64,000 nt of DNA from a virus. The DNA lies in the IMG/VR virus record IMGVR_UViG_3300043137_000362, positions 27,324-91,323 of that record; one strand, written 5' to 3'. The position numbers were made by a program, and so were the translations under genes. Position 1 is the stretch's first letter, and every line of letters starts with the position of its first letter. Shown one piece after another: positions 1-64,000 of this stretch. The notes under the pieces are model-generated. The model saw only the letters and a program-made list of their open reading frames with translations. It searched no databases and was not told where the DNA came from.

Positions 1-41
1 AACCATCTATCTTTGTGATATTCTAAATTTTTAATTTCCAT
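1..41 (-). CDS. N-terminal fragment of a gene cut by the window edge
   Basis: An ATG at 39-41 opens a reading frame that runs off the left edge; the visible residues are MEIKNLEYHKDRW. It overlaps the last 11 bases of the RmlC-like gene in another frame, the same tight packing seen throughout this cluster. Only 13 residues are visible, so no function can be given; its position suggests another member of the sugar or surface-modification operon. Confidence 0.5.
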   Translation of the reverse strand, partial: MEIKNLEYHKDRW

Positions 42-615
42 TTCTATCTCTTTTTGAAAGAATCGGTGATTGAACCGGCCAATCTATACCAAATCTCGAA
101 TCATTAAATACAATTGTTTTTTGTTTATTCTCATCATTATATTCACCCTTATACGCCATTTTATATGTGAATATCGAATCATCTTCCATTACAAAATGGC
201 CATTAGCAAACATAGGCGGTATTAAAACTTGAGTTGCAGTTTCGGGTGAAATTACAAACGATTCCCATTTACCATAATTGGGTTGTTGTTCTCTCATATC
301 TAACACTACCAAATAAATTTTACCATGAATACAACTTACTAACTTCCAAGTCTTTTCATCGTAATGTAATCCACGTAACACACCGAATTTTGATTTTGAG
401 TATCTATCGTGTTTAAACTCTAATCCTTCGTTACGTTCGTTTGCTGGTAATAATCTATCGTAATATTCTGAATGATATGTTGTTGATATTGAACCACGAT
501 ATTCGTGATATATAGATGGTTGAACAATCTTCACTTCTGGTAATACCGAAGCATTATAAAAGTGAAAATCGTTCCAATCTCTTTCTTTGTAAAATATACT
601 ACGTCCTTGTGCCAT
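31..615 (-). CDS. rmlC: RmlC-like sugar 3,5-epimerase (dTDP-4-dehydrorhamnose 3,5-epimerase family)
   Basis: The 194-residue product has the cupin core of the RmlC family, which epimerises nucleotide-linked 4-keto sugars during deoxysugar synthesis. Visible motifs are GVLRGLHYD (residues 78-86, with the presumed catalytic His83), a KLV...G.IY strand (91-101), the LDMR strand, IPP...GH near 132-140 and the closing GIDWP. Length is normal for the family. The exact substrate is unknown because rmlA, rmlB and rmlD are not in the window. The gene overlaps the SDR epimerase gene upstream by 17 bases, so the two are probably translated together and act on the same sugar. Confidence 0.88.
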   Translation of the reverse strand: MAQGRSIFYKERDWNDFHFYNASVLPEVKIVQPSIYHEYRGSISTTYHSEYYDRLLPANERNEGLEFKHDRYSKSKFGVLRGLHYDEKTWKLVSCIHGKIYLVVLDMREQQPNYGKWESFVISPETATQVLIPPMFANGHFVMEDDSIFTYKMAYKGEYNDENKQKTIVFNDSRFGIDWPVQSPILSKRDRNGN

Positions 616-1564
616 AACCTAATGGAAATCCATTCCTATATTTTGATGATAAATCTTGTATTAAAATTGTGTATGTTTTGATTAGTTCCACAATACCATC
701 ATCTAAACTCCAATCTGGACTCCAGCCTGTTGCTTCGATTTTAGCATTTGAAACCACATAATCTCTTTTATCGGGATCTTCATAAAAATCTGAATATGTA
801 ATTGCGAAATTGGGAACATATTCTTTAATTTTTTCTACCAATTGCTGTTTAGTTAAATTAGCAGATGATAATCCTACATTAAATACATCTCCACTAAATT
901 TTTCATAATTTTCTATCATATATTGGAATGTTTTAGCAACATCTCTAATATGAATGTAATTACGAGTAAAGTTTTTCTCAAAAATGGTAATATACTTATC
1001 AGTTAATGCTTTGTAAACAAATTCGTTTACCAATAAATCCATTCTCATTCTAGGTGAAGAACCGAATACCGTTGCTAATCTAATTGAAACTCCACCGATA
1101 TTTAAAACCTCTCTTTCTGCTTTTACTTTTGTCACACCATAATGTGAAATTGGGTTAAGTGGACTTTCTTCAGTGCACTCTCCGTTTTCTCCTATTCCAT
1201 ATCCACTATTTGTATTTGGATATACCACCCTTATTTTCGTATCTTTAACTATTTCACATATTTTTCTAACATGATCATAGTTTACTGCAGTTGCCAAATC
1301 TTTATCTCTATCGCAAGCGGGGAATCCTACGATTGCTGCCAGAGGAATTACTACATCGAATGATGGAACTAATTCTTCTAACAATTTATGATTTCTGACA
1401 TCTCCATAAATAAAATCAAAATTTTTATTATGTGAGTAGTGAATTAAAGATGTTTGATTATACATCAAATTATCTAATATAGTTACGCTATATCCACTAT
1501 TCAATAATCGCTCAGTTAAAACTGAACCCAAATAACCTGCACCACCTGTGATTAATACTTTCAT
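599..1564 (-). CDS. NAD-dependent sugar epimerase/dehydratase (extended SDR)
   Basis: This 321-residue protein is an extended short-chain dehydrogenase, acting on nucleotide sugars. It starts with the Rossmann motif GGAGYLGSV (7-15), has an acidic residue ending the second strand (D31), and carries the catalytic Tyr142/Lys146 pair (YGVTK), preceded by a TNSGYG motif near 118-123. The family includes UDP-glucose 4-epimerases and dTDP-glucose dehydratases; the sequence alone does not fix the substrate. Pairing with the RmlC-like gene implies a modified sugar nucleotide pathway. Its start overlaps the end of the upstream gene by four bases (ATGA type). Confidence 0.88.
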   Translation of the reverse strand: MKVLITGGAGYLGSVLTERLLNSGYSVTILDNLMYNQTSLIHYSHNKNFDFIYGDVRNHKLLEELVPSFDVVIPLAAIVGFPACDRDKDLATAVNYDHVRKICEIVKDTKIRVVYPNTNSGYGIGENGECTEESPLNPISHYGVTKVKAEREVLNIGGVSIRLATVFGSSPRMRMDLLVNEFVYKALTDKYITIFEKNFTRNYIHIRDVAKTFQYMIENYEKFSGDVFNVGLSSANLTKQQLVEKIKEYVPNFAITYSDFYEDPDKRDYVVSNAKIEATGWSPDWSLDDGIVELIKTYTILIQDLSSKYRNGFPLGYGTRT

Positions 1565-2979
1565 ATAAGACCCTTATCTATTACGTTGTTAAAAAATTCT
1601 TTTTGATATTGTTTTGTTGTATATAATTTATGTAATACTTTTTTATTATGAATCAAAACACTTTCCATCTCTTTAATCATTAAAGTCATTTCTTCTTTTG
1701 ATTTACTACACAAATCTTTTACAATATTTAAAATGATTTGAGTACGAGTTTTAAAATCTACCTCATCATCATATGATTCATCCCACCATTTACTAAATGT
1801 TTTAAATCCATATGATTTTAAAACAGATAATATTTTTGAATTCCCCATTATAATAAATGGATGTAAATTCATTATTGGTTTTGTAGTTTTTTCGGTTATG
1901 AAACAATATTTTGATTCGGCGTTTGTTTCCGAAACTATTGTAAAATAACTATTTTCATATTCATCTTTTCTACTTAAAAAATTATGAAAATCGGCAACCT
2001 TTTCACCATCATTATTATCTATAATTAATGGATAATAATTTTTATAGTTATTTTTTATATCCAATATATCTTCATATACTAAATTCAATTGTGGATACTG
2101 ATTTGAATTGTTTACAAAGTTTTCAAAATGAGGATTTTCAAAAAATGATATATAACCCTTATCTATTAAATTTTCTTTATATAATTTATTCAAAAAATAT
2201 GACCTATGTATTCTATCGGAATTTCGATTATACATTAAAAAGTATTTATCCTTAAAATCATAATTTATATCTTGTTGAATTGAATATTCGTAATCATTTT
2301 CAGTTATACTATTATTTGCAACACGTAATTCCGATATATACTTTCCAGCAGTTAGTAAATAATTGTTATTACAATAAACTGAAATTCTATGTTTGTATTT
2401 TTTTAAATTTATAGTATCATTTATAAAATTATTGTTTGTTGATATTATAACTTTATTTTTATGATTTATATTATGTTTATTTAAAAAATCATCAATTTTT
2501 GTTAAAAATGATTCATTATGTGGATACGCACCTTCCCTATAATCCATAAAAACTATTTTAAAGTTTTTATTATCTTTAATTAATTTTATCAATTGAGGTG
2601 AAAAAAAATCACTCAAATCAAATTTATCAGAACCATAATATTCATATAAATTATTTACATTTAAAGATTCTAATACCACTAAATACAATTGAGTTTCATC
2701 TATTTCTTGTTTCAATTCAGTAGTTAAACGATAATTTGTATTTGGTGTTTGTTCAACTATATAAGTTTGAAATCCAGCTGTTCTATTTAATTTAAAATCA
2801 CTTGGTGATTCTAATGGTGGATAGTATCCGGCAAATGATTCATGAATTTTATTTAATTTTTTTATAACATTTATACCAATAGTTTGTTTAGTATATCCAA
2901 AAGGCAAATAACCTTCGGGTGTTCTAAAATCAAACACAAAATTAGTAATTGGTATGTTATTTAAATCTCTGGCATCCAT
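1561..2979 (-). CDS. Putative glycosyltransferase with GT10-like C-terminal domain
   Basis: The 472-residue protein has no recognisable N-terminal half, but its C-terminal part (about 355-435) contains CFITEKTTKPIMNLHPFIIM followed by a YGFKTF...WWDESYD segment. This ITEK/P pattern resembles the nucleotide-sugar binding end of GT10 fucosyltransferase-like proteins and recurs in many uncharacterised marine phage proteins; that comparison is from memory. A related pattern is present in the protein at 22374-23474. Its neighbours are sugar epimerases and other glycosyltransferases, which supports a role in glycan assembly. Composition is very rich in Asn, Lys and Ile, more so than its neighbours. 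Confidence 0.55.
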   Translation of the reverse strand: MDARDLNNIPITNFVFDFRTPEGYLPFGYTKQTIGINVIKKLNKIHESFAGYYPPLESPSDFKLNRTAGFQTYIVEQTPNTNYRLTTELKQEIDETQLYLVVLESLNVNNLYEYYGSDKFDLSDFFSPQLIKLIKDNKNFKIVFMDYREGAYPHNESFLTKIDDFLNKHNINHKNKVIISTNNNFINDTINLKKYKHRISVYCNNNYLLTAGKYISELRVANNSITENDYEYSIQQDINYDFKDKYFLMYNRNSDRIHRSYFLNKLYKENLIDKGYISFFENPHFENFVNNSNQYPQLNLVYEDILDIKNNYKNYYPLIIDNNDGEKVADFHNFLSRKDEYENSYFTIVSETNAESKYCFITEKTTKPIMNLHPFIIMGNSKILSVLKSYGFKTFSKWWDESYDDEVDFKTRTQIILNIVKDLCSKSKEEMTLMIKEMESVLIHNKKVLHKLYTTKQYQKEFFNNVIDKGLI

Positions 2980-3674
2980 GAGTTGTCAAATTTAATTAAA
3001 TTATTTCCATTACCTGATATATCAAGTATTTTATATGGAGTTTGGTCTTCAAAATTAAATGAAGCAACAGCACTTTTATTTATTAAATTAGTTTTATAAT
3101 CTAAAAATATTTCTTTAAATTCATCTGCAGTAAATATTCTTGGTATAATTGAAACGTATGAAATTTCACCAAACAAAAAGTGATGAAATTTAGAATTAAT
3201 ATATCCCAAAGGCATTGATGCTCCAACCCATAATAAGGCGTTACTATAATCTACAATATTTCCTTCTAACTTTATTTTATTAGTTTTACCATTACAATAA
3301 ATAAATGTTTCATTTTTATGAACATCGACTGAAAATCCGATTTCAAGTTCTTCTTGTAAATCCGTAATATAAATTGAATTTACATATTCAGTATTCTCAC
3401 TATCATCGTTTTGTGTCCAAATTTTAGCATTAATCCAACAATCATTTTTTTCCGTTTTGAATGCAGTAATTCCCATATGCATTCCATTTATCACAACAAT
3501 ACCCGATTGGTTAGTATCACCATTAGCATCCATTTTATCCCAATCAACTTTTACTTTTGTTAAGAAAGAAAAATTATCAGTTGTTATTTTTTTTATTGGA
3601 TATGTGCTCAATCCATATTGACTATCGGGTGAAATAAACCACGAAGTTTGGCCATCTAAATTTATTTTACTCAT
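2961..3674 (-). CDS. LamG/concanavalin-A-like domain protein
   Basis: The 237-residue protein looks like one LamG-like (laminin G/concanavalin A) beta-sandwich from end to end: DGQTSWF at the start, FIYCNGK in the middle, FGEISYVSIIPRIFTADEF and a final DISGNGN segment. Such domains bind carbohydrate or protein ligands, often with calcium. No signal peptide is present. The same DLSGNGTNG-type ending and fold occur in the two neighbouring galactosyltransferases and in the baseplate protein at 28771-33429. It overlaps genes on both sides by 4 to 19 bases. It may be an accessory subunit of the glycosyltransferases; that is inference. Confidence 0.7.
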   Translation of the reverse strand: MSKINLDGQTSWFISPDSQYGLSTYPIKKITTDNFSFLTKVKVDWDKMDANGDTNQSGIVVINGMHMGITAFKTEKNDCWINAKIWTQNDDSENTEYVNSIYITDLQEELEIGFSVDVHKNETFIYCNGKTNKIKLEGNIVDYSNALLWVGASMPLGYINSKFHHFLFGEISYVSIIPRIFTADEFKEIFLDYKTNLINKSAVASFNFEDQTPYKILDISGNGNNLIKFDNSWMPEI

Positions 3675-5122
3675 AGTTGTATTGTTTTTGTGAATTCAAA
3701 AAATTCAGCTAATTCTGGGAATGTTTTATTAAAATTAGTTCCTCTACGTTTGTCGTGTTCTGTGAAATACTTACCAAAATTGTATCTATTATGCATTTGA
3801 GTAGATGAATCTTGTGGTGAAATCATCCAATCATATGTTCTTTTAATTTTTTGTATTTCAATATCGGAATATCCAATAAATATATTTTCAAAAAGAGGCA
3901 CTCCTAAAAAATCCGTAAGTTGGGCTTGTTTAAAAATAGTTTCACTCCATTGATATGGTAATACTTGCACAGTTTGATGTAATGGATAGCGTAAATATGA
4001 TGTATCCAAGAATACAGCAGAATTCCAATATCTATCCGTAGAACCATACTCCTTTTTCAATCCATAAACTCCATTAATTAATTTATCGTAATTTGGAACT
4101 GATAATGCATTATATGTGACCATAAAAGTTAAATTAACTCTTGGACATTTACTCAATATTTTGTTTACATTATCCCAAAAACGATTAAACTCTAATCCAG
4201 TACGAATGTATTCGGCCTGTTCTCCCCATGTATCTACTGATGTGAAAATAATAAATTCATTTACTCTATTCTCATCACAAATTTTTGAAACTTTTTCAAT
4301 AAATCTATCTATCAACTTATCAGGTACACCTAAGTTTGAATTTATAGCAAGATTTAATTTTCTATTTGGATTTGGATTTTCGATGATGTAATCCAATACA
4401 TCCCATGTATCTTTTGACATTAATGGTTCTCCACCCGTAATTCTAAACGTATGCAGGTCTTTATATAAATCAGGCCACCATTTCCAAAACGCATCTACAT
4501 ATGGATTTTGTTCCGTTTGTTTAAATGGCATTTTATTTTCTGCAATTGCATATTCCAAATTATTAAACTTATCAGTTGTTGGATATGCACCATGCTTTTC
4601 AATTTCTTCCATCCATTTGGTTGAAAACGCCGGAGAGCAATATGAGCATTTAAAATTACATGCGTTTGAAAAAGCAACTTCAACGTATTTTGGGTTGTAA
4701 TCTGCTCTCCAATCTAATTTTTTAATTTCATTGTAATGGGGTAATGACCAACTTTCAGATGATTTAAATGTTCTATCTGAAAATCTTTCTGAATTATCTT
4801 CTACATTCCAGCAGTAATCACATTCTGATGGTCTTTCACCTTCTAACATTTCTTTTCTTCTTCTTTTTTTGTAAGTAGTATTGTGAAGTGCAGATGGATT
4901 TCTAGCAATTTCACTTTTAGAAATCGCATGAGTACGTGGGTGATGACATGAATGTGTATGACCCAATTGTAGGTGCATCGTTACTTGTGTCCATTTTGCA
5001 AGACACATACCTTTACCAATAACATCTAATTTTTCTTTTACTTCAACATAGAACGGATTTTCTCCACCAAATTGTTTTTTTAATTTGTCAGTATTCTCTT
5101 GTTGTTTTTGTTTATCTTCCAT
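3671..5122 (-). CDS. Radical SAM protein, twitch/SPASM-like
   Basis: The 483-residue protein carries the radical SAM 4Fe-4S motif C155-x3-C159-x2-C162 (CNFKCSYC), followed by GGEP (RITGGEPLM), the SAM-contacting motif. Further cysteines lie before the core (C40, C59, C101, C104 in CDYCW), which may bind an auxiliary cluster as in twitch or SPASM enzymes; this order is unusual because auxiliary cysteines normally follow the core. Related proteins occur in marine T4-like phages without known substrate. Placed between LamG and galactosyltransferase genes, it may modify a sugar or a surface protein. The start is ATG at 5122 with A/T-rich leader and no clear Shine-Dalgarno site. Confidence 0.85.
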   Translation of the reverse strand: MEDKQKQQENTDKLKKQFGGENPFYVEVKEKLDVIGKGMCLAKWTQVTMHLQLGHTHSCHHPRTHAISKSEIARNPSALHNTTYKKRRRKEMLEGERPSECDYCWNVEDNSERFSDRTFKSSESWSLPHYNEIKKLDWRADYNPKYVEVAFSNACNFKCSYCSPAFSTKWMEEIEKHGAYPTTDKFNNLEYAIAENKMPFKQTEQNPYVDAFWKWWPDLYKDLHTFRITGGEPLMSKDTWDVLDYIIENPNPNRKLNLAINSNLGVPDKLIDRFIEKVSKICDENRVNEFIIFTSVDTWGEQAEYIRTGLEFNRFWDNVNKILSKCPRVNLTFMVTYNALSVPNYDKLINGVYGLKKEYGSTDRYWNSAVFLDTSYLRYPLHQTVQVLPYQWSETIFKQAQLTDFLGVPLFENIFIGYSDIEIQKIKRTYDWMISPQDSSTQMHNRYNFGKYFTEHDKRRGTNFNKTFPELAEFFEFTKTIQL

Positions 5123-5135
5123 ATATTAATATATA

Positions 5136-6602
5136 TTACAATTTTACATTTATCATTTTTGCTGAAGGGGTTAGTTCTTCAATACTAACTAATTCATAGT
5201 TTAGTTGAGCAATTCCATCGGATTTGTAATCCCATTCACCTTGTTGCATTTGTAAAACATATCTTCTTTCATTTCTAGCGGTAGTTTCACCCTTTGCCCA
5301 TTTATCAACTCCACCTACGTTAATTAATCCCTCATCAATGTGGGGTAAACACCTTAATCTACCAGGTATTCTATGTGGAATTGTTGTATATGGAATTTTT
5401 ATTTCTTCCGTTCTTTCCTCACAGCGATTGATTGAACCATTTGTTCCATTTCCACTCAAATCAATTGCAACATTTGGTGAGTTTTTTTGGTTTGAATGAT
5501 TAAAATTATAATGTAGTTTCAATCCATCTGTTGGGGAATCTGTATGTATTTTTTCAATTTCAGTTGGTGATAATGCTCTATTCCAAATTTTAACATCTGC
5601 TATATCACCTTTAAACCAACGATTGACTTCATTCTTACCAACCGATGTAGTTGTTCCGATAAACCAATCTTCTAAACCATAACTCTTCAAACGATTTTGG
5701 TAATGTAGTGGTGATTGGGTACCAGTTCCATGTCTTGCATCGGATTCTTTACCATTTAAATAAAAATGTATATTTTGAGATATAGTATCAACGGAAAGTG
5801 TCACCCAACTCCATTGATTTTCATAACGTTTCATCCATTGATATAAATGAGTTTGTTCATTATCCCAAAGTTGTGCAGTATATGCTCTACTATTATTATA
5901 TGAAATACCATAATCATAACCTGGTCTTCTAATGATTGGATATTCACAAAATCTTCTTTCAGTATCACCTACTAACCAAATTGGAACTTTTTCTTCTTGT
6001 TGATTTGCTCGAACTAAAACTGAAATTGTATGAGAACGCGATGTGACGTTTCTTAAATCTGAATGTTTATCAATTTTTATATGTGATGATTTTCCATTAA
6101 AATGTAAAAATGTTTGAGGTGTTTGGGGAAATTCCATATAAGAATTATTAGCATAACCTTCTAATTGACATCGCCAAAACAAATCATCATCCTCCATACC
6201 CCAATCCCAATAATCATTAGAATACCCATTAGTCTTCTCAACTTGTTCTTTGGAGAATAATACCGCACCACCAAAATACTCTTCGTATTTCAACTTATAA
6301 TCCATTTGAGAGATGTTTGTAGCGATGTGTATGGGATGTTCTTTTGGAAATGAGTAATCACATCCTTCTTCGGGTATCATATCTATATCATGCCAAACTA
6401 TGTAATCACATCCATCTTTGAATGCTTGTTCAGCTGCGATATTTTTCATTGCACCTCTATTGAATAATTTATCATCGGTTTGATGACCAAAATACATACA
6501 ATATTCAATACCTTGTTCTTCTAAGTATTTTCCAACGATTGGAATGAATTCTTTTAAATGAGATTCTCTATTTCTATATGGGACACAAACTCCTAATTTC
6601 AT
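5136..6602 (-). CDS. GT7 galactosyltransferase with LamG domain nested inside the catalytic fold
   Basis: The 488-residue protein is a beta-1,4-galactosyltransferase (GT7) relative. Visible GT7 motifs are YRNR (9-12), FNRG (47-50), the metal-binding DID (72-74) and YWDWGMEDDD (131-140). At about residues 165-395 a LamG-like sandwich intervenes (LHFNG start, WFKGDIADVKIWNRALS, DLSGNGTNGSI end). After it, about 425-488, the C-terminal GT7 strand returns: ARNERRYVLQM...SDGIAQLNYELVSIEEL. In ordinary GT7 enzymes this tail follows the EDDD motif directly, so the LamG is an insertion, not a C-terminal add-on. It is tandem with a homologous gene and overlaps its stop at 6602. Confidence 0.85.
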   Translation of the reverse strand: MKLGVCVPYRNRESHLKEFIPIVGKYLEEQGIEYCMYFGHQTDDKLFNRGAMKNIAAEQAFKDGCDYIVWHDIDMIPEEGCDYSFPKEHPIHIATNISQMDYKLKYEEYFGGAVLFSKEQVEKTNGYSNDYWDWGMEDDDLFWRCQLEGYANNSYMEFPQTPQTFLHFNGKSSHIKIDKHSDLRNVTSRSHTISVLVRANQQEEKVPIWLVGDTERRFCEYPIIRRPGYDYGISYNNSRAYTAQLWDNEQTHLYQWMKRYENQWSWVTLSVDTISQNIHFYLNGKESDARHGTGTQSPLHYQNRLKSYGLEDWFIGTTTSVGKNEVNRWFKGDIADVKIWNRALSPTEIEKIHTDSPTDGLKLHYNFNHSNQKNSPNVAIDLSGNGTNGSINRCEERTEEIKIPYTTIPHRIPGRLRCLPHIDEGLINVGGVDKWAKGETTARNERRYVLQMQQGEWDYKSDGIAQLNYELVSIEELTPSAKMINVKL

Positions 6603-8002
6603 TATATACCTACGTTTACAATTTCTATGTGTTTATCTATTTTTTCAATTCCATGAACTACAAACTGAAGTGTCGATAATCCATCGTTTTTTAATAATTC
6701 TAAATTTTCAGTTACTTCGTTTGTAAATCTAAGTTGATTCCAACGTGTAGCTTCGTTTTTCCAACCATTTCCAACAAATCCATTTTCTTCATGTTTCAAT
6801 GATTTAAATAATGATTTTCGTCTATATGGAATCTGAATGATTGTGGATGGGTTGATTTCCCTTTTTACAATTTCACATTTAATAATTTTACCATTATTAT
6901 CATTATTTGATAAATCAGTTAAATGGTAATTATCAATAAATTCAGAATCATAATGTAATTGTAAATTATCAGTTGGTATATTTGTTTTACTTTCAACTAT
7001 CGATTGTATTTCCGTATCTGTTAAAATTCTATCGTAATATGCAAAGTATTCAAAATATCCTTTAAACCAATTTGGAATTATTTCTCTACTAGGATTACCA
7101 ACTCCCAAATACATAAATTCTTCTTTCCTATAAGTTGGATAGAATCTTCTAATTTCAGTAGTTTCTCCAATAAATTTAGCATCTTGATACATTTTAATTG
7201 TAGTTGATGCAGAATCGTAAGTTAGAGTAATATTAGTTCTATACGTTGGTAGTATTTCACTATTTAGATATATCGCTTTTCTAGTTGAATCAAATACACA
7301 AAAATTATATCTATTAAAAGAAGTGTATGATATTGCAAAATCATAACCAGGAATACTAAATATAGTAAATTCATCTGATTGTTTGGTGTGATCTAACTTT
7401 ATATCATTTGGTTCGAAACAAATTGTTATTGAAAAATCTTCAGAAAAATTAATTGGATTTTTTGATTTAACATATGCATCAACTCCATTAAATTTTAATA
7501 CACTTTTATTATTTACAATATTTTTAAGTTTTGTGGTTTGAATTCCTATATTTTGATTTTTACATCTCAAAAATAAATCATCATCTTCAAATCCCCATCC
7601 CCAATATTTGTTTGAGTATCCATCTATCTTTTCAAAGTCTTCAACTGAAAACATCGTTACTCCACCAAAATAAGTATCAAATGATTCTCTCATTTTTTCG
7701 GTGGTTTCTACTTCAAAATCAGTAGCAAGATGTATTGGATTAAGTGAGTAAGTATAATCTACATCTAATGGAATCATATCTACATCGTGGAATACTACAT
7801 AATCACAATGATACTTTTTTGCAAAAGTAAAACCGATATTAAGTAACATTCCACGATTAAATAATTTAGCATCATCTTGTTGAACTATTATTATTTTATA
7901 ATCAATATCTGTATTATTTAGATATTTTGAAATAGTTCGATTAAATACTGCTAAATGTTCATGTCTATTTCGGTAAGGAACAATTATTCCTAATTTAGCC
8001 AT
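6602..8002 (-). CDS. GT7 galactosyltransferase with nested LamG domain, paralogue of the next gene
   Basis: This 466-residue protein has the same architecture as its downstream neighbour: YRNR (10-13), FNRG (48-51), DVD (73-75), YWGWGFEDDD (133-142), then a LamG-like insert at about 168-385 (LKFNGVDAYV; WFKGYFEYFAYYDRILTDTEI) and a GT7 tail with RWNQLRF...KNDGLSTLQFVV. The insert shares PGYDFAISY with PGYDYGISY of the neighbour, so both domains probably came from one duplicated ancestor. The sequences are otherwise well diverged, suggesting different acceptors. TAATG couples its stop to the next gene's start at 6602. Catalysis on a glycan is known for the family; LamG targeting is inference. 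Confidence 0.84.
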   Translation of the reverse strand: MAKLGIIVPYRNRHEHLAVFNRTISKYLNNTDIDYKIIIVQQDDAKLFNRGMLLNIGFTFAKKYHCDYVVFHDVDMIPLDVDYTYSLNPIHLATDFEVETTEKMRESFDTYFGGVTMFSVEDFEKIDGYSNKYWGWGFEDDDLFLRCKNQNIGIQTTKLKNIVNNKSVLKFNGVDAYVKSKNPINFSEDFSITICFEPNDIKLDHTKQSDEFTIFSIPGYDFAISYTSFNRYNFCVFDSTRKAIYLNSEILPTYRTNITLTYDSASTTIKMYQDAKFIGETTEIRRFYPTYRKEEFMYLGVGNPSREIIPNWFKGYFEYFAYYDRILTDTEIQSIVESKTNIPTDNLQLHYDSEFIDNYHLTDLSNNDNNGKIIKCEIVKREINPSTIIQIPYRRKSLFKSLKHEENGFVGNGWKNEATRWNQLRFTNEVTENLELLKNDGLSTLQFVVHGIEKIDKHIEIVNVGI

Positions 8003-8192
8003 TTATAGTTGGGTCTTTTGGTTTGGTAGTATTGTGCCATTCTGATAAGTAATACTGAATACGATTACTCCACTCATCCTTATCAATTTCCTCAAACCAA
8101 ATTGTCAATGCATCAAGAGAGTTAGCAATTTTTTCTAATGCTTTAATTTTTCTCTCTTCTAAAATTTGTTGACTTTCATCTAATTTTGCCAT
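7995..8192 (-). CDS. Small conserved phage protein of unknown function
   Basis: A 65-residue acidic-and-basic helical protein (LEERKIKALEKIANSLDAL, then WSNRIQYYLSEW). It has no signal peptide, membrane segment or catalytic motif. I recall similar short proteins next to glycosyltransferase or tail genes in marine phages, without known function. It overlaps the GT7-LamG gene start by 8 bases, so it may be a partner of that enzyme. A late-type motif TATATTTATA (sense) lies 26 bases before its start, making it the first gene of the galactosyltransferase-radical SAM-epimerase transcript. Confidence 0.7.
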   Translation of the reverse strand: MAKLDESQQILEERKIKALEKIANSLDALTIWFEEIDKDEWSNRIQYYLSEWHNTTKPKDPTING

Positions 8193-8217
8193 AACTTTTT
8201 TGTTTATTAATTGTATA

Positions 8218-8227
8218 TATAAATATA
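8218..8227 (-). promoter_or_regulatory. Late-type promoter motif before 7995-8192
   Basis: Plus strand reads TATAAATATA, so the sense strand is TATATTTATA, 26 bases before the start codon at 8192. The same ten bases recur at a similar distance before many virion genes in the window. No TTTG box lies 20 bases upstream. Assignment to the gp55-like sigma factor is inference. Confidence 0.6.
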
Positions 8228-8234
8228 TTTTTTT

Positions 8235-9086
8235 TTAAATTTGAACAATTATTCTTGATAATCTATCCCATTTAGAATAATCCCAATGTGAATTATGAAC
8301 CATCCACTCCATTTTAAATTCGGAATTATTCATATCAATTTTCCAATCATTAATTTCGATTGCTTTATACATTTTTAGATATTCTTGCCAAAAGGTATAA
8401 TCCTCCTTTGTTTCGGCTACTTCCTTCAAACGTTCTAAAACAGTTGAATCCCATTTAAAATGATGAACTTGTATTAACCCCTCACCTCTACCAACGGGGT
8501 AGCGTTTTTTATGTTTAATATTGTATTTACCCCAACTATTAGTTCCATCACCAAAATCTACATAATGTTGACCAGGTGTTACATTAACCGAACCTTTCAT
8601 TACACATACTTTGTTAGGGCATGCACCACTCAATGGATACCTGAAAAATCCAGCATTACCGAATAATTTCCAAACGTTAGAGGTTGGGGTTACGTTTGGA
8701 AATTCACCACCTTCACCGATTCTATCTAAAAACCCACCTGTAATAAATTCCCATTCGTTTTCTTCACATTCGGAAATCATTTCTTTTAGTGGTTTTGGGT
8801 AAACTTGAAGTTCATCATCATCTGAAACTATCCACCATTCATTTGGTTTTGTTGATTTTACTAAATTATATAAATCAGTAACACGTTCCCAATTAAATTT
8901 AGGTTCGGTGACAACCATATAAGGTGTAATACCTAAATCAGTAATTTGTTTTAATATACCATCGTTTTCAGATTGTCTATAAACTACAACATATACCTCA
9001 TCAACTATATCTTTATAGTGATTCAACATATGAGGCAACATAGTAATATTATGTCCTACAACCGTAACTAAATTTATTTTTGACAT
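8235..9086 (-). CDS. Family 2-like glycosyltransferase (GT-A fold)
   Basis: The 283-residue protein starts with a beta-strand and nucleotide-binding-type segment (INLVTVVGHNITMLPHMLNH) and has WWIVSDDDEL, with DDDE at 89-92 serving as the likely DxD metal site. This layout fits the GT2/GT92-type proteins that handle a short glycan from a cytosolic sugar nucleotide. No membrane anchor is visible. The C-terminal half is Trp- and Lys-rich and not assignable. It overlaps the upstream methyltransferase by 13 bases, so the two probably work on one product. Donor and acceptor cannot be read from sequence. Confidence 0.68.
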   Translation of the reverse strand: MSKINLVTVVGHNITMLPHMLNHYKDIVDEVYVVVYRQSENDGILKQITDLGITPYMVVTEPKFNWERVTDLYNLVKSTKPNEWWIVSDDDELQVYPKPLKEMISECEENEWEFITGGFLDRIGEGGEFPNVTPTSNVWKLFGNAGFFRYPLSGACPNKVCVMKGSVNVTPGQHYVDFGDGTNSWGKYNIKHKKRYPVGRGEGLIQVHHFKWDSTVLERLKEVAETKEDYTFWQEYLKMYKAIEINDWKIDMNNSEFKMEWMVHNSHWDYSKWDRLSRIIVQI

Positions 9087-9844
9087 CTTCTAACAAGTGT
9101 TAGACCAGTTGATGCTGGTTTATTTTTTTGTATTCCAAAATTAAATAAATCAAATGTTTCCCAATCTGAATTATCTTTAAGTTCTTGTGCGAATTTAATT
9201 GGTCCATGCCAATCATCAAAATCACCCCTATCCTTTACTTCATTTGTTATAATGTATTTATCACCATAATTTGGGTCTGTATCGTGTATTGAAATAATAC
9301 CATTTGGTGAAAGAAGTTGTGAATACATTTCGAAATCATTTTTCACATCCTCATATGAATGTCCAGCATCGATGTGTAAGTAATCAATCTGAATATCGTT
9401 TAATACGAAAAAATTGTGAAATGCTTCTTCAGTAGTTTTGGTAATAATACGTGGATGAAACGTTCTTCTAAAAAATGATTCTTCTCTTGCCCAATTTACA
9501 TTTCCACCAACACCATTCATCGCATCAACTACAAATGTTGCACCAATATCACCCCAATTGTAATCACCATTACCTTCAAAGATTTTGGCTTCATATAAAT
9601 CAACTCTAGCTTGAGTCATTAAACGAGGGATGAATCCACCACCACTGCCTAAACATACGCAATTTTTAGCTCGCATATACTGAATTAGTGAATAAACAAT
9701 CAACCCATCCCCTAAGTGTAAATCAGTTGCCCCATGAGACCAACGATACGGGACAGGTGAATATTCTTCTTCGTGAGATTCGTTAAATTCTAAATTGTTC
9801 GTAAGATTATTTCGAAGATAATCCAGTTTGTAGAGTGGCTCCAT
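9074..9844 (-). CDS. SAM-dependent methyltransferase (class I)
   Basis: The 256-residue protein has the class I methyltransferase motifs: VCLGSGGGFIPRL (about 63-74, SAM-binding glycine loop), an acidic strand end (LYEAKIF), DYLHIDAGHSYEDV, and GIISIHDTD. This pattern matches the methyltransferase-24/cephalosporin hydroxylase-like group that often sits in polysaccharide gene clusters. Substrate unknown; a sugar hydroxyl is the best guess from context. The nearest promoter-like motifs lie about 140 bases upstream, leaving a long leader. Confidence 0.75.
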   Translation of the reverse strand: MEPLYKLDYLRNNLTNNLEFNESHEEEYSPVPYRWSHGATDLHLGDGLIVYSLIQYMRAKNCVCLGSGGGFIPRLMTQARVDLYEAKIFEGNGDYNWGDIGATFVVDAMNGVGGNVNWAREESFFRRTFHPRIITKTTEEAFHNFFVLNDIQIDYLHIDAGHSYEDVKNDFEMYSQLLSPNGIISIHDTDPNYGDKYIITNEVKDRGDFDDWHGPIKFAQELKDNSDWETFDLFNFGIQKNKPASTGLTLVRRCQK

Positions 9845-10007
9845 TAATCGAGGTTAGTATTACTAGCTTATAGTTAAATAAGTATTATTAAAATAGTATA
9901 AGTAAAAGTGTAGTAGTTATTAAGCTTAGTAGCTAACCCCCTACCCCCTTTATTATAAGTATGCAAGTTTGTTTCAAACGTATATAAATATATATAAATA
10001 TATTGAG
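9845..10007. other. Gene-free 163-base leader with G-rich runs
   Basis: This space separates the methyltransferase from the glycosyltransferase at 10008. It contains no reading frame with a plausible start. The sense (minus) strand carries two runs, GGGGGTAGGGGG at about 9943-9954, which stand out in such AT-rich DNA, and a palindrome AAGCTT at about 9931. At its right end are two head-to-tail late-type motifs. The long leader may hold an RNA structure; no known riboswitch is recognisable. Confidence 0.5.
9983..10002 (-). promoter_or_regulatory. Tandem pair of late-type promoter motifs
   Basis: TATAAATATA occurs twice in a row on the plus strand (9983-9992 and 9993-10002), giving TATATTTATA twice in the sense direction. 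It is the only tandem copy in the window, and it lies about 139 bases from the start codon at 9844 instead of the usual 18-28. Confidence 0.5.
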
Positions 10008-11204
10008 TTAGTTTAATAAAATACTACGAATCTTATCTGCCCACTCATTACGATTATCGAATTTTTTCATATAAGTTTTTATTTTATTGAATTCATTTAA
10101 TCTTGTTTCGTATGAATCTTTCAAAATAGTCTTAATACATTTGTCAAATTCATTTTTTGTAGCTACCCTATATTTGTAATCTAATTCGGGTGCCCAATCT
10201 TTGTTAATTATTGGTAATTTTCCATAATCAACCGCTTGGAATATAGAATATCCAAATGGTTCTTGAAAATATGCTCCGTGAAATATACCCCAATTTTTCA
10301 ACATAAATTGATGATGAATTTCAGGGTCCCATTGGTAAAAATCTATATTTTTGAAAGTGTAAGTGGTAGTATCCCTTAAATTTTTAACATCATGTTGAGA
10401 TGTTAAAGCAAATCCTTCATGATCGTTTAACCAATGTAAACATTTTCTAGTCTCGGCTCTCGATGCAAATCCAACTTTACCATTATCTATATGAGTAGTT
10501 AAATTTACATTATGTTTGAACTCATAAAAGTTTGGAATATTATAAGTATAGTTTGGAAATTTTTCAATCATTGAAGTAGTATTATTTCCAATCCATATCC
10601 TTTTTTTGAATGTTGCAATGTAATCATCGTAAAATTCAGCATCTATTTTAGTTTGAGTTTGTAATAAGCTTAGTTCTGGTATTTTATTTAATACATCAAC
10701 TAAATCTTTAGCATATGCATGCACAAATACTGAATTAAATTTATCTTCCCATTTCCAAATATGTTCTCTCTTATGATAATGTGGGTGTAAAACATGAACT
10801 TCCATCGCAGTTTCCAACCATTGTTCTGTTTTATCAGGATCATCTCCGTGAAAATGGAAAACTAAACCTCTTGGTAGTGATTTTTCATTGAAATTTAATG
10901 GACGTTTGGAATCAATTAGTAATTTCCAAGTCTTTTTCATTGGTAGATTCGGCCATACGTGTTCTAAAAAGTAATTAACCCATATATCAGCACCACCTAC
11001 AATTGTATTTCCAGCACCAGTAGTTATTAATACTCGTTGTTGATGTTTTCTTAATCCATTTTCAGTATATAAACGGTCTTCAATATCAGTAAATTCATTT
11101 AAAATTCGGGCAATATCATCTGTATCAATTTCTTGTTTATTTTCGAAATAATCAACTAAATTTTCCTTTAATGTTTGTAATGATTCTCCGACTACTTTTG
11201 TCAT
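10008..11204 (-). CDS. GT4-like (GT-B fold) glycosyltransferase
   Basis: The 398-residue protein fits a GT-B glycosyltransferase: a loop GAGNTIVGGADIWVNYF (about 58-74) after the first strand, a middle VFHFHGDDPD, and a C-terminal EPFGYSIFQAVDYGKLPII (about 319-337), which matches the E-x7-E/nucleotide-binding region of GT4 enzymes, here with the second Glu replaced by Gln (FQA). It begins 23 bases downstream of an exact late-type motif. The N-terminal 50 residues are a helical extension. Its likely role is a sugar transfer within the modification island; donor unknown. Confidence 0.66.
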   Translation of the reverse strand: MTKVVGESLQTLKENLVDYFENKQEIDTDDIARILNEFTDIEDRLYTENGLRKHQQRVLITTGAGNTIVGGADIWVNYFLEHVWPNLPMKKTWKLLIDSKRPLNFNEKSLPRGLVFHFHGDDPDKTEQWLETAMEVHVLHPHYHKREHIWKWEDKFNSVFVHAYAKDLVDVLNKIPELSLLQTQTKIDAEFYDDYIATFKKRIWIGNNTTSMIEKFPNYTYNIPNFYEFKHNVNLTTHIDNGKVGFASRAETRKCLHWLNDHEGFALTSQHDVKNLRDTTTYTFKNIDFYQWDPEIHHQFMLKNWGIFHGAYFQEPFGYSIFQAVDYGKLPIINKDWAPELDYKYRVATKNEFDKCIKTILKDSYETRLNEFNKIKTYMKKFDNRNEWADKIRSILLN

Positions 11205-11226
11205 AATATATAGTTTTTACTCTATA

Positions 11227-11236
11227 TATAAATATA
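11227..11236 (-). promoter_or_regulatory. Late-type promoter motif before 10008-11204
   Basis: Exact TATAAATATA on the plus strand (sense TATATTTATA), 23 bases before the start codon at 11204, in the gap behind the adhesin gene. Same context as the other late-type sites. Confidence 0.6.
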
Positions 11237-11283
11237 TTTTTTCTAAATTATCAATATTTTTTTAGATAATAGAAATTTAATAT

Positions 11284-13437
11284 TTAATTAATCGGACCAA
11301 GTATTACACCCCCACCACCCGAACAATCTCCATAATAAGTAAAGTATCCACTTGAATCTATTGAACCATATACTGAACCATCGGAGTAAGCAGTATTATA
11401 TCCATTGAATACTGAACCATCTGAATTATAATAAGTTTGACCGCTTTGTAATGAACCCAAATAAATGTAGGTGTATATTAGGAATGTATCTCCATTTTTA
11501 TAATTTGCACACGAACCATCACCACTATCAGCTGCAATACTGAAGCTATAATCAGGTGTAGGATTCCCTCCTCCACTTGATGCTTTTGTTTGAGTTACTA
11601 CTAACCCAACTGGTTGTAATCCATATCCACTCTGTGGTGTTATTGTTATAGTTCCACTTCGATTTGTGCTAGTATCGGAATATGATTCAATTGCAACATT
11701 TATATTTGTAGTACCAGTTCCATAAGTAGAAGATGGTGTAATCCAACCTTGATCATCACCTACACTCCACACCATTGAAGATGGTGAAGTTGTTATTGAT
11801 ATTGTTTGATTACCACCATCGGAATTAATTACAAATGATGATGGACTTACACTAAACACTACTGGAAACGCTTGAGTCACTACTGAAGATGCACTGCCTT
11901 GACCTGCACTATTTGATGCTCTAAATGTAATTGTGGCGGTTTTATTAGCACCGGAATTATTATTATTTATAGCATATACACCAACTTGAAAAGAACCAAC
12001 TCCTGCATTATTTGCAGTTGCAGTCCAAATATTACCATATGGATTTAATACTTCCACATTCCAATCTATTGCAATAAATGCAAAATCACCACCACCATTC
12101 ATCGATATTTCAGCAGTTGATGGAGTTGTTCCCCCATTTACGTTTGCAGTAACTGTCATATAGTTGTAAGACCCATATGAGTTATATGCAATATCGTTTG
12201 GTGTTGTAATTGAAACGGATGGGATTACTGCAGGTGGTGTTCCCACATCTTGACTAAGTGTTGCAGAATCTGATACACCTCCACCTACTTTTGATGCGGT
12301 TATCGTAACACTTCTAGCATTTCCGTTATACCCACCTTCACCCTCATAGTTTGGATTTAGGACATATACAAAACTTCCATTTCCTTGGCCCGAAGTAGTG
12401 GTTGGTGCATATGCCCAACTAGAATCATCTGATATTTGCCACGAAGTATTCCAAACCGGTGATGTTTTTACATATAAAGTATAAGATGTTCCCTGTCCAC
12501 TTAAATTATATACATTTGTAATATCATTTCCATTAACATCGGTCAAACGGATGTATTCATCCGTAGCAGGTTGAACTTTGCCCATATCAAACGTAATTGT
12601 TCCACCACTATTAGTGTATGCATTTGGTGATGATGGTATTCCAATTGTAACTGAAATCAATCTCGATGTTGAACTTGCAACTTCTGCAAAAGAAGTTGGT
12701 GATGGTGAAAATGAAGTAGCATTACCCAATGAGTAATTAATAGAACCATATTTATCAATCGATACATCACCTGTCCAATCTCCCATTGTAAATGTTGCCG
12801 CGGGTTGCGTAACTACTACATCTTGTGGAGATGTTTGTTGTCCTGCATTATAATAACCGCTTGGAATTGTCAATTGGATATTTATAGTTCGTTGGGTATT
12901 TACTCCGACCGTATAATATGATGATGGTGAATTAAATCCAATACCTGCAGCGTTTCCTAAATTATAAATCACAAGACCATTACTAGCAACCGATACATTA
13001 CCAGTCCACATACTATATGAAAATACCGGTGCTGCTTGTTGGGTAGTTGTTAAAGTTCCACTAACCGTTCCGGAATTTGTATAACCGGATGGAATGTTTA
13101 TTACTACAACTACACTTCTCGTAGTGTCTGTATCTACTAATGGGAAATATCCGTTTGAATAACCTGTTGAAAATGTAATGCTTTTTATGCTACCTTTCGT
13201 TGGAGTAGGAGCAGTAACGCCCCCGTTAGAATCCACTCTAAATCCAGTCAATCCTGCAGTAGTGAATGTAAACGGCCCATTGTAAGTTTTTCCATAAAAT
13301 TCATCCATACTATGTGGTTTAGTTAAATTTAATTTTGTAGCAGAAGAATCTAAATCAATTTGTGCTCCTGCACTTTGATTTAATGCGATATTCAAATCAT
13401 CAAAACTAAGTTCACCTGAAGATTTTATAGTTCCCAT
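11284..13437 (-). CDS. BACON/Ig-like repeat adhesin, tail appendage
   Basis: The 717-residue protein begins with a short phage-appendage N-terminus (SSGELSFDDLNIAL...MDEFYGKTY), typical of proteins attached to a tail or fibre. Three tandem beta repeats of about 80 residues follow (54-290; each with a W/Y-TG-V-S pattern, an IPSGY...N segment and a QPA-type end), then BACON/Ig-like domains at about 290-405, 405-530 and 530-620, the last with VNSDGG-type and WITPS motifs. The final 90 residues are Gly/Tyr/Ser-rich and end with a GDCSGGGG motif, a possible receptor-binding tip. BACON domains bind glycans or mucins. TAATG couples it to the tail fibre gene upstream. Confidence 0.75.
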   Translation of the reverse strand: MGTIKSSGELSFDDLNIALNQSAGAQIDLDSSATKLNLTKPHSMDEFYGKTYNGPFTFTTAGLTGFRVDSNGGVTAPTPTKGSIKSITFSTGYSNGYFPLVDTDTTRSVVVVINIPSGYTNSGTVSGTLTTTQQAAPVFSYSMWTGNVSVASNGLVIYNLGNAAGIGFNSPSSYYTVGVNTQRTINIQLTIPSGYYNAGQQTSPQDVVVTQPAATFTMGDWTGDVSIDKYGSINYSLGNATSFSPSPTSFAEVASSTSRLISVTIGIPSSPNAYTNSGGTITFDMGKVQPATDEYIRLTDVNGNDITNVYNLSGQGTSYTLYVKTSPVWNTSWQISDDSSWAYAPTTTSGQGNGSFVYVLNPNYEGEGGYNGNARSVTITASKVGGGVSDSATLSQDVGTPPAVIPSVSITTPNDIAYNSYGSYNYMTVTANVNGGTTPSTAEISMNGGGDFAFIAIDWNVEVLNPYGNIWTATANNAGVGSFQVGVYAINNNNSGANKTATITFRASNSAGQGSASSVVTQAFPVVFSVSPSSFVINSDGGNQTISITTSPSSMVWSVGDDQGWITPSSTYGTGTTNINVAIESYSDTSTNRSGTITITPQSGYGLQPVGLVVTQTKASSGGGNPTPDYSFSIAADSGDGSCANYKNGDTFLIYTYIYLGSLQSGQTYYNSDGSVFNGYNTAYSDGSVYGSIDSSGYFTYYGDCSGGGGVILGPIN

Positions 13438-16400
13438 TATCGGTTTTCTTTTAACTCTTTAATTTCAGTTTTCAATTCCTTTATAGCTTGAATAAGTAAT
13501 GGAACTACTTTTTCATATCTAACTGCCATATAACCATCATCTCTAGTCCCAACCGCTTCGGGTAGAACTTCGTTGATTTCTTGTGCAATTATACCAATAT
13601 CATGTTTTCTGAAAAAGAATCCATCTTCACCTTTACCACCACTTTCAGTATCAATAAATTCATCTGTCCAATCAAATTCAACACCATTTATTTTATCAAT
13701 TTTATCCAATGCATTTTCAATCGGAATTATATTTTCTTTTAATCGTTTATCCGATGTATAAAACGCAGTGATGTTACCAGTAGCAGTTATAGCACCACCA
13801 ACTTCTAACATTGTTCCCGTTCCTGCATTTCTATCCATCTTTACATATTTTGATGAATCTCTACCAACCTGAATACCACCTGCAATAATTTCCACAAATG
13901 AATTTACCTCAGCAGTTGACCATGTGCAATCTGGCCGATTAGATGAATTTATATAAACACCTTGAGTGTATGTAGATTGTATATCAATATCTACGTTTTG
14001 AACCAATCTAAACGTATCCCCATTTCCAATAATGGTAATAGTTGAAGTATAACCATTACTCCCATAATACCCAGTCATTGGTCCTTGCACGGGCCCGTAT
14101 GCAGCAGAACTACTAGAACCCAAACTATACTTTATTGCCGGATTTGTTGTGCTTTCCAATGTATACCAGTATGAGTATCTAGCTTGATATATAGTATAAG
14201 TGGTGTAACCGTCATTTGGTATATAAAAACAAAAACCAGATGAATTATCAGTTAATGAAAATGAATATGTTTTACCATTAGTCGAAACCAATGCAGAATT
14301 ATTTATTGTAGTTGAAATTGTAGCGTTATCATAATAAGTAGCACCATCAAGTGGGCCAGTATAAGTTCCATTGTTTGAATATGTTCCACTTAAACTACCA
14401 AATGATGAATTTTGATTAATTAAAACACGAGGTGCATTACCCGAATCATTTAATGTAATCGTTTTTGAAGTTGAATCTAAGATAATAGCGTTATTATTGG
14501 ATGATAAGGTATTCGGTCCAATTGCCCAACCACCAATATATCCCGTATTAACCGTTAATGAGCCACCAAACGAACCTGAAGCTGCGGATAAGTTTCCTGC
14601 GAAAACACCGGCATTGGCATATATAGTTCCGGTAAATGTTCCACTTGTGGCCGTTACTGCTCCGGTAATATCTACCGAAGTTGCAGTTAAATTACCATTT
14701 GAATCTACTTTGAATGGTGAATTTGTTCCTAATGCGATACCATCATTACCTAAATAAACTCCAGCTGCATTTGATGCATATGATGATTTGGTACCTGTAT
14801 AAAATTGACTACCGCCAATTGAGAATCCACCGATATTTCCACTCGGTGCTGATAGTGCACCTTTGAATGATGCTGCTCCAGCAGATGATATTTTGAATTC
14901 TTTCGCAGAAATCCAACCCGCACCTAAAGTTATATCTCCAGCGTTAGTAGTGTAATTATTATCCGAACCTATTGTTCCTCTATATATTGCATTAGCAGAA
15001 AGTGTCCATCCACCTACATCACCTGAGTTATGTGAATCGCCATTACTAAATGAACCAACTTTACCACCATCATTAGCAGTTGCTGGATTTTTAATAGTAA
15101 TAGTTCCCACAATGCCCAACGTAGAACCATCCCAAGTTAAAGAGTTTGTAGCGGATTTTAACGACATTTTATACACACCACTATCACTACCAATGTATAT
15201 ACCATTTGCGTTATAAACTCCAGCTACGGTCTGACCCAATGAAAAATATGGATACGCAGTTCCACCCGAAAGTGTTATGTTTGCAGATGAAACTCCACCG
15301 CTATTATTAGTTCCAATATTTAATGTGCTCTGAACATATGAATCTTCAAACAAACCAATTTTAGCTGCTACGAAGAAATCTTCCGAACCAAGTGATTCCC
15401 AATAAGAACCAACGGTTGGTGGACCAGTTACACCCGTTGCAGTAGAGGTATGTTGTTGGGTTGTAGCATAATAAGTTCCAGTCCCACTTGCAGGATATAA
15501 TACCACATCTCTTCGACCTGTTCCTGCTCCCGTACTAAATTGATAAACTCTACCTTCAACCCATGGACCAGTATGAACAACACCAGGACCAGTCTGTCCA
15601 TCCAACGTCACTAAAACTGAATGAGTTTGTGGAACTGATACTTGAACTCCGGTTGATGTAGTATAATTTACATCAAATGTTGTAACGATACCCGAAGGTG
15701 TTGTTGGTGTAGTTGGGGTTATTGTTTTGTTATTGTTATTCGTTCCATTTACTACATTTGAGATATAAAAACTACCAGAAGTATAGGGTGACGAATTATC
15801 ATATGGATATATCGTATTACCCTCAACTACGGAAATTGAAATTGTAGTAGGTGTTCCGTAAACTCCTGTATTACTTCGTGTCACAATTTGTGATGGTGGA
15901 GTTGATACAACAACACCAGGAGCTCCGTTTGAACCATCTACACCTTGTGCTGCGACACCAATACTAAAATTAATAGTTTGAGAATCGGGTGTTCCTTCGG
16001 AGTTGATATAACTGATTAACGCAGAACCACTTGCAGATTGTGATAATGAACCTGTGTAAATAATATTAGCAGTTTGTGCAGATTGTGAAAAATATGCACT
16101 TACATTACTAATAGTAAATTTATTTGTTCCATTACCATAGGTGTAGTTAGATGCACCTTCTTTAACCGAAACGTTTATTGGTAAGGGTGTCCCAACTCCA
16201 CTTAATGAACCTGATGTGATTGTTTGTGATTGTGGATTTCCAAATACTGAAATAATTGGTGGAGTTTTCTTTGCTTTTGAATATGATACAATTTTTGAAA
16301 CATCAGTTGTATCACCATATCCATCCTTATATCTAATATTTAATTCTAACGAACCCGTATCCGAATCCAATCTTGTTATATAATAATCTGCAGTAGAATA

Positions 16401-18980
16401 ATCTAAAGAACCAGTTAAAACGTTTGATGGGATTGCTGAGATTATATCAAATGAATTACTAACAATTAATCCATTACTATGAGTAATAGTTTCACCCCCA
16501 ATTTTTACACTTACCGAACCACTTGTCAAACTAAATGAACCACTACTTACGAATCCAGTCGATAATGCAGGTAATGTTGCGTTTTCATTTGAAAGTGATA
16601 CAGATAATCCATCTAATATTTTTACCGGTGTTATTTTTACAATATCCGAAAAATTGTTTCCAAATTGGTCTGAACCTGTAAATTCGTAAGTAGTTTCTCC
16701 TGCAATATATGGATACGATGTTCCACTTAATTGATAGGTAGAAACTCCCGTAGTTGGATCATCTGATAAGTGAGTTAATCCCGGCTTTCCACTACCCGAA
16801 TTAATTGTTATTGGAGTAGTTGTTGATGCTAAATTTTTCCTTTTAGCTTGAACTATGATATTCTGACCACTTGGATTTAATGATAAATCCGTTGCCTTAT
16901 AAATAAATTGATTTGTATTTGAATTTACAAATAAACTTGGTGCATTATCACCATCCTCAAAACGATATATTGTTTCATATTCATTTAATCCCTCGCATGA
17001 TGCGGTATAAACAATTGAACCAACTCTAATAGTATTTACACTACCTGAATAATCCAAAGAACCACTAAAATCATGTATATGTAATAATCCACCACCATCT
17101 CCTTGATTAGTAATACCACCTGGATATTGAATTTGATTAGGCCAATTAACTCCATACTCTAACGTACCTGATGCTGAATAATTTACAGGATCAATCCAAT
17201 TACCCAACATATCATATGCAGATGAATAAAAGAATACCGAACCAGTTAGACCATTTCGTTGTGTAGAAAGGTGTAATGATTGATATGGTGGATTAGCGAA
17301 CGACCCCGTACTAAAACGGAATGCAGTTCTATCTGATGAAAATGATAGGAATTTAGTGCTTGCTAAGAAATTATTACCACCGGTGAATGTTTTTGTTGAA
17401 TTGACAACTACGGGAATGTAGTTATTATTTATATCATAAAATTCAAATCTAAAATCAAAAGTTTCAACCGGAATGTTTCTTGGAATTTCTTGCACAATTG
17501 TAAATTCATCCGGTGAGAATGATGTTTCTTGTGCATTTTGTAATGAGACATTTGATACATACCAATCATCTCCACTAAACTCTAAAACCAATTTAGCATT
17601 TGAAGTATTTGTTGCTAATATGTTTTGAGAAATAGATTGTCTTGTTTTGTATATATCTGAACCGCTTACCGTTAAAAAGGTTTGTTGGTAATCTGATGAA
17701 CTGAAATATGCTTTGAGGGTTTTTTGCCCGTCTATTGACCCGCTTAATAAGGTTTTGAATGAAAGAGTATATTCAACATCTTTCGAAACGTTAAATGATT
17801 CGGATGTTATTAATTGTTGAACACCTCCAATGCCGGAATTGTAATCAACTTTTACGGATGCATTAAGTATATCAACGTTTAATGACGTAGGGTGGTCATT
17901 GGATGACGTTACCCAATAAGTTGATAAATTAGAATCAGTAAAATTGCCATACGAAATATCAGTATCCAATGTTGATGTTATATCTCTTAGTAATTCAGAA
18001 GCCTCTAATTTAGATTCTTGTACAAATTGATAATCACCGACATCATTACGTGATTTACGATAAACCTTAACTCTAGCAACATCACCTACGAATGTTTTTA
18101 ATTGTTGAATATTAATTTTAGCGAATGAACCTGTCAACGCAGATTCACCTATAATTTGTCCTTCAACATATTCAAATGAGGTTGTGTAAGGTGTAGGTGG
18201 GAAATCGGAAACAATACTACCAGTTGTATATGGAATATTTACTAAGATTTCCTTATTATTAAGAACTTCCTTAACCGTTGCAGAATATCCCAATGATGGG
18301 ATAGAAATTATATTTTCATCTACCGAAGATGTCCAATTTGAATTATCTTCAATTTTTAATTTATATAATGTTCCTGCACTCCAATTATTTATATTACTAC
18401 CTGCAGTGGGAATTTCAGAAATACCCGAAACTGAACCACTCTGTGTTATATTTGGGATTGTTTTAGAAAAAATAGGTTTAACCAATTCATCAATTGAAAT
18501 GGTTGGTCTTTTGTAAAATCTAACAATAGTTTCATTATTTAGATTTTTATTTATTTGAAACGTTCTTTCCCACTTTACATTGTAAGTCCCTTGCCATTCA
18601 GATGGAATTGGCAATACTAATCCATTTGGGGAAACATAGGTTTTTAATTCACCTAAAATAGTAATTTTTCCAATACCAATCGGAGTATCTTCATACACAT
18701 GAACTGCAATTAATTTAGATAAACCTTCATAGTATTCTGGTATACCATTACCCGGTTCAAAATAAATGGGATTACCATTTACATCTAAAATTTCAATTTT
18801 AATTTCAGTTGTTTCTTTTAGATACTCCGAACCTTCAATTAAGAATCCGTTTTTACCACCGGTTAAGGTTTCTTTCAAATCACTAATTCTGAAATATTCA
18901 GACGTTGAGTTATTATCAACTAAAAAAGTTGAATAATTTGAAAGATTCAAAAATGGTGAGTATGATTTTATTATTGCCAT
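13437..18980 (-). CDS. Large tail fibre with C-terminal S74 intramolecular chaperone
   Basis: This 1847-residue protein is the longest in the window. The N-terminal two thirds are Ser/Thr/Gly-rich beta domains; a short collagen-like stretch (GVDGSNGAPG) lies near 1010. About 1290-1500 are repeated segments of the GGFSIGG/GGWAIGP type seen in trimeric beta-helix fibres. The C-terminus is a peptidase S74 chaperone: SDKRLKENI starts at Ser1743, with Lys1748 as the partner, then DIGIIAQEI and RYEKVVPLLIQAI, ending in a coiled coil. In this family the chaperone cleaves itself off before the Ser after trimer folding. It is the likely receptor-binding fibre. A GGAG site precedes the ATG. Confidence 0.9.
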   Translation of the reverse strand: MAIIKSYSPFLNLSNYSTFLVDNNSTSEYFRISDLKETLTGGKNGFLIEGSEYLKETTEIKIEILDVNGNPIYFEPGNGIPEYYEGLSKLIAVHVYEDTPIGIGKITILGELKTYVSPNGLVLPIPSEWQGTYNVKWERTFQINKNLNNETIVRFYKRPTISIDELVKPIFSKTIPNITQSGSVSGISEIPTAGSNINNWSAGTLYKLKIEDNSNWTSSVDENIISIPSLGYSATVKEVLNNKEILVNIPYTTGSIVSDFPPTPYTTSFEYVEGQIIGESALTGSFAKINIQQLKTFVGDVARVKVYRKSRNDVGDYQFVQESKLEASELLRDITSTLDTDISYGNFTDSNLSTYWVTSSNDHPTSLNVDILNASVKVDYNSGIGGVQQLITSESFNVSKDVEYTLSFKTLLSGSIDGQKTLKAYFSSSDYQQTFLTVSGSDIYKTRQSISQNILATNTSNAKLVLEFSGDDWYVSNVSLQNAQETSFSPDEFTIVQEIPRNIPVETFDFRFEFYDINNNYIPVVVNSTKTFTGGNNFLASTKFLSFSSDRTAFRFSTGSFANPPYQSLHLSTQRNGLTGSVFFYSSAYDMLGNWIDPVNYSASGTLEYGVNWPNQIQYPGGITNQGDGGGLLHIHDFSGSLDYSGSVNTIRVGSIVYTASCEGLNEYETIYRFEDGDNAPSLFVNSNTNQFIYKATDLSLNPSGQNIIVQAKRKNLASTTTPITINSGSGKPGLTHLSDDPTTGVSTYQLSGTSYPYIAGETTYEFTGSDQFGNNFSDIVKITPVKILDGLSVSLSNENATLPALSTGFVSSGSFSLTSGSVSVKIGGETITHSNGLIVSNSFDIISAIPSNVLTGSLDYSTADYYITRLDSDTGSLELNIRYKDGYGDTTDVSKIVSYSKAKKTPPIISVFGNPQSQTITSGSLSGVGTPLPINVSVKEGASNYTYGNGTNKFTISNVSAYFSQSAQTANIIYTGSLSQSASGSALISYINSEGTPDSQTINFSIGVAAQGVDGSNGAPGVVVSTPPSQIVTRSNTGVYGTPTTISISVVEGNTIYPYDNSSPYTSGSFYISNVVNGTNNNNKTITPTTPTTPSGIVTTFDVNYTTSTGVQVSVPQTHSVLVTLDGQTGPGVVHTGPWVEGRVYQFSTGAGTGRRDVVLYPASGTGTYYATTQQHTSTATGVTGPPTVGSYWESLGSEDFFVAAKIGLFEDSYVQSTLNIGTNNSGGVSSANITLSGGTAYPYFSLGQTVAGVYNANGIYIGSDSGVYKMSLKSATNSLTWDGSTLGIVGTITIKNPATANDGGKVGSFSNGDSHNSGDVGGWTLSANAIYRGTIGSDNNYTTNAGDITLGAGWISAKEFKISSAGAASFKGALSAPSGNIGGFSIGGSQFYTGTKSSYASNAAGVYLGNDGIALGTNSPFKVDSNGNLTATSVDITGAVTATSGTFTGTIYANAGVFAGNLSAASGSFGGSLTVNTGYIGGWAIGPNTLSSNNNAIILDSTSKTITLNDSGNAPRVLINQNSSFGSLSGTYSNNGTYTGPLDGATYYDNATISTTINNSALVSTNGKTYSFSLTDNSSGFCFYIPNDGYTTYTIYQARYSYWYTLESTTNPAIKYSLGSSSSAAYGPVQGPMTGYYGSNGYTSTITIIGNGDTFRLVQNVDIDIQSTYTQGVYINSSNRPDCTWSTAEVNSFVEIIAGGIQVGRDSSKYVKMDRNAGTGTMLEVGGAITATGNITAFYTSDKRLKENIIPIENALDKIDKINGVEFDWTDEFIDTESGGKGEDGFFFRKHDIGIIAQEINEVLPEAVGTRDDGYMAVRYEKVVPLLIQAIKELKTEIKELKENR

Positions 18981-18998
18981 AAATTTCTCCTATACTCA

Positions 18999-19008
18999 TA
19001 TAAATATA
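18999..19008 (-). promoter_or_regulatory. Late-type promoter motif before the tail fibre gene
   Basis: Exact TATAAATATA on the plus strand, sense TATATTTATA, 19 bases before the start codon at 18980, followed by an AGGAG ribosome site. Read on the plus strand it contains the T4 late sequence TATAAATA and points toward the small plus-strand gene at 19065, so it could work both ways. Confidence 0.6.
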
Positions 19009-19064
19009 CATTTTTTTAATACTTATTTGTAAAATACATAGAAACCCATAGAACTCTATAAATT

Positions 19065-19235
19065 ATGAATAAACAACAATATACAACCATACAAATAAAA
19101 AAAGAAACCCACATTCTCTTGCAAGAGTATTGCAAGGAACATGGGTATAAATTAAGTGGATTGGTAGAATCGTTGATAAATCATCGAATCACACCTCCTA
19201 AGAATGTTTTAAAAGTTAAAACTTCACATGACTAA
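19065..19235 (+). CDS. Small ribbon-helix-helix-like regulator, only plus-strand gene
   Basis: A 56-residue frame opens with ATG and reads MNKQQYTTIQIKKETHILLQ, continues with a hydrophilic helix turn and SGLVESLINHRI, and ends in a basic tail. The layout is that of ribbon-helix-helix (Arc/CopG-type) DNA-binding proteins: a short beta strand (TTIQIKKET), helix 1 (ETHILLQEYCKEHG), a turn, helix 2 (LSGLVESLINHRI). Such proteins dimerise and repress nearby promoters. The gene diverges from the tail fibre gene and its last 20 bases overlap, tail to tail, the end of the nuclease gene. No Shine-Dalgarno site is visible. Similar small proteins are known in T4-like phages, from memory. Confidence 0.72.
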   Translation: MNKQQYTTIQIKKETHILLQEYCKEHGYKLSGLVESLINHRITPPKNVLKVKTSHD

Positions 19236-22200
19236 ATCCATCTACTTTTTTAATTTCAAGTAATCCATCTACTACATCTCTCATTGAATCAATGTGGGAT
19301 ATAATCATTACGAAATCGAATTGAGTCTTTAAATATGTAAACAACATAAATAAAGATTGTAAATTCTCACTATCTAATGTTCCAAATCCTTCATCAATTA
19401 CTAAGAAGTTTGGACGAGGTAAATTACAAATGTTGATTAAAGCAACTCTAATTGCAAGTCCTGATATAAATCTCTCCATACCACTACACATCTCTAAAGA
19501 CCACTTATTATCACCATAAACAAGGTAAGCATTGATGTTTTTACCATCCATCTCTAATTGCATTCCAAACTCAACAATTTGTGCTAAGATGTTGTTCACC
19601 TCACCTTCAATCATTGGGAGTGCCTTTTCAATCAATTCATACGAAACACCATCCTTACTTAATGCATTTAAATAATAGTCAAATAATTTGGATTGTTCCT
19701 CCATTTCTTTAACTTCGGTAATTCTTGCTTCGATGGATTGTTTTTGATTTTCTAATGCAGATATTCTACCATTTAAAGATAATACCCTACCATTGACATC
19801 TTTTAATTTATTTTTAGTTGTATCTAATTTTTCCCTAACATCTTTTATTTCTGAACGAATCTCTGTATTTTGTTTGATTTGTTCTTCATTTTGATGATAT
19901 TCTTCAATTAAATGTATCTGTTGTGTAATTTGTGTTTCAATTCTAACTTCATCAGTTTCTAATGCAGATACTTTACTATTAAGATTAAACAATTCCTTTT
20001 CTACTTTACCTTCTTTATCTTTCGTATCTAATAAAGTTTTATAATCTACTTCATATATTTGACATTCATTTATCTTTTGTTCTGCTATTTCATTTATACG
20101 AATTACATCACCCCATTGTTCTAATACATCTGATAATTGTTCTTCTACATCTTTTTTAGATTCCAAAATAGTTTTAGAATTATCCATACAAATTTCACAA
20201 TTTGGATTATATTTGTGAGATTCTAAATGGTCTTTCTTATCTTTTAATGAATTGATTTTAATATCTAATTTTTCTAATTCATGTTTAGATGTATTGAATT
20301 CTTTTCTACTAAATGTTAATAACTCAATTTTCTCTTCTAACAATTCCTCATCAAATCCATCTATAATTTCATCTAATTGAATTTGTAATTCTTCAAATTT
20401 ACCGATTTTTTCTTGTAATAAATTTTTATCGGATTGTATTGTAGTTTCCTTTTCCTTTAAAACTTCTAATCGTCTTTCCAATTCATCAATTGAAACACCA
20501 CTATCTGCATTCAATTTTACAATCTTACCATTTAATCTGATAAGTTCTTTATTATGAGAATCTTCCGCATCCTTCAATCCATTTAACTCTATTTCAGTTA
20601 ATTTATATTCATTACGAGTAGTTTTTAAATTAGTATCAATTTCAGCTAATTTTGAAGTAAAATCATCTGATTTAAATTTTCGGATAAGTGTTGCATTATC
20701 TCTGTTTTCATCTGCTGCTAATTGATAAATTTTATCAAAGATGTTTACACCAATAAATTGAGAAAGAATTTCTTTTCGTTCTGATTGAGATTTATCAATG
20801 AATAACGCATTGTTTCCTTGTAAAGATAAGGATGTTAAAACGAAATCTTCAAATTTACCTAAATACTTTTCAATATTTTTATTAGTATCTCTACGTTGTT
20901 CTCCATTTAGAGATGTAGTAATACCGGCATCTTCTTTCCAAAAGTTTACATTTACCGAAAGGTTAGTTCCTTTACGAGTCCACTTAGCAGTTCGTTCAAT
21001 AAAATAATCAACACCATCAATTTCAAAATTAAATTTACAATAGAAATTATCTTTTTGATTATTTAAAATATTCTTTGATGATGATGTTCTCGATGACCTA
21101 TCAAATATACAAAATGCAAGTGCATCAAATAACGATGATTTACCACTAGCATTTGGAGCAAATACTCCCATAATACCTTGTGCCTTATCAAATCTAATTA
21201 AATTATCTTCACCATAAGAAAACATATTACTGAATTCTAATGTCTTTGGTGTCCATAAAATATTTTCGGCTAAATCATCTTGATTAATTCGTGAATTTAA
21301 ATCCTTATTAATATCTGTGATTTTATCCAACTCGGAATCAGTAAGTAGATATTGTCTTTCTAAGTAATCTCTGATTAAAGAATTTTGAAAAGTTTCATCT
21401 TTTACATTACCAACAATATTTTTATTTAATTTATTATTAGTCTTTAATTGACCAATCGTATCTGTTCTTGTTACCGTTACTTCTGCAACATGAAATAATT
21501 GTTTCAATTCTGCTATACGAAGTTTCATATCCGAAGCTTCAGTAGATGTAAATCTCAATCGTAAACGTGGATATTTTGGTAGTTTTACATTAACCTCATC
21601 ATAAACCCATTGTGGAATTACACCATTAATAACATCAATAGTTAAGAATCCAAAATCATTGTGAATATGATGTTCTGTGAATGTACGAGTTGGAATATCC
21701 CATAACAAATAGCCATGGTCTTCTAACATCTCTCCGTGATTTTGTTGAATCATTGAACCTGCATATGCAACGTGTTCATATCCTTTACCAAACGTTTGAC
21801 GTTTGTGAATATCACCCATCATAACCATATCAAACCCATCGAACATATCGACAGTAAATGAGTTAGATGAAACTACATATCCAATATCGGTTAATGCTTT
21901 GTTTACCGGCCCGTGAAATAAACAGATTTTATGTTCACCTTCTATCTCATCACCCTTTGGCCAATTTTCCTTCTTATCAAGTATGGAATAAACGACAAAA
22001 GTAAGATTATGGATATTATAGACACCAGTATCACGAAGATAGTGGATACGAGGATTGTCCAAATTATTAATAATGGGCGTAAGAACATCTAATCGGTGTG
22101 AGTTATTTAAATTACAATCGTGATTACCTGTTATAAGTATTGTTTCACGTAATTTAGAACATTCCGTTAAAAACCAGCTGATTTCTTGAATTAATTCAGG

Positions 22201-22374
22201 ACTCATTTCGGTTTTAGCGTGAGCAATATCTCCTGCTAAATAAATGATAGAATCTTCAATACCATCATCTTTAACTTGTTTTAAAAACTTTTTAAATATC
22301 GAACGATATTCTTTGTGTCTTTGCAAATTTCGAATGTGTAAATCTGCTAAGTGGTAAACCTTATTTATAACCAT
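19216..22374 (-). CDS. gp47-gp46: Fused Mre11-Rad50 (SbcD-SbcC; T4 gp47-gp46) recombination nuclease
   Basis: One 1052-residue chain joins two proteins that T4 makes separately. Residues 1-320 are the Mre11/gp47 metallophosphatase: DLH (11-13), AGDI (47-50), GNHD (83-86), CLFHGP (151-156) and GDIH (187-190). From about 375 a Rad50/gp46 ATPase follows: Walker A APNASGKSS (406-414), long coiled coils (about 570-900) broken by a zinc-hook CEIC (726-729), signature CSGMERF (963-969) and Walker B FLVIDEGFGTLD (990-1001). The complex resects DNA ends for recombination-dependent replication. The linker of about 50 residues is helical. The gene ends convergently with the RHH gene and shares TAATG with the gene upstream. 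Confidence 0.92.
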   Translation of the reverse strand: MVINKVYHLADLHIRNLQRHKEYRSIFKKFLKQVKDDGIEDSIIYLAGDIAHAKTEMSPELIQEISWFLTECSKLRETILITGNHDCNLNNSHRLDVLTPIINNLDNPRIHYLRDTGVYNIHNLTFVVYSILDKKENWPKGDEIEGEHKICLFHGPVNKALTDIGYVVSSNSFTVDMFDGFDMVMMGDIHKRQTFGKGYEHVAYAGSMIQQNHGEMLEDHGYLLWDIPTRTFTEHHIHNDFGFLTIDVINGVIPQWVYDEVNVKLPKYPRLRLRFTSTEASDMKLRIAELKQLFHVAEVTVTRTDTIGQLKTNNKLNKNIVGNVKDETFQNSLIRDYLERQYLLTDSELDKITDINKDLNSRINQDDLAENILWTPKTLEFSNMFSYGEDNLIRFDKAQGIMGVFAPNASGKSSLFDALAFCIFDRSSRTSSSKNILNNQKDNFYCKFNFEIDGVDYFIERTAKWTRKGTNLSVNVNFWKEDAGITTSLNGEQRRDTNKNIEKYLGKFEDFVLTSLSLQGNNALFIDKSQSERKEILSQFIGVNIFDKIYQLAADENRDNATLIRKFKSDDFTSKLAEIDTNLKTTRNEYKLTEIELNGLKDAEDSHNKELIRLNGKIVKLNADSGVSIDELERRLEVLKEKETTIQSDKNLLQEKIGKFEELQIQLDEIIDGFDEELLEEKIELLTFSRKEFNTSKHELEKLDIKINSLKDKKDHLESHKYNPNCEICMDNSKTILESKKDVEEQLSDVLEQWGDVIRINEIAEQKINECQIYEVDYKTLLDTKDKEGKVEKELFNLNSKVSALETDEVRIETQITQQIHLIEEYHQNEEQIKQNTEIRSEIKDVREKLDTTKNKLKDVNGRVLSLNGRISALENQKQSIEARITEVKEMEEQSKLFDYYLNALSKDGVSYELIEKALPMIEGEVNNILAQIVEFGMQLEMDGKNINAYLVYGDNKWSLEMCSGMERFISGLAIRVALINICNLPRPNFLVIDEGFGTLDSENLQSLFMLFTYLKTQFDFVMIISHIDSMRDVVDGLLEIKKVDGFSHVKF

Positions 22375-23474
22375 TATTTATAATTGTTTGTATTAAATTC
22401 AAATTTTTGATTTGCCAATAAATTAAAATTAGAATCAATGTTATTTTTATGTTTTATATAATATGAGTGTATTTCATCATATGTCATTTTATTAATAATA
22501 TCTAAATTACTTCGATATTGTTGTAATATTTCATCGGTTGAAAACTTTGGAGTTAAATCAAACAAATCATCCGCCAACCAAAATCCAATCGATTTTAGAT
22601 ATTCATTTATATAAGAACTACCTAATATTAATGGTATATTCTTTGATATAAATGGATTCCATGCTTTTTCACTTAAATGAATTTCATCACCAACTAAGAC
22701 TGATGTTTCCAAAATACAACTGATGTATGATGTCATTGTAATTGGTAATGGTGGAATTTCTACATTTACATTTCCAACTAAACTTAATTCATATGGAGTA
22801 TCTAATATAGTTGGAATGTGTTCATTTCTAAATTTAAGCAATCCTTCACTTATTTCAGAATCATCATAATTGCATGCAAATGCACTATACCCTAACCACG
22901 AATCGGAATCTAATCCTATATTATATACATATTTAAATGTCTGTAATCTCTCTTTTTTATCCACACCAATAATCATATTCATCTTCTTTTGACGAATATT
23001 TCCTTTAAATGTATCAACTACAAATTCAAGTGATTTCCAATAACTTTGATGGGGTGCACGGAATCTGTAATAATTACAATTCGAACTATACCCATTTTCA
23101 GATTTTAAAAATCTATTAGAAAATATAGTATAGATTTTAGTATCGGTATAAGGTAGGGTGTGATCATCTTCAAATAAAACAAATTTACAATCATTGTATT
23201 TTTTAGATAATTTTAATATAGTTTTGTTAAAATCTTCTAAGTTATGATTGAAAATGTATTTAAAATCAAATACAACTATATCATCCCTCTGTGGATTAAT
23301 TGTATCTAATTTCTGAATTAACTTATTCAAATAAGGTGGTTCACCTATTATCTTTCTTTCAATATTTTCCGTATCATCAAATTTATGAAAAATATGAGGT
23401 TCATTAAAATTTAGTAAATCATACCAAGCAACGTAAGAACCCTTACCAATATGTTGTGGAATTATGTGAATCAT
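22374..23474 (-). CDS. Putative glycosyltransferase, GT10-like C-terminus
   Basis: The 366-residue protein has a C-terminal part (about 265-300) LSEKAWNPFISKNIPLILG and SIGFWLADDLFD, the same SEK-x-P...GF pattern as the protein at 1561-2979. The N-terminal half is an alpha/beta domain with a VVFDFKYIF strand. This fits the putative GT10-like phage proteins; there is no direct evidence of activity. It is wedged between primase and nuclease genes with overlaps on both sides (TAATG and ATGA), so it is co-expressed with replication genes and not with the main glycan island. That placement is odd. Confidence 0.5.
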   Translation of the reverse strand: MIHIIPQHIGKGSYVAWYDLLNFNEPHIFHKFDDTENIERKIIGEPPYLNKLIQKLDTINPQRDDIVVFDFKYIFNHNLEDFNKTILKLSKKYNDCKFVLFEDDHTLPYTDTKIYTIFSNRFLKSENGYSSNCNYYRFRAPHQSYWKSLEFVVDTFKGNIRQKKMNMIIGVDKKERLQTFKYVYNIGLDSDSWLGYSAFACNYDDSEISEGLLKFRNEHIPTILDTPYELSLVGNVNVEIPPLPITMTSYISCILETSVLVGDEIHLSEKAWNPFISKNIPLILGSSYINEYLKSIGFWLADDLFDLTPKFSTDEILQQYRSNLDIINKMTYDEIHSYYIKHKNNIDSNFNLLANQKFEFNTNNYK

Positions 23475-24412
23475 AAATTGAATAATTTTTGTTTTATAAC
23501 ATCAGAAAAATCAGTTTCAGTAGATTCTTTGAGAATTTGATTCACTCTACTAAATCCCATTTCGCCTGCATCTTTATCGGATGGGATGATGTTTCTAACC
23601 TCAATACCTTGATTACCCAACTGAACTACATAATTCAATGCTTGTTGTTGTGCATCCTTATCTAACAATATATTGATGTGTTTAACCTCTTTTTTATATA
23701 TACTATCCATCAATTTTTTTGGAATAAATTTACCCAATATCGGAATAGCGTTTCGTTTAACTGCCATTGCATCAAACGCACCTTCTACAATTGTAATTGG
23801 TTCATTCCAATTTATTTGGTTTTCAAACATAATAACATTCTTTGAAACCGGTGGATTTTTATATTTGTATGGTTCATCCTCAAATACTGAACGTGCAATA
23901 AAATAATTCAATTTATTATCGGAATCATACGATGGGATGATAATTCTACCATTATATAAACCAGAATCACAATATCCAATATTATAACGTATAATATCTT
24001 CAGTAGTAATTCCACGATTATCTGCGTAGTATTTTACTTTTCTGAATGTTGGATTTATACCCTTTGGAGTTTCTAATAAAGATTTGAATTCATTTGGTAA
24101 ACGTAATTCAATTTTCTCCTCTTCGGAATCATTTGAATAAACTACATAATCATCACCATAGATTTCATATACCTTTTTAAGTTTATGAGAATCTACGTGA
24201 AGTTTCTTTAATAATCCTTGTATTCGTTTTCCTTTTGCATCACATACCCAACAATGCCATTGCTGAGTTTCCAAATTGACTTGTAGTTTTTTCTTATGGT
24301 GATGACAGAATGGACAATGATGGGCCTGTTCATCTCCTTTTAGGGACGAACCAACACCTAATGTGTCATTCAAAATACTAATAATTGTTAGTTTATCTCG
24401 TTGTGAGAGCAT
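23471..24412 (-). CDS. DNA primase, zinc-finger plus TOPRIM (DnaG/gp61-like)
   Basis: The 313-residue protein has an N-terminal zinc finger, CPFC (33-36) and CWVC (54-57), of the CHC2 type, a central primase region with YNIGYCDSGLYNGRIIIPSYD, and a TOPRIM domain starting ITIVEGAFDAMA (about 195-206) with the acidic ILLDKDA motif near 240. Primase makes RNA primers for lagging-strand synthesis. At 313 residues it is shorter than bacterial DnaG and has no visible helicase-binding C-terminal domain, as in T4 gp61. It is the first gene after a good host-type promoter, so nuclease, glycosyltransferase-like and primase genes probably form an early operon. Confidence 0.9.
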   Translation of the reverse strand: MLSQRDKLTIISILNDTLGVGSSLKGDEQAHHCPFCHHHKKKLQVNLETQQWHCWVCDAKGKRIQGLLKKLHVDSHKLKKVYEIYGDDYVVYSNDSEEEKIELRLPNEFKSLLETPKGINPTFRKVKYYADNRGITTEDIIRYNIGYCDSGLYNGRIIIPSYDSDNKLNYFIARSVFEDEPYKYKNPPVSKNVIMFENQINWNEPITIVEGAFDAMAVKRNAIPILGKFIPKKLMDSIYKKEVKHINILLDKDAQQQALNYVVQLGNQGIEVRNIIPSDKDAGEMGFSRVNQILKESTETDFSDVIKQKLFNL

Positions 24413-24432
24413 ACCTTATACACTTTACTTAG

Positions 24433-24464
24433 TAAAGATACGAAATTATTTTGATAATTCCAAA
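24433..24464 (-). promoter_or_regulatory. Bacteroidota-type promoter for the primase operon
   Basis: In the sense strand a TTTG box (24461-24464) is followed after exactly 20 bases by TATCTTTA (24433-24440), a near match to the -7 consensus TAnnTTTG with only the last base changed. The start codon at 24412 lies 20 bases further on. The same arrangement occurs at five other places in the window. Confidence 0.75.
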
Positions 24465-24892
24465 TCTTTTCGAAAGAATTTTCCAAGTAAAGTGTCATTT
24501 AATGCATTTTCATCCACTAAAACGTTATGAGCAAATTGTTCTTGTAATTCGTAGTAAGTAAGTGATTTAGTAGATGAGCAGAAACGTAGTATTTCTAATT
24601 GTAGTTGGTCATTGGTTGTATCCAAAAACCATTCACTTACGGATTTGTTTGATGAACGATACGTTTTCCAATCGGATTCTTTAGTCACCATCTCATATCG
24701 TTTCATACGTTTATCGGTTAAAAGAGCAATTTCCTTTTTACCAAAATTACGTTTTCTGATTGATGCAACGTTTTTCTTTCCAATATAATATTGTCCAGTT
24801 TTTCCGTTTGTAATTTTATAAATAAATCCAATAGTGCCTTCTGGCATATCTGATAATTCTGTAATATAACTTCCTTTATATGTCCAACTCAT
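24446..24892 (-). CDS. GIY-YIG domain protein
   Basis: The protein carries a GIY-YIG-type segment: FIYKITNGKTGQYYIGKKNV (about 23-42 of this start), where the tyrosines of the two half motifs are visible, followed by a basic region (IRKRNFGKK) and a helix-rich tail. GIY-YIG domains cut DNA; this one is not inserted in another gene, so a homing role is not supported. The start MSWTYKG (24892) was chosen over the ATG at 24913 because related phage proteins begin this way; the other adds seven residues. No Shine-Dalgarno site is visible for either. The gene overlaps the end of the sulfotransferase gene. Confidence 0.68.
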   Translation of the reverse strand: MSWTYKGSYITELSDMPEGTIGFIYKITNGKTGQYYIGKKNVASIRKRNFGKKEIALLTDKRMKRYEMVTKESDWKTYRSSNKSVSEWFLDTTNDQLQLEILRFCSSTKSLTYYELQEQFAHNVLVDENALNDTLLGKFFRKDLELSK

Positions 24893-25448
24893 AGTTAAAA
24901 AATTTGAAATCATCTTTATATTTTTCTTTAACCCAATCTTTTATCCAAACATCCTTGTAATAAAATTTGTATAATTTATCACTATTTAAATTGGGATGGG
25001 TTTCCCACATTAAGTTTCTGTTTAAGTGTGGAATGTTAATGTTGTTAATATTTAGTTTTTTTAAAACGAATTTTAAATCATCATTAAAATTTTCATATCT
25101 ACCAACGAACGATATTTTTTTAGTATTCGTCTTTCCGTGATTTGTGAAATAGGTTTGTGGAAAATATAGATAATCTAAATTATCTATTCTTTGGATGAAA
25201 TTGGAAAATGATTGAGATTTACCATCACGTTTTGTGTGGTCATACCATGATGCTAGACGTGTAAATGGGTTTCTTACAAATGTAAAAATAAAATAATCCT
25301 CAATATTACCCAATTCATTAATAGTTCCATGAGACATAATAGTTTCAGTTCCATCAATATTTGACAATATTTCGGTTATGGATGAACCTCCAGTTTTGGG
25401 AATATGAATATATGCCCATTTATATTTGTGGTTGATTAATAACCCCAC
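24876..25448 (-). CDS. Sulfotransferase, PAPS-dependent
   Basis: The 190-residue protein has the two PAPS-binding motifs of the family: HIPKTGGSS (15-23), which holds the 5'-phosphosulfate, and FVRNPFTRLASWY (about 56-68), which holds the 3'-phosphate. It resembles sulfotransferase family 2 enzymes that sulfate carbohydrates. It starts with GTG at 25448; an in-frame TAA directly precedes this codon, so no earlier start is possible. A second, different sulfotransferase is at 62054-62701. Sulfation of a phage or host glycan is the inferred role; PAPS must come from the host, since no PAPS synthase is seen here. Confidence 0.8.
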   Translation of the reverse strand: MGLLINHKYKWAYIHIPKTGGSSITEILSNIDGTETIMSHGTINELGNIEDYFIFTFVRNPFTRLASWYDHTKRDGKSQSFSNFIQRIDNLDYLYFPQTYFTNHGKTNTKKISFVGRYENFNDDLKFVLKKLNINNINIPHLNRNLMWETHPNLNSDKLYKFYYKDVWIKDWVKEKYKDDFKFFNYELDI

Positions 25449-25458
25449 TTACTAAAAT

Positions 25459-25638
25459 TTAGCGTTTGATTGAATCCGAATATTTCTTCTCTAATAATTT
25501 ACCACCTCTTGCTTTCGCAATAGCTTGTTCATCTTTTTGAAGTTTCTTTGAATCAACTGATAATGGTGTCTTATCCTTTGATTTGTCTGCTAATTTAGAA
25601 AATGCAGATTGTTTGTATAATTCTTCGATTGTTGCCAT
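25459..25638 (-). CDS. Small basic protein of unknown function
   Basis: A 59-residue protein, start MATIEELYKQ, rich in Lys and Asp (KSKDKTPL; KKLQKDEQAIAKARGG). It has no recognisable family. I chose the ATG at 25638 and not the longer frame to 25680 because an AGGAAT ribosome site and a late-type motif 20 bases upstream both point to it, whereas the longer frame would start upstream of the promoter. Placed first in line after the tail genes, it may be a small virion component or an assembly factor. Confidence 0.66.
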   Translation of the reverse strand: MATIEELYKQSAFSKLADKSKDKTPLSVDSKKLQKDEQAIAKARGGKLLEKKYSDSIKR

Positions 25639-25657
25639 TATATTATTCCTTATATAG

Positions 25658-25667
25658 TATAAATATA
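25658..25667 (-). promoter_or_regulatory. Late-type promoter motif before 25459-25638
   Basis: Exact TATAAATATA on the plus strand, 20 bases before the ATG at 25638. The site falls inside the tail of the longer reading frame, so it helps decide the start. Confidence 0.6.
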
Positions 25668-25669
25668 GA

Positions 25670-26746
25670 TTAAGTATCAAAACGTATTATGAAGTTAATA
25701 TCATAATCCGGTAAGTTTTTAATTGGTTGTGGTAATTTAGCAATTGCAACCATATCATTATTATCATCATATAGACCAATAGTAGTGATATAGGTTGAAA
25801 TATATGAACCAGTCGGGTCAACCGAACCAAAGTTATAATAATCATCCCACGAACCAGTTGAAGAACCCATAGTTCCATAGAACTCTTCCTTTCTACTGAT
25901 GTCTAAGATTTCTTTCATAGTTCTAATTCCGCCAGGAGAGTTATTTGTGGTTGGTGTAGTTTCAAACTCATATGAACCACTTAATGTTATATTAATTGCA
26001 GATGGATTTTGTGAATAATTAAATTCTCCGGCTCTAGCAGTAATTAATACTTCGGTTTCATATATAGTTTGAGTAGAACGATATTCCAATGTATAATTCT
26101 CTAATGTAATGCCCGTTAATACAAGTGTTCCATCTGAATAGAAAACATTTCCATATAAAAGTTGACTTATATCAATTCCATTAAAGTCTAATTTATTTTT
26201 AAATGAAACTAAATTGTTCTCAAAATCAATTTGAAGAATATAATGTTCATCCGAATCACCATCAAATGTTAAAATACAAAAACCAGTTTCCAAATCTAAT
26301 GATGTCATTGTAATCTCATAATAAACCGAATCATCCGAAATGACAAGTTTATTATTTTCAACATCCATACTCTCCAATCTATATGTTGGATTTGGGGCTA
26401 TTATTTTACCATACCCATCATCAATATATGTCTTTTGAGTAGCTTCATTAGTTAAATTAATAGAATGACGTTTTATTTGTTCGCCAAATTTGTTTCTATC
26501 AATATCAATTACATATATAGTATCCGAAATAACTCGTTCGGTTTGTATATTTGCTATGTTTTTGGTGCTACCAAAAAGAGTTACGACATTACCTTCGTTT
26601 GAATAATATTTTGATTTAATCGAACGATAAGCCGGATTACTACCTGATAAAATACTTACAGGGTATTCCGATTGATTAGTATTCCAAAGTTTATAAACTT
26701 GGAATTTCCTTTTCGATACGTTTGATTTTGGTATTGATTTAAACAT
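25670..26746 (-). CDS. Virion protein, paralogue of 26827-28053
   Basis: The 358-residue protein has no recognised family name but ends with ITTIGLYDDNNDMVAIAKLP, almost the same as TTVGLYNDANEMIAVAKTS in its neighbour; both then close with a strand ending FDT or DF. The N-terminal part is beta-rich, with repeated DxN/TYR segments. The shared C-terminus, equal length class and late-type promoter point to a structural role near the baseplate. A motif 9 of 10 like the late consensus lies 18 bases upstream. No membrane segments. Confidence 0.62.
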   Translation of the reverse strand: MFKSIPKSNVSKRKFQVYKLWNTNQSEYPVSILSGSNPAYRSIKSKYYSNEGNVVTLFGSTKNIANIQTERVISDTIYVIDIDRNKFGEQIKRHSINLTNEATQKTYIDDGYGKIIAPNPTYRLESMDVENNKLVISDDSVYYEITMTSLDLETGFCILTFDGDSDEHYILQIDFENNLVSFKNKLDFNGIDISQLLYGNVFYSDGTLVLTGITLENYTLEYRSTQTIYETEVLITARAGEFNYSQNPSAINITLSGSYEFETTPTTNNSPGGIRTMKEILDISRKEEFYGTMGSSTGSWDDYYNFGSVDPTGSYISTYITTIGLYDDNNDMVAIAKLPQPIKNLPDYDINFIIRFDT

Positions 26747-26763
26747 AATAATTTCCTACTCTA

Positions 26764-26773
26764 TATAAATATT
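26764..26773 (-). promoter_or_regulatory. Late-type promoter motif before 25670-26746
   Basis: Plus strand TATAAATATT, nine of ten bases as in the other late-type sites, 18 bases before the start codon at 26746. The terminator of the upstream gene lies just beyond it. Confidence 0.55.
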
Positions 26774-26781
26774 AGTTAAAC

Positions 26782-26805
26782 AAAAAACCCCCATTTAAGG
26801 GGGTT
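26782..26805 (-). terminator. Rho-independent terminator after 26827-28053
   Basis: A perfect 7-bp stem (AACCCCC...GGGGGTT, six-base loop ATTTAA) is followed in the minus-strand sense by a run of T. It ends the transcript of the gene at 26827-28053. Confidence 0.85.
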
Positions 26806-26826
26806 CTTAGTAATATAGAATTGTGA

Positions 26827-28053
26827 TTAGAAATCTAATTTAACTTTGATTAGGATTTCCTTATCAAATGATTTTGGAATCGGTTGTGATGTTTTAGCAA
26901 CTGCAATCATTTCGTTTGCATCGTTGTATAAACCAACCGTTGTAATAAATGTTTTAGGGTCTCTTTCAAATGTTGATTCTGCAAAAGTTCCATCTGAACC
27001 ACTTACGAATGTAGGGTTGTTTGAGAAGTTAAATTCTCTGTTTGTTGCTCTTACAAAATAGTGTGCAGTTGAAACGTTTTCAGTTCTTCTTGCTTGGAAA
27101 TCACCACCACCCTTAATTGCGTTATGTAATAAGAATTGATTTTGTCCTTCATATGCAACACCAGTGTAAATTGATTTACCACCTACTGAACCACTATCGA
27201 TTGATGTTCCAATTGTGTTTTCAATTGCTTGTGGATTCAATACTACCAAACCTTGGTCTGGATAAAATAATCCAAAACCTTGTCCATTTGATGCAGTTAA
27301 TGAATTTATAGTTGCTTCGTTTTCAGTTCCTAAATTTAATGAACCACTACCAACGTAGAATACTCTACCTGCTTTACCAACTGTGTCAGAGAATTTCTTA
27401 CCCGAATCATCGATAAGTGTAATTGTTCCCAATGAACCACTTAGGTTTAATGACCAGTTACCGGCATCCATCGTTTCTTTGTATCTACTACGAGCTACAT
27501 TAATAACGTAAATATCCGAAGAATCATGAACACCATCTGCAGATGAAGAATAGAATGTAAAATAATTATCATCTTGTTCTAATAAAATAGAACGATATTG
27601 TGCATAAGTTGCTTTAGTTGCTAAGGTTGATGTATCATCATTTGTTAGAGATACTGAACCACTTGCAGTTTTGTGTCCGTATGCAACTGCGTATTGAACT
27701 GCAGCACCTTCATCCGTTGCTGGGTCTGTTGAATATACGTTTGTATAATAATTTTTAGAAGTAGCAGATTGAGTCGATGATGTATAGAATGAAGTTAAAC
27801 TTCCCGTATCACCACTCCAAAGACCAGTAGTTACGATTTCTACCTTACCTGTTACTTGGTCAAATTCACCAAATCTTTTATAAATTCCCGTAGAGATTGA
27901 ACCTCCTTGAGAACCCAATTTATCACCACCCGTTAGGTATTGATTGATAATTTGTGTTAATTGCTCAGATGTAAGATTTCCTTGTTGACCGTTTAAATAC
28001 GTTGCCAACTCTGAAGTTAAATTTACACCTGCTTGTCCTGTAATTTGTGCCAT
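26827..28053 (-). CDS. Virion protein, paralogue of 25670-26746
   Basis: The 408-residue protein is Gly/Ser/Thr-rich with many short beta segments, a pattern typical of tail or decoration proteins. Its C-terminal 40 residues match those of the next gene downstream. The N-terminal part (QITGQAGVNLTSELATYLNG...) differs. It is followed by a clear terminator, so it is the last gene of its transcript. The upstream gene ends 20 bases before its start with a GGAGAG ribosome site between them. Function beyond a structural guess is unknown. Confidence 0.65.
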   Translation of the reverse strand: MAQITGQAGVNLTSELATYLNGQQGNLTSEQLTQIINQYLTGGDKLGSQGGSISTGIYKRFGEFDQVTGKVEIVTTGLWSGDTGSLTSFYTSSTQSATSKNYYTNVYSTDPATDEGAAVQYAVAYGHKTASGSVSLTNDDTSTLATKATYAQYRSILLEQDDNYFTFYSSSADGVHDSSDIYVINVARSRYKETMDAGNWSLNLSGSLGTITLIDDSGKKFSDTVGKAGRVFYVGSGSLNLGTENEATINSLTASNGQGFGLFYPDQGLVVLNPQAIENTIGTSIDSGSVGGKSIYTGVAYEGQNQFLLHNAIKGGGDFQARRTENVSTAHYFVRATNREFNFSNNPTFVSGSDGTFAESTFERDPKTFITTVGLYNDANEMIAVAKTSQPIPKSFDKEILIKVKLDF

Positions 28054-28072
28054 ATCTTTTTACTCTCCGTTA

Positions 28073-28702
28073 TTATTTTGGTTGCACATATGTCACGGTC
28101 ACCGGGATTGATTGAGAACCACCAGTTTCGTTACCATATACGGTAATTGTAGTTTTAATAGTTGTTGTAATGTTTGGATTAGGAATGAAAGTAAATGCTA
28201 ATCCTCTTTCTACTGCCGCAGTTGTTGTGATTTCATCACCTAAGAATACTGGAATAGTTCCACTTCCTGCTGCTAAACCACTACCAACGATAGAACCTGC
28301 GTTTTTATTTGCAAGAACAATAGTATATCCAGATTGTGTATTACCACTTGGAGATGTAGTTGGTGTCAAAGAAACCTGACCTGAATTCTGATTTACAGAA
28401 ATTGATGGAACACCAAATTCTACTTTAGGAATTTTAGTTGTGCCTTTTGGTAAAGTTACTAATCTGTATCTTAAAACTTGTGTTTCATCCGGTGAAGCTT
28501 CTGTCACAGGAATTGCTCTAATCGCAGCATCATAGTATGCAGAACCCTTTGGGTGTGCTGGTTCGTATAATGTATAATCGATTTCGTCATCACCTAATGC
28601 GAACTTCGTAATGTTTAATCCTTCACCTGTTGCTAATTTTTCTCTACCTTTTTTGGTAAGAATTGCATCAACGGTAATTTCTGAATTGTCTAAATAAGCC
28701 AT
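28073..28702 (-). CDS. Probable virion protein of unknown function
   Basis: The 209-residue protein begins MAYLDNSEITVDAILTKKGR and contains KLATGEGLNITKFALGDDEI, a pattern I recall from structural genes of marine T4-like phages, though without a name. The second half is a Thr/Ser-rich beta domain (SVNQNSGQVSLTPTT). It sits between the giant baseplate protein and the paralogue pair and has its own late-type motif 28 bases upstream and an AGAGGA ribosome site. A tail or baseplate attachment role is inference. Confidence 0.62.
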   Translation of the reverse strand: MAYLDNSEITVDAILTKKGREKLATGEGLNITKFALGDDEIDYTLYEPAHPKGSAYYDAAIRAIPVTEASPDETQVLRYRLVTLPKGTTKIPKVEFGVPSISVNQNSGQVSLTPTTSPSGNTQSGYTIVLANKNAGSIVGSGLAAGSGTIPVFLGDEITTTAAVERGLAFTFIPNPNITTTIKTTITVYGNETGGSQSIPVTVTYVQPK

Positions 28703-28729
28703 AATTTTTATTCCTCTTTACTTTCAGTA

Positions 28730-28739
28730 TATAAATATA
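28730..28739 (-). promoter_or_regulatory. Late-type promoter motif before 28073-28702
   Basis: Exact TATAAATATA on the plus strand, sense TATATTTATA, 28 bases before the start codon at 28702. Confidence 0.6.
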
Positions 28740-28770
28740 AGTATTTTATAAAATTAAATATTTTTCAATA

Positions 28771-31700
28771 TTACTCAACTTCTAATATTGGTTCACCACT
28801 TCCTCTACCTGTGTTAGAAACTTTCAATGTATTTGGATTCGTAGTAAATGTTACAACTGCATCACCACCATCTAATGTGGTTTTAGATGTTTGTTTTGAA
28901 CCATTAAAGAAACTATTTTCCAAACCAGTTGTTAAATCTCCTACATTTTTATAGTGAGATGGTAAGTATCCATTTAATGGAGTAACTTCTACAATATTTC
29001 CATTAACAGATGGTGCACTTGCATCCCAATCTAAAATAGTTATTTTATATCGGTATTCTGTTTGTGAAATCATTTCCGTTCCTAATGAAGAATCATTTGG
29101 ATTTATATTTTGTGGAACATTTATAGTATAACTTTCTTTTATACGATATACTTTTTTACGTTCTTTTGTAATATTTCCAAATTTATCTAATTTAGTAATT
29201 TGTGAATTTCCATCTGAACCCCACAATCCAAATCCTTTTACTGAAATTGAATCTGGATCCATTCCTACTTGAATATATGAAGTAGCATCATATTCACCCA
29301 TTATAGATGAACCCAAATTTGCATCAATATTAAATACAATACCACCCATATCAGAACCTGAATTTATAGTCATATATCCTCTTTGGATATTGGTAGTTGT
29401 AGTATCAATTGATGATGTAATATTTGAAACATCACCACCAACAAAAACATCAGTAATTGAAGTTATAACACCATCGTATTGTGGATTTACAACCTCTAAA
29501 TTAACATCTGATGTTGTGCTTATAATAACATTATCAATTACATCATATGTAGAAATTACGTTTGTATTGGATTCAACATCAATTGAAGTTTCTAATGTAT
29601 TATCCGTTGCAGTTGGTTTACTCCACTTAACTTTACTTCTTTCTAAAATATGTGGTTCAATTAATAAACCAGATGAAACCTTTGCTCGAGCAGGAACTAA
29701 TGATTCTAATGTATCAAATAAAGATTTGTCAATGTATCTAACTAATTGAACATATTCATTGAAATTTAAATCATATCTATCGAAATAATAGTTTCGTAAT
29801 GTAGAAAGAGATTTATATTCATCTTTATATTCATCCGATGGATCACCGATATAATCATCAATATTGAATTGTCCTAATGATTTTAGAATATCCATATTAA
29901 TCTCCTTAATTGGAGAGAAGAATAATCCTAATCTATCTGAATCAATTGGTGATTGATCAAATGATTTTTTAGTAGAACGAGTTTTGTAATCCAACCCAAT
30001 ACCAGTTTCGGATTCTGAATTTATCTCATTTCCACTTAAATCATATTGTGTTTCAACTCTAAATTTATTTCCAACATTAAAACCAGAAGAAGGAACATTT
30101 GCAGTTACACTTCTTTCATATGGTGTATAGTTATATGGATATTCTGTAATAGAATTAAATCCAGATGCAATTGCAAATGATTCACCATAGGTATAATTCA
30201 TTGCAACGTTTTTGATTTGGATTTCCATTCCTACATTTTTAGGATATTCAAAATCTAAACGGAATAATAAATCATCAGTAGATGCTGAAATGTGATTACC
30301 ATCAATAGCATCGGGTAATAAAGCGTGATTATCAATACGTGATTCGTTCAATGCAGTTGACCATACTCTAACCTCATCAATTGAACCGGTAAATCCATTA
30401 CCAATAACTAATTCAGAACCACTTTTCCAAGAAGTTGTATCAATATCTAATTGAAGTTGAATTGAGCCAGAATTTCTGATTCTACCATCAAATCCTTCTT
30501 TTATATAAATGGTATATAATTCTTTAGTAGTATTGGTTGATTTATTTAATGTTAAATTGTAATACTCATCATAGAATACCGGAACATAATCTGTATAAAC
30601 TGAATGTTCAACTCCACTACCACTAATTGTAAATTTAACTCTTCCTAAATAGTTTGAACCACTTTCGATTTCCAATCTCCAAGCATTCGAAACTTCCGCA
30701 ACTAATTGGTCTTGCTTTTCAGTTGTGTTCAAGCGAATTTCTATCGAATTTGGAAAATCCGATGTTTCAACGTATTCTTTATATGGAATACTAATTTGTG
30801 ATGAATTCGTTAAATTGATTGCTGCAGTTCTATCATCATATGTAAATTGTGTTACACCTGTAGAATCTGGATCTGTTGGTCCACCGAACTCCATTATAGT
30901 TAATAATGAAGCAGGAATACCATAACAAGCCATTGCAGCATGTAATGCTCGTTTAGTTCCTTTATGTTTATTAAGATATGGTAAGTTATTTAATAATCTT
31001 CTCCATATTTCGTTTTGTCTATCTTTTCCACTCATTGATGAAACTTCAGTTCCATCTGAATGTTTACCAAATGCATATTCCCATAAGAATTGAGATTTAA
31101 CTCCCATATCGGCATCCCATCCAAGAGATTCCAACATATGATAAATTAAATCATCCTTAATACCAGATTCATATTTGTGTTCAAGTTTTTTAGCTTGAGA
31201 TATTCCTTTAATATGTGCCCATAAAATATCAAAGTGTTGACCAATCATATTAAAGAATAATACGAATTCTTGACCATTCTCATCTTCTCTTATGTGTTGT
31301 GGTAAATTATTTACAAACGATGATACGTTGTAATAATCATAATCACGAGCAGAAGAAACAATTCCATTATACCAACTCGTAACAGAACTATCAGTCGATG
31401 CACTTAATTCATTTTGTCCTGCACCTGGATATGATAATGACGATGATTCATTATATAAGAATTTTTCAAATGAATCAAATCCACGTTTAAGTTCATTAAT
31501 ATTTGATACAATTTGTTTTGCTTCGTTAGATGCTGCAATTGAACTCGTATTTTCATTAAGAGATTCGTATCTAGCATTATATCTTTCAATCGTTTCAACT
31601 TTGTAAACAAAATTATGAACACGTTCTTCTGCAGATGAATATTTAACAAAATTAGACCACCAATAATCTTCTTCGCCTAATACTATAATAGAACCACCAT

Positions 31701-33429
31701 CAATTGATGTTTCTAACACTTTAGATGAGGTTACGAACTTTATATCTAAATTATCCAATGAAAATTCAGATGACGATATAAATTGATTTACTAAATCGGT
31801 TGAAGTAGTTGAACCACTTGCAACTAAATCATCTAATATTTGATAGCCAATATCATCACCAATATCCAAATTAAAATTAGGAGTTAGTGGTGTGCAATCA
31901 TTTACTAAATCACCTAAGATTGTGATTTGCTCAATAATTGGAATTGATTGAATTTTAGAAATCCAAAGTTGTTGGTTCGGTTGAACTGATGTTGGTAATG
32001 GTTCGTATAATTTTAAAACCAATGATTTTTCTTCTTTGATTTTCTTTTTATACTTCTGTCCATTTGAATCGAATCCTTCATCATATACAGAAAAGGTTTC
32101 GGTGTCAATTCCCCACGTTGCAATTAATTTATTATCACCATCACCAAAGTGTGCATAGTGTGTTAATAATTTAGATATTTCATCTTTAAATAAAGAATCA
32201 TCTAAAGTCATTTGGAATGCAGAACGAATATCCGAAACTACATTTCCTCTTCTAAGTTTTAAATCACCTTTATCAAATAATATAGATATTTCTTCATTCT
32301 TACCTTCTGTTAATTCATCACCTTCAGAATTGTATGGTATTAAAATAAATTTGAATTGTATCTTATCAGTATCTTCATTATATTCTGCATTAGCTTTTTT
32401 CAATATTTGGCTAACGTTAAATGTAGCAAGACCAGAAGGTGAAAATCTACCCAATACAAATTGAGAATCTTTTTTAGAAACGTAAATATCTACATAATTT
32501 GCATTAATAGATTGCCAACTAATATCAAATGGAACATCAAATCCTGCAAAATCTTTACCCTTAATGGTTTCAGGATAATATATGTTTGTAATATCCGGAC
32601 CAGGTAAATAAGATTTACTTAATACGTTTATTGATATTGATTGAGTTGAACCACTACCACCTCTCGATGAAACTGGTTGTAAGTATAATGTGTAATTCCC
32701 AATTCCATTTACAAATTCTGATTGAGATAAATCAATGACACCATTGGTTGGTAATTGTCTTTGAATATTACCCAATGACATTATTACAAAATCAGAATTT
32801 TCAGATGTATATGAAATTTGTAATGGGTTTGAATCATTTATATTCCAAGTAAAATTTGTATCCGATACTGAAAGTGTTGGTGAATTTGGAGCAGGAACAA
32901 CGTTGTTTTTACTAGCAACCATTTCGATGGTAGTTTGACCAATCGGTAGCGTTACTTTAAAATCACTATTGTTAGAAACTACGTTTGTTAATGAATTCTT
33001 AACAATTGCATTAAATGAATACGTTTCACCTTTATCACCTATAAATTCTATATAATTAGGATTACCTAAATTTACATTAATAATTGTATCGGCATTAATA
33101 GTACCAGTTTGACCATCCGATGTTCGATATGAAATTAATCCGTATTTGTATATATCTGCTTTGATTGATACAACTGCAGTAGGAATTTCAGATGGAATAA
33201 TTACTTCTGGTTGAGTAAATTGTAAATTAGCATAAGGTGTATCTAATGGATTTATTTGAGTATATTCATTAGGTTGTCCATCTACCATTTTAGTGATTAC
33301 AATTTGATATTGCTTAACTGATGGTGTTACGATTGGAGGGTTCGAACCGGCAGCACTTCCTGCACCACTATTTCCTCCGCTATTGTAACCAGAATTTCCA
33401 CTTAAATTGTATGGGTCGTTGTATGCCAT
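28771..33429 (-). CDS. Giant baseplate protein, gp7/P2-gpI-like with LamG domain
   Basis: The 1552-residue protein has at least four regions: Gly/Ser-rich start (GNSGYNSGGNSGAGSAAGS); Ig-like domains (about 40-400); a central region (about 735-845) with RLLNNLPYLNKHKGTKRALH, resembling the HKGT segment of P2 tail protein I and T4 gp7-like wedge proteins; and a LamG-like sandwich (about 870-1065, with GSIDEVRVWSTALNE and DLLFRLDFEYP). The rest is beta-rich. It follows the gp6-gp25 block in gene order, consistent with a wedge protein. The LamG may bind glycans on the virion or host. Assignment to gp7 rests on gene order and one motif. Confidence 0.68.
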   Translation of the reverse strand: MAYNDPYNLSGNSGYNSGGNSGAGSAAGSNPPIVTPSVKQYQIVITKMVDGQPNEYTQINPLDTPYANLQFTQPEVIIPSEIPTAVVSIKADIYKYGLISYRTSDGQTGTINADTIINVNLGNPNYIEFIGDKGETYSFNAIVKNSLTNVVSNNSDFKVTLPIGQTTIEMVASKNNVVPAPNSPTLSVSDTNFTWNINDSNPLQISYTSENSDFVIMSLGNIQRQLPTNGVIDLSQSEFVNGIGNYTLYLQPVSSRGGSGSTQSISINVLSKSYLPGPDITNIYYPETIKGKDFAGFDVPFDISWQSINANYVDIYVSKKDSQFVLGRFSPSGLATFNVSQILKKANAEYNEDTDKIQFKFILIPYNSEGDELTEGKNEEISILFDKGDLKLRRGNVVSDIRSAFQMTLDDSLFKDEISKLLTHYAHFGDGDNKLIATWGIDTETFSVYDEGFDSNGQKYKKKIKEEKSLVLKLYEPLPTSVQPNQQLWISKIQSIPIIEQITILGDLVNDCTPLTPNFNLDIGDDIGYQILDDLVASGSTTSTDLVNQFISSSEFSLDNLDIKFVTSSKVLETSIDGGSIIVLGEEDYWWSNFVKYSSAEERVHNFVYKVETIERYNARYESLNENTSSIAASNEAKQIVSNINELKRGFDSFEKFLYNESSSLSYPGAGQNELSASTDSSVTSWYNGIVSSARDYDYYNVSSFVNNLPQHIREDENGQEFVLFFNMIGQHFDILWAHIKGISQAKKLEHKYESGIKDDLIYHMLESLGWDADMGVKSQFLWEYAFGKHSDGTEVSSMSGKDRQNEIWRRLLNNLPYLNKHKGTKRALHAAMACYGIPASLLTIMEFGGPTDPDSTGVTQFTYDDRTAAINLTNSSQISIPYKEYVETSDFPNSIEIRLNTTEKQDQLVAEVSNAWRLEIESGSNYLGRVKFTISGSGVEHSVYTDYVPVFYDEYYNLTLNKSTNTTKELYTIYIKEGFDGRIRNSGSIQLQLDIDTTSWKSGSELVIGNGFTGSIDEVRVWSTALNESRIDNHALLPDAIDGNHISASTDDLLFRLDFEYPKNVGMEIQIKNVAMNYTYGESFAIASGFNSITEYPYNYTPYERSVTANVPSSGFNVGNKFRVETQYDLSGNEINSESETGIGLDYKTRSTKKSFDQSPIDSDRLGLFFSPIKEINMDILKSLGQFNIDDYIGDPSDEYKDEYKSLSTLRNYYFDRYDLNFNEYVQLVRYIDKSLFDTLESLVPARAKVSSGLLIEPHILERSKVKWSKPTATDNTLETSIDVESNTNVISTYDVIDNVIISTTSDVNLEVVNPQYDGVITSITDVFVGGDVSNITSSIDTTTTNIQRGYMTINSGSDMGGIVFNIDANLGSSIMGEYDATSYIQVGMDPDSISVKGFGLWGSDGNSQITKLDKFGNITKERKKVYRIKESYTINVPQNINPNDSSLGTEMISQTEYRYKITILDWDASAPSVNGNIVEVTPLNGYLPSHYKNVGDLTTGLENSFFNGSKQTSKTTLDGGDAVVTFTTNPNTLKVSNTGRGSGEPILEVE

Positions 33430-33456
33430 TAGTTAATTTCCACTTTATTTATAATT

Positions 33457-33753
33457 TTAATTTGCAGTGATTAAATACTTTTCAGTTAATTTAGTTGATG
33501 AATTATATACTTCAATTAATTTAGAACTCGTATTTAATTCTTTCTCTCTAAAAATTAAAGTATGGGGAGTTTTATATCCACTATCACTTCCATTAATGTA
33601 TATTGAGCAATTTGTTGGAGATGAATTTACACTAAACGCAATTTCTCTATCACTTTCTACTATACTTGGTGCAGTTCCTCCACCTCCTCCGCCACCGCCG
33701 GAGTAATCATATAGATTATCAATACCAGAATCTTGTGTTAATGATTGAATCAT
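33457..33753 (-). CDS. Small protein with PEGA-like domain and polyglycine linker
   Basis: The 98-residue protein has a short helical N-terminus, a run of eight glycines (about 20-27) and then a PEGA-like beta domain (VNSSPTNCSIYINGSDSGYK ... TPHTL). PEGA domains are small surface-protein modules of unclear function. The glycine run makes a flexible joint. It starts 20 bases after a weak late-type motif and precedes the giant baseplate gene by 27 bases, so the two are probably co-transcribed and may meet in the virion. Confidence 0.58.
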   Translation of the reverse strand: MIQSLTQDSGIDNLYDYSGGGGGGGGTAPSIVESDREIAFSVNSSPTNCSIYINGSDSGYKTPHTLIFREKELNTSSKLIEVYNSSTKLTEKYLITAN

Positions 33754-33772
33754 AATTTACTTTCTCTTTCTA

Positions 33773-33782
33773 TATAAGTATT
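33773..33782 (-). promoter_or_regulatory. Weak late-type promoter motif before 33457-33753
   Basis: Plus strand TATAAGTATT, eight of ten bases of the late-type motif, 20 bases before the start codon. The position fits the rule, the sequence less so. Confidence 0.4.
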
Positions 33783-34619
33783 TTAAGGATATAAAATTGG
33801 TTGTATTAAACGAAGTTCCACCAAAGAATCGTATATATCTTTTATATTTCCTCCAATTTGTTTATGTCGTTCAACTACTAATCTGACACACTCCACTTTA
33901 TTCATATTGGTAAATTTATCAGAACCTTGCCAATGGTAATATGAGTTTTTAGTATTAACTCGTATTTCATCATATCCTAATGAATAATATGAAACAATTC
34001 GTTGTAATAAATGTTCACATAAAAAATGTGAAATTAACGAATTACCAACTGCTAATTCTGAATTTAATTTTGTTATATAATCTTCATTTTTCAAATACCA
34101 TTCTCGTAAAGTTTCATATGATTTGATAAAATATTGTAATACTCCATTATTAGATTTCCAATGTATTAAGTTAGTTGAAAAACTTTTGGTTTGAGTATTA
34201 TCCCATTCAGGTATTAATTGAGATATTCCTAACTTATTTACAATATCATATGATTCTTTTATATAACCATCATTTGGTAAATTTACTATTTCATCAAATG
34301 AAACAAAAGTTGATTGATTTTTATTAAATTCTAATTTTGAATGTAAAAATACATCACCATCAATTGTAATATAATCATCACTTCTAGTTTTCCAAATATA
34401 AATTTTAGTATCATCAAATAAACGATAATCTAAATTATCTATATTATAAGTTTCATCTACATAATCACCCAATCTATCAACAGCATCAGTTGAACCATAT
34501 AATATAGTTTCATACCCCAATTCTTTAGCCATATGAATTGATAAATAAAACATATCATAGATATATGGACTATGTGGCACTTCTGGCATTCTATTTGCCA
34601 AACTCCAAATTAATTTCAT
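33783..34619 (-). CDS. Putative GT-A-like glycosyltransferase inside the tail block
   Basis: The 278-residue protein has an alpha/beta start (LIWSLANRMPEVPHSPYIYD), a strand ETILYGSTDAVD and DYITIDGDVFL, where DGD can be the DxD metal site of GT-A transferases. The pattern resembles DUF6734-type proteins, from memory. The protein at 54755-55531 has a similar layout (MLDLDTLIF). It sits among baseplate genes, so its target may be a virion protein. No signal or membrane segment. Confidence 0.5.
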   Translation of the reverse strand: MKLIWSLANRMPEVPHSPYIYDMFYLSIHMAKELGYETILYGSTDAVDRLGDYVDETYNIDNLDYRLFDDTKIYIWKTRSDDYITIDGDVFLHSKLEFNKNQSTFVSFDEIVNLPNDGYIKESYDIVNKLGISQLIPEWDNTQTKSFSTNLIHWKSNNGVLQYFIKSYETLREWYLKNEDYITKLNSELAVGNSLISHFLCEHLLQRIVSYYSLGYDEIRVNTKNSYYHWQGSDKFTNMNKVECVRLVVERHKQIGGNIKDIYDSLVELRLIQPILYP

Positions 34620-34631
34620 ATAACAATATTA

Positions 34632-35987
34632 TTAACGTAGATATTCTGTGTTGTTATTTATATTACCTGAATATGATGGTATATAAGGGTCACCCGCACC
34701 ACCCGTTTTAGGTGTAGGTGGTTCTGGTACAACTGCAGGAATTATTGGTGTTGGAACTACGGGAGTTGACGGAACATCATAATATGGGTAACCACCTATA
34801 TCATATTTAATTGTAGGTGGAGGTGTGATTTCCGGCTGAGTCACTATTATAGTTTTAGGATTTTCCTTAATTGGTTGAATTGGTTTATCTTCTGCAGGTG
34901 TTGGTGCTGTAAAAATACAACTACCATCATCCTCTTTTGCAAGTGGATTGTAATTTAATGCATTTGGATTCATACAACCTCTAACAACTGATTGACGATT
35001 ATCTAACACATTACTTTGATATTTATTACCCGATTGAATTGTTTTCAAAATTTGGGTAGTTTTATCTAATGTTTCTTGTTCTTCTTTAGTTAAAATATTT
35101 TCCTCTTGAATATTTCGTTGAGGTAAGAATTTATCAATTATTTTTATTAATATTGAACCAATTGTTTCTTTAATTTTTTCAACTGAAAGTTCTATTGGAA
35201 TTGTAGTGGAAAGTGGTTTACCATAATCTAATGATGATATATCCCAATTTCGGTTTTCAATATAGTATTGAGTTGCTTCAATTAGAGTTTCTCTAATTTG
35301 ATTCATAAACAATTCAAAATCTTGTATCTTAAATTCTTTCTGAATTAACTTAACGTAATTATCACCACTAGCAACCGTTCCATTCAATATTAAAAAGTTT
35401 TTTAATACATCTTCGATTTTAATTGCTTCAATCATTGGTTTTACAAAATAAATCGTATCATCTCTGAATTGTCCCTCTTTTAAAAGAACATCTAATCTAA
35501 GTTGTAAATCTTCTAAAACTTCTTCGTTATTATCTTCCAATGGTAAGACACGAATTTCAGTACGAGATGGTGAAATTTCATGTATCCAAAGTTTATCTTT
35601 ATCAATAACTTCAGAACCAACTCGTCTGTTTAATAAATTAATTTGAGTTTTAAAAATACCATTTGAGTATCCCGCTTCGGTTACTAATTTTTCAATATCA
35701 ATAATATACTCATCTGCACCATTCATTCTTTGTCTAGATTTAGTATTCGTAATTAAAAAGTATTTACGAATATTTTCACTATTCAATGGAATGTATTTTA
35801 CCATTAATCCACTATCACCTTGTGGTAATTGATTATCATTAATATCGTAGATTATGAATTCAATCAAATCAGCAGAACCCATACCAAAATAAGCCTTACC
35901 AACTTCACGTTCGAAAATAGCTCTATCCTTTGGGTCTACCTTATATCCCTTTTTTTCAATTACCTCTTTGAATCCTTTTATTGCCAT
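34632..35987 (-). CDS. Baseplate-associated protein with Cys-bounded flavobacterial motif and Pro-rich tail
   Basis: The 451-residue protein has a globular N-terminal domain (1-300; FGMGSADLIEFIIYDINDNQ) typical of phage tail structural proteins, a helical stretch, then CMNPNALNYNPLAKEDDGSC (338-357). This motif, with Asp/Asn oxygens and two Cys at its ends, is common in flavobacterial secreted proteins, where it resembles calcium-binding thrombospondin type 3 repeats. A Pro-rich C-terminal tail follows (PAEDKPIQP, PEITPPPT, VPEPPTPK). Start overlaps the end of the upstream gene by ten bases. Function not established; an exposed tail component is inferred. Confidence 0.62.
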   Translation of the reverse strand: MAIKGFKEVIEKKGYKVDPKDRAIFEREVGKAYFGMGSADLIEFIIYDINDNQLPQGDSGLMVKYIPLNSENIRKYFLITNTKSRQRMNGADEYIIDIEKLVTEAGYSNGIFKTQINLLNRRVGSEVIDKDKLWIHEISPSRTEIRVLPLEDNNEEVLEDLQLRLDVLLKEGQFRDDTIYFVKPMIEAIKIEDVLKNFLILNGTVASGDNYVKLIQKEFKIQDFELFMNQIRETLIEATQYYIENRNWDISSLDYGKPLSTTIPIELSVEKIKETIGSILIKIIDKFLPQRNIQEENILTKEEQETLDKTTQILKTIQSGNKYQSNVLDNRQSVVRGCMNPNALNYNPLAKEDDGSCIFTAPTPAEDKPIQPIKENPKTIIVTQPEITPPPTIKYDIGGYPYYDVPSTPVVPTPIIPAVVPEPPTPKTGGAGDPYIPSYSGNINNNTEYLR

Positions 35988-37072
35988 ACTGCACCTACTT
36001 TATTAACGGTTGATTTATTTATGTAATAAATCATTTTACTGAATGATACTCCTACTTTATGTATAAGATTTCCATATAAATTGTCAGTTTTCAATACACC
36101 CATTTCATATGCCATATGTTCTGACCAATGTTTGATAAAAGTATAATAGAATATTTTTGTTCCTGTTGGATTTTTTTTCATCCATTCAACCACTGGTGAT
36201 GCCCACTGCCAATATCCTTGTAATATATTTTTATTGTTTTTATACATATGGTAGCCAAATCTTCTATCTGCTAAGAATATATTTTCTGGCATCAATCCTT
36301 GATTATACATCTCTGTGCAAATTATAGTTCCCTTCTTAGGTGCCGGAGCTGCTGCACCTGCTGCTGCTGCACTTGCTGCTGCTAAGTTTGCTTGTGAAAT
36401 TGCTTCACCTTGTGCTTTTGCTAATTGAATAAATGCATCATTTAATTGTTTATTCAAATCTATAATTTGATTATTAGCATCAGTCAATTGTGCTTGTGCT
36501 TGTTTTGTAAATTCAATGAACGATGATTTTTCTGCTAACAAACCTTGTAGTTGTGCTTCAGTTGAAACTCGTTCAATACCTTCTTTAACACCCTTAGATA
36601 ATGCAGATTGATAATCCAAAATTGTTGCTGCATATTTGGTATTTGCAGTATCTCTTTCTGTTTCCGCACTTGCTCTTAATAATTTTTCTAAATCTAATTT
36701 AACATTCAAATCATCAATTTCGATTTTTAATCTTTCGATTTGTTGTAATGCTAAATTTAATTGTTTTGTTAAATCTTTTATTTGATTTAATGCACTTTGG
36801 TATTTTAAGAATAAATCATCAAATACCGTTTTTAAAACCGTAGCAGGTCCTTCGGGTGTTTGATTTCCAATTAACTCATCTACAATCGTATCAACTGCTT
36901 TTACTAATTGTTGTTCATTGTAAATAGGACGTTCAACATATCCAAATGATTCACCATCCGTATTTAGTGCAGTATTGACAACTAAATTTCCACCGCCATC
37001 AAATGTTTGATTTAATGCGGAAGAACCACTATTCATTAGTTCACTTAATATAAACTCGTTATCTAATGCCAT
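35978..37072 (-). CDS. Coiled-coil virion protein
   Basis: The 364-residue protein has a short N-terminal domain (1-80), a long coiled coil (about 80-235, heptads with many Gln and Leu, LALQQIERLKIEIDDLNVKL), an Ala-rich hinge (AAASAAAAGAAAPAPKKG) and a C-terminal globular part beginning ICTEMYNQGLMPENIFLADR. This C-terminal segment, with several Trp and Tyr, resembles domains found in other phage virion proteins of unknown function. The coiled coil suggests a rod or a trimeric fibre linked to the baseplate. Start is ATG with no strong ribosome site visible. Confidence 0.65.
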   Translation of the reverse strand: MALDNEFILSELMNSGSSALNQTFDGGGNLVVNTALNTDGESFGYVERPIYNEQQLVKAVDTIVDELIGNQTPEGPATVLKTVFDDLFLKYQSALNQIKDLTKQLNLALQQIERLKIEIDDLNVKLDLEKLLRASAETERDTANTKYAATILDYQSALSKGVKEGIERVSTEAQLQGLLAEKSSFIEFTKQAQAQLTDANNQIIDLNKQLNDAFIQLAKAQGEAISQANLAAASAAAAGAAAPAPKKGTIICTEMYNQGLMPENIFLADRRFGYHMYKNNKNILQGYWQWASPVVEWMKKNPTGTKIFYYTFIKHWSEHMAYEMGVLKTDNLYGNLIHKVGVSFSKMIYYINKSTVNKVGAVWQ

Positions 37073-37073
37073 A

Positions 37074-38135
37074 TTATTTTTCTATTGTAAATGTTAAATC
37101 TTTATCGGAAAAATATTCAATAACACCGTTTCGTTCTACTTTTATTTCAATGTAGTATTCTCTATTAGTTTCCCAATTGGTAAGATTTAATTTGAAGAAA
37201 TTACCATTACCATCACAACTTACTTTTGTGTAATCGCTGAATGGGATAATAACCTCCTCCGTAATAACATCCTTTATTTGATAGTAAGTAGTTGCAGGTA
37301 AATAAGTTACGTCATTATATGCAAATTGATTACCATAGTGTTTAAGTGGGTATTTCTCTCTACCGAACACTTTAATCTCAGGTGAACTACCAACCTTATA
37401 TTTAGTTTTTAGTCTCTTAAATGTGACATATATATCATCAGCGGTTAATTCTGGTAATGAACCAGTAGTAAAGGTGGAATCATCCCATCCAATTCTAACT
37501 TTTGGTTGATATATAGTGTTTGTTTCCTTTGAGAAGAATTTTAATTGTCCATAATCGTTTGTATCATTTTCTAATATAGAATCATGTTTTAATATCAATC
37601 CATCATTTGGAATATCACCACTTATCCACAAATTCATCATATCGATAATATCCATTTCAACATCACAACTCTGATATTCGTATGCTTGAGTTGCAACAGA
37701 ACTCGTATACCAAGTTCCACCCTTTCCGTTATATGAACCAGTAGATTCCGGCGATAATGAATCTGAACGTAACCATGCAGTTGATGTGGATAATGAATTC
37801 CATGTTACACCATCCGTAGTTATTTCATCAAATCTAGTACCAATTCCCATTTCCCAACTCTGTGAAACCGGATATGCATATAATGTATATGATAATGGAA
37901 TTTCGTTTGCTTCACACTCTCTTAAAATTAATTCGGCAGAACTCATTGTAATTTCACCCGAATATAATGATGATGATAATTGAGTTGTATCAAATTTAAT
38001 CAAAGAATGTGATATATCTTTTAAGTTTCCATAATAAGTTTTAGAAACTTCTAATATCTCATCCAACCCAGTATTTTGATTAGGTTGTTGTAAATAAATC
38101 GATGCATCTTTTGATGCTGTTAAAAAATATATCAT
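37074..38135 (-). CDS. DNRLRE-like beta-sandwich baseplate protein
   Basis: The 353-residue protein starts MIYFLTASKDASIYLQQPNQ and contains the DNRLRE-like core SLIKFDTTQLSS and SAELILRECEANEIPLSYTL with an SQSWEMGIG loop. This is an Ig/CBM-like fold found in phage tails and bacterial surface proteins, often in adhesion. The last part (about 250-353) is another beta domain. The start shares TAATG with the end of gp6 upstream, so they are co-translated. A baseplate or short tail-fibre attachment role is inferred from position. Confidence 0.68.
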   Translation of the reverse strand: MIYFLTASKDASIYLQQPNQNTGLDEILEVSKTYYGNLKDISHSLIKFDTTQLSSSLYSGEITMSSAELILRECEANEIPLSYTLYAYPVSQSWEMGIGTRFDEITTDGVTWNSLSTSTAWLRSDSLSPESTGSYNGKGGTWYTSSVATQAYEYQSCDVEMDIIDMMNLWISGDIPNDGLILKHDSILENDTNDYGQLKFFSKETNTIYQPKVRIGWDDSTFTTGSLPELTADDIYVTFKRLKTKYKVGSSPEIKVFGREKYPLKHYGNQFAYNDVTYLPATTYYQIKDVITEEVIIPFSDYTKVSCDGNGNFFKLNLTNWETNREYYIEIKVERNGVIEYFSDKDLTFTIEK

Positions 38136-40147
38136 TATACTACTCTCCCTTTAATATCTTTATTTGGATATTTAACTTCAAAAACCGATGGGTCTACCGA
38201 TGGATATACCATTTTACCCTTTGTTGCTGATGATATATTATATGAGTTCTTTGAATAATTACCCAAACATTTATTTACAATATCACATTTTGGAACTGAT
38301 TGAACTCCTTCAATACCTGCAATTAATAATTCAATTTCAGAAATATTGATTGGCATATTAAACGTCCAATTATCTATATTAAAATAATTTTGAAGTTCGG
38401 TAATACATTTCGTTAAAACTTCTCTTTTGTTATATCCACCATAAACTCTGATTTCGAAATCTACTCCGATGTTGATTACAAATCCATCTAATAAATTTAC
38501 ACCATCAGTTAATAAACGATATTCACTTAAATAAGTTTTTAAGTTTTGTTTAACTGCCTTATTAAGTGGTATAACATTTTTATTTGAATCATAACCCAAT
38601 ACATACAAATTAATTGCAAACGGATTATTCTTTTCATTCAAATTGTTTTTCTTACCAATTAAGAATTTATTTATACTATCCTTAATTTCCATTTCAGATT
38701 TACCTTGCATTGATTGAACCAATTGTGTAAATTCGGAAAGTGTATCTGGATTTGAAAGGATTGATGATGGTGAATTATTATCCAACTCTCCATCGGGTGC
38801 ACAATATGCTTTTGCAATACCACCATACTTTGCAGGTAGCGATAAAGCTCTTACTTGATAATCTTTACGAGTCACTGCACGATTTTGAGAACCAAAGTTT
38901 GCCAATGCATTTTCTCTAATTTCTTCAATCGTCTCTTCACCTCTACCACCTGTTGCCGGAATTTCATTTGATACCGCAACCGATGATTTTGCTTGTTTGT
39001 ATAATCTTAAATCATTTGTATTAAACGCGGTTATATCATCATCAAATTCTACTCTATCGATTGTAGTTAAATCTCCCGCAGGAACGTTTGAATTTATACC
39101 ACCCCCAACTAAATATGAAAATGTAATAGTAGTGTTCGATGGTGCCTGACCGTATGTTGTTGTTTTTAAGAAATTTGCAGGGTCAAATGATGCACCCAAT
39201 TTATCAATTGATGATTTTAAACCCAATCCAACATTTTTAAAATTTGGTATGAGAGTTTCATCCGATGATGCGGAATTACCTCCACCAAAAACAATTGTTG
39301 TAGTATTATCTGAATTTATTTTCGTAACGAATCTACGTGATGTTTTTGTTAATTTTAAAACACTTGATACTGAATCTTTAAATTCAACTAAATCCTTATC
39401 AGTTTGTTCCGATATTGGATAATCTACAAAAACCATTTCTTGTGCAAGATATGGAACTTCATACCACTTATTACCATTTGAATCTTTAACATCGTAAATT
39501 TGAATAACATCTGTATCTGCAATATCAATTTTTGAAAATTGCTGAGATGCACCAAAATCAACTGATTGAGTTCTTAAAGTAGCAGAAATAGCATTTACTT
39601 GTTTCTTTACTAAATATAATGAAGGTTCACCGGTGTTCTCATCCTTTGTGTATATGGTGATTTCACGAGTAGTATCATCATTAAAATCAACCATTTCAGT
39701 TGTTCTAAATTTAATATCATCTCTACCAGAAACAATCATCCCTTCTTTTATTCTTAAATAATAATCATTATCTGGTCTGTTTGTATCACCACTTCCAATT
39801 GCAGGAACTAATTGATACACCGATAATGTTGTTATTGCAGGTGATGTTATTTTTGGTTTGTATCCTAAATATTGTGCAAGAGCAAGAACGTTTTCTTTAT
39901 CTTCTGCATATAACATTAAGGATTCTTTTAATGTATCATCTGTATAGTATGAAAGAACGTCACCAACATATGATGCCATTTCTATAAACATCATACCAGG
40001 AGATGATTCGTTAAAATCTGAATATGTTTTTGGAAAATATGTTTTGGCATATTCAATTAAGTTTTCTCTAAATTTAGAAAAATCTTTATTAAGATACTTT
40101 ATATCTCTTCCTTGATTTGATTTCTTTGTAATTGAATTCAGTGCCAT
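38135..40147 (-). CDS. gp6: Baseplate wedge protein gp6 (baseplate J family)
   Basis: The 670-residue protein is a T4 gp6 / Baseplate_J relative. Typical segments are YLNKDFSKFRENLIEYAKTY, ESSPGMMFIEMASYVGDVLS (about 43-62), TDDTLKESLML, and the tail with RKDYQVRALSLPAKYGGIAK. gp6 forms the wedge ring around the hub and makes iris dimers. Length is near that of T4 gp6 (660). Its start is preceded by AAGGAT. It follows gp25 by 4 bases, the same order as in other T4-like phages. Confidence 0.92.
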   Translation of the reverse strand: MALNSITKKSNQGRDIKYLNKDFSKFRENLIEYAKTYFPKTYSDFNESSPGMMFIEMASYVGDVLSYYTDDTLKESLMLYAEDKENVLALAQYLGYKPKITSPAITTLSVYQLVPAIGSGDTNRPDNDYYLRIKEGMIVSGRDDIKFRTTEMVDFNDDTTREITIYTKDENTGEPSLYLVKKQVNAISATLRTQSVDFGASQQFSKIDIADTDVIQIYDVKDSNGNKWYEVPYLAQEMVFVDYPISEQTDKDLVEFKDSVSSVLKLTKTSRRFVTKINSDNTTTIVFGGGNSASSDETLIPNFKNVGLGLKSSIDKLGASFDPANFLKTTTYGQAPSNTTITFSYLVGGGINSNVPAGDLTTIDRVEFDDDITAFNTNDLRLYKQAKSSVAVSNEIPATGGRGEETIEEIRENALANFGSQNRAVTRKDYQVRALSLPAKYGGIAKAYCAPDGELDNNSPSSILSNPDTLSEFTQLVQSMQGKSEMEIKDSINKFLIGKKNNLNEKNNPFAINLYVLGYDSNKNVIPLNKAVKQNLKTYLSEYRLLTDGVNLLDGFVINIGVDFEIRVYGGYNKREVLTKCITELQNYFNIDNWTFNMPINISEIELLIAGIEGVQSVPKCDIVNKCLGNYSKNSYNISSATKGKMVYPSVDPSVFEVKYPNKDIKGRVV

Positions 40148-40151
40148 TGTA

Positions 40152-40583
40152 TTATCCTTGTACCGTAAATGTTATTTGTTGTGTTTCTATTTGATTACCG
40201 ACCGTAAATTGTATTGTCATATGTGCAGTGTTTCTGTCTTTCATCGCATCTGTCATTTCAATATCAATTTCTTCTATATTAATATATGGTAGCCAATAGT
40301 TTACATTGCTAGTTATTGTTTCTTGTAATTTGGTTTCAAATGATGAATCCATTGGTTCGAATAAAAGTGAGTGTAATCCCGTTCCAAAGTTTGGTTGCAT
40401 GATTCTTTCACCTTTTTTTGTCATCAATAAATTTCTTAAATTAGATTTTGCTTGTTCAAACGAAGAAAACGCTTGTGAAAAGTAACCAGTATTACCTTTC
40501 TGAACTGGCAAAGTAATTCCGTATGCGAAATCGTTAAATTCTTTCGTATCCTTTACTACTTTTTTATCTAATACATAAGCCAT
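40152..40583 (-). CDS. gp25: Baseplate wedge protein gp25 (GPW/gp25 family)
   Basis: The 143-residue protein fits gp25/GPW: LLMTKKGERIMQPNFGTGLH (about 52-71) and LFEPMDSSFE, with IEEIDIEMTD further on. In T4, gp25 binds gp6 and gp53 and starts sheath polymerisation; the fold is lysozyme-like in name only. The ribosome site GGAGG lies inside the end of the small upstream gene at 40586-40717, so the two are coupled. Confidence 0.93.
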   Translation of the reverse strand: MAYVLDKKVVKDTKEFNDFAYGITLPVQKGNTGYFSQAFSSFEQAKSNLRNLLMTKKGERIMQPNFGTGLHSLLFEPMDSSFETKLQETITSNVNYWLPYINIEEIDIEMTDAMKDRNTAHMTIQFTVGNQIETQQITFTVQG

Positions 40584-40585
40584 AA

Positions 40586-40717
40586 TTATTTACCTCCACA
40601 TTTGCATTTATCACAACCTTTACCTGATTTCCATCTTTGTATTTTATTAGGTATAGAATATCCACTCCATACACAAGTTATAATTAATACAAATATGACT
40701 TCACCCGGTATATACAT
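40586..40717 (-). CDS. 43-residue membrane peptide with Cys-rich tail
   Basis: A short frame between gp25 and the next gene upstream encodes MYIPGEVIFVLIITCVWSGY, a single membrane segment (about 6-20), then a basic stretch and a closing CDKCKCGG. Its ATG overlaps the stop of the upstream gene as TAATG, and its last bases contain the ribosome site of gp25. This chaining supports translation. The Cys cluster could bind a metal. The function is unknown; an inner-membrane role during injection or lysis is possible. Confidence 0.62.
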   Translation of the reverse strand: MYIPGEVIFVLIITCVWSGYSIPNKIQRWKSGKGCDKCKCGGK

Positions 40718-41337
40718 TATCTTTTAAATTTCTTAACTAATTCTGAATTATCTCTATTAAGAATTCTATCTAAACCTGCAAGACCAGTTGTGACACCCAA
40801 TCCTCCACTTTTAGCAGAACCACCCATATCACCATAACCCATTTTAGCTGCCATTTGTGCTCTCATTGCTTCCATTCCACCTGCTCCTAATGAAGAACCC
40901 ATATTCAATGTTCCTTCAATATCCGGTTCGGCATCCATATAATTTGGGATGTGTGAATTTACATACGATTCTTGTATAGGTTCTGCACTTTGGAATTTAT
41001 CCAAAACCGATGCACCAACCGAAGGGCCGGATGCTCGTTGTGCTGAGGTGAATGGTTGTGTTTGATTTAAAATCTCATTTATTGCAGAATTTTTTGTAAA
41101 ATGTTTTTGAGGTGATTGAACTACTTCTTTAGGTTGTGTCTGTCTTTCTCTCATCAACATTGCTTCTGCTAATGCAAACGGGTCCTGTTCAACTTCTTCT
41201 ACTACTGAAGATGATTTTGTTTCTTGTAAAACCTTCATTCTTTTATTAACTTCTTCCTTTACTAATTTAGGAAGCTGTTTTTTAATTTCAGATTCTACAA
41301 CTAATTTGATTAATTGTGCTAATTTTTTACTATCCAT
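40717..41337 (-). CDS. Hydrophilic protein of unknown function, first gene of the gp25-gp6 operon
   Basis: The 206-residue protein begins with a charged helix (LAQLIKLVVESEIKKQLPKLV) and then turns into a low-complexity, Gln/Ser/Gly-rich stretch ending GLAGLDRILNRDNSELVKKF. No catalytic or membrane motif is visible. It begins 24 bases after an exact late-type motif, so it leads the wedge operon gp25-gp6. Similar helical-plus-disordered proteins in T4-like phages act as assembly factors, but I cannot assign it. Confidence 0.6.
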   Translation of the reverse strand: MDSKKLAQLIKLVVESEIKKQLPKLVKEEVNKRMKVLQETKSSSVVEEVEQDPFALAEAMLMRERQTQPKEVVQSPQKHFTKNSAINEILNQTQPFTSAQRASGPSVGASVLDKFQSAEPIQESYVNSHIPNYMDAEPDIEGTLNMGSSLGAGGMEAMRAQMAAKMGYGDMGGSAKSGGLGVTTGLAGLDRILNRDNSELVKKFKR

Positions 41338-41360
41338 TTTAAATAATATTATTTTACTAC

Positions 41361-41370
41361 TATAAATATA
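41361..41370 (-). promoter_or_regulatory. Late-type promoter motif before the gp25-gp6 operon
   Basis: Exact TATAAATATA on the plus strand, sense TATATTTATA, 24 bases before the start codon at 41337. Confidence 0.62.
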
Positions 41371-41391
41371 TCTTTTGAGGATTTTGTATAG

Positions 41392-42354
41392 TTATGACCA
41401 CAGATTTGGATTTTCTTTTAGTTTTTTCCAATATCCACAGAATTTCTTAATTCTATCATCTAATCCATTATAACCACCATTTATTACTTTGGTGATTCGT
41501 CTTACCGATACAGTAGTATCATCGATTGCTAAATTATTTAATTTACGAGTTTTCCAAAACCATGCAGCTGTTTCTGCTACATATTTTGATTCAACTAATG
41601 TTGGATTTGATATGACGTTTTCAGAAACTCCTTTATTAAATTGTGTATAATTTGCTCTACCTGTAACTTGAATATAACCTCTACCCATAAATCGTTTTCC
41701 ATCACCATCAACTACATTACCTAAATCACGTCTACCTTCATAACGTTGTTGTGCACCAGATGGGCCCCAAATTTCTTTCTTATATTTAAAATTACCACTT
41801 TCATGTGCACATTGTGCTAAGAAATGTGCTCTTGCTAATGGAGTAGTAATTCCCCATTTTCTCATTGCATTTATGATAGTAGTTGATGGTGTTATTATAG
41901 AACCACTACAACCACTAATAGATTCTCCATCATTTACAGATGAATTCGATTCATCCGAATCATCTTCATTACTTGAAGGGAACACCATTGGTGCATCTGG
42001 ATCATATGATAAACCTGCAGATGTTGATTCTGATATACCCAATCCCGCATCGGTTGCCATATTTGCTTGTTCTTCTTGTTCGGGTGATAAAGTTGATGCT
42101 TCTTCTACCGCTTGTTCTTCCGCAACCATTTCTTCATCTGTTTGAGGTGTTTCCGATTCATCCCCGCCACTTTGACTAGGACTAGCAGGTTCTATGGTAT
42201 ATCCAATCCATTTTACAATACCAGGGCCAGGTGTCATAGCAGGTGGGTATAATGAAGTTGTCATATATATCCCCTCAATTGTAGGCAAGTGAGTTTGAAT
42301 TGATGCAATCAATTGATCTAAAAATACTTCCGAATTATCAGTTGGTTTTGCCAT
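41392..42354 (-). CDS. GH19-like cell-wall hydrolase, tail-associated
   Basis: The 320-residue protein has a GH19 (chitinase/lysozyme-like) catalytic domain from about 155: LARAHFLAQCAHESGNF with His184-Glu185, KKEIWGP (Glu194), YEGRRDLGN and GDGKRFMGRGYIQVTGR. The N-terminal 60 residues resemble a phage structural domain (VFLDQLIASIQTHLP), joined by a long acidic, disordered linker (60-150, many Glu, Asp and Ser). It follows the M15 gene and the spike, so it is probably a virion-borne muramidase for entry and not the lysis endolysin, though a lysis role cannot be excluded. Confidence 0.82.
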   Translation of the reverse strand: MAKPTDNSEVFLDQLIASIQTHLPTIEGIYMTTSLYPPAMTPGPGIVKWIGYTIEPASPSQSGGDESETPQTDEEMVAEEQAVEEASTLSPEQEEQANMATDAGLGISESTSAGLSYDPDAPMVFPSSNEDDSDESNSSVNDGESISGCSGSIITPSTTIINAMRKWGITTPLARAHFLAQCAHESGNFKYKKEIWGPSGAQQRYEGRRDLGNVVDGDGKRFMGRGYIQVTGRANYTQFNKGVSENVISNPTLVESKYVAETAAWFWKTRKLNNLAIDDTTVSVRRITKVINGGYNGLDDRIKKFCGYWKKLKENPNLWS

Positions 42355-42356
42355 AA

Positions 42357-43523
42357 TTAATAATATAATTTAAGACCGGGTTTGTATTTTCCCTTATACA
42401 TTGTTAATTGCTGATATCTCTGTGCACCATTTCTTTTGTGTGATATGTGCAACCATATAGATTTACCATGTTCAAAAATTAATTGATCAAATGGTAAATT
42501 TTTAATTATCCATTTTGCAACTGGTAAATAATCTTTTGGTTGTAATCCTGGAATTTGAATATCTACTGCCTCTCCTTTTTGGTGTTGGGAAATACCACCG
42601 GGAATAGATGCAGTTCCTCTAAATGCAGAATTAATTTTTATTCTTGGATATTGTGCTCGAAGAGGTTCTAATATATTTTCAGCAACTGCTTTTAAATTAC
42701 AAATGATTTCATCTGTTGATAATCCAGCCTGTGCTTTTATTTTATGTGGAAATGTTACGTCTAATGATAAATTTCTCAATTGATAATGTGTTGATAATTT
42801 AGCAGTATAATCAAATCCTACTCCACATTTAACGGATTTACCCTTTACTCTTGCAGGTGATTCATCTACCTCTTCGGATGAAACTGGTTCTCCACTATCA
42901 TCATATGTAACGGGATTATCCTCGTCTGGATCATATCCTTCCGAAAGTTTATCTTTTATCTGTTGAACTTGTGGACCTGGGTCTTCACCGTCATCATCTA
43001 ATATATCTACACCCGTTTCTTCAACTACTTCAGTTGCACCCTCAATCGTATTATTATCATCGGGTATTTCTTCTAACAATTGTTCAACCGATTTTTTAGG
43101 TGGTTCTTCAATTGGTGGTTCTAATGATAAAGTATCGGTTGGTTGCCACACGCCTGGATTTACAATTGCATTTGATGTTTGTGCAATATTTGAAACAGAG
43201 CCAGGAGATGGTATGATTGGTGGTGGTGATAAACTCATCTGTGCACCAGTCCAATATCCTACAAATCCTTGTCCTAAATTTGTTATTATTGGATGTTCTC
43301 CACTTCCTTGTTGTAATGCATTTGCTAATACTGATGTTATAATGGATTCCATTAATTCAGTATTACCCTTTTGAATTTTAATTGAATTTACACTTTCGAA
43401 TCCACGTTTACACGCAGCATCATATTCTTGAGTTAATTTTTTTGCAAAATCACTATACGAACCAATTCCATTTTGGTTTTGCATATACGATAGCATATTT
43501 TGCTTAAAAATATCTAATGACAT
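42357..43523 (-). CDS. M15 peptidase-like cell-wall hydrolase, tail-associated
   Basis: The 388-residue protein ends in an M15/VanY-like zinc peptidase domain (about 245-388) with SQHQKGEAVDIQIP: His314 and Asp321 as ligands and a distal His359 in WLHIS. The N-terminal 95 residues are a phage-type structural domain (MSLDIFKQNMLSYMQNQNG). A long acidic, Pro-rich linker with DDDGEDPGP joins them. It shares TAATG with the spike gene. The family cuts peptidoglycan cross-links. Together with the GH19 gene it gives the tail two wall-cutting enzymes. Confidence 0.82.
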   Translation of the reverse strand: MSLDIFKQNMLSYMQNQNGIGSYSDFAKKLTQEYDAACKRGFESVNSIKIQKGNTELMESIITSVLANALQQGSGEHPIITNLGQGFVGYWTGAQMSLSPPPIIPSPGSVSNIAQTSNAIVNPGVWQPTDTLSLEPPIEEPPKKSVEQLLEEIPDDNNTIEGATEVVEETGVDILDDDGEDPGPQVQQIKDKLSEGYDPDEDNPVTYDDSGEPVSSEEVDESPARVKGKSVKCGVGFDYTAKLSTHYQLRNLSLDVTFPHKIKAQAGLSTDEIICNLKAVAENILEPLRAQYPRIKINSAFRGTASIPGGISQHQKGEAVDIQIPGLQPKDYLPVAKWIIKNLPFDQLIFEHGKSIWLHISHKRNGAQRYQQLTMYKGKYKPGLKLYY

Positions 43524-44818
43524 TATTCTGTAAAGTTTTTTGTTGACAACATTTCAGTTAATTTTGATTTTAATTCATCAAAATCAGGTTTGTTTTCTGG
43601 TCCAATTGCAGTTGGTCCTGCAGGTGTTTTATAAACTTGAACTTTAATCAAATCAATTAAAGTTTCTAATATTTCTTTTAAGGTATTACCCCTAACCAAT
43701 GGTTCGGTAGATTTAGATGTATTAGGTGATTTACCAGATGTATCTGTATTTAAAAATACTTTACCATCGCCAGTATCAATTCTTAAATTTCGATTATTTC
43801 GTTTAGTTGTAATATTTACATCATTACCAAAATCTAAATCTGCACCTCCGTTTAAATTATCAATTGAAAAATTTCCATCTGAAATAAATCCATAATTTCC
43901 CTTAGAATAAAATATCATTTCTGCACGTTTTGATGAAATGATAATTCTATCCGAATTCACCAATACTTGATCCATACCTTTTAATTCGGATGGATATTTT
44001 TTAAAATTATCTGGTTTTGCTTTGAAATCCGAAGAACCACCATCATCTACAATTCCCGGTTGGAAATTTAATTTATAATCGTTGGATGTAATAGCGATAG
44101 TTGTTCCATCTTTATTAACATCTTCTTCAGTTATATCACCTTCTTTTAACTTACCAAGTGATTCCGTATTTTGTCTATTACGAATTAGTATAGTTGGTGA
44201 AAACGAATTGTTTACATTGTTATACGCACTGAATCGAATTGATTGACCAAAACGAGATTGTATTAATTTATCACCCTCATATAATTTTAAATTATTGATA
44301 GGAGTGTGTTTAAAATATTTTCCTAATTTTTTTAATTCAGGACTTGATGTTCCACTTGTAGTTGTGGATGTTCCGGTTTCTGCAGTTTTAGAATAATCAC
44401 TTGCAGTGTTTGTTGGTTTTTCTTTATCAGGATATACAGCAGTTGCTCTACCTTCTACTGCAGATGCTTTATTTAAAAACTGGCCAGGTATTCTTTTATA
44501 GTATTCCGAACTACCTACTTTTATTAATTCAACCACTTCACCAATAACAGGTAATTCTAAATTGGTTGGTTCAATTGGTTTATATATCTGTAATTTTTCG
44601 TCTGCAGTTGTGCTATCTGAATATGGTCTAACTACCACCCCACCCAACGAATTCATATTCTTTTCGGTAAAACGAGTTTCAGTATCTGCTTTTTTTATGA
44701 CACGTGGATGTGTATCATCCAAAATAACATCAACAACTATACCTGTCTGTATAGAGGTGGTTGGTGTTTGTTTATTGGAGTTTGCACTAGATAATGAAGA
44801 TTGTATTCTTTGACTCAT
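43523..44818 (-). CDS. gp5: gp5-like central spike protein, OB-fold, without lysozyme domain
   Basis: The 431-residue protein starts with an OB-fold-type domain (about 20-130; GIVVDVILDDTHPRV, VGGVVVRPY, PVIGEVVELIK), as in the N-terminus of T4 gp5 and the VgrG hub. The middle holds EGDKLIQSRFGQSIRFSA, VNSDRIIISSKRAEMIFYSK and VFLNTD, beta strands of the needle. T4 gp5 contains a lysozyme domain between these parts; here none is visible, and the two wall enzymes are separate neighbouring genes. Start is ATG, one base after the stop of the upstream gene. Confidence 0.78.
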   Translation of the reverse strand: MSQRIQSSLSSANSNKQTPTTSIQTGIVVDVILDDTHPRVIKKADTETRFTEKNMNSLGGVVVRPYSDSTTADEKLQIYKPIEPTNLELPVIGEVVELIKVGSSEYYKRIPGQFLNKASAVEGRATAVYPDKEKPTNTASDYSKTAETGTSTTTSGTSSPELKKLGKYFKHTPINNLKLYEGDKLIQSRFGQSIRFSAYNNVNNSFSPTILIRNRQNTESLGKLKEGDITEEDVNKDGTTIAITSNDYKLNFQPGIVDDGGSSDFKAKPDNFKKYPSELKGMDQVLVNSDRIIISSKRAEMIFYSKGNYGFISDGNFSIDNLNGGADLDFGNDVNITTKRNNRNLRIDTGDGKVFLNTDTSGKSPNTSKSTEPLVRGNTLKEILETLIDLIKVQVYKTPAGPTAIGPENKPDFDELKSKLTEMLSTKNFTE

Positions 44819-44819
44819 C

Positions 44820-45230
44820 TTATTTACTCATTTTTTGTTTTAATTCCTCAAGTTCATATGTCAATTCATCAACCTTATGTTCTTGTTCACCAACTACTTC
44901 TTTCGCAGTTAATTCTAAATCTTTTAACAATTGATTTTTTTCTTCTTCAGTTAAGAATCCACTATCACCATCTGCTTTATTCTGTGCACCTATTATTCTT
45001 TGTGCAATTGCAGCTAATTTAATTAGGGAATCATCATTACGAACTGATGTATCAATTAGGTCTTTTAGAATTGGTCCTATCACTGCCATATCACCTGCAT
45101 GACGGACAAGTTTTCTCATCTCTGCGATTAATTCAGAAATTCGTTGTTTCTTATTTTGTTGATTGTCATAAATGTCTTTAAACAAATCACCCAAACTTTT
45201 ACCTGGAAATAATTGAAATTCGGTACTCAT
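44820..45230 (-). CDS. Conserved T4-like phage protein of unknown function
   Basis: A 136-residue helical protein starting MSTEFQLFPGKSLGDLFKDI and containing a long helix (RISELIAEMRKLVRHAGDMA) and a C-terminal coiled coil. Related proteins sit before the spike gene in T4-like phages of marine bacteria, as far as I recall. The longer frame to 45281 is rejected as start because its extra 17 residues would begin upstream of the late-type motif 23 bases before 45230. Might be an assembly factor of the hub; function not established. Confidence 0.68.
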   Translation of the reverse strand: MSTEFQLFPGKSLGDLFKDIYDNQQNKKQRISELIAEMRKLVRHAGDMAVIGPILKDLIDTSVRNDDSLIKLAAIAQRIIGAQNKADGDSGFLTEEEKNQLLKDLELTAKEVVGEQEHKVDELTYELEELKQKMSK

Positions 45231-45252
45231 ATTTTTATATATTAGTTCAACA

Positions 45253-45262
45253 TATAAATATA
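45253..45262 (-). promoter_or_regulatory. Late-type promoter motif before the spike operon
   Basis: Exact TATAAATATA on the plus strand, sense TATATTTATA, 23 bases before the ATG at 45230. The terminator of the upstream gene is just beyond, so a new transcript starts here. Confidence 0.62.
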
Positions 45263-45268
45263 CAGAAT

Positions 45269-45298
45269 AAAAAAACCCCACTTTTAGGTGGAGTTTTT
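45269..45298 (-). terminator. Rho-independent terminator after 45303-46127
   Basis: In the minus-strand sense a stem CTCCAC...GTGGGG with one U-G wobble and loop CTAAAA is flanked by A before and a T run after. It lies directly after the stop of the gene at 45303-46127. Confidence 0.82.
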
Positions 45299-45302
45299 GA
45301 TG

Positions 45303-46127
45303 TTATGCTTTTACGATTTGTATTTTGATTTTTGGAACATATCCATTTGGTAAATCGGTTTTAATACCTTTGAATTCACTAACTTGTGAATCAAAGTAAG
45401 TAATTTCCAAAATCTTATCAGTTAAGTTCATTACGGTTTGAGATGATGTAAACATACTTTCCGATTGTCTTCTCATATTCAATTGAGATTCTTTTGGAAA
45501 GAATTCCTTTCTCATAGCCATAGCAATCTCTTTCCAATCATCTACTTTATCAACTGATTTTTCTGCTGATATTTTTCTCATTTTAGATGATAGATATTTC
45601 TCACCATGTGTATAACCAGCATCGGTAAACATATGACCATGATTAGTTCTAACTATTGGATTTTCACTATTATGTAATTTAACATCTGGTTTATGTTTAG
45701 AAGTTGCTTCCACACTAATCATATGTTGTGGTGATGATATGAAGGTATGACCTTTAAGAGGTAAATTACTTTTACCTGTATATGCTAAACATGATTTTAA
45801 TGCATCTTTAAGAGTTTTTTGAGATAAGATGTTTCTCATCTTAGCACCATCTGCTCCTGGTTTACCACCACCTTTTTTTACTAACTTATGTTCTGCTTCA
45901 TCGTGTCCAACTAACAATGCAGAGTTTACTACACCAATACCATACTCATTTAAACCTTCACTCCAATCAGTTGTGATGTCGTGGAGATATGCAACCTCAA
46001 TTCCATTCATAATAGTATGAATGACTTCTAATGTAGGTTTATACGCCCTATCTCGGTTTTTAGCTAGAATGAATTTATTATCAATTTCTTTTGATACAAT
46101 AATACATTCGCTGAGTATTTTTTTCAT
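45303..46127 (-). CDS. Ntn-hydrolase-like protein (C45/AAT-like)
   Basis: The 274-residue protein resembles the acyltransferase/C45 branch of N-terminal nucleophile hydrolases: Cys8 near the N-terminus, NRDR at 24-27 (AKNRDRAY) and WSEGLNEYGIGVVNSAL (about 54-70), like the CxxxxxxxRNxD and NExGL patterns of choloylglycine hydrolases and acyl-CoA:6-APA acyltransferases. The first seven residues would have to be removed to free the Cys amine. Such enzymes cut or make amide bonds. The relation is recognised from motifs only. A strong terminator follows. Confidence 0.52.
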   Translation of the reverse strand: MKKILSECIIVSKEIDNKFILAKNRDRAYKPTLEVIHTIMNGIEVAYLHDITTDWSEGLNEYGIGVVNSALLVGHDEAEHKLVKKGGGKPGADGAKMRNILSQKTLKDALKSCLAYTGKSNLPLKGHTFISSPQHMISVEATSKHKPDVKLHNSENPIVRTNHGHMFTDAGYTHGEKYLSSKMRKISAEKSVDKVDDWKEIAMAMRKEFFPKESQLNMRRQSESMFTSSQTVMNLTDKILEITYFDSQVSEFKGIKTDLPNGYVPKIKIQIVKA

Positions 46128-46148
46128 GGTTGGTTATTATTTTACTTA

Positions 46149-46697
46149 TTATTCTATATCTTTGATTTTACCACATTTCAAACACTCTTCTTCACCATCA
46201 CCATCTACATCACCCCAAACGTGTTCACATTGTCTATGTGCAAAATATACATCAATTTTACCATCACCATCGAAATCAATACCATCCATAGTTCCATCAC
46301 CATCTTCATCGATTTCAATTCCTGTTCTTGGTTGAGCACTTACTTGGCCTGAATGATCAACTTCATTGATTGGTGATACTGATTCTGATATTGGATTCTC
46401 ACCGGTTGTTGAACTTAATGATACACCATCTTCCTCATCCATTTTCTGAACTAACATTTTATCTTTATCAGTATCGGAAAACCAGTAATCAATAATCTTA
46501 CCATAAGAACCAATAAATGCTCCTAATAGTAATAGAAGAAGTTCTTTCCACTCTCCTGCGATTCCAGTGTTCGATACTACCGCAGCAAATATCCCACCTA
46601 TAATTAACATGAACGAACCCAATACTAATGCAGTGATATACCACCTGCGTTTCATCATTGAGTTTAATAAATCTTTAAAACCACCTGGTTGTTCCAT
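46149..46697 (-). CDS. Holin-like membrane protein with EF-hand loops and Cys/His tail
   Basis: The start chosen, MEQPGGF at 46697, has an AGGAGAT ribosome site. The 182-residue protein has two membrane segments (19-42 and 50-66), the second closing GSYGKIIDYWF, as in three-TM holins and GTA holin-like proteins, preceded by a short amphipathic N-terminus. The soluble C-terminus has repeated DxDxDG calcium loops (DEDGDG at 130, DFDGDGKID at 141, DVDGDG at 163) and C157-x-H159...C172-x2-C175, which can bind zinc. A lysis or membrane-pore role is inference; the calcium and metal sites are unusual for holins. Confidence 0.58.
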   Translation of the reverse strand: MEQPGGFKDLLNSMMKRRWYITALVLGSFMLIIGGIFAAVVSNTGIAGEWKELLLLLLGAFIGSYGKIIDYWFSDTDKDKMLVQKMDEEDGVSLSSTTGENPISESVSPINEVDHSGQVSAQPRTGIEIDEDGDGTMDGIDFDGDGKIDVYFAHRQCEHVWGDVDGDGEEECLKCGKIKDIE

Positions 46698-46753
46698 TTT
46701 ATGTAATCTCCTTAAATTAAATAATAATACTATAATAAATATCAAAAATAAAA

Positions 46754-46777
46754 AACCCAACACAAAAATGTCGGGTT
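46754..46777 (-). terminator. Rho-independent terminator after 46803-47111
   Basis: Sense-strand hairpin AACCCGACA...TGTTGGGTT with one wobble pair, followed by a T run. It ends the transcript of the exported protein at 46803-47111. Confidence 0.78.
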
Positions 46778-46802
46778 CTTATACATAAATTGATAATAAT
46801 AA

Positions 46803-47111
46803 TTAATTGTCCGTAGATGCAATAGATTCTTCTAACCTAATAACTCTATTTCTTAATTGAGCTATTGTAATTTCTTCCGTTGTCCATTTACGATTTCCCT
46901 TTGGATGAATCCAAATTAATTTTCCCATTACATACTCTGCTTTAGCATAGTTTGATTTCCAAATTCCGTTTTGAACGAATTTAACACCATCATAAACTAA
47001 CACACCTTTTTGAGTGCCATCGTTTATCTTAATCTTGTCCCCAACTTCCACATCTTGTGAAAACCCCATTAAAGAAAATAGGAGAAGGGATAATGTAATA
47101 ATTTTTTTCAT
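46803..47111 (-). CDS. Small exported protein
   Basis: The 102-residue protein begins with a classical signal peptide, MKKIITLSLLLFSLMGFSQ, cut after FSQ, a style common in Bacteroidota proteins. The mature part is a small beta domain (VGDKIKINDGTQKGVLVYDG) with a helical end. Found in a phage, it could change the cell envelope after infection, for example for superinfection exclusion; there is no direct evidence. A late-type motif (9 of 10) precedes it and a terminator follows, so it is transcribed alone. Confidence 0.72.
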   Translation of the reverse strand: MKKIITLSLLLFSLMGFSQDVEVGDKIKINDGTQKGVLVYDGVKFVQNGIWKSNYAKAEYVMGKLIWIHPKGNRKWTTEEITIAQLRNRVIRLEESIASTDN

Positions 47112-47128
47112 AATAAAATCCTATTTAA

Positions 47129-47138
47129 TATAAGTATA
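47129..47138 (-). promoter_or_regulatory. Late-type promoter motif before 46803-47111
   Basis: Plus strand TATAAGTATA, nine of ten bases of the late-type motif, 18 bases before the start codon at 47111. Confidence 0.5.
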
Positions 47139-47140
47139 TC

Positions 47141-47190
47141 AATGTTATGAAATTGTTATGAAATAAATGTTAAATGTTATGTTAATGTTA
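47141..47190. repeat. Cluster of six TGTTA repeats
   Basis: In the gap between the exported protein and the carbamoyltransferase, TGTTA occurs six times on the plus strand, at 47143, 47154, 47168, 47175, 47180 and 47186. Spacing varies between 5 and 14 bases, so these are not CRISPR repeats. They could be binding sites for a regulator or simply AT-rich drift. Confidence 0.45.
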
Positions 47191-47191
47191 A

Positions 47192-48913
47192 TTACAATAT
47201 CTTTTTTCTTACAATATAGTTCTGTAATACTAATAAATCCATCTCACAATTAAGAAAAGTTTGGATTGCAGTTTTAGGGTCTAAGACCATTGTTTGGTCT
47301 TTCAAATTAAATGATGTATTTAACACCATTGGATATTCATTATCTTTTTGTAATTGACAAAGTAATTTATACATATTCGTATGTTGTCTATTACTAACCG
47401 TCTGTATTCGTGCAGAACCATCTATATGTGTAATTGCTGGTAAGTTCTTTCTATGTTCTGCTTTTACTCTTACAACCTGATTCATAAATGGAACTAATAA
47501 TTTATAATCAAAGTATTTAGTTCTATCTTCTTCCTTAACCATTGGAGCAAAAGGTCTGAATCCTTCTCTTTTTTTGATTACTCTATTTACCCTACTTTTC
47601 ATTTGAGGGTCTCGAGGATTTGCAAGTATAGAACGATTTCCTAATGCTCTTGCACCAAATTCCATTTTACCTTCAAACCAACCAATAACATTTCCATCAA
47701 CAATTTGTTTAGAAATGAATGGAATTAGTTCCGAATATTCTTTATATTCATACCAAACATCTACTTCGGATTCATCTAAAATTTGTTTAATTTCCGCATT
47801 CGTATAAGATGGTCCTAAGTATGGAATTGTATTATCAACTCTAACTGATGTTGGGTTGTTAGTATAATAATGATACAATGCACACCCAATTGCAGAACCT
47901 CCATCTGATGGAGCAGGTGGAATCCACAATGTTTGAAATTTGGATAATTCAGTAATTTTACCATTAGCCGTTCCGTTGTATGCACATCCACCACTTAGAC
48001 ATAAAAATGGAACTGATTTAAGTTCAAATGCTCTATTTAAAAATTTGAAAAAGTAATTTTCATATACTTGTTGTAATGTTGCAGCTAAATCCATATGATG
48101 ATTTTCAAGTTCTTCATCTGGTAATCTATTTGTAAAACCAAATAGTTCTCCTAACTTTTCATTAAACATCATATCAGTTGACCACTCATAATCAAAGTAA
48201 TCCATATTCAATTCAAATCCATCATCTTCGGTAGGAGAAATGATACTTTCAAATTTATCTAAATATGCTTTTGGATTTCCATAGGGAGCAAGTCCCATTA
48301 CCTTATACTCACCTTCGTTTGGTTTGAAACCTAAGAATGCAGTAAAAGCCGAATATAACATACCCAATGAATGTGGATATTCTATTGTTTGTAGTTTTGT
48401 TATTGTATTTTTATCACCATATGCAATTACTGCAGTTTCCCATTCACCTACACCATCTACGGATACAATTGCAGTTCTTTCGTAAGGTGAAGTATAATAT
48501 GAATAAGCTAAGTGAGAAAGGTGATGTTCTACATATGATATTTCAATTTCATTTCCAAAAATTGATTTTATAGTATTTTCAATTTCATCATATGCTTTTT
48601 TATTTCTACTGATGATTGATGCACTATTTAGTAAATTAAAAAATCCACCCTTCTTTACTGATTTTTCAATTCGATTTATTTTAAGTTTAGGATTTTCATA
48701 AAAAGAAACAACATCAATATCTGATGCTGTTAAATTATTTGATGTTAATAACCACTCAATTGATTTGAATGGAAATGATTCATCATGTTTTATTCCTGTG
48801 AAACTTTCTTCCAATGTTGCACCAATAACTTTTCCATTGTTAATTAGTGCTGCACCTGAATCGTGGAATCCACACGAAATTCCTAAAATATAATTGTTCT
48901 TAATCTTCGTCAT
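47192..48913 (-). CDS. Carbamoyltransferase (NodU/TobZ family)
   Basis: The protein starts MTKIKNNYILGISCGFHDSG; the ATG at 48913 is used, as the codon before it is TTG. The 573 residues fit the family: HDSGAALINNGKVIGATLEE, HLSHLAYSYY (near 129-138), IVSVDGVGEWET, and the C-terminal YrdC-like part with KMEFGARALGNRSILANPRD. NodU and TobZ transfer carbamoyl from carbamoyl phosphate to sugar hydroxyls, with an adenylate intermediate. In a phage this hints at carbamoylated glycans or nucleosides. It overlaps the late sigma factor gene by 14 bases. Confidence 0.9.
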   Translation of the reverse strand: MTKIKNNYILGISCGFHDSGAALINNGKVIGATLEESFTGIKHDESFPFKSIEWLLTSNNLTASDIDVVSFYENPKLKINRIEKSVKKGGFFNLLNSASIISRNKKAYDEIENTIKSIFGNEIEISYVEHHLSHLAYSYYTSPYERTAIVSVDGVGEWETAVIAYGDKNTITKLQTIEYPHSLGMLYSAFTAFLGFKPNEGEYKVMGLAPYGNPKAYLDKFESIISPTEDDGFELNMDYFDYEWSTDMMFNEKLGELFGFTNRLPDEELENHHMDLAATLQQVYENYFFKFLNRAFELKSVPFLCLSGGCAYNGTANGKITELSKFQTLWIPPAPSDGGSAIGCALYHYYTNNPTSVRVDNTIPYLGPSYTNAEIKQILDESEVDVWYEYKEYSELIPFISKQIVDGNVIGWFEGKMEFGARALGNRSILANPRDPQMKSRVNRVIKKREGFRPFAPMVKEEDRTKYFDYKLLVPFMNQVVRVKAEHRKNLPAITHIDGSARIQTVSNRQHTNMYKLLCQLQKDNEYPMVLNTSFNLKDQTMVLDPKTAIQTFLNCEMDLLVLQNYIVRKKIL

Positions 48914-49664
48914 CAAATATATCCTCTTCTAAATCTATTTTTGATGTATCTACCCAAAATGGTTCATCTCTTACTGAAAAATCACCATTATCTAAATACT
49001 CGTTTAACATTTTTCGTTGATGTTGTTTCATCACATTTACCACTTTTGTGATATAGTGAGTCTTACAATCTGTCATCTCTCTAATAAGTAGATACAAATG
49101 TTTTTTGTTAAAATTTTCGATGAAATCACTTCTACGGAATAACTCTAATACTGCATCACCGATTTGAATATCTCTTTTTTTGTTAAAGACAGTTGCAAGA
49201 TGTTTATCCCAATATTCCAACATTATATCTTTAAACTCTCTAAATTCAGAAGCCTCTTCAACTTCATAAAAATCATTCTCGGGATTCCAACTTTCGGGCA
49301 TCTCTGATATTAGAGCATTTTGTTTCCAACGTTTGTAGTTTCCGTTGTTTTTTAAAATCAAATGATTCTTTGCAATAATGGTAAAATATGAAAACGCTCT
49401 ACCCTTACCTTCTTTATACATATGCATTTTCTCTACCATCGTAGAAACAACTTCCATTTGAATATCTTTCTTAGATACATCAAAATAAGAAAATTTAAAT
49501 GTGTTTAGAACGTTTTCTGCTAGTTTTTCAAATGGATACTTAATTCCCTCTTCGTAAATTTTACTACGTTTGACTGGGTCTTTACATTTGTTATATTCAA
49601 CTATAGCCTCTTGAGCAGGAGTACCAAAATATATTTTGGATTTTGGTTTTCTGGTTTTTGCCAT
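48900..49664 (-). CDS. gp55: gp55-like late sigma factor
   Basis: The 254-residue protein matches the T4 gp55 type of short sigma factor: a helical region 2-like core with GKGRAFSYFTIIAKNHLILK (87-106), then NNGNYKRWKQNALI, and an acidic C-terminus (EEDIFDDED). gp55 directs host RNA polymerase to late promoters, which have only a -10-like element. This fits the repeated TATATTTATA motif without a TTTG box seen before virion genes. The extremely acidic C-terminal end may act like the sliding-clamp-binding tail of T4 gp55, which is inference. Confidence 0.83.
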   Translation of the reverse strand: MAKTRKPKSKIYFGTPAQEAIVEYNKCKDPVKRSKIYEEGIKYPFEKLAENVLNTFKFSYFDVSKKDIQMEVVSTMVEKMHMYKEGKGRAFSYFTIIAKNHLILKNNGNYKRWKQNALISEMPESWNPENDFYEVEEASEFREFKDIMLEYWDKHLATVFNKKRDIQIGDAVLELFRRSDFIENFNKKHLYLLIREMTDCKTHYITKVVNVMKQHQRKMLNEYLDNGDFSVRDEPFWVDTSKIDLEEDIFDDED

Positions 49665-49665
49665 A

Positions 49666-49929
49666 TTAAATTGTTTCGTTTAATTTTGTAATGATTTCTT
49701 TCAATTCTGCAAACACTGCACCTACCTCATCATCTGATTCGAAAGAACCACGTAAATCAATTTCTTGCATTGATTGGTATGCAGTTTCTACCTTTTGTTG
49801 GACATCCATTATGGTTTCTAATAACGTGTCTTCTAACTCTTCGTTTTGTAATAGTATATTACGTGCACCAACTATTAATGCAATGTTTAGTAATACGGAT
49901 ACTACTAATGTAATTTCAATTCCACTCAT
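49666..49929 (-). CDS. Small membrane-anchored conserved phage protein
   Basis: An 87-residue protein with one N-terminal membrane segment (about 5-22, ITLVVSVLLNIALIVGA) and a soluble helical part containing LRGSFESDDEVGAVFAELKE, a segment I recall as conserved in T4-like marine phages. The function is not known. It sits one base before the sigma factor gene and is probably co-translated. Confidence 0.7.
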   Translation of the reverse strand: MSGIEITLVVSVLLNIALIVGARNILLQNEELEDTLLETIMDVQQKVETAYQSMQEIDLRGSFESDDEVGAVFAELKEIITKLNETI

Positions 49930-49932
49930 ATA

Positions 49933-50304
49933 TTATTCTTTAAATTTAATATTTGATAAAATGTTTTCAAGCAATTCAACTTCGTTTTGGAAAACTGTCT
50001 GTTCGAACTCATTTCTATCAGCTTCAATGAAGGTGTCTATCATATTAACTAATTTTTTCTGATACTCTGAAGTGATGGTATTCGTTAATGTAAATTTGTG
50101 ATTGGTAATACTCACACTAAAATCTTCAACTTTAACCCAATAGGATAATCTTTTATTTATCATAAAATATCTACCGGTTAATGGTGCAATTTTTAAATCA
50201 GTATCAGATTGTTCACACAACATTTGAATAACATCGTAAGTCAAAGTCTCCTTTTCATTCATTTGGTAAGGAGGGAAAATTTTAGATTTTAAATAGTTTA
50301 TCAT
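49933..50304 (-). CDS. Protein of unknown function
   Basis: A 123-residue protein starting MINYLKSKIFPPYQ, alpha/beta with YFMINKRLSYWVKVEDFSVS in the middle. No family recognised; T4-like phages carry similar short proteins. The ATG at 50304 is chosen, not the longer frame to 50370, because the promoter with TATATTTG ends at 50328, which puts transcription start inside the longer frame. There is no Shine-Dalgarno site, but an A-rich leader as usual in Bacteroidota. Confidence 0.62.
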   Translation of the reverse strand: MINYLKSKIFPPYQMNEKETLTYDVIQMLCEQSDTDLKIAPLTGRYFMINKRLSYWVKVEDFSVSITNHKFTLTNTITSEYQKKLVNMIDTFIEADRNEFEQTVFQNEVELLENILSNIKFKE

Positions 50305-50327
50305 GTCTTTTAATTTTTTGTTATATA

Positions 50328-50359
50328 CAAATATACGAAAAATATTTGAATTTACCAAA
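50328..50359 (-). promoter_or_regulatory. Bacteroidota-type promoter before 49933-50304
   Basis: Sense TTTG (50356-50359), exactly 20 bases, then TATATTTG (50328-50335), a full match to the -7 consensus TAnnTTTG. The start codon at 50304 is 23 bases downstream. Confidence 0.8.
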
Positions 50360-50375
50360 TAATTTATCAATTATT

Positions 50376-50618
50376 TTATGCTTCACCAACTTGGCCGTTA
50401 TATTGGAATCCAACTCCATCGGTTGGGGTTTCATCACTTTTAAATGAATTCAATTCCTCATCTAATAATTCAATATTAGATTTAATTCTAATATCTAAAT
50501 CTTCTTCGGTTGTTAACCCGTTTTCTAATATAATATCAATTAATGTCTGAACTATTATATTTTGGGTTAGCAACCTATCATTTAGATTTTTAATTAATTT
50601 CTTTGTTGTTGATTTCAT
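50376..50618 (-). CDS. Small protein of unknown function
   Basis: An 80-residue protein with two helices (KKLIKNLNDRLLTQNIIVQT and TEEDLDIRIKSNIELLDEEL) and an acidic tail. No recognised family. It overlaps the upstream gene by 29 bases in another frame, evidence of tight packing. Probably part of the early block with its neighbours. Confidence 0.55.
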   Translation of the reverse strand: MKSTTKKLIKNLNDRLLTQNIIVQTLIDIILENGLTTEEDLDIRIKSNIELLDEELNSFKSDETPTDGVGFQYNGQVGEA

Positions 50619-50844
50619 TAAGTAATTGTCTTAAACCATCTTTGGTTTCGTTTCCGTATACGAGATTACCGAATCCCTTATTAATTGTTTCTTGCTGATA
50701 TCCCAACGAAGATGCCAATCTAACACACATTACTTTGAATTCATGTATATCCATATCATCGGGGACAGTAAATTCAATTTCTGATGCTTCTCGTAATCCT
50801 TCTATAAATTCCGAATCGGTGTATTTAAATATTAATTTTGCCAT
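50590..50844 (-). CDS. Small protein of unknown function
   Basis: An 84-residue protein with a beta-alpha start (MAKLIFKYTDSEFIEGLREA), VPDDMDIHEFKVMCVRLASS and a helix LRQLLNEINNK. Not assigned to any family. It lies just after the peptide deformylase gene and may be co-transcribed with it. Confidence 0.58.
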   Translation of the reverse strand: MAKLIFKYTDSEFIEGLREASEIEFTVPDDMDIHEFKVMCVRLASSLGYQQETINKGFGNLVYGNETKDGLRQLLNEINNKEIN

Positions 50845-50853
50845 AGGTATTTA

Positions 50854-51534
50854 TTATAGAATTTGAACTGCTGAGCCCAATTGTAGTGCTTTTTTATATT
50901 TGATAAATTCGGTGCTACCATCTGGTAATTTAACCATAACCATTTCATTTCTACCATACGATTTTTGTTTAACAACCGTTGTAGTATAACGTCTTTTAGT
51001 ATCAGTAATCAACGTTCCATTTAAATGATCAATTTCATGTTGTGCACATACACATTCTAATAAACCAGTATCTCCAAAAAATTCATTTGAATCTTTCCAC
51101 TCTCTACCTTCAACATAATCCGGTGAAAATACTACTGTCCCTAAATTATCACATTCGATTGTAATTGATTTATGACGAATAGTTTTTACGGGTTTACTCA
51201 TACTTTTTGGAATCGATAAACATTGTTCAACATATGCAACCGTATCTCTTGAAACCTCAACAATAGTTGGGTTGATTAATACCAATGGTTCTTTCACATT
51301 GATAATACATGCACGGACATCTAATCCAATTTGATTTGCTGATAATCCAATACCACCATGTATTTCCAACGCGTTGGTTAATTGTAATGTAATGTAATCA
51401 ATATCTTCTTGAGACATTGGTTTTGGTTGAATAACCGATTTTAATTTTGAAGGGTCTTTAATTAATTTTGGAAAAAGTGTTGATGTGAGTTTATCAATAC
51501 GTTCCGATGTAAGTTCAATTGCTGTGTCTACCAT
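50854..51534 (-). CDS. def: Peptide deformylase
   Basis: The 226-residue enzyme removes the formyl group from nascent proteins. All three motifs are there: GIGLSANQIG (61-70), EQCLS (103-107, Cys105 as metal ligand) and QHEIDH (165-170, His166 and His170 as ligands, Glu167 catalytic). The second motif has Gln in place of the usual Gly (EGCLS). Phage deformylases are known in marine viruses. The first 25 residues are an additional helix. Its role is probably to speed maturation of proteins made in bulk during infection. Confidence 0.93.
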   Translation of the reverse strand: MVDTAIELTSERIDKLTSTLFPKLIKDPSKLKSVIQPKPMSQEDIDYITLQLTNALEIHGGIGLSANQIGLDVRACIINVKEPLVLINPTIVEVSRDTVAYVEQCLSIPKSMSKPVKTIRHKSITIECDNLGTVVFSPDYVEGREWKDSNEFFGDTGLLECVCAQHEIDHLNGTLITDTKRRYTTTVVKQKSYGRNEMVMVKLPDGSTEFIKYKKALQLGSAVQIL

Positions 51535-51549
51535 TTTATTTATTTTAAT

Positions 51550-52020
51550 TTATTTTGCGATATTTAAGTATTTTTCTAATAACCATGATGATGATTGGAT
51601 TTTATTTCCCAACCCCCAAACAGATTCAATTCCGTAGGTATTACATACATCATTTTCGGGTGTGGTGGTTTCGGTTCTATCTCCCCCATTTCCAAAGGCC
51701 ATTACACCTTTTGGTAAATCACCATTTTCTCTAATATATTTCAATCTAGCATGGTCAATGAAATCGATTGCAGTATCATCATTATGAATTTTAGGATTCA
51801 TCACATAAACATATGAAACCCCTTTAATATGTTCCATAATAAATTTACGCTCGGATTGTTCCATAAAGGATTTACCCTTTTTTCTCTTCAACCAACTATC
51901 GTTGTTTAATCCAACCCAAACCTCATCTGCTAATTCATTTGCTAACTGAATACACTCAACGTGTCCTTTATGAATAGGGTCGAACCCACCACTTAGTAAT
52001 ATAACTTTGTATTTTTTCAT
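51550..52020 (-). CDS. Cytidylyltransferase-like nucleotidyltransferase
   Basis: The 156-residue protein has the HxGH signature in GGFDPIHKGH (11-20) and a later FMEQSERKFIMEHI segment, the place where the family has its RTEGISTS-type motif; that motif is not recognisable here. It belongs to the nucleotidyltransferase superfamily (glycerol-3-phosphate, pantetheine and related substrates). The start MKKYKVILLS at 52020 is used; the longer frame to 52047 overlaps the oxygenase gene and adds a poor leader. It may activate an alcohol or sugar phosphate for the glycan genes, which is inference. Confidence 0.76.
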   Translation of the reverse strand: MKKYKVILLSGGFDPIHKGHVECIQLANELADEVWVGLNNDSWLKRKKGKSFMEQSERKFIMEHIKGVSYVYVMNPKIHNDDTAIDFIDHARLKYIRENGDLPKGVMAFGNGGDRTETTTPENDVCNTYGIESVWGLGNKIQSSSWLLEKYLNIAK

Positions 52021-52021
52021 T

Positions 52022-52618
52022 TTATTGTTTTTTATGTATGAATGCACAAATTGCGTAACGCTCTCCTTCTAACACTTTAGTGACCTCGTGTTCAACTGAA
52101 TTTTGTGTGTAATCGATTATTACAACTCTACCATATTCAGGTAATATTTTGGTTTCGTTTTTTAAAATTAAATTTCCACCATTTGCTTCGTTATAATCTT
52201 TGTTTAGATAAATTAATACACCCATTATTCGGGTTGGGTCCTCACCATCGATGTGTGGTATTATAAAACATTCATTATTATATAAGGTTATTACATTTAA
52301 GAAATGAACATCAGTATATTCATAAAATTTGTAAAAAATACTTTTTAATAATAAATTAGTTTCAGTTGAAGTATCGTATGCCGAAAACCAAATTTGTGCT
52401 AAATTATCTGTTTCAATTAATTCATCTTTTGTTTTACTTAAATTTTTAAAAGTTGAATTATTAACTGGATGATTATGTAAAACACTATCATATGATACTA
52501 CTAATTTATTAAATTGATTATTCGATAAATTTGAGTATATCTTTGATAATAATTCTAATTCATATTCACTTGTTATATCAAACGAAACGAATCCATTTTC
52601 TAATAGTTCTTTTTTCAT
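52022..52618 (-). CDS. 2OG-Fe(II) oxygenase
   Basis: The 198-residue protein has the iron and 2-oxoglutarate site of the prolyl hydroxylase-like group: His122-x-Asp124 (PHIDGED), His177 (VEHEVT) and Arg187 (EGERYAI). Such enzymes hydroxylate proteins, nucleic acids or small molecules; the substrate is unknown. The promoter lies only a few bases from the ATG, so the mRNA may be leaderless. Its stop is 1 base before the nucleotidyltransferase start, so they form an operon. Confidence 0.82.
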   Translation of the reverse strand: MKKELLENGFVSFDITSEYELELLSKIYSNLSNNQFNKLVVSYDSVLHNHPVNNSTFKNLSKTKDELIETDNLAQIWFSAYDTSTETNLLLKSIFYKFYEYTDVHFLNVITLYNNECFIIPHIDGEDPTRIMGVLIYLNKDYNEANGGNLILKNETKILPEYGRVVIIDYTQNSVEHEVTKVLEGERYAICAFIHKKQ

Positions 52619-52622
52619 AATG

Positions 52623-52654
52623 TAAAGATACGAAAATTATTTTACAATTCCAAA
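52623..52654 (-). promoter_or_regulatory. Bacteroidota-type promoter, near-leaderless, before the oxygenase
   Basis: Sense TTTG (52651-52654), exactly 20 bases, then TATCTTTA (52623-52630), the same -7 variant as at the primase promoter. Only four bases separate it from the ATG at 52618, so the transcript would start at or near the ATG. Confidence 0.72.
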
Positions 52655-52683
52655 TTTATTTCCTTGTAAGTAATGATTGATAA

Positions 52684-52842
52684 TTATTTTTTCAAATTGT
52701 TAGATTTAATTAATTTATTCAATTCTTTCTTTACAATTTTTCGTTTGTTGTTAGCATCAATTAAAGAACTATACTCTACTAATTTAGTATATTCATTACC
52801 ATTCCTATCTTTTACTTTAATCAATATTTTTGATGTTTCCAT
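52684..52842 (-). CDS. Small basic protein of unknown function
   Basis: A 52-residue protein, METSKILIKVKDRNGNEYTK at the start, then a basic helix (KRKIVKKELNKLIKS). The N-terminus reads as a beta hairpin and the end as a Lys-rich helix, which could bind nucleic acid. It lies four bases downstream of thyA on the same strand, so co-transcription is likely. No Shine-Dalgarno site. Too short for firm assignment; the frame is clean and fills an otherwise empty gap. Confidence 0.55.
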   Translation of the reverse strand: METSKILIKVKDRNGNEYTKLVEYSSLIDANNKRKIVKKELNKLIKSNNLKK

Positions 52843-52846
52843 AACT

Positions 52847-53980
52847 TTAATTTGATAATGGCATTTTTATTTTACTATGAGATTGATACCCAATCAATTC
52901 AAAAGAATCTGGCCTATATGATAATATTTTATCTTTAAATGTTTTTGGTTCTAAATATTCTTTAACTACTTTGTGTTGATACCAATTCCTTTCTGTTATT
53001 TGTACTTTTGGTAATTCAAATGGTTCACGAGTTAATTGTTCATTAACACCATCAATTTGATTTTTATATATGTGACAATCACCCAAATTACCAATCAATT
53101 CATCAGGTATCATATTAACTTCCTTTGCTATGATTTCCAACAACAAACCATATGAAGCAATATTGAATGGAAGTCCCAACGGGGTATCTACACTTCTTTG
53201 ATTCCACATTAATGAGATTGCTCGTTTAGGAACTGGATATAACTCATCTATTTCGTTATGGTCGCCTACATGGAAATCAAAAGGTTCAAATGTACTATAA
53301 GTTTTAGATGCCAAATCTAATCGTTCTTTCAAACTCAACTCTCTTGTATAAACTTGAAATCCATAATGGCAGGGTGGTAGAACCATTGCATCCAATGCAC
53401 CAACATTCCAAGCACTTACCATCATTCTTCTACTATCTGGATTTGTTTTAAGGTCGTTGATTAGGTTTTGTATTTGATCCACATATAAATCGTTAGGTAA
53501 ACCATATTCAACGTGATCTATAGAATAATTTGCTAATTCCCATTTTCTCCATTGTTTACCATAAATTGGACCTAACTCACCCCATGTTTTTGCAAATTCA
53601 GGAACTGTCTTAATTAGATTTTCAAACTCCTTAACATCAGGATATGATTTTTCTAATTGTTCGGGAGTCATTTTATCACTCCATTCCTTTTTATGCGCTT
53701 CAACATATCTTTTGTAAGCATCACCAGTCCAAATGTGGCAATCGTAATCCAATAGGAACTTGATGTTAGTATCACCTCTTAAAAACCATAGTAATTCAGT
53801 CACCATAGTTTTCCACGCCATTTTCTTTGTGGTTAGTAATGGAAATCCTTGTGACATTCTATGTCTAATTTGTCTTCCAAATGTAGATATAGTACCAGTA
53901 CCAGTTCTATCTGATTTAACGATTCCCGTATCTAATATATCTTGTAGTAAGTCCTGATATTTTTTATCTATTGTATTCAT
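52847..53980 (-). CDS. thyA: Thymidylate synthase (ThyA type)
   Basis: The 377-residue enzyme makes dTMP from dUMP with methylene-tetrahydrofolate. Visible: DRTGTGT (24-30), LLWFLRGDTNI (63-73), LGPIYGKQWR (136-145), the catalytic Cys204 in PPCH, and GDCHIYKNQ. It is about 110 residues longer than E. coli ThyA, with insertions at about 90-130 and 215-250. The start is ATG at 53980; a TTG three codons earlier is rejected because the ATG overlaps the TGA of the 28-residue frame as ATGA. It supports dTTP supply in AT-rich phage DNA. Confidence 0.94.
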   Translation of the reverse strand: MNTIDKKYQDLLQDILDTGIVKSDRTGTGTISTFGRQIRHRMSQGFPLLTTKKMAWKTMVTELLWFLRGDTNIKFLLDYDCHIWTGDAYKRYVEAHKKEWSDKMTPEQLEKSYPDVKEFENLIKTVPEFAKTWGELGPIYGKQWRKWELANYSIDHVEYGLPNDLYVDQIQNLINDLKTNPDSRRMMVSAWNVGALDAMVLPPCHYGFQVYTRELSLKERLDLASKTYSTFEPFDFHVGDHNEIDELYPVPKRAISLMWNQRSVDTPLGLPFNIASYGLLLEIIAKEVNMIPDELIGNLGDCHIYKNQIDGVNEQLTREPFELPKVQITERNWYQHKVVKEYLEPKTFKDKILSYRPDSFELIGYQSHSKIKMPLSN

Positions 53981-54063
53981 AAATCCCAAATTGATTTTCT
54001 TTTTCTTTTAATTTTATTAATAACTAAATTAATTATGAATATTATTCCTTTTATAATTTTCAT
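53977..54063 (-). CDS. 28-residue peptide chained between two genes by ATGA overlaps
   Basis: A frame of 28 residues, MKIIKGIIFIINLVINKIKR plus eight more, is one hydrophobic helix (about 5-15) with a strongly basic end. Its ATG overlaps the TGA of the upstream gene as ATGA, and its own TGA overlaps the ATG of thyA as ATGA. Such double coupling is typical of translated genes. Membrane anchoring is possible. It is short, so the call is not firm. Confidence 0.5.
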   Translation of the reverse strand: MKIIKGIIFIINLVINKIKRKRKSIWDL

Positions 54064-54425
54064 AAATTATTTAATTGTATTTCTTTTTTAAATTCTGCTT
54101 CCGATTTTCTATCATATTTTTCTTTCATTTGAGAAATACGAATAAAATCTCTATATGCATTATTGTGGTTATGTTTCAAATAATCTAATGACATTTCATA
54201 TCTGAAAATAACATCCTCATATCTGGCTTCTCGTATATCAAATCCATCTTCCAATATCTTTATATCGGATTGTAAACTATCAATTACATTTTGTAGTGAA
54301 TCAACTTTGGTAATATCCGATTTTACAATTGTAGGAGTTGAATCAATTTCATATTTGGTTATAAGTGCAATACTACCTAAAAAGAGTAATATAAGACCAA
54401 TGGCAACAGATGATGTTTTTTTCAT
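54060..54425 (-). CDS. Membrane-anchored coiled-coil protein
   Basis: The 121-residue protein has an N-terminal membrane segment (about 7-24, SVAIGLILLFLGSIALI) and a helical, probably coiled-coil ectodomain with Asp- and Glu-rich repeats (KVDSLQNVIDSLQSDIKIL). The layout resembles phage Rz-like or spanin-type proteins, but no second partner gene is recognisable, so this is only a possibility. It ends in an ATGA overlap with the small peptide. Confidence 0.58.
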   Translation of the reverse strand: MKKTSSVAIGLILLFLGSIALITKYEIDSTPTIVKSDITKVDSLQNVIDSLQSDIKILEDGFDIREARYEDVIFRYEMSLDYLKHNHNNAYRDFIRISQMKEKYDRKSEAEFKKEIQLNNL

Positions 54426-54428
54426 ATA

Positions 54429-54713
54429 TTATTCTACGATTATAAATTCTGAACGTCTGTAATCAATCTTTGCTTGATAATCCATTTTCCAATTTTGAAT
54501 AATTTCTTCAGCTTGTGATTGATGTTGAAATGGGTATGCACCCGAATTCCATACTTTAAATGGTAAGTAAAAATAATTCGTTCTATACCACACTTTTTTC
54601 TGTGGGAGATAATATTTTACTCCATTATCTACCCAAGTCTCAATACGATACTTTGGTTTAGCTTCTAATGTCATCACTCCCAACAACATTAGTATTAATA
54701 GTATTTTTTTCAT
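54429..54713 (-). CDS. Exported protein of unknown function
   Basis: The 94-residue protein starts with a signal peptide (MKKILLILMLLGVMTLEA), cut after about residue 18. The mature part is rich in Tyr and Trp (KKVWYRTNYFYLPFKVWN), typical of envelope proteins. No family recognised. It is the first gene after a perfect Bacteroidota promoter that leaves almost no leader, so it is an early gene. A role in changing the host envelope early in infection is inference. Confidence 0.68.
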   Translation of the reverse strand: MKKILLILMLLGVMTLEAKPKYRIETWVDNGVKYYLPQKKVWYRTNYFYLPFKVWNSGAYPFQHQSQAEEIIQNWKMDYQAKIDYRRSEFIIVE

Positions 54714-54718
54714 TATAT

Positions 54719-54750
54719 CAAATATACAAATTATTTATGATATTTCCAAA
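54719..54750 (-). promoter_or_regulatory. Bacteroidota-type promoter, near-leaderless, before 54429-54713
   Basis: Sense TTTG (54747-54750), exactly 20 bases, then TATATTTG (54719-54726), a full consensus match. Five bases separate it from the ATG at 54713, so the message would begin at or near the start codon. Confidence 0.82.
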
Positions 54751-54754
54751 AATA

Positions 54755-55531
54755 TTAAACAATTATTTTCGTATGTTCTTCGATTTCATCAATTAATATA
54801 TGAGATTTCGGTTGTCTGAAATAAAAATCTAGGTGAACAAACTTTTTTGCCAATGCGTTGTTTATATCATAGGATTCCAATTGTTCCGAAAATGGAGAGT
54901 ATTCATACAAAAATCCAATATCAGTTTTGTAATATGCAAGATAATTGTATAATAAAAATTGTTCGTAGAATTGAACACTTGATTTTGTCCAATCACCATT
55001 CATTATTCTTAAAATCTTTTCATACATTTTTTTAACAATAAATGGATTGTTTACTGCAACTAAACTATTATTTGGAAACGTCAACCAATTCAATTGAATA
55101 TCAATTCTATTTTTAAATTCTTCATATGAATTTAAATAATAATTGTTGATATAATGAGTTCCTGCAATATTCTCCGGTTCACCTTCTTTATACCCATAAG
55201 TAATTGTATGAGGTGTAATGATTGGTTCGAATATAAGAGTATCCAAATCCAACATAATGTAAGGTTCATTCTGTTCCATCATAGCATAAATTTTTGCTAA
55301 TCCGTAAGTATGTTCGTTTACATCTCTTAGTGAATTTAGAATAACAACCTCATCGAAATACAAATCGTTTTCTTTGAAATTTCTATCAGTTCTTCTATCA
55401 CAATATAAGACAGTTTTGTAATGTCTTTTTGCTAACTTTAAGGACAATCTAGCAAGTTTATAAAACGTTTCAGATTGTCCTTTCCAATAATCATCAATTA
55501 GTTTATAACTATATACTGCTTTTTTAATCAT
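54755..55531 (-). CDS. Putative GT-A-like glycosyltransferase
   Basis: The 258-residue protein has a sugar-transferase-like start (ETFYKLARLSLKLAKRHYKT VLYCDRRTD in two parts) and PYIMLDLDTLIFEP, where DLD can be the metal-binding DxD. It resembles the protein at 33783-34619 in layout. The C-terminal half is rich in Tyr and Phe and not assignable. It may serve the glycan system although it stands apart from the main island. Start is ATG at 55531. Confidence 0.52.
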   Translation of the reverse strand: MIKKAVYSYKLIDDYWKGQSETFYKLARLSLKLAKRHYKTVLYCDRRTDRNFKENDLYFDEVVILNSLRDVNEHTYGLAKIYAMMEQNEPYIMLDLDTLIFEPIITPHTITYGYKEGEPENIAGTHYINNYYLNSYEEFKNRIDIQLNWLTFPNNSLVAVNNPFIVKKMYEKILRIMNGDWTKSSVQFYEQFLLYNYLAYYKTDIGFLYEYSPFSEQLESYDINNALAKKFVHLDFYFRQPKSHILIDEIEEHTKIIV

Positions 55532-55543
55532 CGGTATAACTTA

Positions 55544-55744
55544 TTAAAATGTGGAGTTTCTAACATCAAACATGAAATCTCTAACTTTTTCTAATTTTTT
55601 TATAGTCATTTCGGCTTCCATTCCTTTTTTTAATTCCAATATAATATCATTAACTGATTCGATTGAAATATTAAAACCATCATCTCTAGAATTTAAAAAG
55701 TTTTCTGAAATCTTGTACTTTGCTGCAATTTGTTGAATGTTCAT
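55544..55744 (-). CDS. Small helical protein of unknown function
   Basis: A 66-residue protein; the first part (IQQIAAKYKISENFLNS) reads like a helix-turn-helix fragment, followed by a helical C-terminus (KLEKVRDFMFDVRN). Too short for a certain DNA-binding call. It begins four bases after the helicase gene stop, so the two are probably co-translated. Confidence 0.55.
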   Translation of the reverse strand: MNIQQIAAKYKISENFLNSRDDGFNISIESVNDIILELKKGMEAEMTIKKLEKVRDFMFDVRNSTF

Positions 55745-55748
55745 AATT

Positions 55749-57134
55749 TTATTTTTTTATTTGTTCTAAACGTAGAATTTCTTCTTTAATTTTCTGATTA
55801 TACGGATTCCACGTTATATTATCCAATAACCATTTTCTATAATAAGGTGGTATTGATGCCACCGGTTTATTTTTGTATTTACCAAATGTCATATAAACCT
55901 TTTGAATTTCACCCTCATCATTTCGTTGTTCTGCAAGATTTACCCCACCCTCAAGGTGCAATCCAATCTCATGAATTGGTATTCCCGTAATCTTCTTCTT
56001 ATTTTCTCCATAGAGTTCCCAAGTCCCCTCTTCATCCTCTTTGTAGTATAAATCCTCAACTTTACCAAAGCGTTCAAGAGACCCCACAAAATCCACAACT
56101 AAACAATCTTTCTTGTTGTCGTGAATACGAGTTCCCCTTCCTACAAACTGATACCACCATGAGATAGATGCAGTTGGTCTAGCAGTAATCAAACAATCTA
56201 ATTCTGGGTAATCGAAACCAACTGTTAATACATTGACCTGAACAATAACTCTGATTTGTTGATTACGGAATTCTTCAATAATTCGATTTCGTTCTGCAGT
56301 TGGAGTTTCACCATGAACTACTGCAGCAGATGGAATCTTTCTAGCAAGTTGTGTTGCTTGTTCGATTGTTGGAACTGCAATCAGAATAGATTTCCTATCA
56401 TGCATTTCGTATATCTTCTTAACAATCTTTGTTTCCAAATTTTGATTCTCATATGCACGTGCTATAGAATCATTGGTATATTCAGCACCAGATGAATTAA
56501 ACATCAATGCACCGGTATCGAAATCATATGATTGATATACCAATGGTGTCCAAAATCCTAACTTAACAATGTCTTGAATTTGAGCAACATGAAGAATATG
56601 TTTGAAGAATACTCCATGTTTTGATTTATTGGTCAACATTACTAACTTTGAATAAGGACCGGTTTCACTCATATTGGATTGTAATTTAAGTGGAGTTGCA
56701 GTTAAACCTAAAACGTGAGTTGCTTTCATTGAATCTAAAAACCTTCTCAACATTCCACCTTTATCTCTTGGATATCGATCACACTCATCGATGATTACCT
56801 TAGTAATACCCAATTCTCTGAATTTATATCCAATTGATACGATAGAACCGATGGTTGCATACGTCACATCACCCAACTCTTTACTTCCCATTGAAGCAGA
56901 GTAGATTGCAGCCTTTCCACCAAAGTAAACAAACTTATTGTAATTTTGCTCTAATAACTCCTTTGATGGTTGTAGAACTAAAACTTTCTCTTCAATACCC
57001 TTTGCGATGTGGGCAATAACAATTGATTTACCGAATGCAGTAGGTGCAACGATAATTGAAGGTGCCATTTTAGGTATTTTAAAAAATTCAATACCAATCG
57101 TAACGGGGTCTATTTGATTTTGTCTTAATTCCAA
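55749..57134 (-). CDS. SF2 helicase, UvsW/RAD25-like
   Basis: The 461-residue protein has LRQNQ (3-7, Q-motif-like), Walker A PTAFGKS (31-37), DECD (116-119), TATPLKL near 145 and the C-terminal helicase half with VVHGETPTAER, TVGFDYPELDCLI and QFVGRGTRIHD. T4 UvsW unwinds branched DNA and R-loops and switches replication modes; this protein has the same core without the UvsW N-terminal extension. It starts with TTG at 57134 because no ATG lies between the preceding in-frame TGA and the conserved LRQNQ. Confidence 0.86.
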   Translation of the reverse strand: MELRQNQIDPVTIGIEFFKIPKMAPSIIVAPTAFGKSIVIAHIAKGIEEKVLVLQPSKELLEQNYNKFVYFGGKAAIYSASMGSKELGDVTYATIGSIVSIGYKFRELGITKVIIDECDRYPRDKGGMLRRFLDSMKATHVLGLTATPLKLQSNMSETGPYSKLVMLTNKSKHGVFFKHILHVAQIQDIVKLGFWTPLVYQSYDFDTGALMFNSSGAEYTNDSIARAYENQNLETKIVKKIYEMHDRKSILIAVPTIEQATQLARKIPSAAVVHGETPTAERNRIIEEFRNQQIRVIVQVNVLTVGFDYPELDCLITARPTASISWWYQFVGRGTRIHDNKKDCLVVDFVGSLERFGKVEDLYYKEDEEGTWELYGENKKKITGIPIHEIGLHLEGGVNLAEQRNDEGEIQKVYMTFGKYKNKPVASIPPYYRKWLLDNITWNPYNQKIKEEILRLEQIKK

Positions 57135-57141
57135 AACATCT

Positions 57142-57426
57142 TTATTTTTTCATACTAAAAGTTAAAACTCCATATGAAACATCAATCCATAGATTTGCCC
57201 ATATTAAATTTAACCCTAACATAATTCCTGGTCTGTGATTATCACTCTTAAACATTTGTTTACCTTTGTATTTAGTTCCAACTGCTTTATAAGTTTTCCA
57301 CCACACACCTAATTTCTTTTCTTGCCACTTTGTTTTTTCGTAAGAATCATCCGTTCCCACTTTATCACCTTGATATCTGAAAACTATATTTACTTTTAGT
57401 TTTCCTATCTTTTTTCTTATAATCAT
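57142..57426 (-). CDS. Protein of unknown function
   Basis: A 94-residue basic protein, MIIRKKIGKLKVNIVFRYQG at the start, with VGTDDSYEKTKWQEKKLGVWWK and the end GLNLIWANLWIDVSYGVLTF. It is beta-rich with several Trp residues, without a signal peptide. No family recognised. It overlaps the gene upstream by ATGA. Confidence 0.58.
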   Translation of the reverse strand: MIIRKKIGKLKVNIVFRYQGDKVGTDDSYEKTKWQEKKLGVWWKTYKAVGTKYKGKQMFKSDNHRPGIMLGLNLIWANLWIDVSYGVLTFSMKK

Positions 57427-57635
57427 AAATTGTATTTCTTTTTGTATTTCTCTTCGAAGTTTCCAACTCCAATTTCTAATATTTCATTTTCATGAGGAAT
57501 AGGTGGTTTTCTCTTCTTTGCGTCCAAAATATCATCGACCCGCATATTCTTAAATACTTCAATTTGAATTTTTGAGTTTTTTCTCGGCCCTTTATGAACC
57601 ACCCATATATCAGATATGCTATTTATATTTCCCAT
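57423..57635 (-). CDS. Small basic protein of unknown function
   Basis: A 70-residue protein, rich in Lys and Ile, with DIWVVHKGPRKNSKIQIEVF and IPHENEILEIGVGNFEEKYK. No domain recognised. It is coupled to the next gene by an ATGA overlap at 57423-57426, so it is likely to be translated. Confidence 0.55.
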   Translation of the reverse strand: MGNINSISDIWVVHKGPRKNSKIQIEVFKNMRVDDILDAKKRKPPIPHENEILEIGVGNFEEKYKKKYNL

Positions 57636-57641
57636 AATTTG

Positions 57642-58274
57642 TTAATCCCACCAACCTCTCATACCAGAACCATCGAACCATTCATTCCATATATCTCTAG
57701 TTTTATGTTCTTCCGATGTTAGTGATTTTGATAATTTGCTATATTCGTTTATATTTTGTCCTTCAAATATTTTCCAAAGTTCCTTCCACTCTCTTTCTTC
57801 AAGTTTACGTGCTAGTGCAAATACTTTTCGTATATGTTTTTTCTGAGCATCAGTATCATTATCTATCAATCTATATGAATCACTATCTTCAACTTTTTCA
57901 AATTGAATTTCTGGCCAGTCAACTTTACCCAATTCTAATTCTGCTCTATCAATATAATCATCATCAATTTTAGATTTTATTATTTCAATTGCTCTACGAA
58001 TTTTAGTAGTTTTTTTATTTCTACTAGAATCCACTTCCATTCCGTTGGTTTCCAATTTTTCAACCATAATGGTTAGGGAACGATATAACATTTGTAAAGT
58101 GTAATGATAATCATACCAACGATGTTCATATAATTCTTTACGAAATTTGTAAATATTCCCAAAGAATCTTGGAATATCATACCGAACTGCTTCCCATACC
58201 TTCCATAGCTTAGTATCATACCAAACCAATTTTTCTACACTTTCAAAAAATGTATCCTTAAACTCTACTTTCAT
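57642..58274 (-). CDS. Conserved phage protein of unknown function
   Basis: The 210-residue helical protein contains FFGNIYKFRKELYEHRWYDY (about 38-57) and HYTLQMLYRSLTIMVEKLE, then a charged middle and a C-terminal segment ending GSGMRGWWD. I recall similar proteins in many large phages, always unnamed. The Trp-, Tyr- and Arg-rich N-terminal half could bind nucleic acid. It sits between the MPPED-like phosphoesterase and small genes in the early/middle block. Confidence 0.62.
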   Translation of the reverse strand: MKVEFKDTFFESVEKLVWYDTKLWKVWEAVRYDIPRFFGNIYKFRKELYEHRWYDYHYTLQMLYRSLTIMVEKLETNGMEVDSSRNKKTTKIRRAIEIIKSKIDDDYIDRAELELGKVDWPEIQFEKVEDSDSYRLIDNDTDAQKKHIRKVFALARKLEEREWKELWKIFEGQNINEYSKLSKSLTSEEHKTRDIWNEWFDGSGMRGWWD

Positions 58275-58275
58275 A

Positions 58276-59052
58276 CTATATAAAATCTATTATTTCTTTG
58301 TTCTCAAAATCATAATCAAACGTTAATGGTTTGTTATTTACTTCATAACTCAAATCACAATTACATCCGTTAAATGCATATCCCCAATTGGTGTGTCTAT
58401 AACCATACGCCTCATGAATATGACCTGAAAAGTGTAATTGAGGTTTGACTTCATTTAATCGGTGATACAATTGTTCACACCCAACATTCAACCCACCTCT
58501 ATCAGTTCTATCACAATAACTATGAATCGGGCCGTGTGTAATAACAATATCAGTATCTAATGGGATTTCATTCCACATTTTGTTTATATCATACCCTCTA
58601 TATTTGTTGAATGCCCAACCAAACCCAAATGATGGTGTAATTGGTGAACCCCACACTTTCAACCCATCGATTGTTATATCTGAATTTTCTAAATAATAAA
58701 CATTATCATTCAATCCATTCTGTAATAACTCAATCAACCAATCTGGTTTACCTTCTGCAGGAATATGTTCATTACCTTCAGTATCCCATACAGAACGTTT
58801 ACCATCAAAATAATCAATCTTATTCTGCATTAACTTTTCAGAATCAAAAGACATATCGTGATTACCTGCGATGAAAATTTTATGAGTATAATTATCAATC
58901 GCATTAAACCATTTAATAAATGATTCAACTTCTCGTTTTCTACCTAAAGATGACACATCGCCACTATGAATGAGTAAATCACCACCGGGTAATTTACCAC
59001 TCAATTGTGTGTGTTTATTATGAGTGTCCGATATGTGGGTTATTCGCTTCAT
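58276..59052 (-). CDS. MPPED-like metallophosphoesterase
   Basis: The 258-residue protein has the calcineurin-like metal-binding set: HISDTH (6-11), HSGDVSS (29-35), AGNHD (62-66), VITHGP near 180 and FSGHIHEAYG. The LNVGCEQLYHRL segment before the last motif matches class III cyclic-nucleotide phosphodiesterases of the MPPED group, where Gly may replace a metal-ligand residue. The start MKRITHISDT at 59052 is used, since the extra eight residues of the longer frame would extend into the next gene. Substrate unknown; a cyclic nucleotide or RNA phosphodiester is possible, for example to defeat signalling-based defence, which is inference. Confidence 0.82.
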   Translation of the reverse strand: MKRITHISDTHNKHTQLSGKLPGGDLLIHSGDVSSLGRKREVESFIKWFNAIDNYTHKIFIAGNHDMSFDSEKLMQNKIDYFDGKRSVWDTEGNEHIPAEGKPDWLIELLQNGLNDNVYYLENSDITIDGLKVWGSPITPSFGFGWAFNKYRGYDINKMWNEIPLDTDIVITHGPIHSYCDRTDRGGLNVGCEQLYHRLNEVKPQLHFSGHIHEAYGYRHTNWGYAFNGCNCDLSYEVNNKPLTFDYDFENKEIIDFI

Positions 59053-59251
59053 CGTATTCGTAACTTTTATGACCAACTACTTGATATGCTTCATATGTTA
59101 ATTCAGTGGCAATTTCTATTGCTTTACGGATTTCTTCATCGCATTCTGTCAATGGATGTTCTAAACAATGATCGTTCAATGTAGATGCTAATATATGCAA
59201 TCTATCCATCAATTCCAAATAATGACCTGAATTTATTTTATTATTTTCCAT
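59018..59251 (-). CDS. Small conserved phage protein of unknown function
   Basis: A 77-residue protein with helical segments (YLELMDRLHILASTLNDHCL and EIRKAIEIATELTYEAYQVV). It resembles short proteins from T4-like marine phages as I recall them, function unknown. It overlaps the phosphoesterase start and the upstream gene's end, so it belongs to one packed operon. Confidence 0.62.
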   Translation of the reverse strand: MENNKINSGHYLELMDRLHILASTLNDHCLEHPLTECDEEIRKAIEIATELTYEAYQVVGHKSYEYDEANNPHIGHS

Positions 59252-59459
59252 TTACTTTTTTAATATTAAAATCCATAGTGCAGTTTTTTACTATGGTTAT
59301 TTGATTAGTATCATAGTGTCGTATTCTACCATCTTCAAATGATGCACATACCCAAATTGAATTAGCATGAATACCATAATCAATTATGAATAAAACTTGT
59401 GCCTCACCAAATTCGGTATTAACTATTAATACTTGATTAACTTCATGTATCATTCCCAT
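59241..59459 (-). CDS. Small protein of unknown function
   Basis: A 72-residue protein, MGMIHEVNQVLIVNTEFGEA at the start, with VLFIIDYGIHANSIWVCASF and RIRHYDTNQITI, a small SH3-like or beta-barrel pattern. No name can be given. The longer frame to 59471 begins with TTG and lacks support; the ATG at 59459 (or ATG at 59453) is preferred. Confidence 0.6.
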   Translation of the reverse strand: MGMIHEVNQVLIVNTEFGEAQVLFIIDYGIHANSIWVCASFEDGRIRHYDTNQITIVKNCTMDFNIKKVNGK

Positions 59460-59463
59460 ATTA

Positions 59464-59574
59464 TTATTCAAATAATGAAATAATAATTAACATAACAATT
59501 AAACCAATAGATGCATAAAACGATACATCTTCGGAGTATTTAATTTGTTCGGGTCTTTTTCCTTGTGGTTTCAT
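59464..59574 (-). CDS. 36-residue single-membrane-segment protein
   Basis: A short frame reads MKPQGKRPEQIKYSEDVSFY followed by a hydrophobic helix ASIGLIVMLIIISLF (21-35) and a closing Glu. This layout, a basic cytosolic start then a tail anchor, is common for tiny phage membrane proteins. It lies directly behind the UvdE gene and its stop overlaps the region before the next gene. No sequence family recognised, so the function is open. Confidence 0.6.
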   Translation of the reverse strand: MKPQGKRPEQIKYSEDVSFYASIGLIVMLIIISLFE

Positions 59575-59575
59575 A

Positions 59576-60475
59576 TTATTTAATAAAAGGTAAAATTGCT
59601 AATTCCTTAGCCTTAGCCTCAACCATAATATCTACAGCCAATCCATATGTGTTAGGGAGTTGTTTGATATAATCTGAATGAGCTTGTGGTTTGAGTTTAC
59701 TATTTTCTTCGTGTAATGCTTTTGATTCTGAATAATGAACAATTGGTTTAATACCTTCTGGCCAAGTTGTTAGTGCTAATTCTAACGCTTGTTGTTCTGA
59801 TAAATCACCGGTGCAAAATTGGTGGTGATGATAATCGAATACAATTGGAATACCAATCTTTTTGTGAATATACATCAAATCAGAAACAGAATACATAGAT
59901 GCCTTATCATCATTCTCAACAGTCAATCGTTTCTTTACACTATCAGAGAGTTTCTCAAAGTTGGAACAGAATCTATCCATTGCCGATAGTTTATCCCCAT
60001 ATACACCATTACAATGGATATTAATCTTATTATACGGAGTTAAACCTAATCCCAATAAATCAAATATTTTACCATGTAGTTCTAAATCTTTGATAGTGTT
60101 CTCAACTACTTTTGGATTGGGTGAAACCAATACGTTAAATGGACCGGGATGTGAAGTAAGACGTAATCCATTTTCTCTGGCGTAAGTTCCACAACCTTTG
60201 AGGATGTTTGAGATTTTGGTATAATCCGGCATATCTTCTACATTATATTCGGATGCCCAAGGCATCATATCTGAAGAGATACGAAACACCTTAATGTTGT
60301 TGGCAACATTCCATTTGATAATCTCAAATAAATCACGAGAGTTTTGTAGTGCTAATTCGGAAGCGTAAGAAATACCTTTCTGATGAAACGTTTTCTTAAC
60401 CATACTACGATTAGTAGTAATCTTAGGAGTTTGTTCTCCTAATGTCATATTGATACATGCGTAACCTAAATTCAT
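59576..60475 (-). CDS. uvdE: UV-damage endonuclease (UvdE/UVDE)
   Basis: The 299-residue protein is a UVDE TIM-barrel enzyme that nicks DNA 5' to UV photoproducts. Recognisable blocks: MNLGYACINMTLG (start), KVFRISSDMMPWASEYN, RLTSHPGPFNVLVSPNPKVV, NIHCNGVYGDKLSAMDRF, LTVENDD (metal-binding Glu) and FDYHHHQFC, HYSES near the end. Length is normal. The gene has its own promoter of the Bacteroidota type, 26 bases before the ATG. It is useful for a phage exposed to sunlight. Confidence 0.94.
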   Translation of the reverse strand: MNLGYACINMTLGEQTPKITTNRSMVKKTFHQKGISYASELALQNSRDLFEIIKWNVANNIKVFRISSDMMPWASEYNVEDMPDYTKISNILKGCGTYARENGLRLTSHPGPFNVLVSPNPKVVENTIKDLELHGKIFDLLGLGLTPYNKINIHCNGVYGDKLSAMDRFCSNFEKLSDSVKKRLTVENDDKASMYSVSDLMYIHKKIGIPIVFDYHHHQFCTGDLSEQQALELALTTWPEGIKPIVHYSESKALHEENSKLKPQAHSDYIKQLPNTYGLAVDIMVEAKAKELAILPFIK

Positions 60476-60501
60476 ATTATATAGTTTTACATTTTATAAA
60501 G

Positions 60502-60533
60502 CTAATATACGAACATTATTTGACATATCCAAA
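60502..60533 (-). promoter_or_regulatory. Bacteroidota-type promoter before uvdE
   Basis: Sense TTTG (60530-60533), exactly 20 bases, then TATATTAG (60502-60509), one base off TAnnTTTG. The start codon is 26 bases downstream. Confidence 0.7.
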
Positions 60534-60536
60534 TAA

Positions 60537-61763
60537 TTATGGAGTTTTTTTGTATTCTTCTAACGCAGCTTGTGTTCCACCTTGATAACTTAACCAATAA
60601 TCTATGGCTTTTCTATCATTAATCCAACGTTCTCTTTTACTCCAATCAAACCAGGGATGATGGTAGAACGCTTTTCCCTCATATGGTGATTTCCACCCAC
60701 CTTCTTCATACCATCTTCGTTGTTCTTCTTCAGATACTACTCCATCACCATCGGAATCGGCTGATAGTTCTTCATTTGATACAATTCCATCATTATCCAA
60801 ATCTAAATTAGAATTATAAGTTTCAAATGCTTCGATTAACTCATCATTGGGTGTTAGTGGTGTATTTTCCACTATAATCGGAGTTTCTTCTTCAATTGGT
60901 AAATTTTTTCCACTAAAATTCTCTTTTTGTAAATTATTTTCCACTAAATCTTCTTTCTTATCACCATATACCTCATACAAACCTAATTTTTGGTCATTTT
61001 CCATCATTTCGGTAAGAATTTTACGTTGTTTGGCCTTTTTATCATCAATTAAACCGTTAAATGCGATAATTAGGGCAATTGCAAGGGGGTCAAACACAAT
61101 TACAATCAAAAATATGAAGAATTTTACAACATTTTTCAATTCCATACCAAATGCTTCGGCAATAAATCGAAAACCACCCACCTCTTTCTCTAATCCTAAG
61201 TTTGCAACCTTAATTTCGTTGATTTTTTCGTTATTTTTGGCGTTTTCTTCTTGTAACTCTGCTATTTTCTTATTAATTTGGGAAACTTGTTTATCTTTAC
61301 TATCAATTGAACGTAATAAACGTGAATTTACCTTACCTTTTTCTAAAATTTGAGATTGAGTTGATGATAATTGTCCTAATTGAGTGTTAAGTTGATCAAT
61401 TTGAGCAGTATTTTGGTCAATTTTGGTTGAAAATACCAATACTTCTCTATCAACTTGTTGTAATTGAAGAGATTGTGCTTGAAAAGCGTTTGAAAGATAG
61501 CCAAAAATACCTGCAGAGGTGATTAACATAAGAATCCCAACTGATATAGTTAAATACCATTTGTTAAATCCTTTAATTTCACCCCAAGTTTGTTTTAGAT
61601 AAGTTGCTGCAACTAATTTAGCAAATTCCAATGAACTTGCCATTATCATTACGGGTATAGATGCTCCTGCAAAAAGAACACCCAATCCCGTTACTGAAAA
61701 ATACGCAGCACATCCAGCAATAATTAGAGCTGATAATCCTACTAAATACTTCAACGAATTCAT
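60537..61763 (-). CDS. Four-TM coiled-coil membrane protein with two EF-hands
   Basis: The 408-residue protein has membrane segments at about 5-22, 25-43, 69-90 and 212-236, separated by a long coiled coil (97-195, with KQVSQINKKIAELQEENAKN). The C-terminal part holds two canonical EF-hand loops, DLDNDGIVSNEE (321-332) and DSDGDGVVSEEE (336-347), then a Trp-rich end (HHPWFDWSKRERW). I recall relatives of the N-terminal part in many marine phages, unnamed. It may sense calcium or anchor complexes at the membrane; not established. The start follows the upstream gene by 1 base. Confidence 0.72.
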   Translation of the reverse strand: MNSLKYLVGLSALIIAGCAAYFSVTGLGVLFAGASIPVMIMASSLEFAKLVAATYLKQTWGEIKGFNKWYLTISVGILMLITSAGIFGYLSNAFQAQSLQLQQVDREVLVFSTKIDQNTAQIDQLNTQLGQLSSTQSQILEKGKVNSRLLRSIDSKDKQVSQINKKIAELQEENAKNNEKINEIKVANLGLEKEVGGFRFIAEAFGMELKNVVKFFIFLIVIVFDPLAIALIIAFNGLIDDKKAKQRKILTEMMENDQKLGLYEVYGDKKEDLVENNLQKENFSGKNLPIEEETPIIVENTPLTPNDELIEAFETYNSNLDLDNDGIVSNEELSADSDGDGVVSEEEQRRWYEEGGWKSPYEGKAFYHHPWFDWSKRERWINDRKAIDYWLSYQGGTQAALEEYKKTP

Positions 61764-61764
61764 A

Positions 61765-61944
61765 TTATGATAAATCTACGATTTCTTGTATAGATTCCAA
61801 TCCTTTTTGGACTTCCTTTAAATACTGTGCAGCCATTTGAGGGTCTGCAGGTCTTTGACCAGACATCATTTCTTGAACAATTTTAATTCTTTGTTGAACT
61901 GACATCATAGTGTCATTGATTCTGTGTTTGTAAACATCTTTCAT
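61765..61944 (-). CDS. Small conserved phage protein of unknown function
   Basis: A 59-residue helical protein, MKDVYKHRINDTMMSVQQRI, then MMSGQRPADPQMAAQYLKEV and a helix ending EIVDLS. It matches short proteins in T4-like marine phages from memory. The start MKDVYK at 61944 is used; the longer frame to 62013 would run through the promoter region. Possibly an adaptor with the membrane protein that follows directly. Confidence 0.65.
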   Translation of the reverse strand: MKDVYKHRINDTMMSVQQRIKIVQEMMSGQRPADPQMAAQYLKEVQKGLESIQEIVDLS

Positions 61945-61967
61945 AATTACATATTTTAGTGTATAGT

Positions 61968-61977
61968 AATAAATATT
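61968..61977 (-). promoter_or_regulatory. Weak late-type promoter motif before 61765-61944
   Basis: Plus strand AATAAATATT, eight of ten bases of the late-type motif, 24 bases before the start codon at 61944. It lies downstream of a strong host-type promoter, so this operon may be expressed both early and late. Confidence 0.35.
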
Positions 61978-62012
61978 AGGATATAAAAAAAGGGAGTTAT
62001 ATATCGTATTCA

Positions 62013-62044
62013 CAAATATACTAAAAATTTATGACAATACCAAA
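62013..62044 (-). promoter_or_regulatory. Bacteroidota-type promoter before 61765-61944
   Basis: Sense TTTG (62041-62044), exactly 20 bases, then TATATTTG (62013-62020), full consensus. A second TATATTTG overlaps the TTTG box (62041-62048) but has no box of its own. The leader to the ATG is about 60 bases. Confidence 0.8.
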
Positions 62045-62053
62045 TATACGATA

Positions 62054-62701
62054 CTATATTATACTTTTAAATTTGGATTCGTCTTCACCTATTCGTATTT
62101 TACACGCATCAGAATACACATAATCATTATACATTGATTCGTTCAAATCTATATCTAAATATTTAAAAATATCGATGATTTTACTTTTATCTTTTTTAAT
62201 AAAAATATCTTCAAAATAATATAAGGGATAGCCTTTTTTAGAAAATTCATGTATCATATTGGATTCATTTAATAATACATTTTTACTATTAAGAATCTCT
62301 TCAGGTGTAGTTATTGATAAATCATATACTTGTCTTTTTTGCCAACTATGAATATCATCTGTTTTTATATGATATGTTAAACTTTCACTTTGTAAATCTT
62401 TATCTATTCTATCTAATAAAATTATTTTTTCAAAGTAGTTAAAAAACCACTCCCAATATACATCTTCATTTTCTAATAAACTTTTTGGTTTTTGAGTTTT
62501 ACTGACAAATGTTTTTATAAAAATGTTTTTCTTATTTTCAAAAAAAATCACATCATATGTTTGTTTACCTATCTTCTCTCGCCAATAATTATTAAATGGT
62601 TCTGATATACAAATATGATTTTTTTTATTTAAATGTGCTTCGATTAAATGATATAAACTCGTAGAACCACTTCGTGCACTTGTTAGTATTGCAACTCTCA
62701 T
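62054..62701 (-). CDS. Second sulfotransferase-like protein
   Basis: The 215-residue protein has the P-loop-like 5'-PSB motif TSARSGSTSLYHLI (7-20), typical of sulfotransferase family proteins acting on carbohydrates. The 3'-phosphate motif is less clear, and the rest is rich in Lys and Asn. Differs clearly from the sulfotransferase at 24876-25448, so it may use another acceptor. It shares an ATGA overlap with the next gene upstream at 62698, an oxygenase, suggesting joint action on one substrate. Confidence 0.7.
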   Translation of the reverse strand: MRVAILTSARSGSTSLYHLIEAHLNKKNHICISEPFNNYWREKIGKQTYDVIFFENKKNIFIKTFVSKTQKPKSLLENEDVYWEWFFNYFEKIILLDRIDKDLQSESLTYHIKTDDIHSWQKRQVYDLSITTPEEILNSKNVLLNESNMIHEFSKKGYPLYYFEDIFIKKDKSKIIDIFKYLDIDLNESMYNDYVYSDACKIRIGEDESKFKSII

Positions 62702-63264
62702 AATAATGTAGTATTAACTTTAAGTTTTGGATAATCAAAATCGGTTTCAGTCATCCAAATATTTAATGCATATCTAATACCATTGGTTACGGGTAATACT
62801 CCATGATATGTTTCAGACCCATTAAATGAGATGGAATCTCCTAAGTTAAGATTAAAGGTTGAAATCCCTTCTAAGGTTTCAAAATGTATTGGTGGATTTT
62901 TACCTTCACATAGTGCAAACTCACCACCTTCAAACCCATCCGATAATACTATTACCGTTGTTAGTTCACTTGTCTTATCTTTATGCAAATTTAAATATCT
63001 ACCATTGTAATATGATGTTAGACTGATGTTGAAGTTTTTTAAATTAAAATTAGTGTAATCAAACCATAATTTAAATTTTTCCGTTTTGTAATTATCTACT
63101 AATAAAGTAATTATTTTTTTCTTAAATTCATCATCGTATATACGTCTACAATCCCAATTTTGAGTTGGGTTATATGAAAAGGGTTCACCATAGTTGATAC
63201 AAAAATCAATTATAGAATTAGCTTCAGCTTTATCACAAAAATTATTATTTATAGTATAATTCAT
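62698..63264 (-). CDS. 2OG-Fe(II) oxygenase (prolyl-hydroxylase-like)
   Basis: The 188-residue protein shows the iron and 2OG residues His94-x-Asp96 (LHKDK), His154 (YHGV) and Arg164 (GIRYALNIW), and the strand GDSISFNG before the second His. It is a second, different oxygenase besides that at 52022-52618. The substrate is unknown; its neighbour is a sulfotransferase, so a sugar or a surface protein is possible. Confidence 0.84.
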   Translation of the reverse strand: MNYTINNNFCDKAEANSIIDFCINYGEPFSYNPTQNWDCRRIYDDEFKKKIITLLVDNYKTEKFKLWFDYTNFNLKNFNISLTSYYNGRYLNLHKDKTSELTTVIVLSDGFEGGEFALCEGKNPPIHFETLEGISTFNLNLGDSISFNGSETYHGVLPVTNGIRYALNIWMTETDFDYPKLKVNTTLL

Positions 63265-63956
63265 AATAAGTTAGTTATAATTTTAGATTTGACTAATTCA
63301 TATTTTTCTTTACTAAACATTTCTGGTTTAAAATCTAAACCTTCTTTCTGTGTATAATTATGACCTGAAATTAAATATGGTGTGTTGATATAGAAATTAA
63401 ATATTTCATCCCAATAAGTTTCAGATGGGAGATTATCACCTATACCTTTTATTTGTTTGATTAACCCGTTTGATTTATTATATACAATAACAATGTGGGA
63501 TTTGTTCGAATGATGGGTAGATTCTCGTAATTCAATTAAGGTATTGTCATAATCACATCTACCACAATTATCCATTCGAGCAATCATTTCAATTGAATGA
63601 TGGGTATTCAAATCAACCCAATAATACCCAATACCACCAACTCTACTATCCAATAAAATAGCATTAGTTTCAATATAATTATGGGATGAATAATTATTAC
63701 GATATTCTGTAATATATTCACCCCATAATAGTTGTATATCTTGTATGGTAATTGTATTTAAAATACTCCAATCGGAGTTTAATGTCATTTCGATGTAATT
63801 AGATACATCATAGACAATATTTCGTAATGTAAAATCACTATGTTTTTTAATATCATTACCATAATCTATTTCTATTTTTGATAATAATATATTCCCATTT
63901 TCAACGCCCACAATACTATCAACTATTTTTAATTGATGTAATCTGGATGAAGCCAT
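63261..63956 (-). CDS. Protein of unknown function with Cys pair
   Basis: The 231-residue protein is alpha/beta with no family I recognise. A striking segment is HHSIEMIARMDNCGRCDYDN, with a CGRC pair and several His residues that could bind a metal or form a disulfide. It overlaps the start of the oxygenase gene by four bases and its own start overlaps the stop of the gene upstream (TAATG), so it is part of a packed operon with the oxygenase and sulfotransferase. Confidence 0.55.
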   Translation of the reverse strand: MASSRLHQLKIVDSIVGVENGNILLSKIEIDYGNDIKKHSDFTLRNIVYDVSNYIEMTLNSDWSILNTITIQDIQLLWGEYITEYRNNYSSHNYIETNAILLDSRVGGIGYYWVDLNTHHSIEMIARMDNCGRCDYDNTLIELRESTHHSNKSHIVIVYNKSNGLIKQIKGIGDNLPSETYWDEIFNFYINTPYLISGHNYTQKEGLDFKPEMFSKEKYELVKSKIITNLL

Positions 63957-64000
63957 TAATTTAAATGGGTTTCTTTGATTTTATTTACAACCTCACTAAC
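63956..64000 (-). CDS. C-terminal fragment of a gene cut by the window edge
   Basis: The last 14 residues read VSEVVNKIKETHLN and end with TAA, which shares its last base with the ATG of the next gene (TAATG). The rest lies outside the window, so no function is given. Confidence 0.5.
   Translation of the reverse strand, partial: VSEVVNKIKETHLN

Follow-up and report, generated by a model that had tools for sequence, protein, structure and literature searches.

Enzymes of glycosyltransferase family GT7 and LamG domains are both well known, and glycosyltransferases with an attached lectin domain are common; in the polypeptide GalNAc-transferases (GT27), the lectin domain is appended behind the catalytic domain. 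The lectin domain guides acceptor choice in GT27 enzymes and in GnT-IV, and the GT7-related enzyme B4GALNT3 requires its lectin-like PA14 domain for activity (PMC11254600). In human B4GALT1, the lid comprises residues 338-365 (PMC6198961). Bovine H347, equivalent to human H343, is a strong Mn2+ ligand of B4GALT1 (PMC7565966, PMC6198961), and M344 is a weaker metal ligand (PMC6198961); we use the motif names xED and C-His of Taujale et al. (PMC7185993). At the lid and acceptor site of B4GALT1, α-lactalbumin changes acceptor choice, forming lactose synthase (PMC7565966). In pelagimyophages, a host recognition cluster located in the structural region, before the neck and packaging genes, combines tail fibres with glycosyltransferases and radical SAM genes, and the host O-chain has been suggested as the substrate that its glycosyltransferases modify (PMC7029224). 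In a limited literature search, we found nothing relevant on the combination of GT7 and LamG in phages, and the PDB yielded no GT7 enzyme with a lectin-like domain located between xED and C-His.

The locus described here belongs to an uncultivated tailed virus of bacteria; the window, that is, the whole stretch of DNA analysed, spans 64,000 nt and is a portion of a 91-kb virus record. Two adjacent open reading frames, P1 and P2, are present as listed in a preliminary description of this DNA, with the stop codon of P2 and the start codon of P1 overlapping by one base (TAATG). Judging from sequence, both products are GT7 enzymes with a LamG domain set into the catalytic domain. The corresponding features, with the evidence for each, are as follows.

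5136..6602, minus strand: P1, GT7 enzyme with nested LamG, 488 aa (135 P1-type relatives)
6138..6602, minus strand: P1 GT7 core part 1, residues 1-155 (Pfam, PDB, conservation, Foldseek)
5397..6137, minus strand: P1 nested LamG, residues 156-402 (Laminin_G_3, Foldseek, missing from compact relatives)
5139..5396, minus strand: P1 GT7 core part 2, residues 403-488 (profile alignment, model, conservation, couplings)
5340..5342, minus strand: H421 codon of P1, C-His and predicted Mn2+ ligand (135/135 P1-type proteins)
6602..8002, minus strand: P2, GT7 enzyme with nested LamG, paralogue of P1, 466 aa
7529..8002, minus strand: P2 GT7 core part 1, residues 1-158 (Pfam, PDB, Foldseek)
6848..7528, minus strand: P2 nested LamG, residues 159-385 (Pfam, 3.5e-7; hhalign to the P1 insert)
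6605..6847, minus strand: P2 GT7 core part 2, residues 386-466, with H404 (alignments, conservation)

The Pfam matches to Glyco_transf_7N (P1, E 9.9e-17, 61.3 bits; P2, E 8.9e-22, 77.6 bits; cut-off 27) and Glyco_transf_7C (P1, E 8.8e-20, 70.6 bits; P2, E 1.6e-20, 73.0 bits; cut-off 23) are confined to residues 1-158 of the two proteins and are followed by Laminin_G_3 at residues 170-349 of P1 (E 1.8e-14, 54.6 bits) and 173-333 of P2 (E 3.5e-7, 30.9 bits; cut-off 27.6). Matches in the PDB are β-1,4-galactosyltransferases (E 1e-25 to 1e-29, residues 2-171), with few others, all weak; the first core part of P1 matches B4GALT1 with an E of 8e-28. This part carries P8, R10, R12, F47, R49, D72-x-D74, Y109, W134 and E137-D138-D139-D140. 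The motifs YRNR, FNRG, DxD and WG-EDDD, read earlier at the front of both proteins, are kept almost throughout the P1- and P2-type proteins. However, EDDD, previously taken to bind the metal, is the xED motif with the catalytic base, and the metal motif is DxD (D72-x-D74).

What follows the LamG is more than the single C-terminal strand of the preliminary description, which was right that the chain returns to GT7. The segment behind the insert, about 80 aa long, holds a metal-binding His and the lid as well as a helix and the two final strands; in P1, it includes P409, R411, H421, the helix 439-452, D462-G463 and the strands 470-478 and 481-487. A query from which the insert is omitted aligns continuously, from core through tail, with B4GALT1/7 in most chains, and a profile of 50 relatives gives a second, colinear match at the C-terminal end of B4GALT1. 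The tail shares with compact bacterial relatives the pattern R-x-G-x-F-x-x-L-x-H, then N, then DGLSxLxY; the DGL/DGI motif precedes the terminal strands in the alignment with both B4GALT1/7 and the compact GT7s. In the latter, the corresponding segment of about 80 aa comes right after the EDDD segment, as had been asserted for ordinary GT7 enzymes. H421 of P1 and H404 of P2 align with bovine H347, that is, human H343. Because these residues fall on the C-His of B4GALT1, the LamG is placed between xED and C-His: the seam does not lie in the loop directly after EDDD, as first thought, but follows the next strand, upstream of the lid, at approximately residues 329-336 in human B4GALT1 numbering (our own count), immediately before the lid. 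The insert itself was recognized correctly, but its length, given earlier as about 220 residues, is about 247 in P1 and about 227 in P2.

Confident structural models of P1 (pLDDT 93.0, pTM 0.87) and P2 (pLDDT 93.4, pTM 0.90) show the GT7 order of elements in both catalytic parts (DSSP). Foldseek aligned the first ~150 residues with B4GALT1/7, mostly at 1.2-2.6 A (for P1, 1.2-2.4 A with most B4GALT chains), the alignment stopping at the insert, which matched 4dqa, pentraxins and PAPP-A. The possibility that the tail stands apart from the GT7 core is not borne out: the tail block has a pLDDT of 77-98 and the topology of a helix plus two strands, in agreement with the alignment and with covariation. 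The latter was assessed in the 300 nested proteins (effective number 170) by mean-field coupling analysis and read as a contrast between region pairs only, because within-paralogue shuffles, used as the null, also remove relatedness. Core-tail pairs contributed 11 of the top 50 couplings (1.7x expectation), for example T42-V472, M52-V486, I55-S473 and D130-R443, with Q59-Y469 and M156-Y405, the latter spanning the neck, at somewhat lower ranks; pairs linking the LamG to the core or to the tail were depleted among the top couplings, to about 0.2x. The means of the ten best couplings were 1.39 for core-tail, 1.02 for core-LamG and 0.94 for LamG-tail pairs. Covariation thus ties the tail to the GT7 core and, together with the tail alignment and the modelled topology, supports the original claim that the LamG is nested within the catalytic fold.

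To assess the generality of this layout, we scanned IMG/VR, where the P1 query retrieved 178 related stretches, the P2 query 27 and the core at least 343. All fetched loci together yielded 378 distinct proteins. A nested layout is found in 300 complete ones, whose inserts measure 200-339 aa (mode 250-259); another 59 are compact, the gap being 0-9 aa, and no intermediate was seen among the 378. The rest are 2 proteins with a LamG and a tail below threshold, 6 compact proteins without a tail match and 11 partial ones. Thus, no homologue with a LamG at the C-terminus only, the arrangement that would speak against nesting, was seen among the 378, the closest being the 2 LamG-bearing proteins without a tail match above threshold. 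A purely C-terminal LamG or a non-GT7 tail is ruled out by the compact alignments, the layout of the relatives and the core-tail couplings. The layout is most unlikely to be an artefact, in which a GT7-LamG gene fusion would have a tail that resembles GT7 by chance. In favour of such an artefact, the tail of the nested profile scores weakly against B4GALT1 alone (8 bits); however, the tail profile matches compact homologues directly behind their core at up to E 2.2e-8, the metal His, N and G of the tail are invariant or nearly so, core and tail are coupled, and the layout is not a chance one because it is common to 300 complete relatives.

In trees built on core and tail only, with the root unknown, one branch separates nested from compact proteins, indicating a single change of layout in the 136-row tree (SH-aLRT 92); the same branch is recovered in a 78-row tree from which the long branch L238 was left out (UFBoot 90, SH-aLRT 89, 93% of bootstrap trees). 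The simplest history suggested by these sequence trees, with moderate support, is that the LamG was probably inserted once, before the P1 and P2 copies diverged. Searches with P1, P2 and the compact protein of locus L115 (tblastn) yielded no match among the isolated phages of the collection searched, and in a BFVD fold search LamG and GT7 matched separately, none of the 50 matches listed evidently combining both. Nevertheless, unannotated database entries with the nested layout very probably exist. The only apparently cellular members found are nested GT7-LamG genes in two of 168 Fibrobacterota genomes (L113:4941-9903 and L111:409-3038), both beside a GT2 gene and the former also beside an ABC exporter. 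The phage cassette is also present on contigs binned into Pelagibacterales or Flavobacteriales MAGs (L110, L112, L114), which probably are phage contigs that were mis-binned or are linked to a host.

The catalytic residues are strongly conserved. P8, R12, F47, R49, D72, D74, W134, E137, D138 and H421 are invariant in the 135 P1-type proteins, and their equivalents are kept in 107-108 of 108 P2-type proteins (H404 in 107/108). In contrast, the second lid ligand of B4GALT1, bovine M344, is not kept, being C in P1-type and L, S, K or V in P2-type proteins; this Met is no defining feature of the GT7 family as a whole. The position of Y289 in B4GALT1 sets donor choice, a Tyr selecting UDP-Gal. Since its equivalent, Y109, is Tyr in 133/135 P1-type and 107/108 P2-type proteins, sequence predicts UDP-Gal as the donor of P1 and P2. 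In many loci, a third nested copy of the GT7 gene lies upstream of P2 (57 proteins, e.g., L042:2492-3970, L066:2775-4226, L078:2748-4202), which is absent from the window. In this copy, motifs are often eroded (FNRG to FNYG, EDDD to EDLD): the R228 equivalent is Y in 28/57, the positions matching E317 and D319 are variable and 7 proteins have lost the C-His. The pattern suggests a pseudoenzyme or a changed function.

The inserts of P1 and P2 are homologous to each other (hhalign, E 4.6e-39) and diverge faster than the core, with mean identities of 0.46 versus 0.74 in P1-type and 0.31 versus 0.59 in P2-type proteins, which could reflect relaxed constraint. Positions conserved in at least 95% of P1-type LamG domains include N237, S238, Y254, W256, K258, W264 and N283. 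Two further LamG-like proteins of the window had been pointed out earlier, and both are there. The stand-alone protein at 2961-3674, in which Pfam misses the LamG, is homologous to the nested domain over ~200 residues (hhalign; hmmsearch with third-copy inserts, 1.2e-18). In the baseplate giant, a 1552-aa protein at 28771-33429, a LamG lies at residues 875-1032 (Pfam, E 2e-7), with only distant similarity to the insert (hhalign, E 0.02-0.1), which does not favour it as the source of the insert. P1 also matches the LamG-containing phage virion-protein profile phrog_8510 (E 4.4e-6).

P1 and P2 are embedded in a conserved gene cassette. Across 80 loci, the common order is methyltransferase, GT2, (third copy), P2, P1 and twitch radical SAM, with P2 and the radical SAM gene each found in 79/80, GT2 in 76/80 and the methyltransferase in 75/80; often, a free LamG and two sugar epimerases come next, and in some loci a tail fibre gene lies ahead of the cassette. 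In the window, the neighbours are as follows.

31..1564, minus strand: rmlC-like 3,5-epimerase and NAD-dependent sugar epimerase/dehydratase (TIGR01221, 2.1e-35, and epimerase families, all under equivalog cut-offs)
2961..3674, minus strand: free-standing LamG protein, 237 aa (hhalign to the insert, E 5.1e-17 and 2e-21)
3671..5122, minus strand: twitch-domain radical SAM protein (NF033640, 351.9 bits, cut-off 170; synteny)
8235..9086, minus strand: GT2-like glycosyltransferase (PF13704, E 7e-5, under its cut-off; synteny)
9074..9844, minus strand: methyltransferase-like protein (synteny; function by sequence reading only)
13437..18980, minus strand: tail fibre protein, upstream of the cassette (phrog_5668, 2.4e-35)

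An Ig-like protein and another glycosyltransferase are encoded between the tail fibre gene and the cassette, in conserved order, and further sugar enzymes, then terminase and portal genes, lie past the start of the window. No cassette protein has a clear transmembrane segment or export signal by hydropathy. By comparison, none of 34 compact viral GT7 loci has GT2 or radical SAM neighbours, versus 8 of 12 nested loci in the same scan. No PDB relatives of the twitch radical SAM protein were found; its gene (NF033640) is multiplied in some loci (L022, with six matches, L035, L040 and L070). A recurrent sugar-island protein family without a Pfam or PHROG match is represented at 1561-2979 of the window and at L306:12875-14356 and L306:17603-18742. 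Away from the cassette, the window encodes a NodU/Nol-like carbamoyltransferase (47192-48916; phrog_1601, 2e-107), a possible sugar-modifying enzyme, and a 155-aa ORF (24446-24913) matching an NAD synthetase family and two homing endonuclease families (phrog_447, phrog_7363, phrog_314).

The explanation we consider best, and hold to be rather probable as a whole, is that P1 and P2 are GT7 UDP-Gal transferases in which a LamG at the root of the lid sets acceptor choice during synthesis of a cassette-encoded glycan. The two proteins would be soluble, cytoplasmic, inverting UDP-galactose-dependent transferases that bind Mn2+ and UDP-Gal as B4GALT1 does. The LamG would hold an acceptor glycan or glycosylated protein beside the lid and set acceptor choice in cis, much as α-lactalbumin does in trans for B4GALT1. 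P2 and then P1 may act successively on one glycan made by the cassette (GT2, methyltransferase, radical SAM, epimerases); as a working assumption, the target would be a host-recognition glycan, borne either by the tail fibre of the virus itself or by the envelope of the host, for which we see about equal odds. The earlier suggestion of a LamG that may guide the enzyme towards a glycan or a protein of the virion is reasonable, and help in acceptor choice from the root of the mobile lid is its most likely role. An active role is plausible because B4GALNT3 loses activity without its PA14 domain (PMC11254600). For an acceptor role, we count the position of the insert just before the lid and its faster divergence than the core, yet with Y254, W256, K258, W264 and N237 kept. 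Against it, LamG folds elsewhere also bind proteins or merely space domains. Indeed, the LamG might be a structural spacer or oligomerisation domain without a ligand, tolerated in a permissive loop, as its faster divergence and depleted couplings with the remainder of the protein would allow; however, all 300 nested proteins fall into a single group in which no later loss is seen, and P1-type proteins keep several aromatic and polar LamG positions at 95% conservation or more, which makes a mere spacer unlikely. A fuller scenario, which we put forward only tentatively, is that the LamG came from the free gene of the operon and was spliced once at the base of the lid, the nested glycan-binding domain controlling acceptor choice or lid closure in cis in a widespread operon with two active copies and, often, a third, decaying one.

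With regard to the target, the enzymes could act in the cytoplasm and decorate the virus's own virion, on its tail fibre or another surface protein, with the LamG docking on a virion glycoprotein. The cassette follows a tail-fibre gene in conserved order, its proteins lack clear membrane or export signals, and LamG occurs in the baseplate giant and in the virion-protein profile phrog_8510; however, the pelagimyophage cassettes proposed to modify the host surface typically lie close to tail genes too (PMC7029224), and the baseplate LamG is only remotely like the insert. We regard a virion target as quite possible, a little short of an even chance, and give much the same credence to modification of a host surface glycan (LPS core or O-chain), for example, against superinfection. 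For the latter, pelagimyophage clusters with glycosyltransferases and radical SAM proteins provide a precedent, the role having been proposed there (PMC7029224), and the nested enzyme resides beside GT2 in two Fibrobacterota genomes, once also beside an ABC exporter. Conversely, the cassette has no flippase, polymerase or membrane anchor, and the Fibrobacterota copies, restricted to 2/168 genomes, may be acquired.

More generally, the GT-A fold tolerates a whole lectin-like domain between the catalytic base and the metal-binding His, at the hinge of the lid. The natural seam visible in compact homologues makes the LamG cleanly removable, so that the role of the nested domain in acceptor choice can be tested directly. 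In environmental phage contigs the family is common, as seen in the core scan, and it has a conserved cassette near tail-fibre genes; with no isolated phage carrying it in the collection searched, it points to an unstudied glycosylation pathway of tailed phages.

Among known systems, B4GALT1/7 (CAZy GT7; PF13733 and PF02709) share with P1 and P2 the fold, motifs, donor and metal residues, xED base, C-His and terminal helix and strands, but these eukaryotic Golgi membrane enzymes have nothing inserted between xED and C-His, and the M344 ligand of B4GALT1 is not kept in P1 and P2. The closest sequence relatives are the compact bacterial and viral GT7s (e.g., loci L115, L117, L126 and L227), which have the same tail motif, RxGxFxxLxH...N...DGLSxLxY, but are mostly ~210-290 aa long and lack the insert. 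B4GALNT3/4 likewise join a GT7-related enzyme to a lectin-like domain, although the latter is PA14 rather than LamG and the enzymes are from the animal Golgi. In GT27 enzymes and GnT-IV the lectin is appended, whereas in P1 and P2 the LamG is nested. The lactose synthase partner acts in trans and has another fold, whereas the LamG is covalently attached, so this parallel is an analogy only. Finally, although VrlC and gp14 were not identified, the locus resembles the pelagimyophage host recognition cluster in the order of tail fibre, glycosyltransferases, radical SAM, sugar enzymes, terminase and portal.
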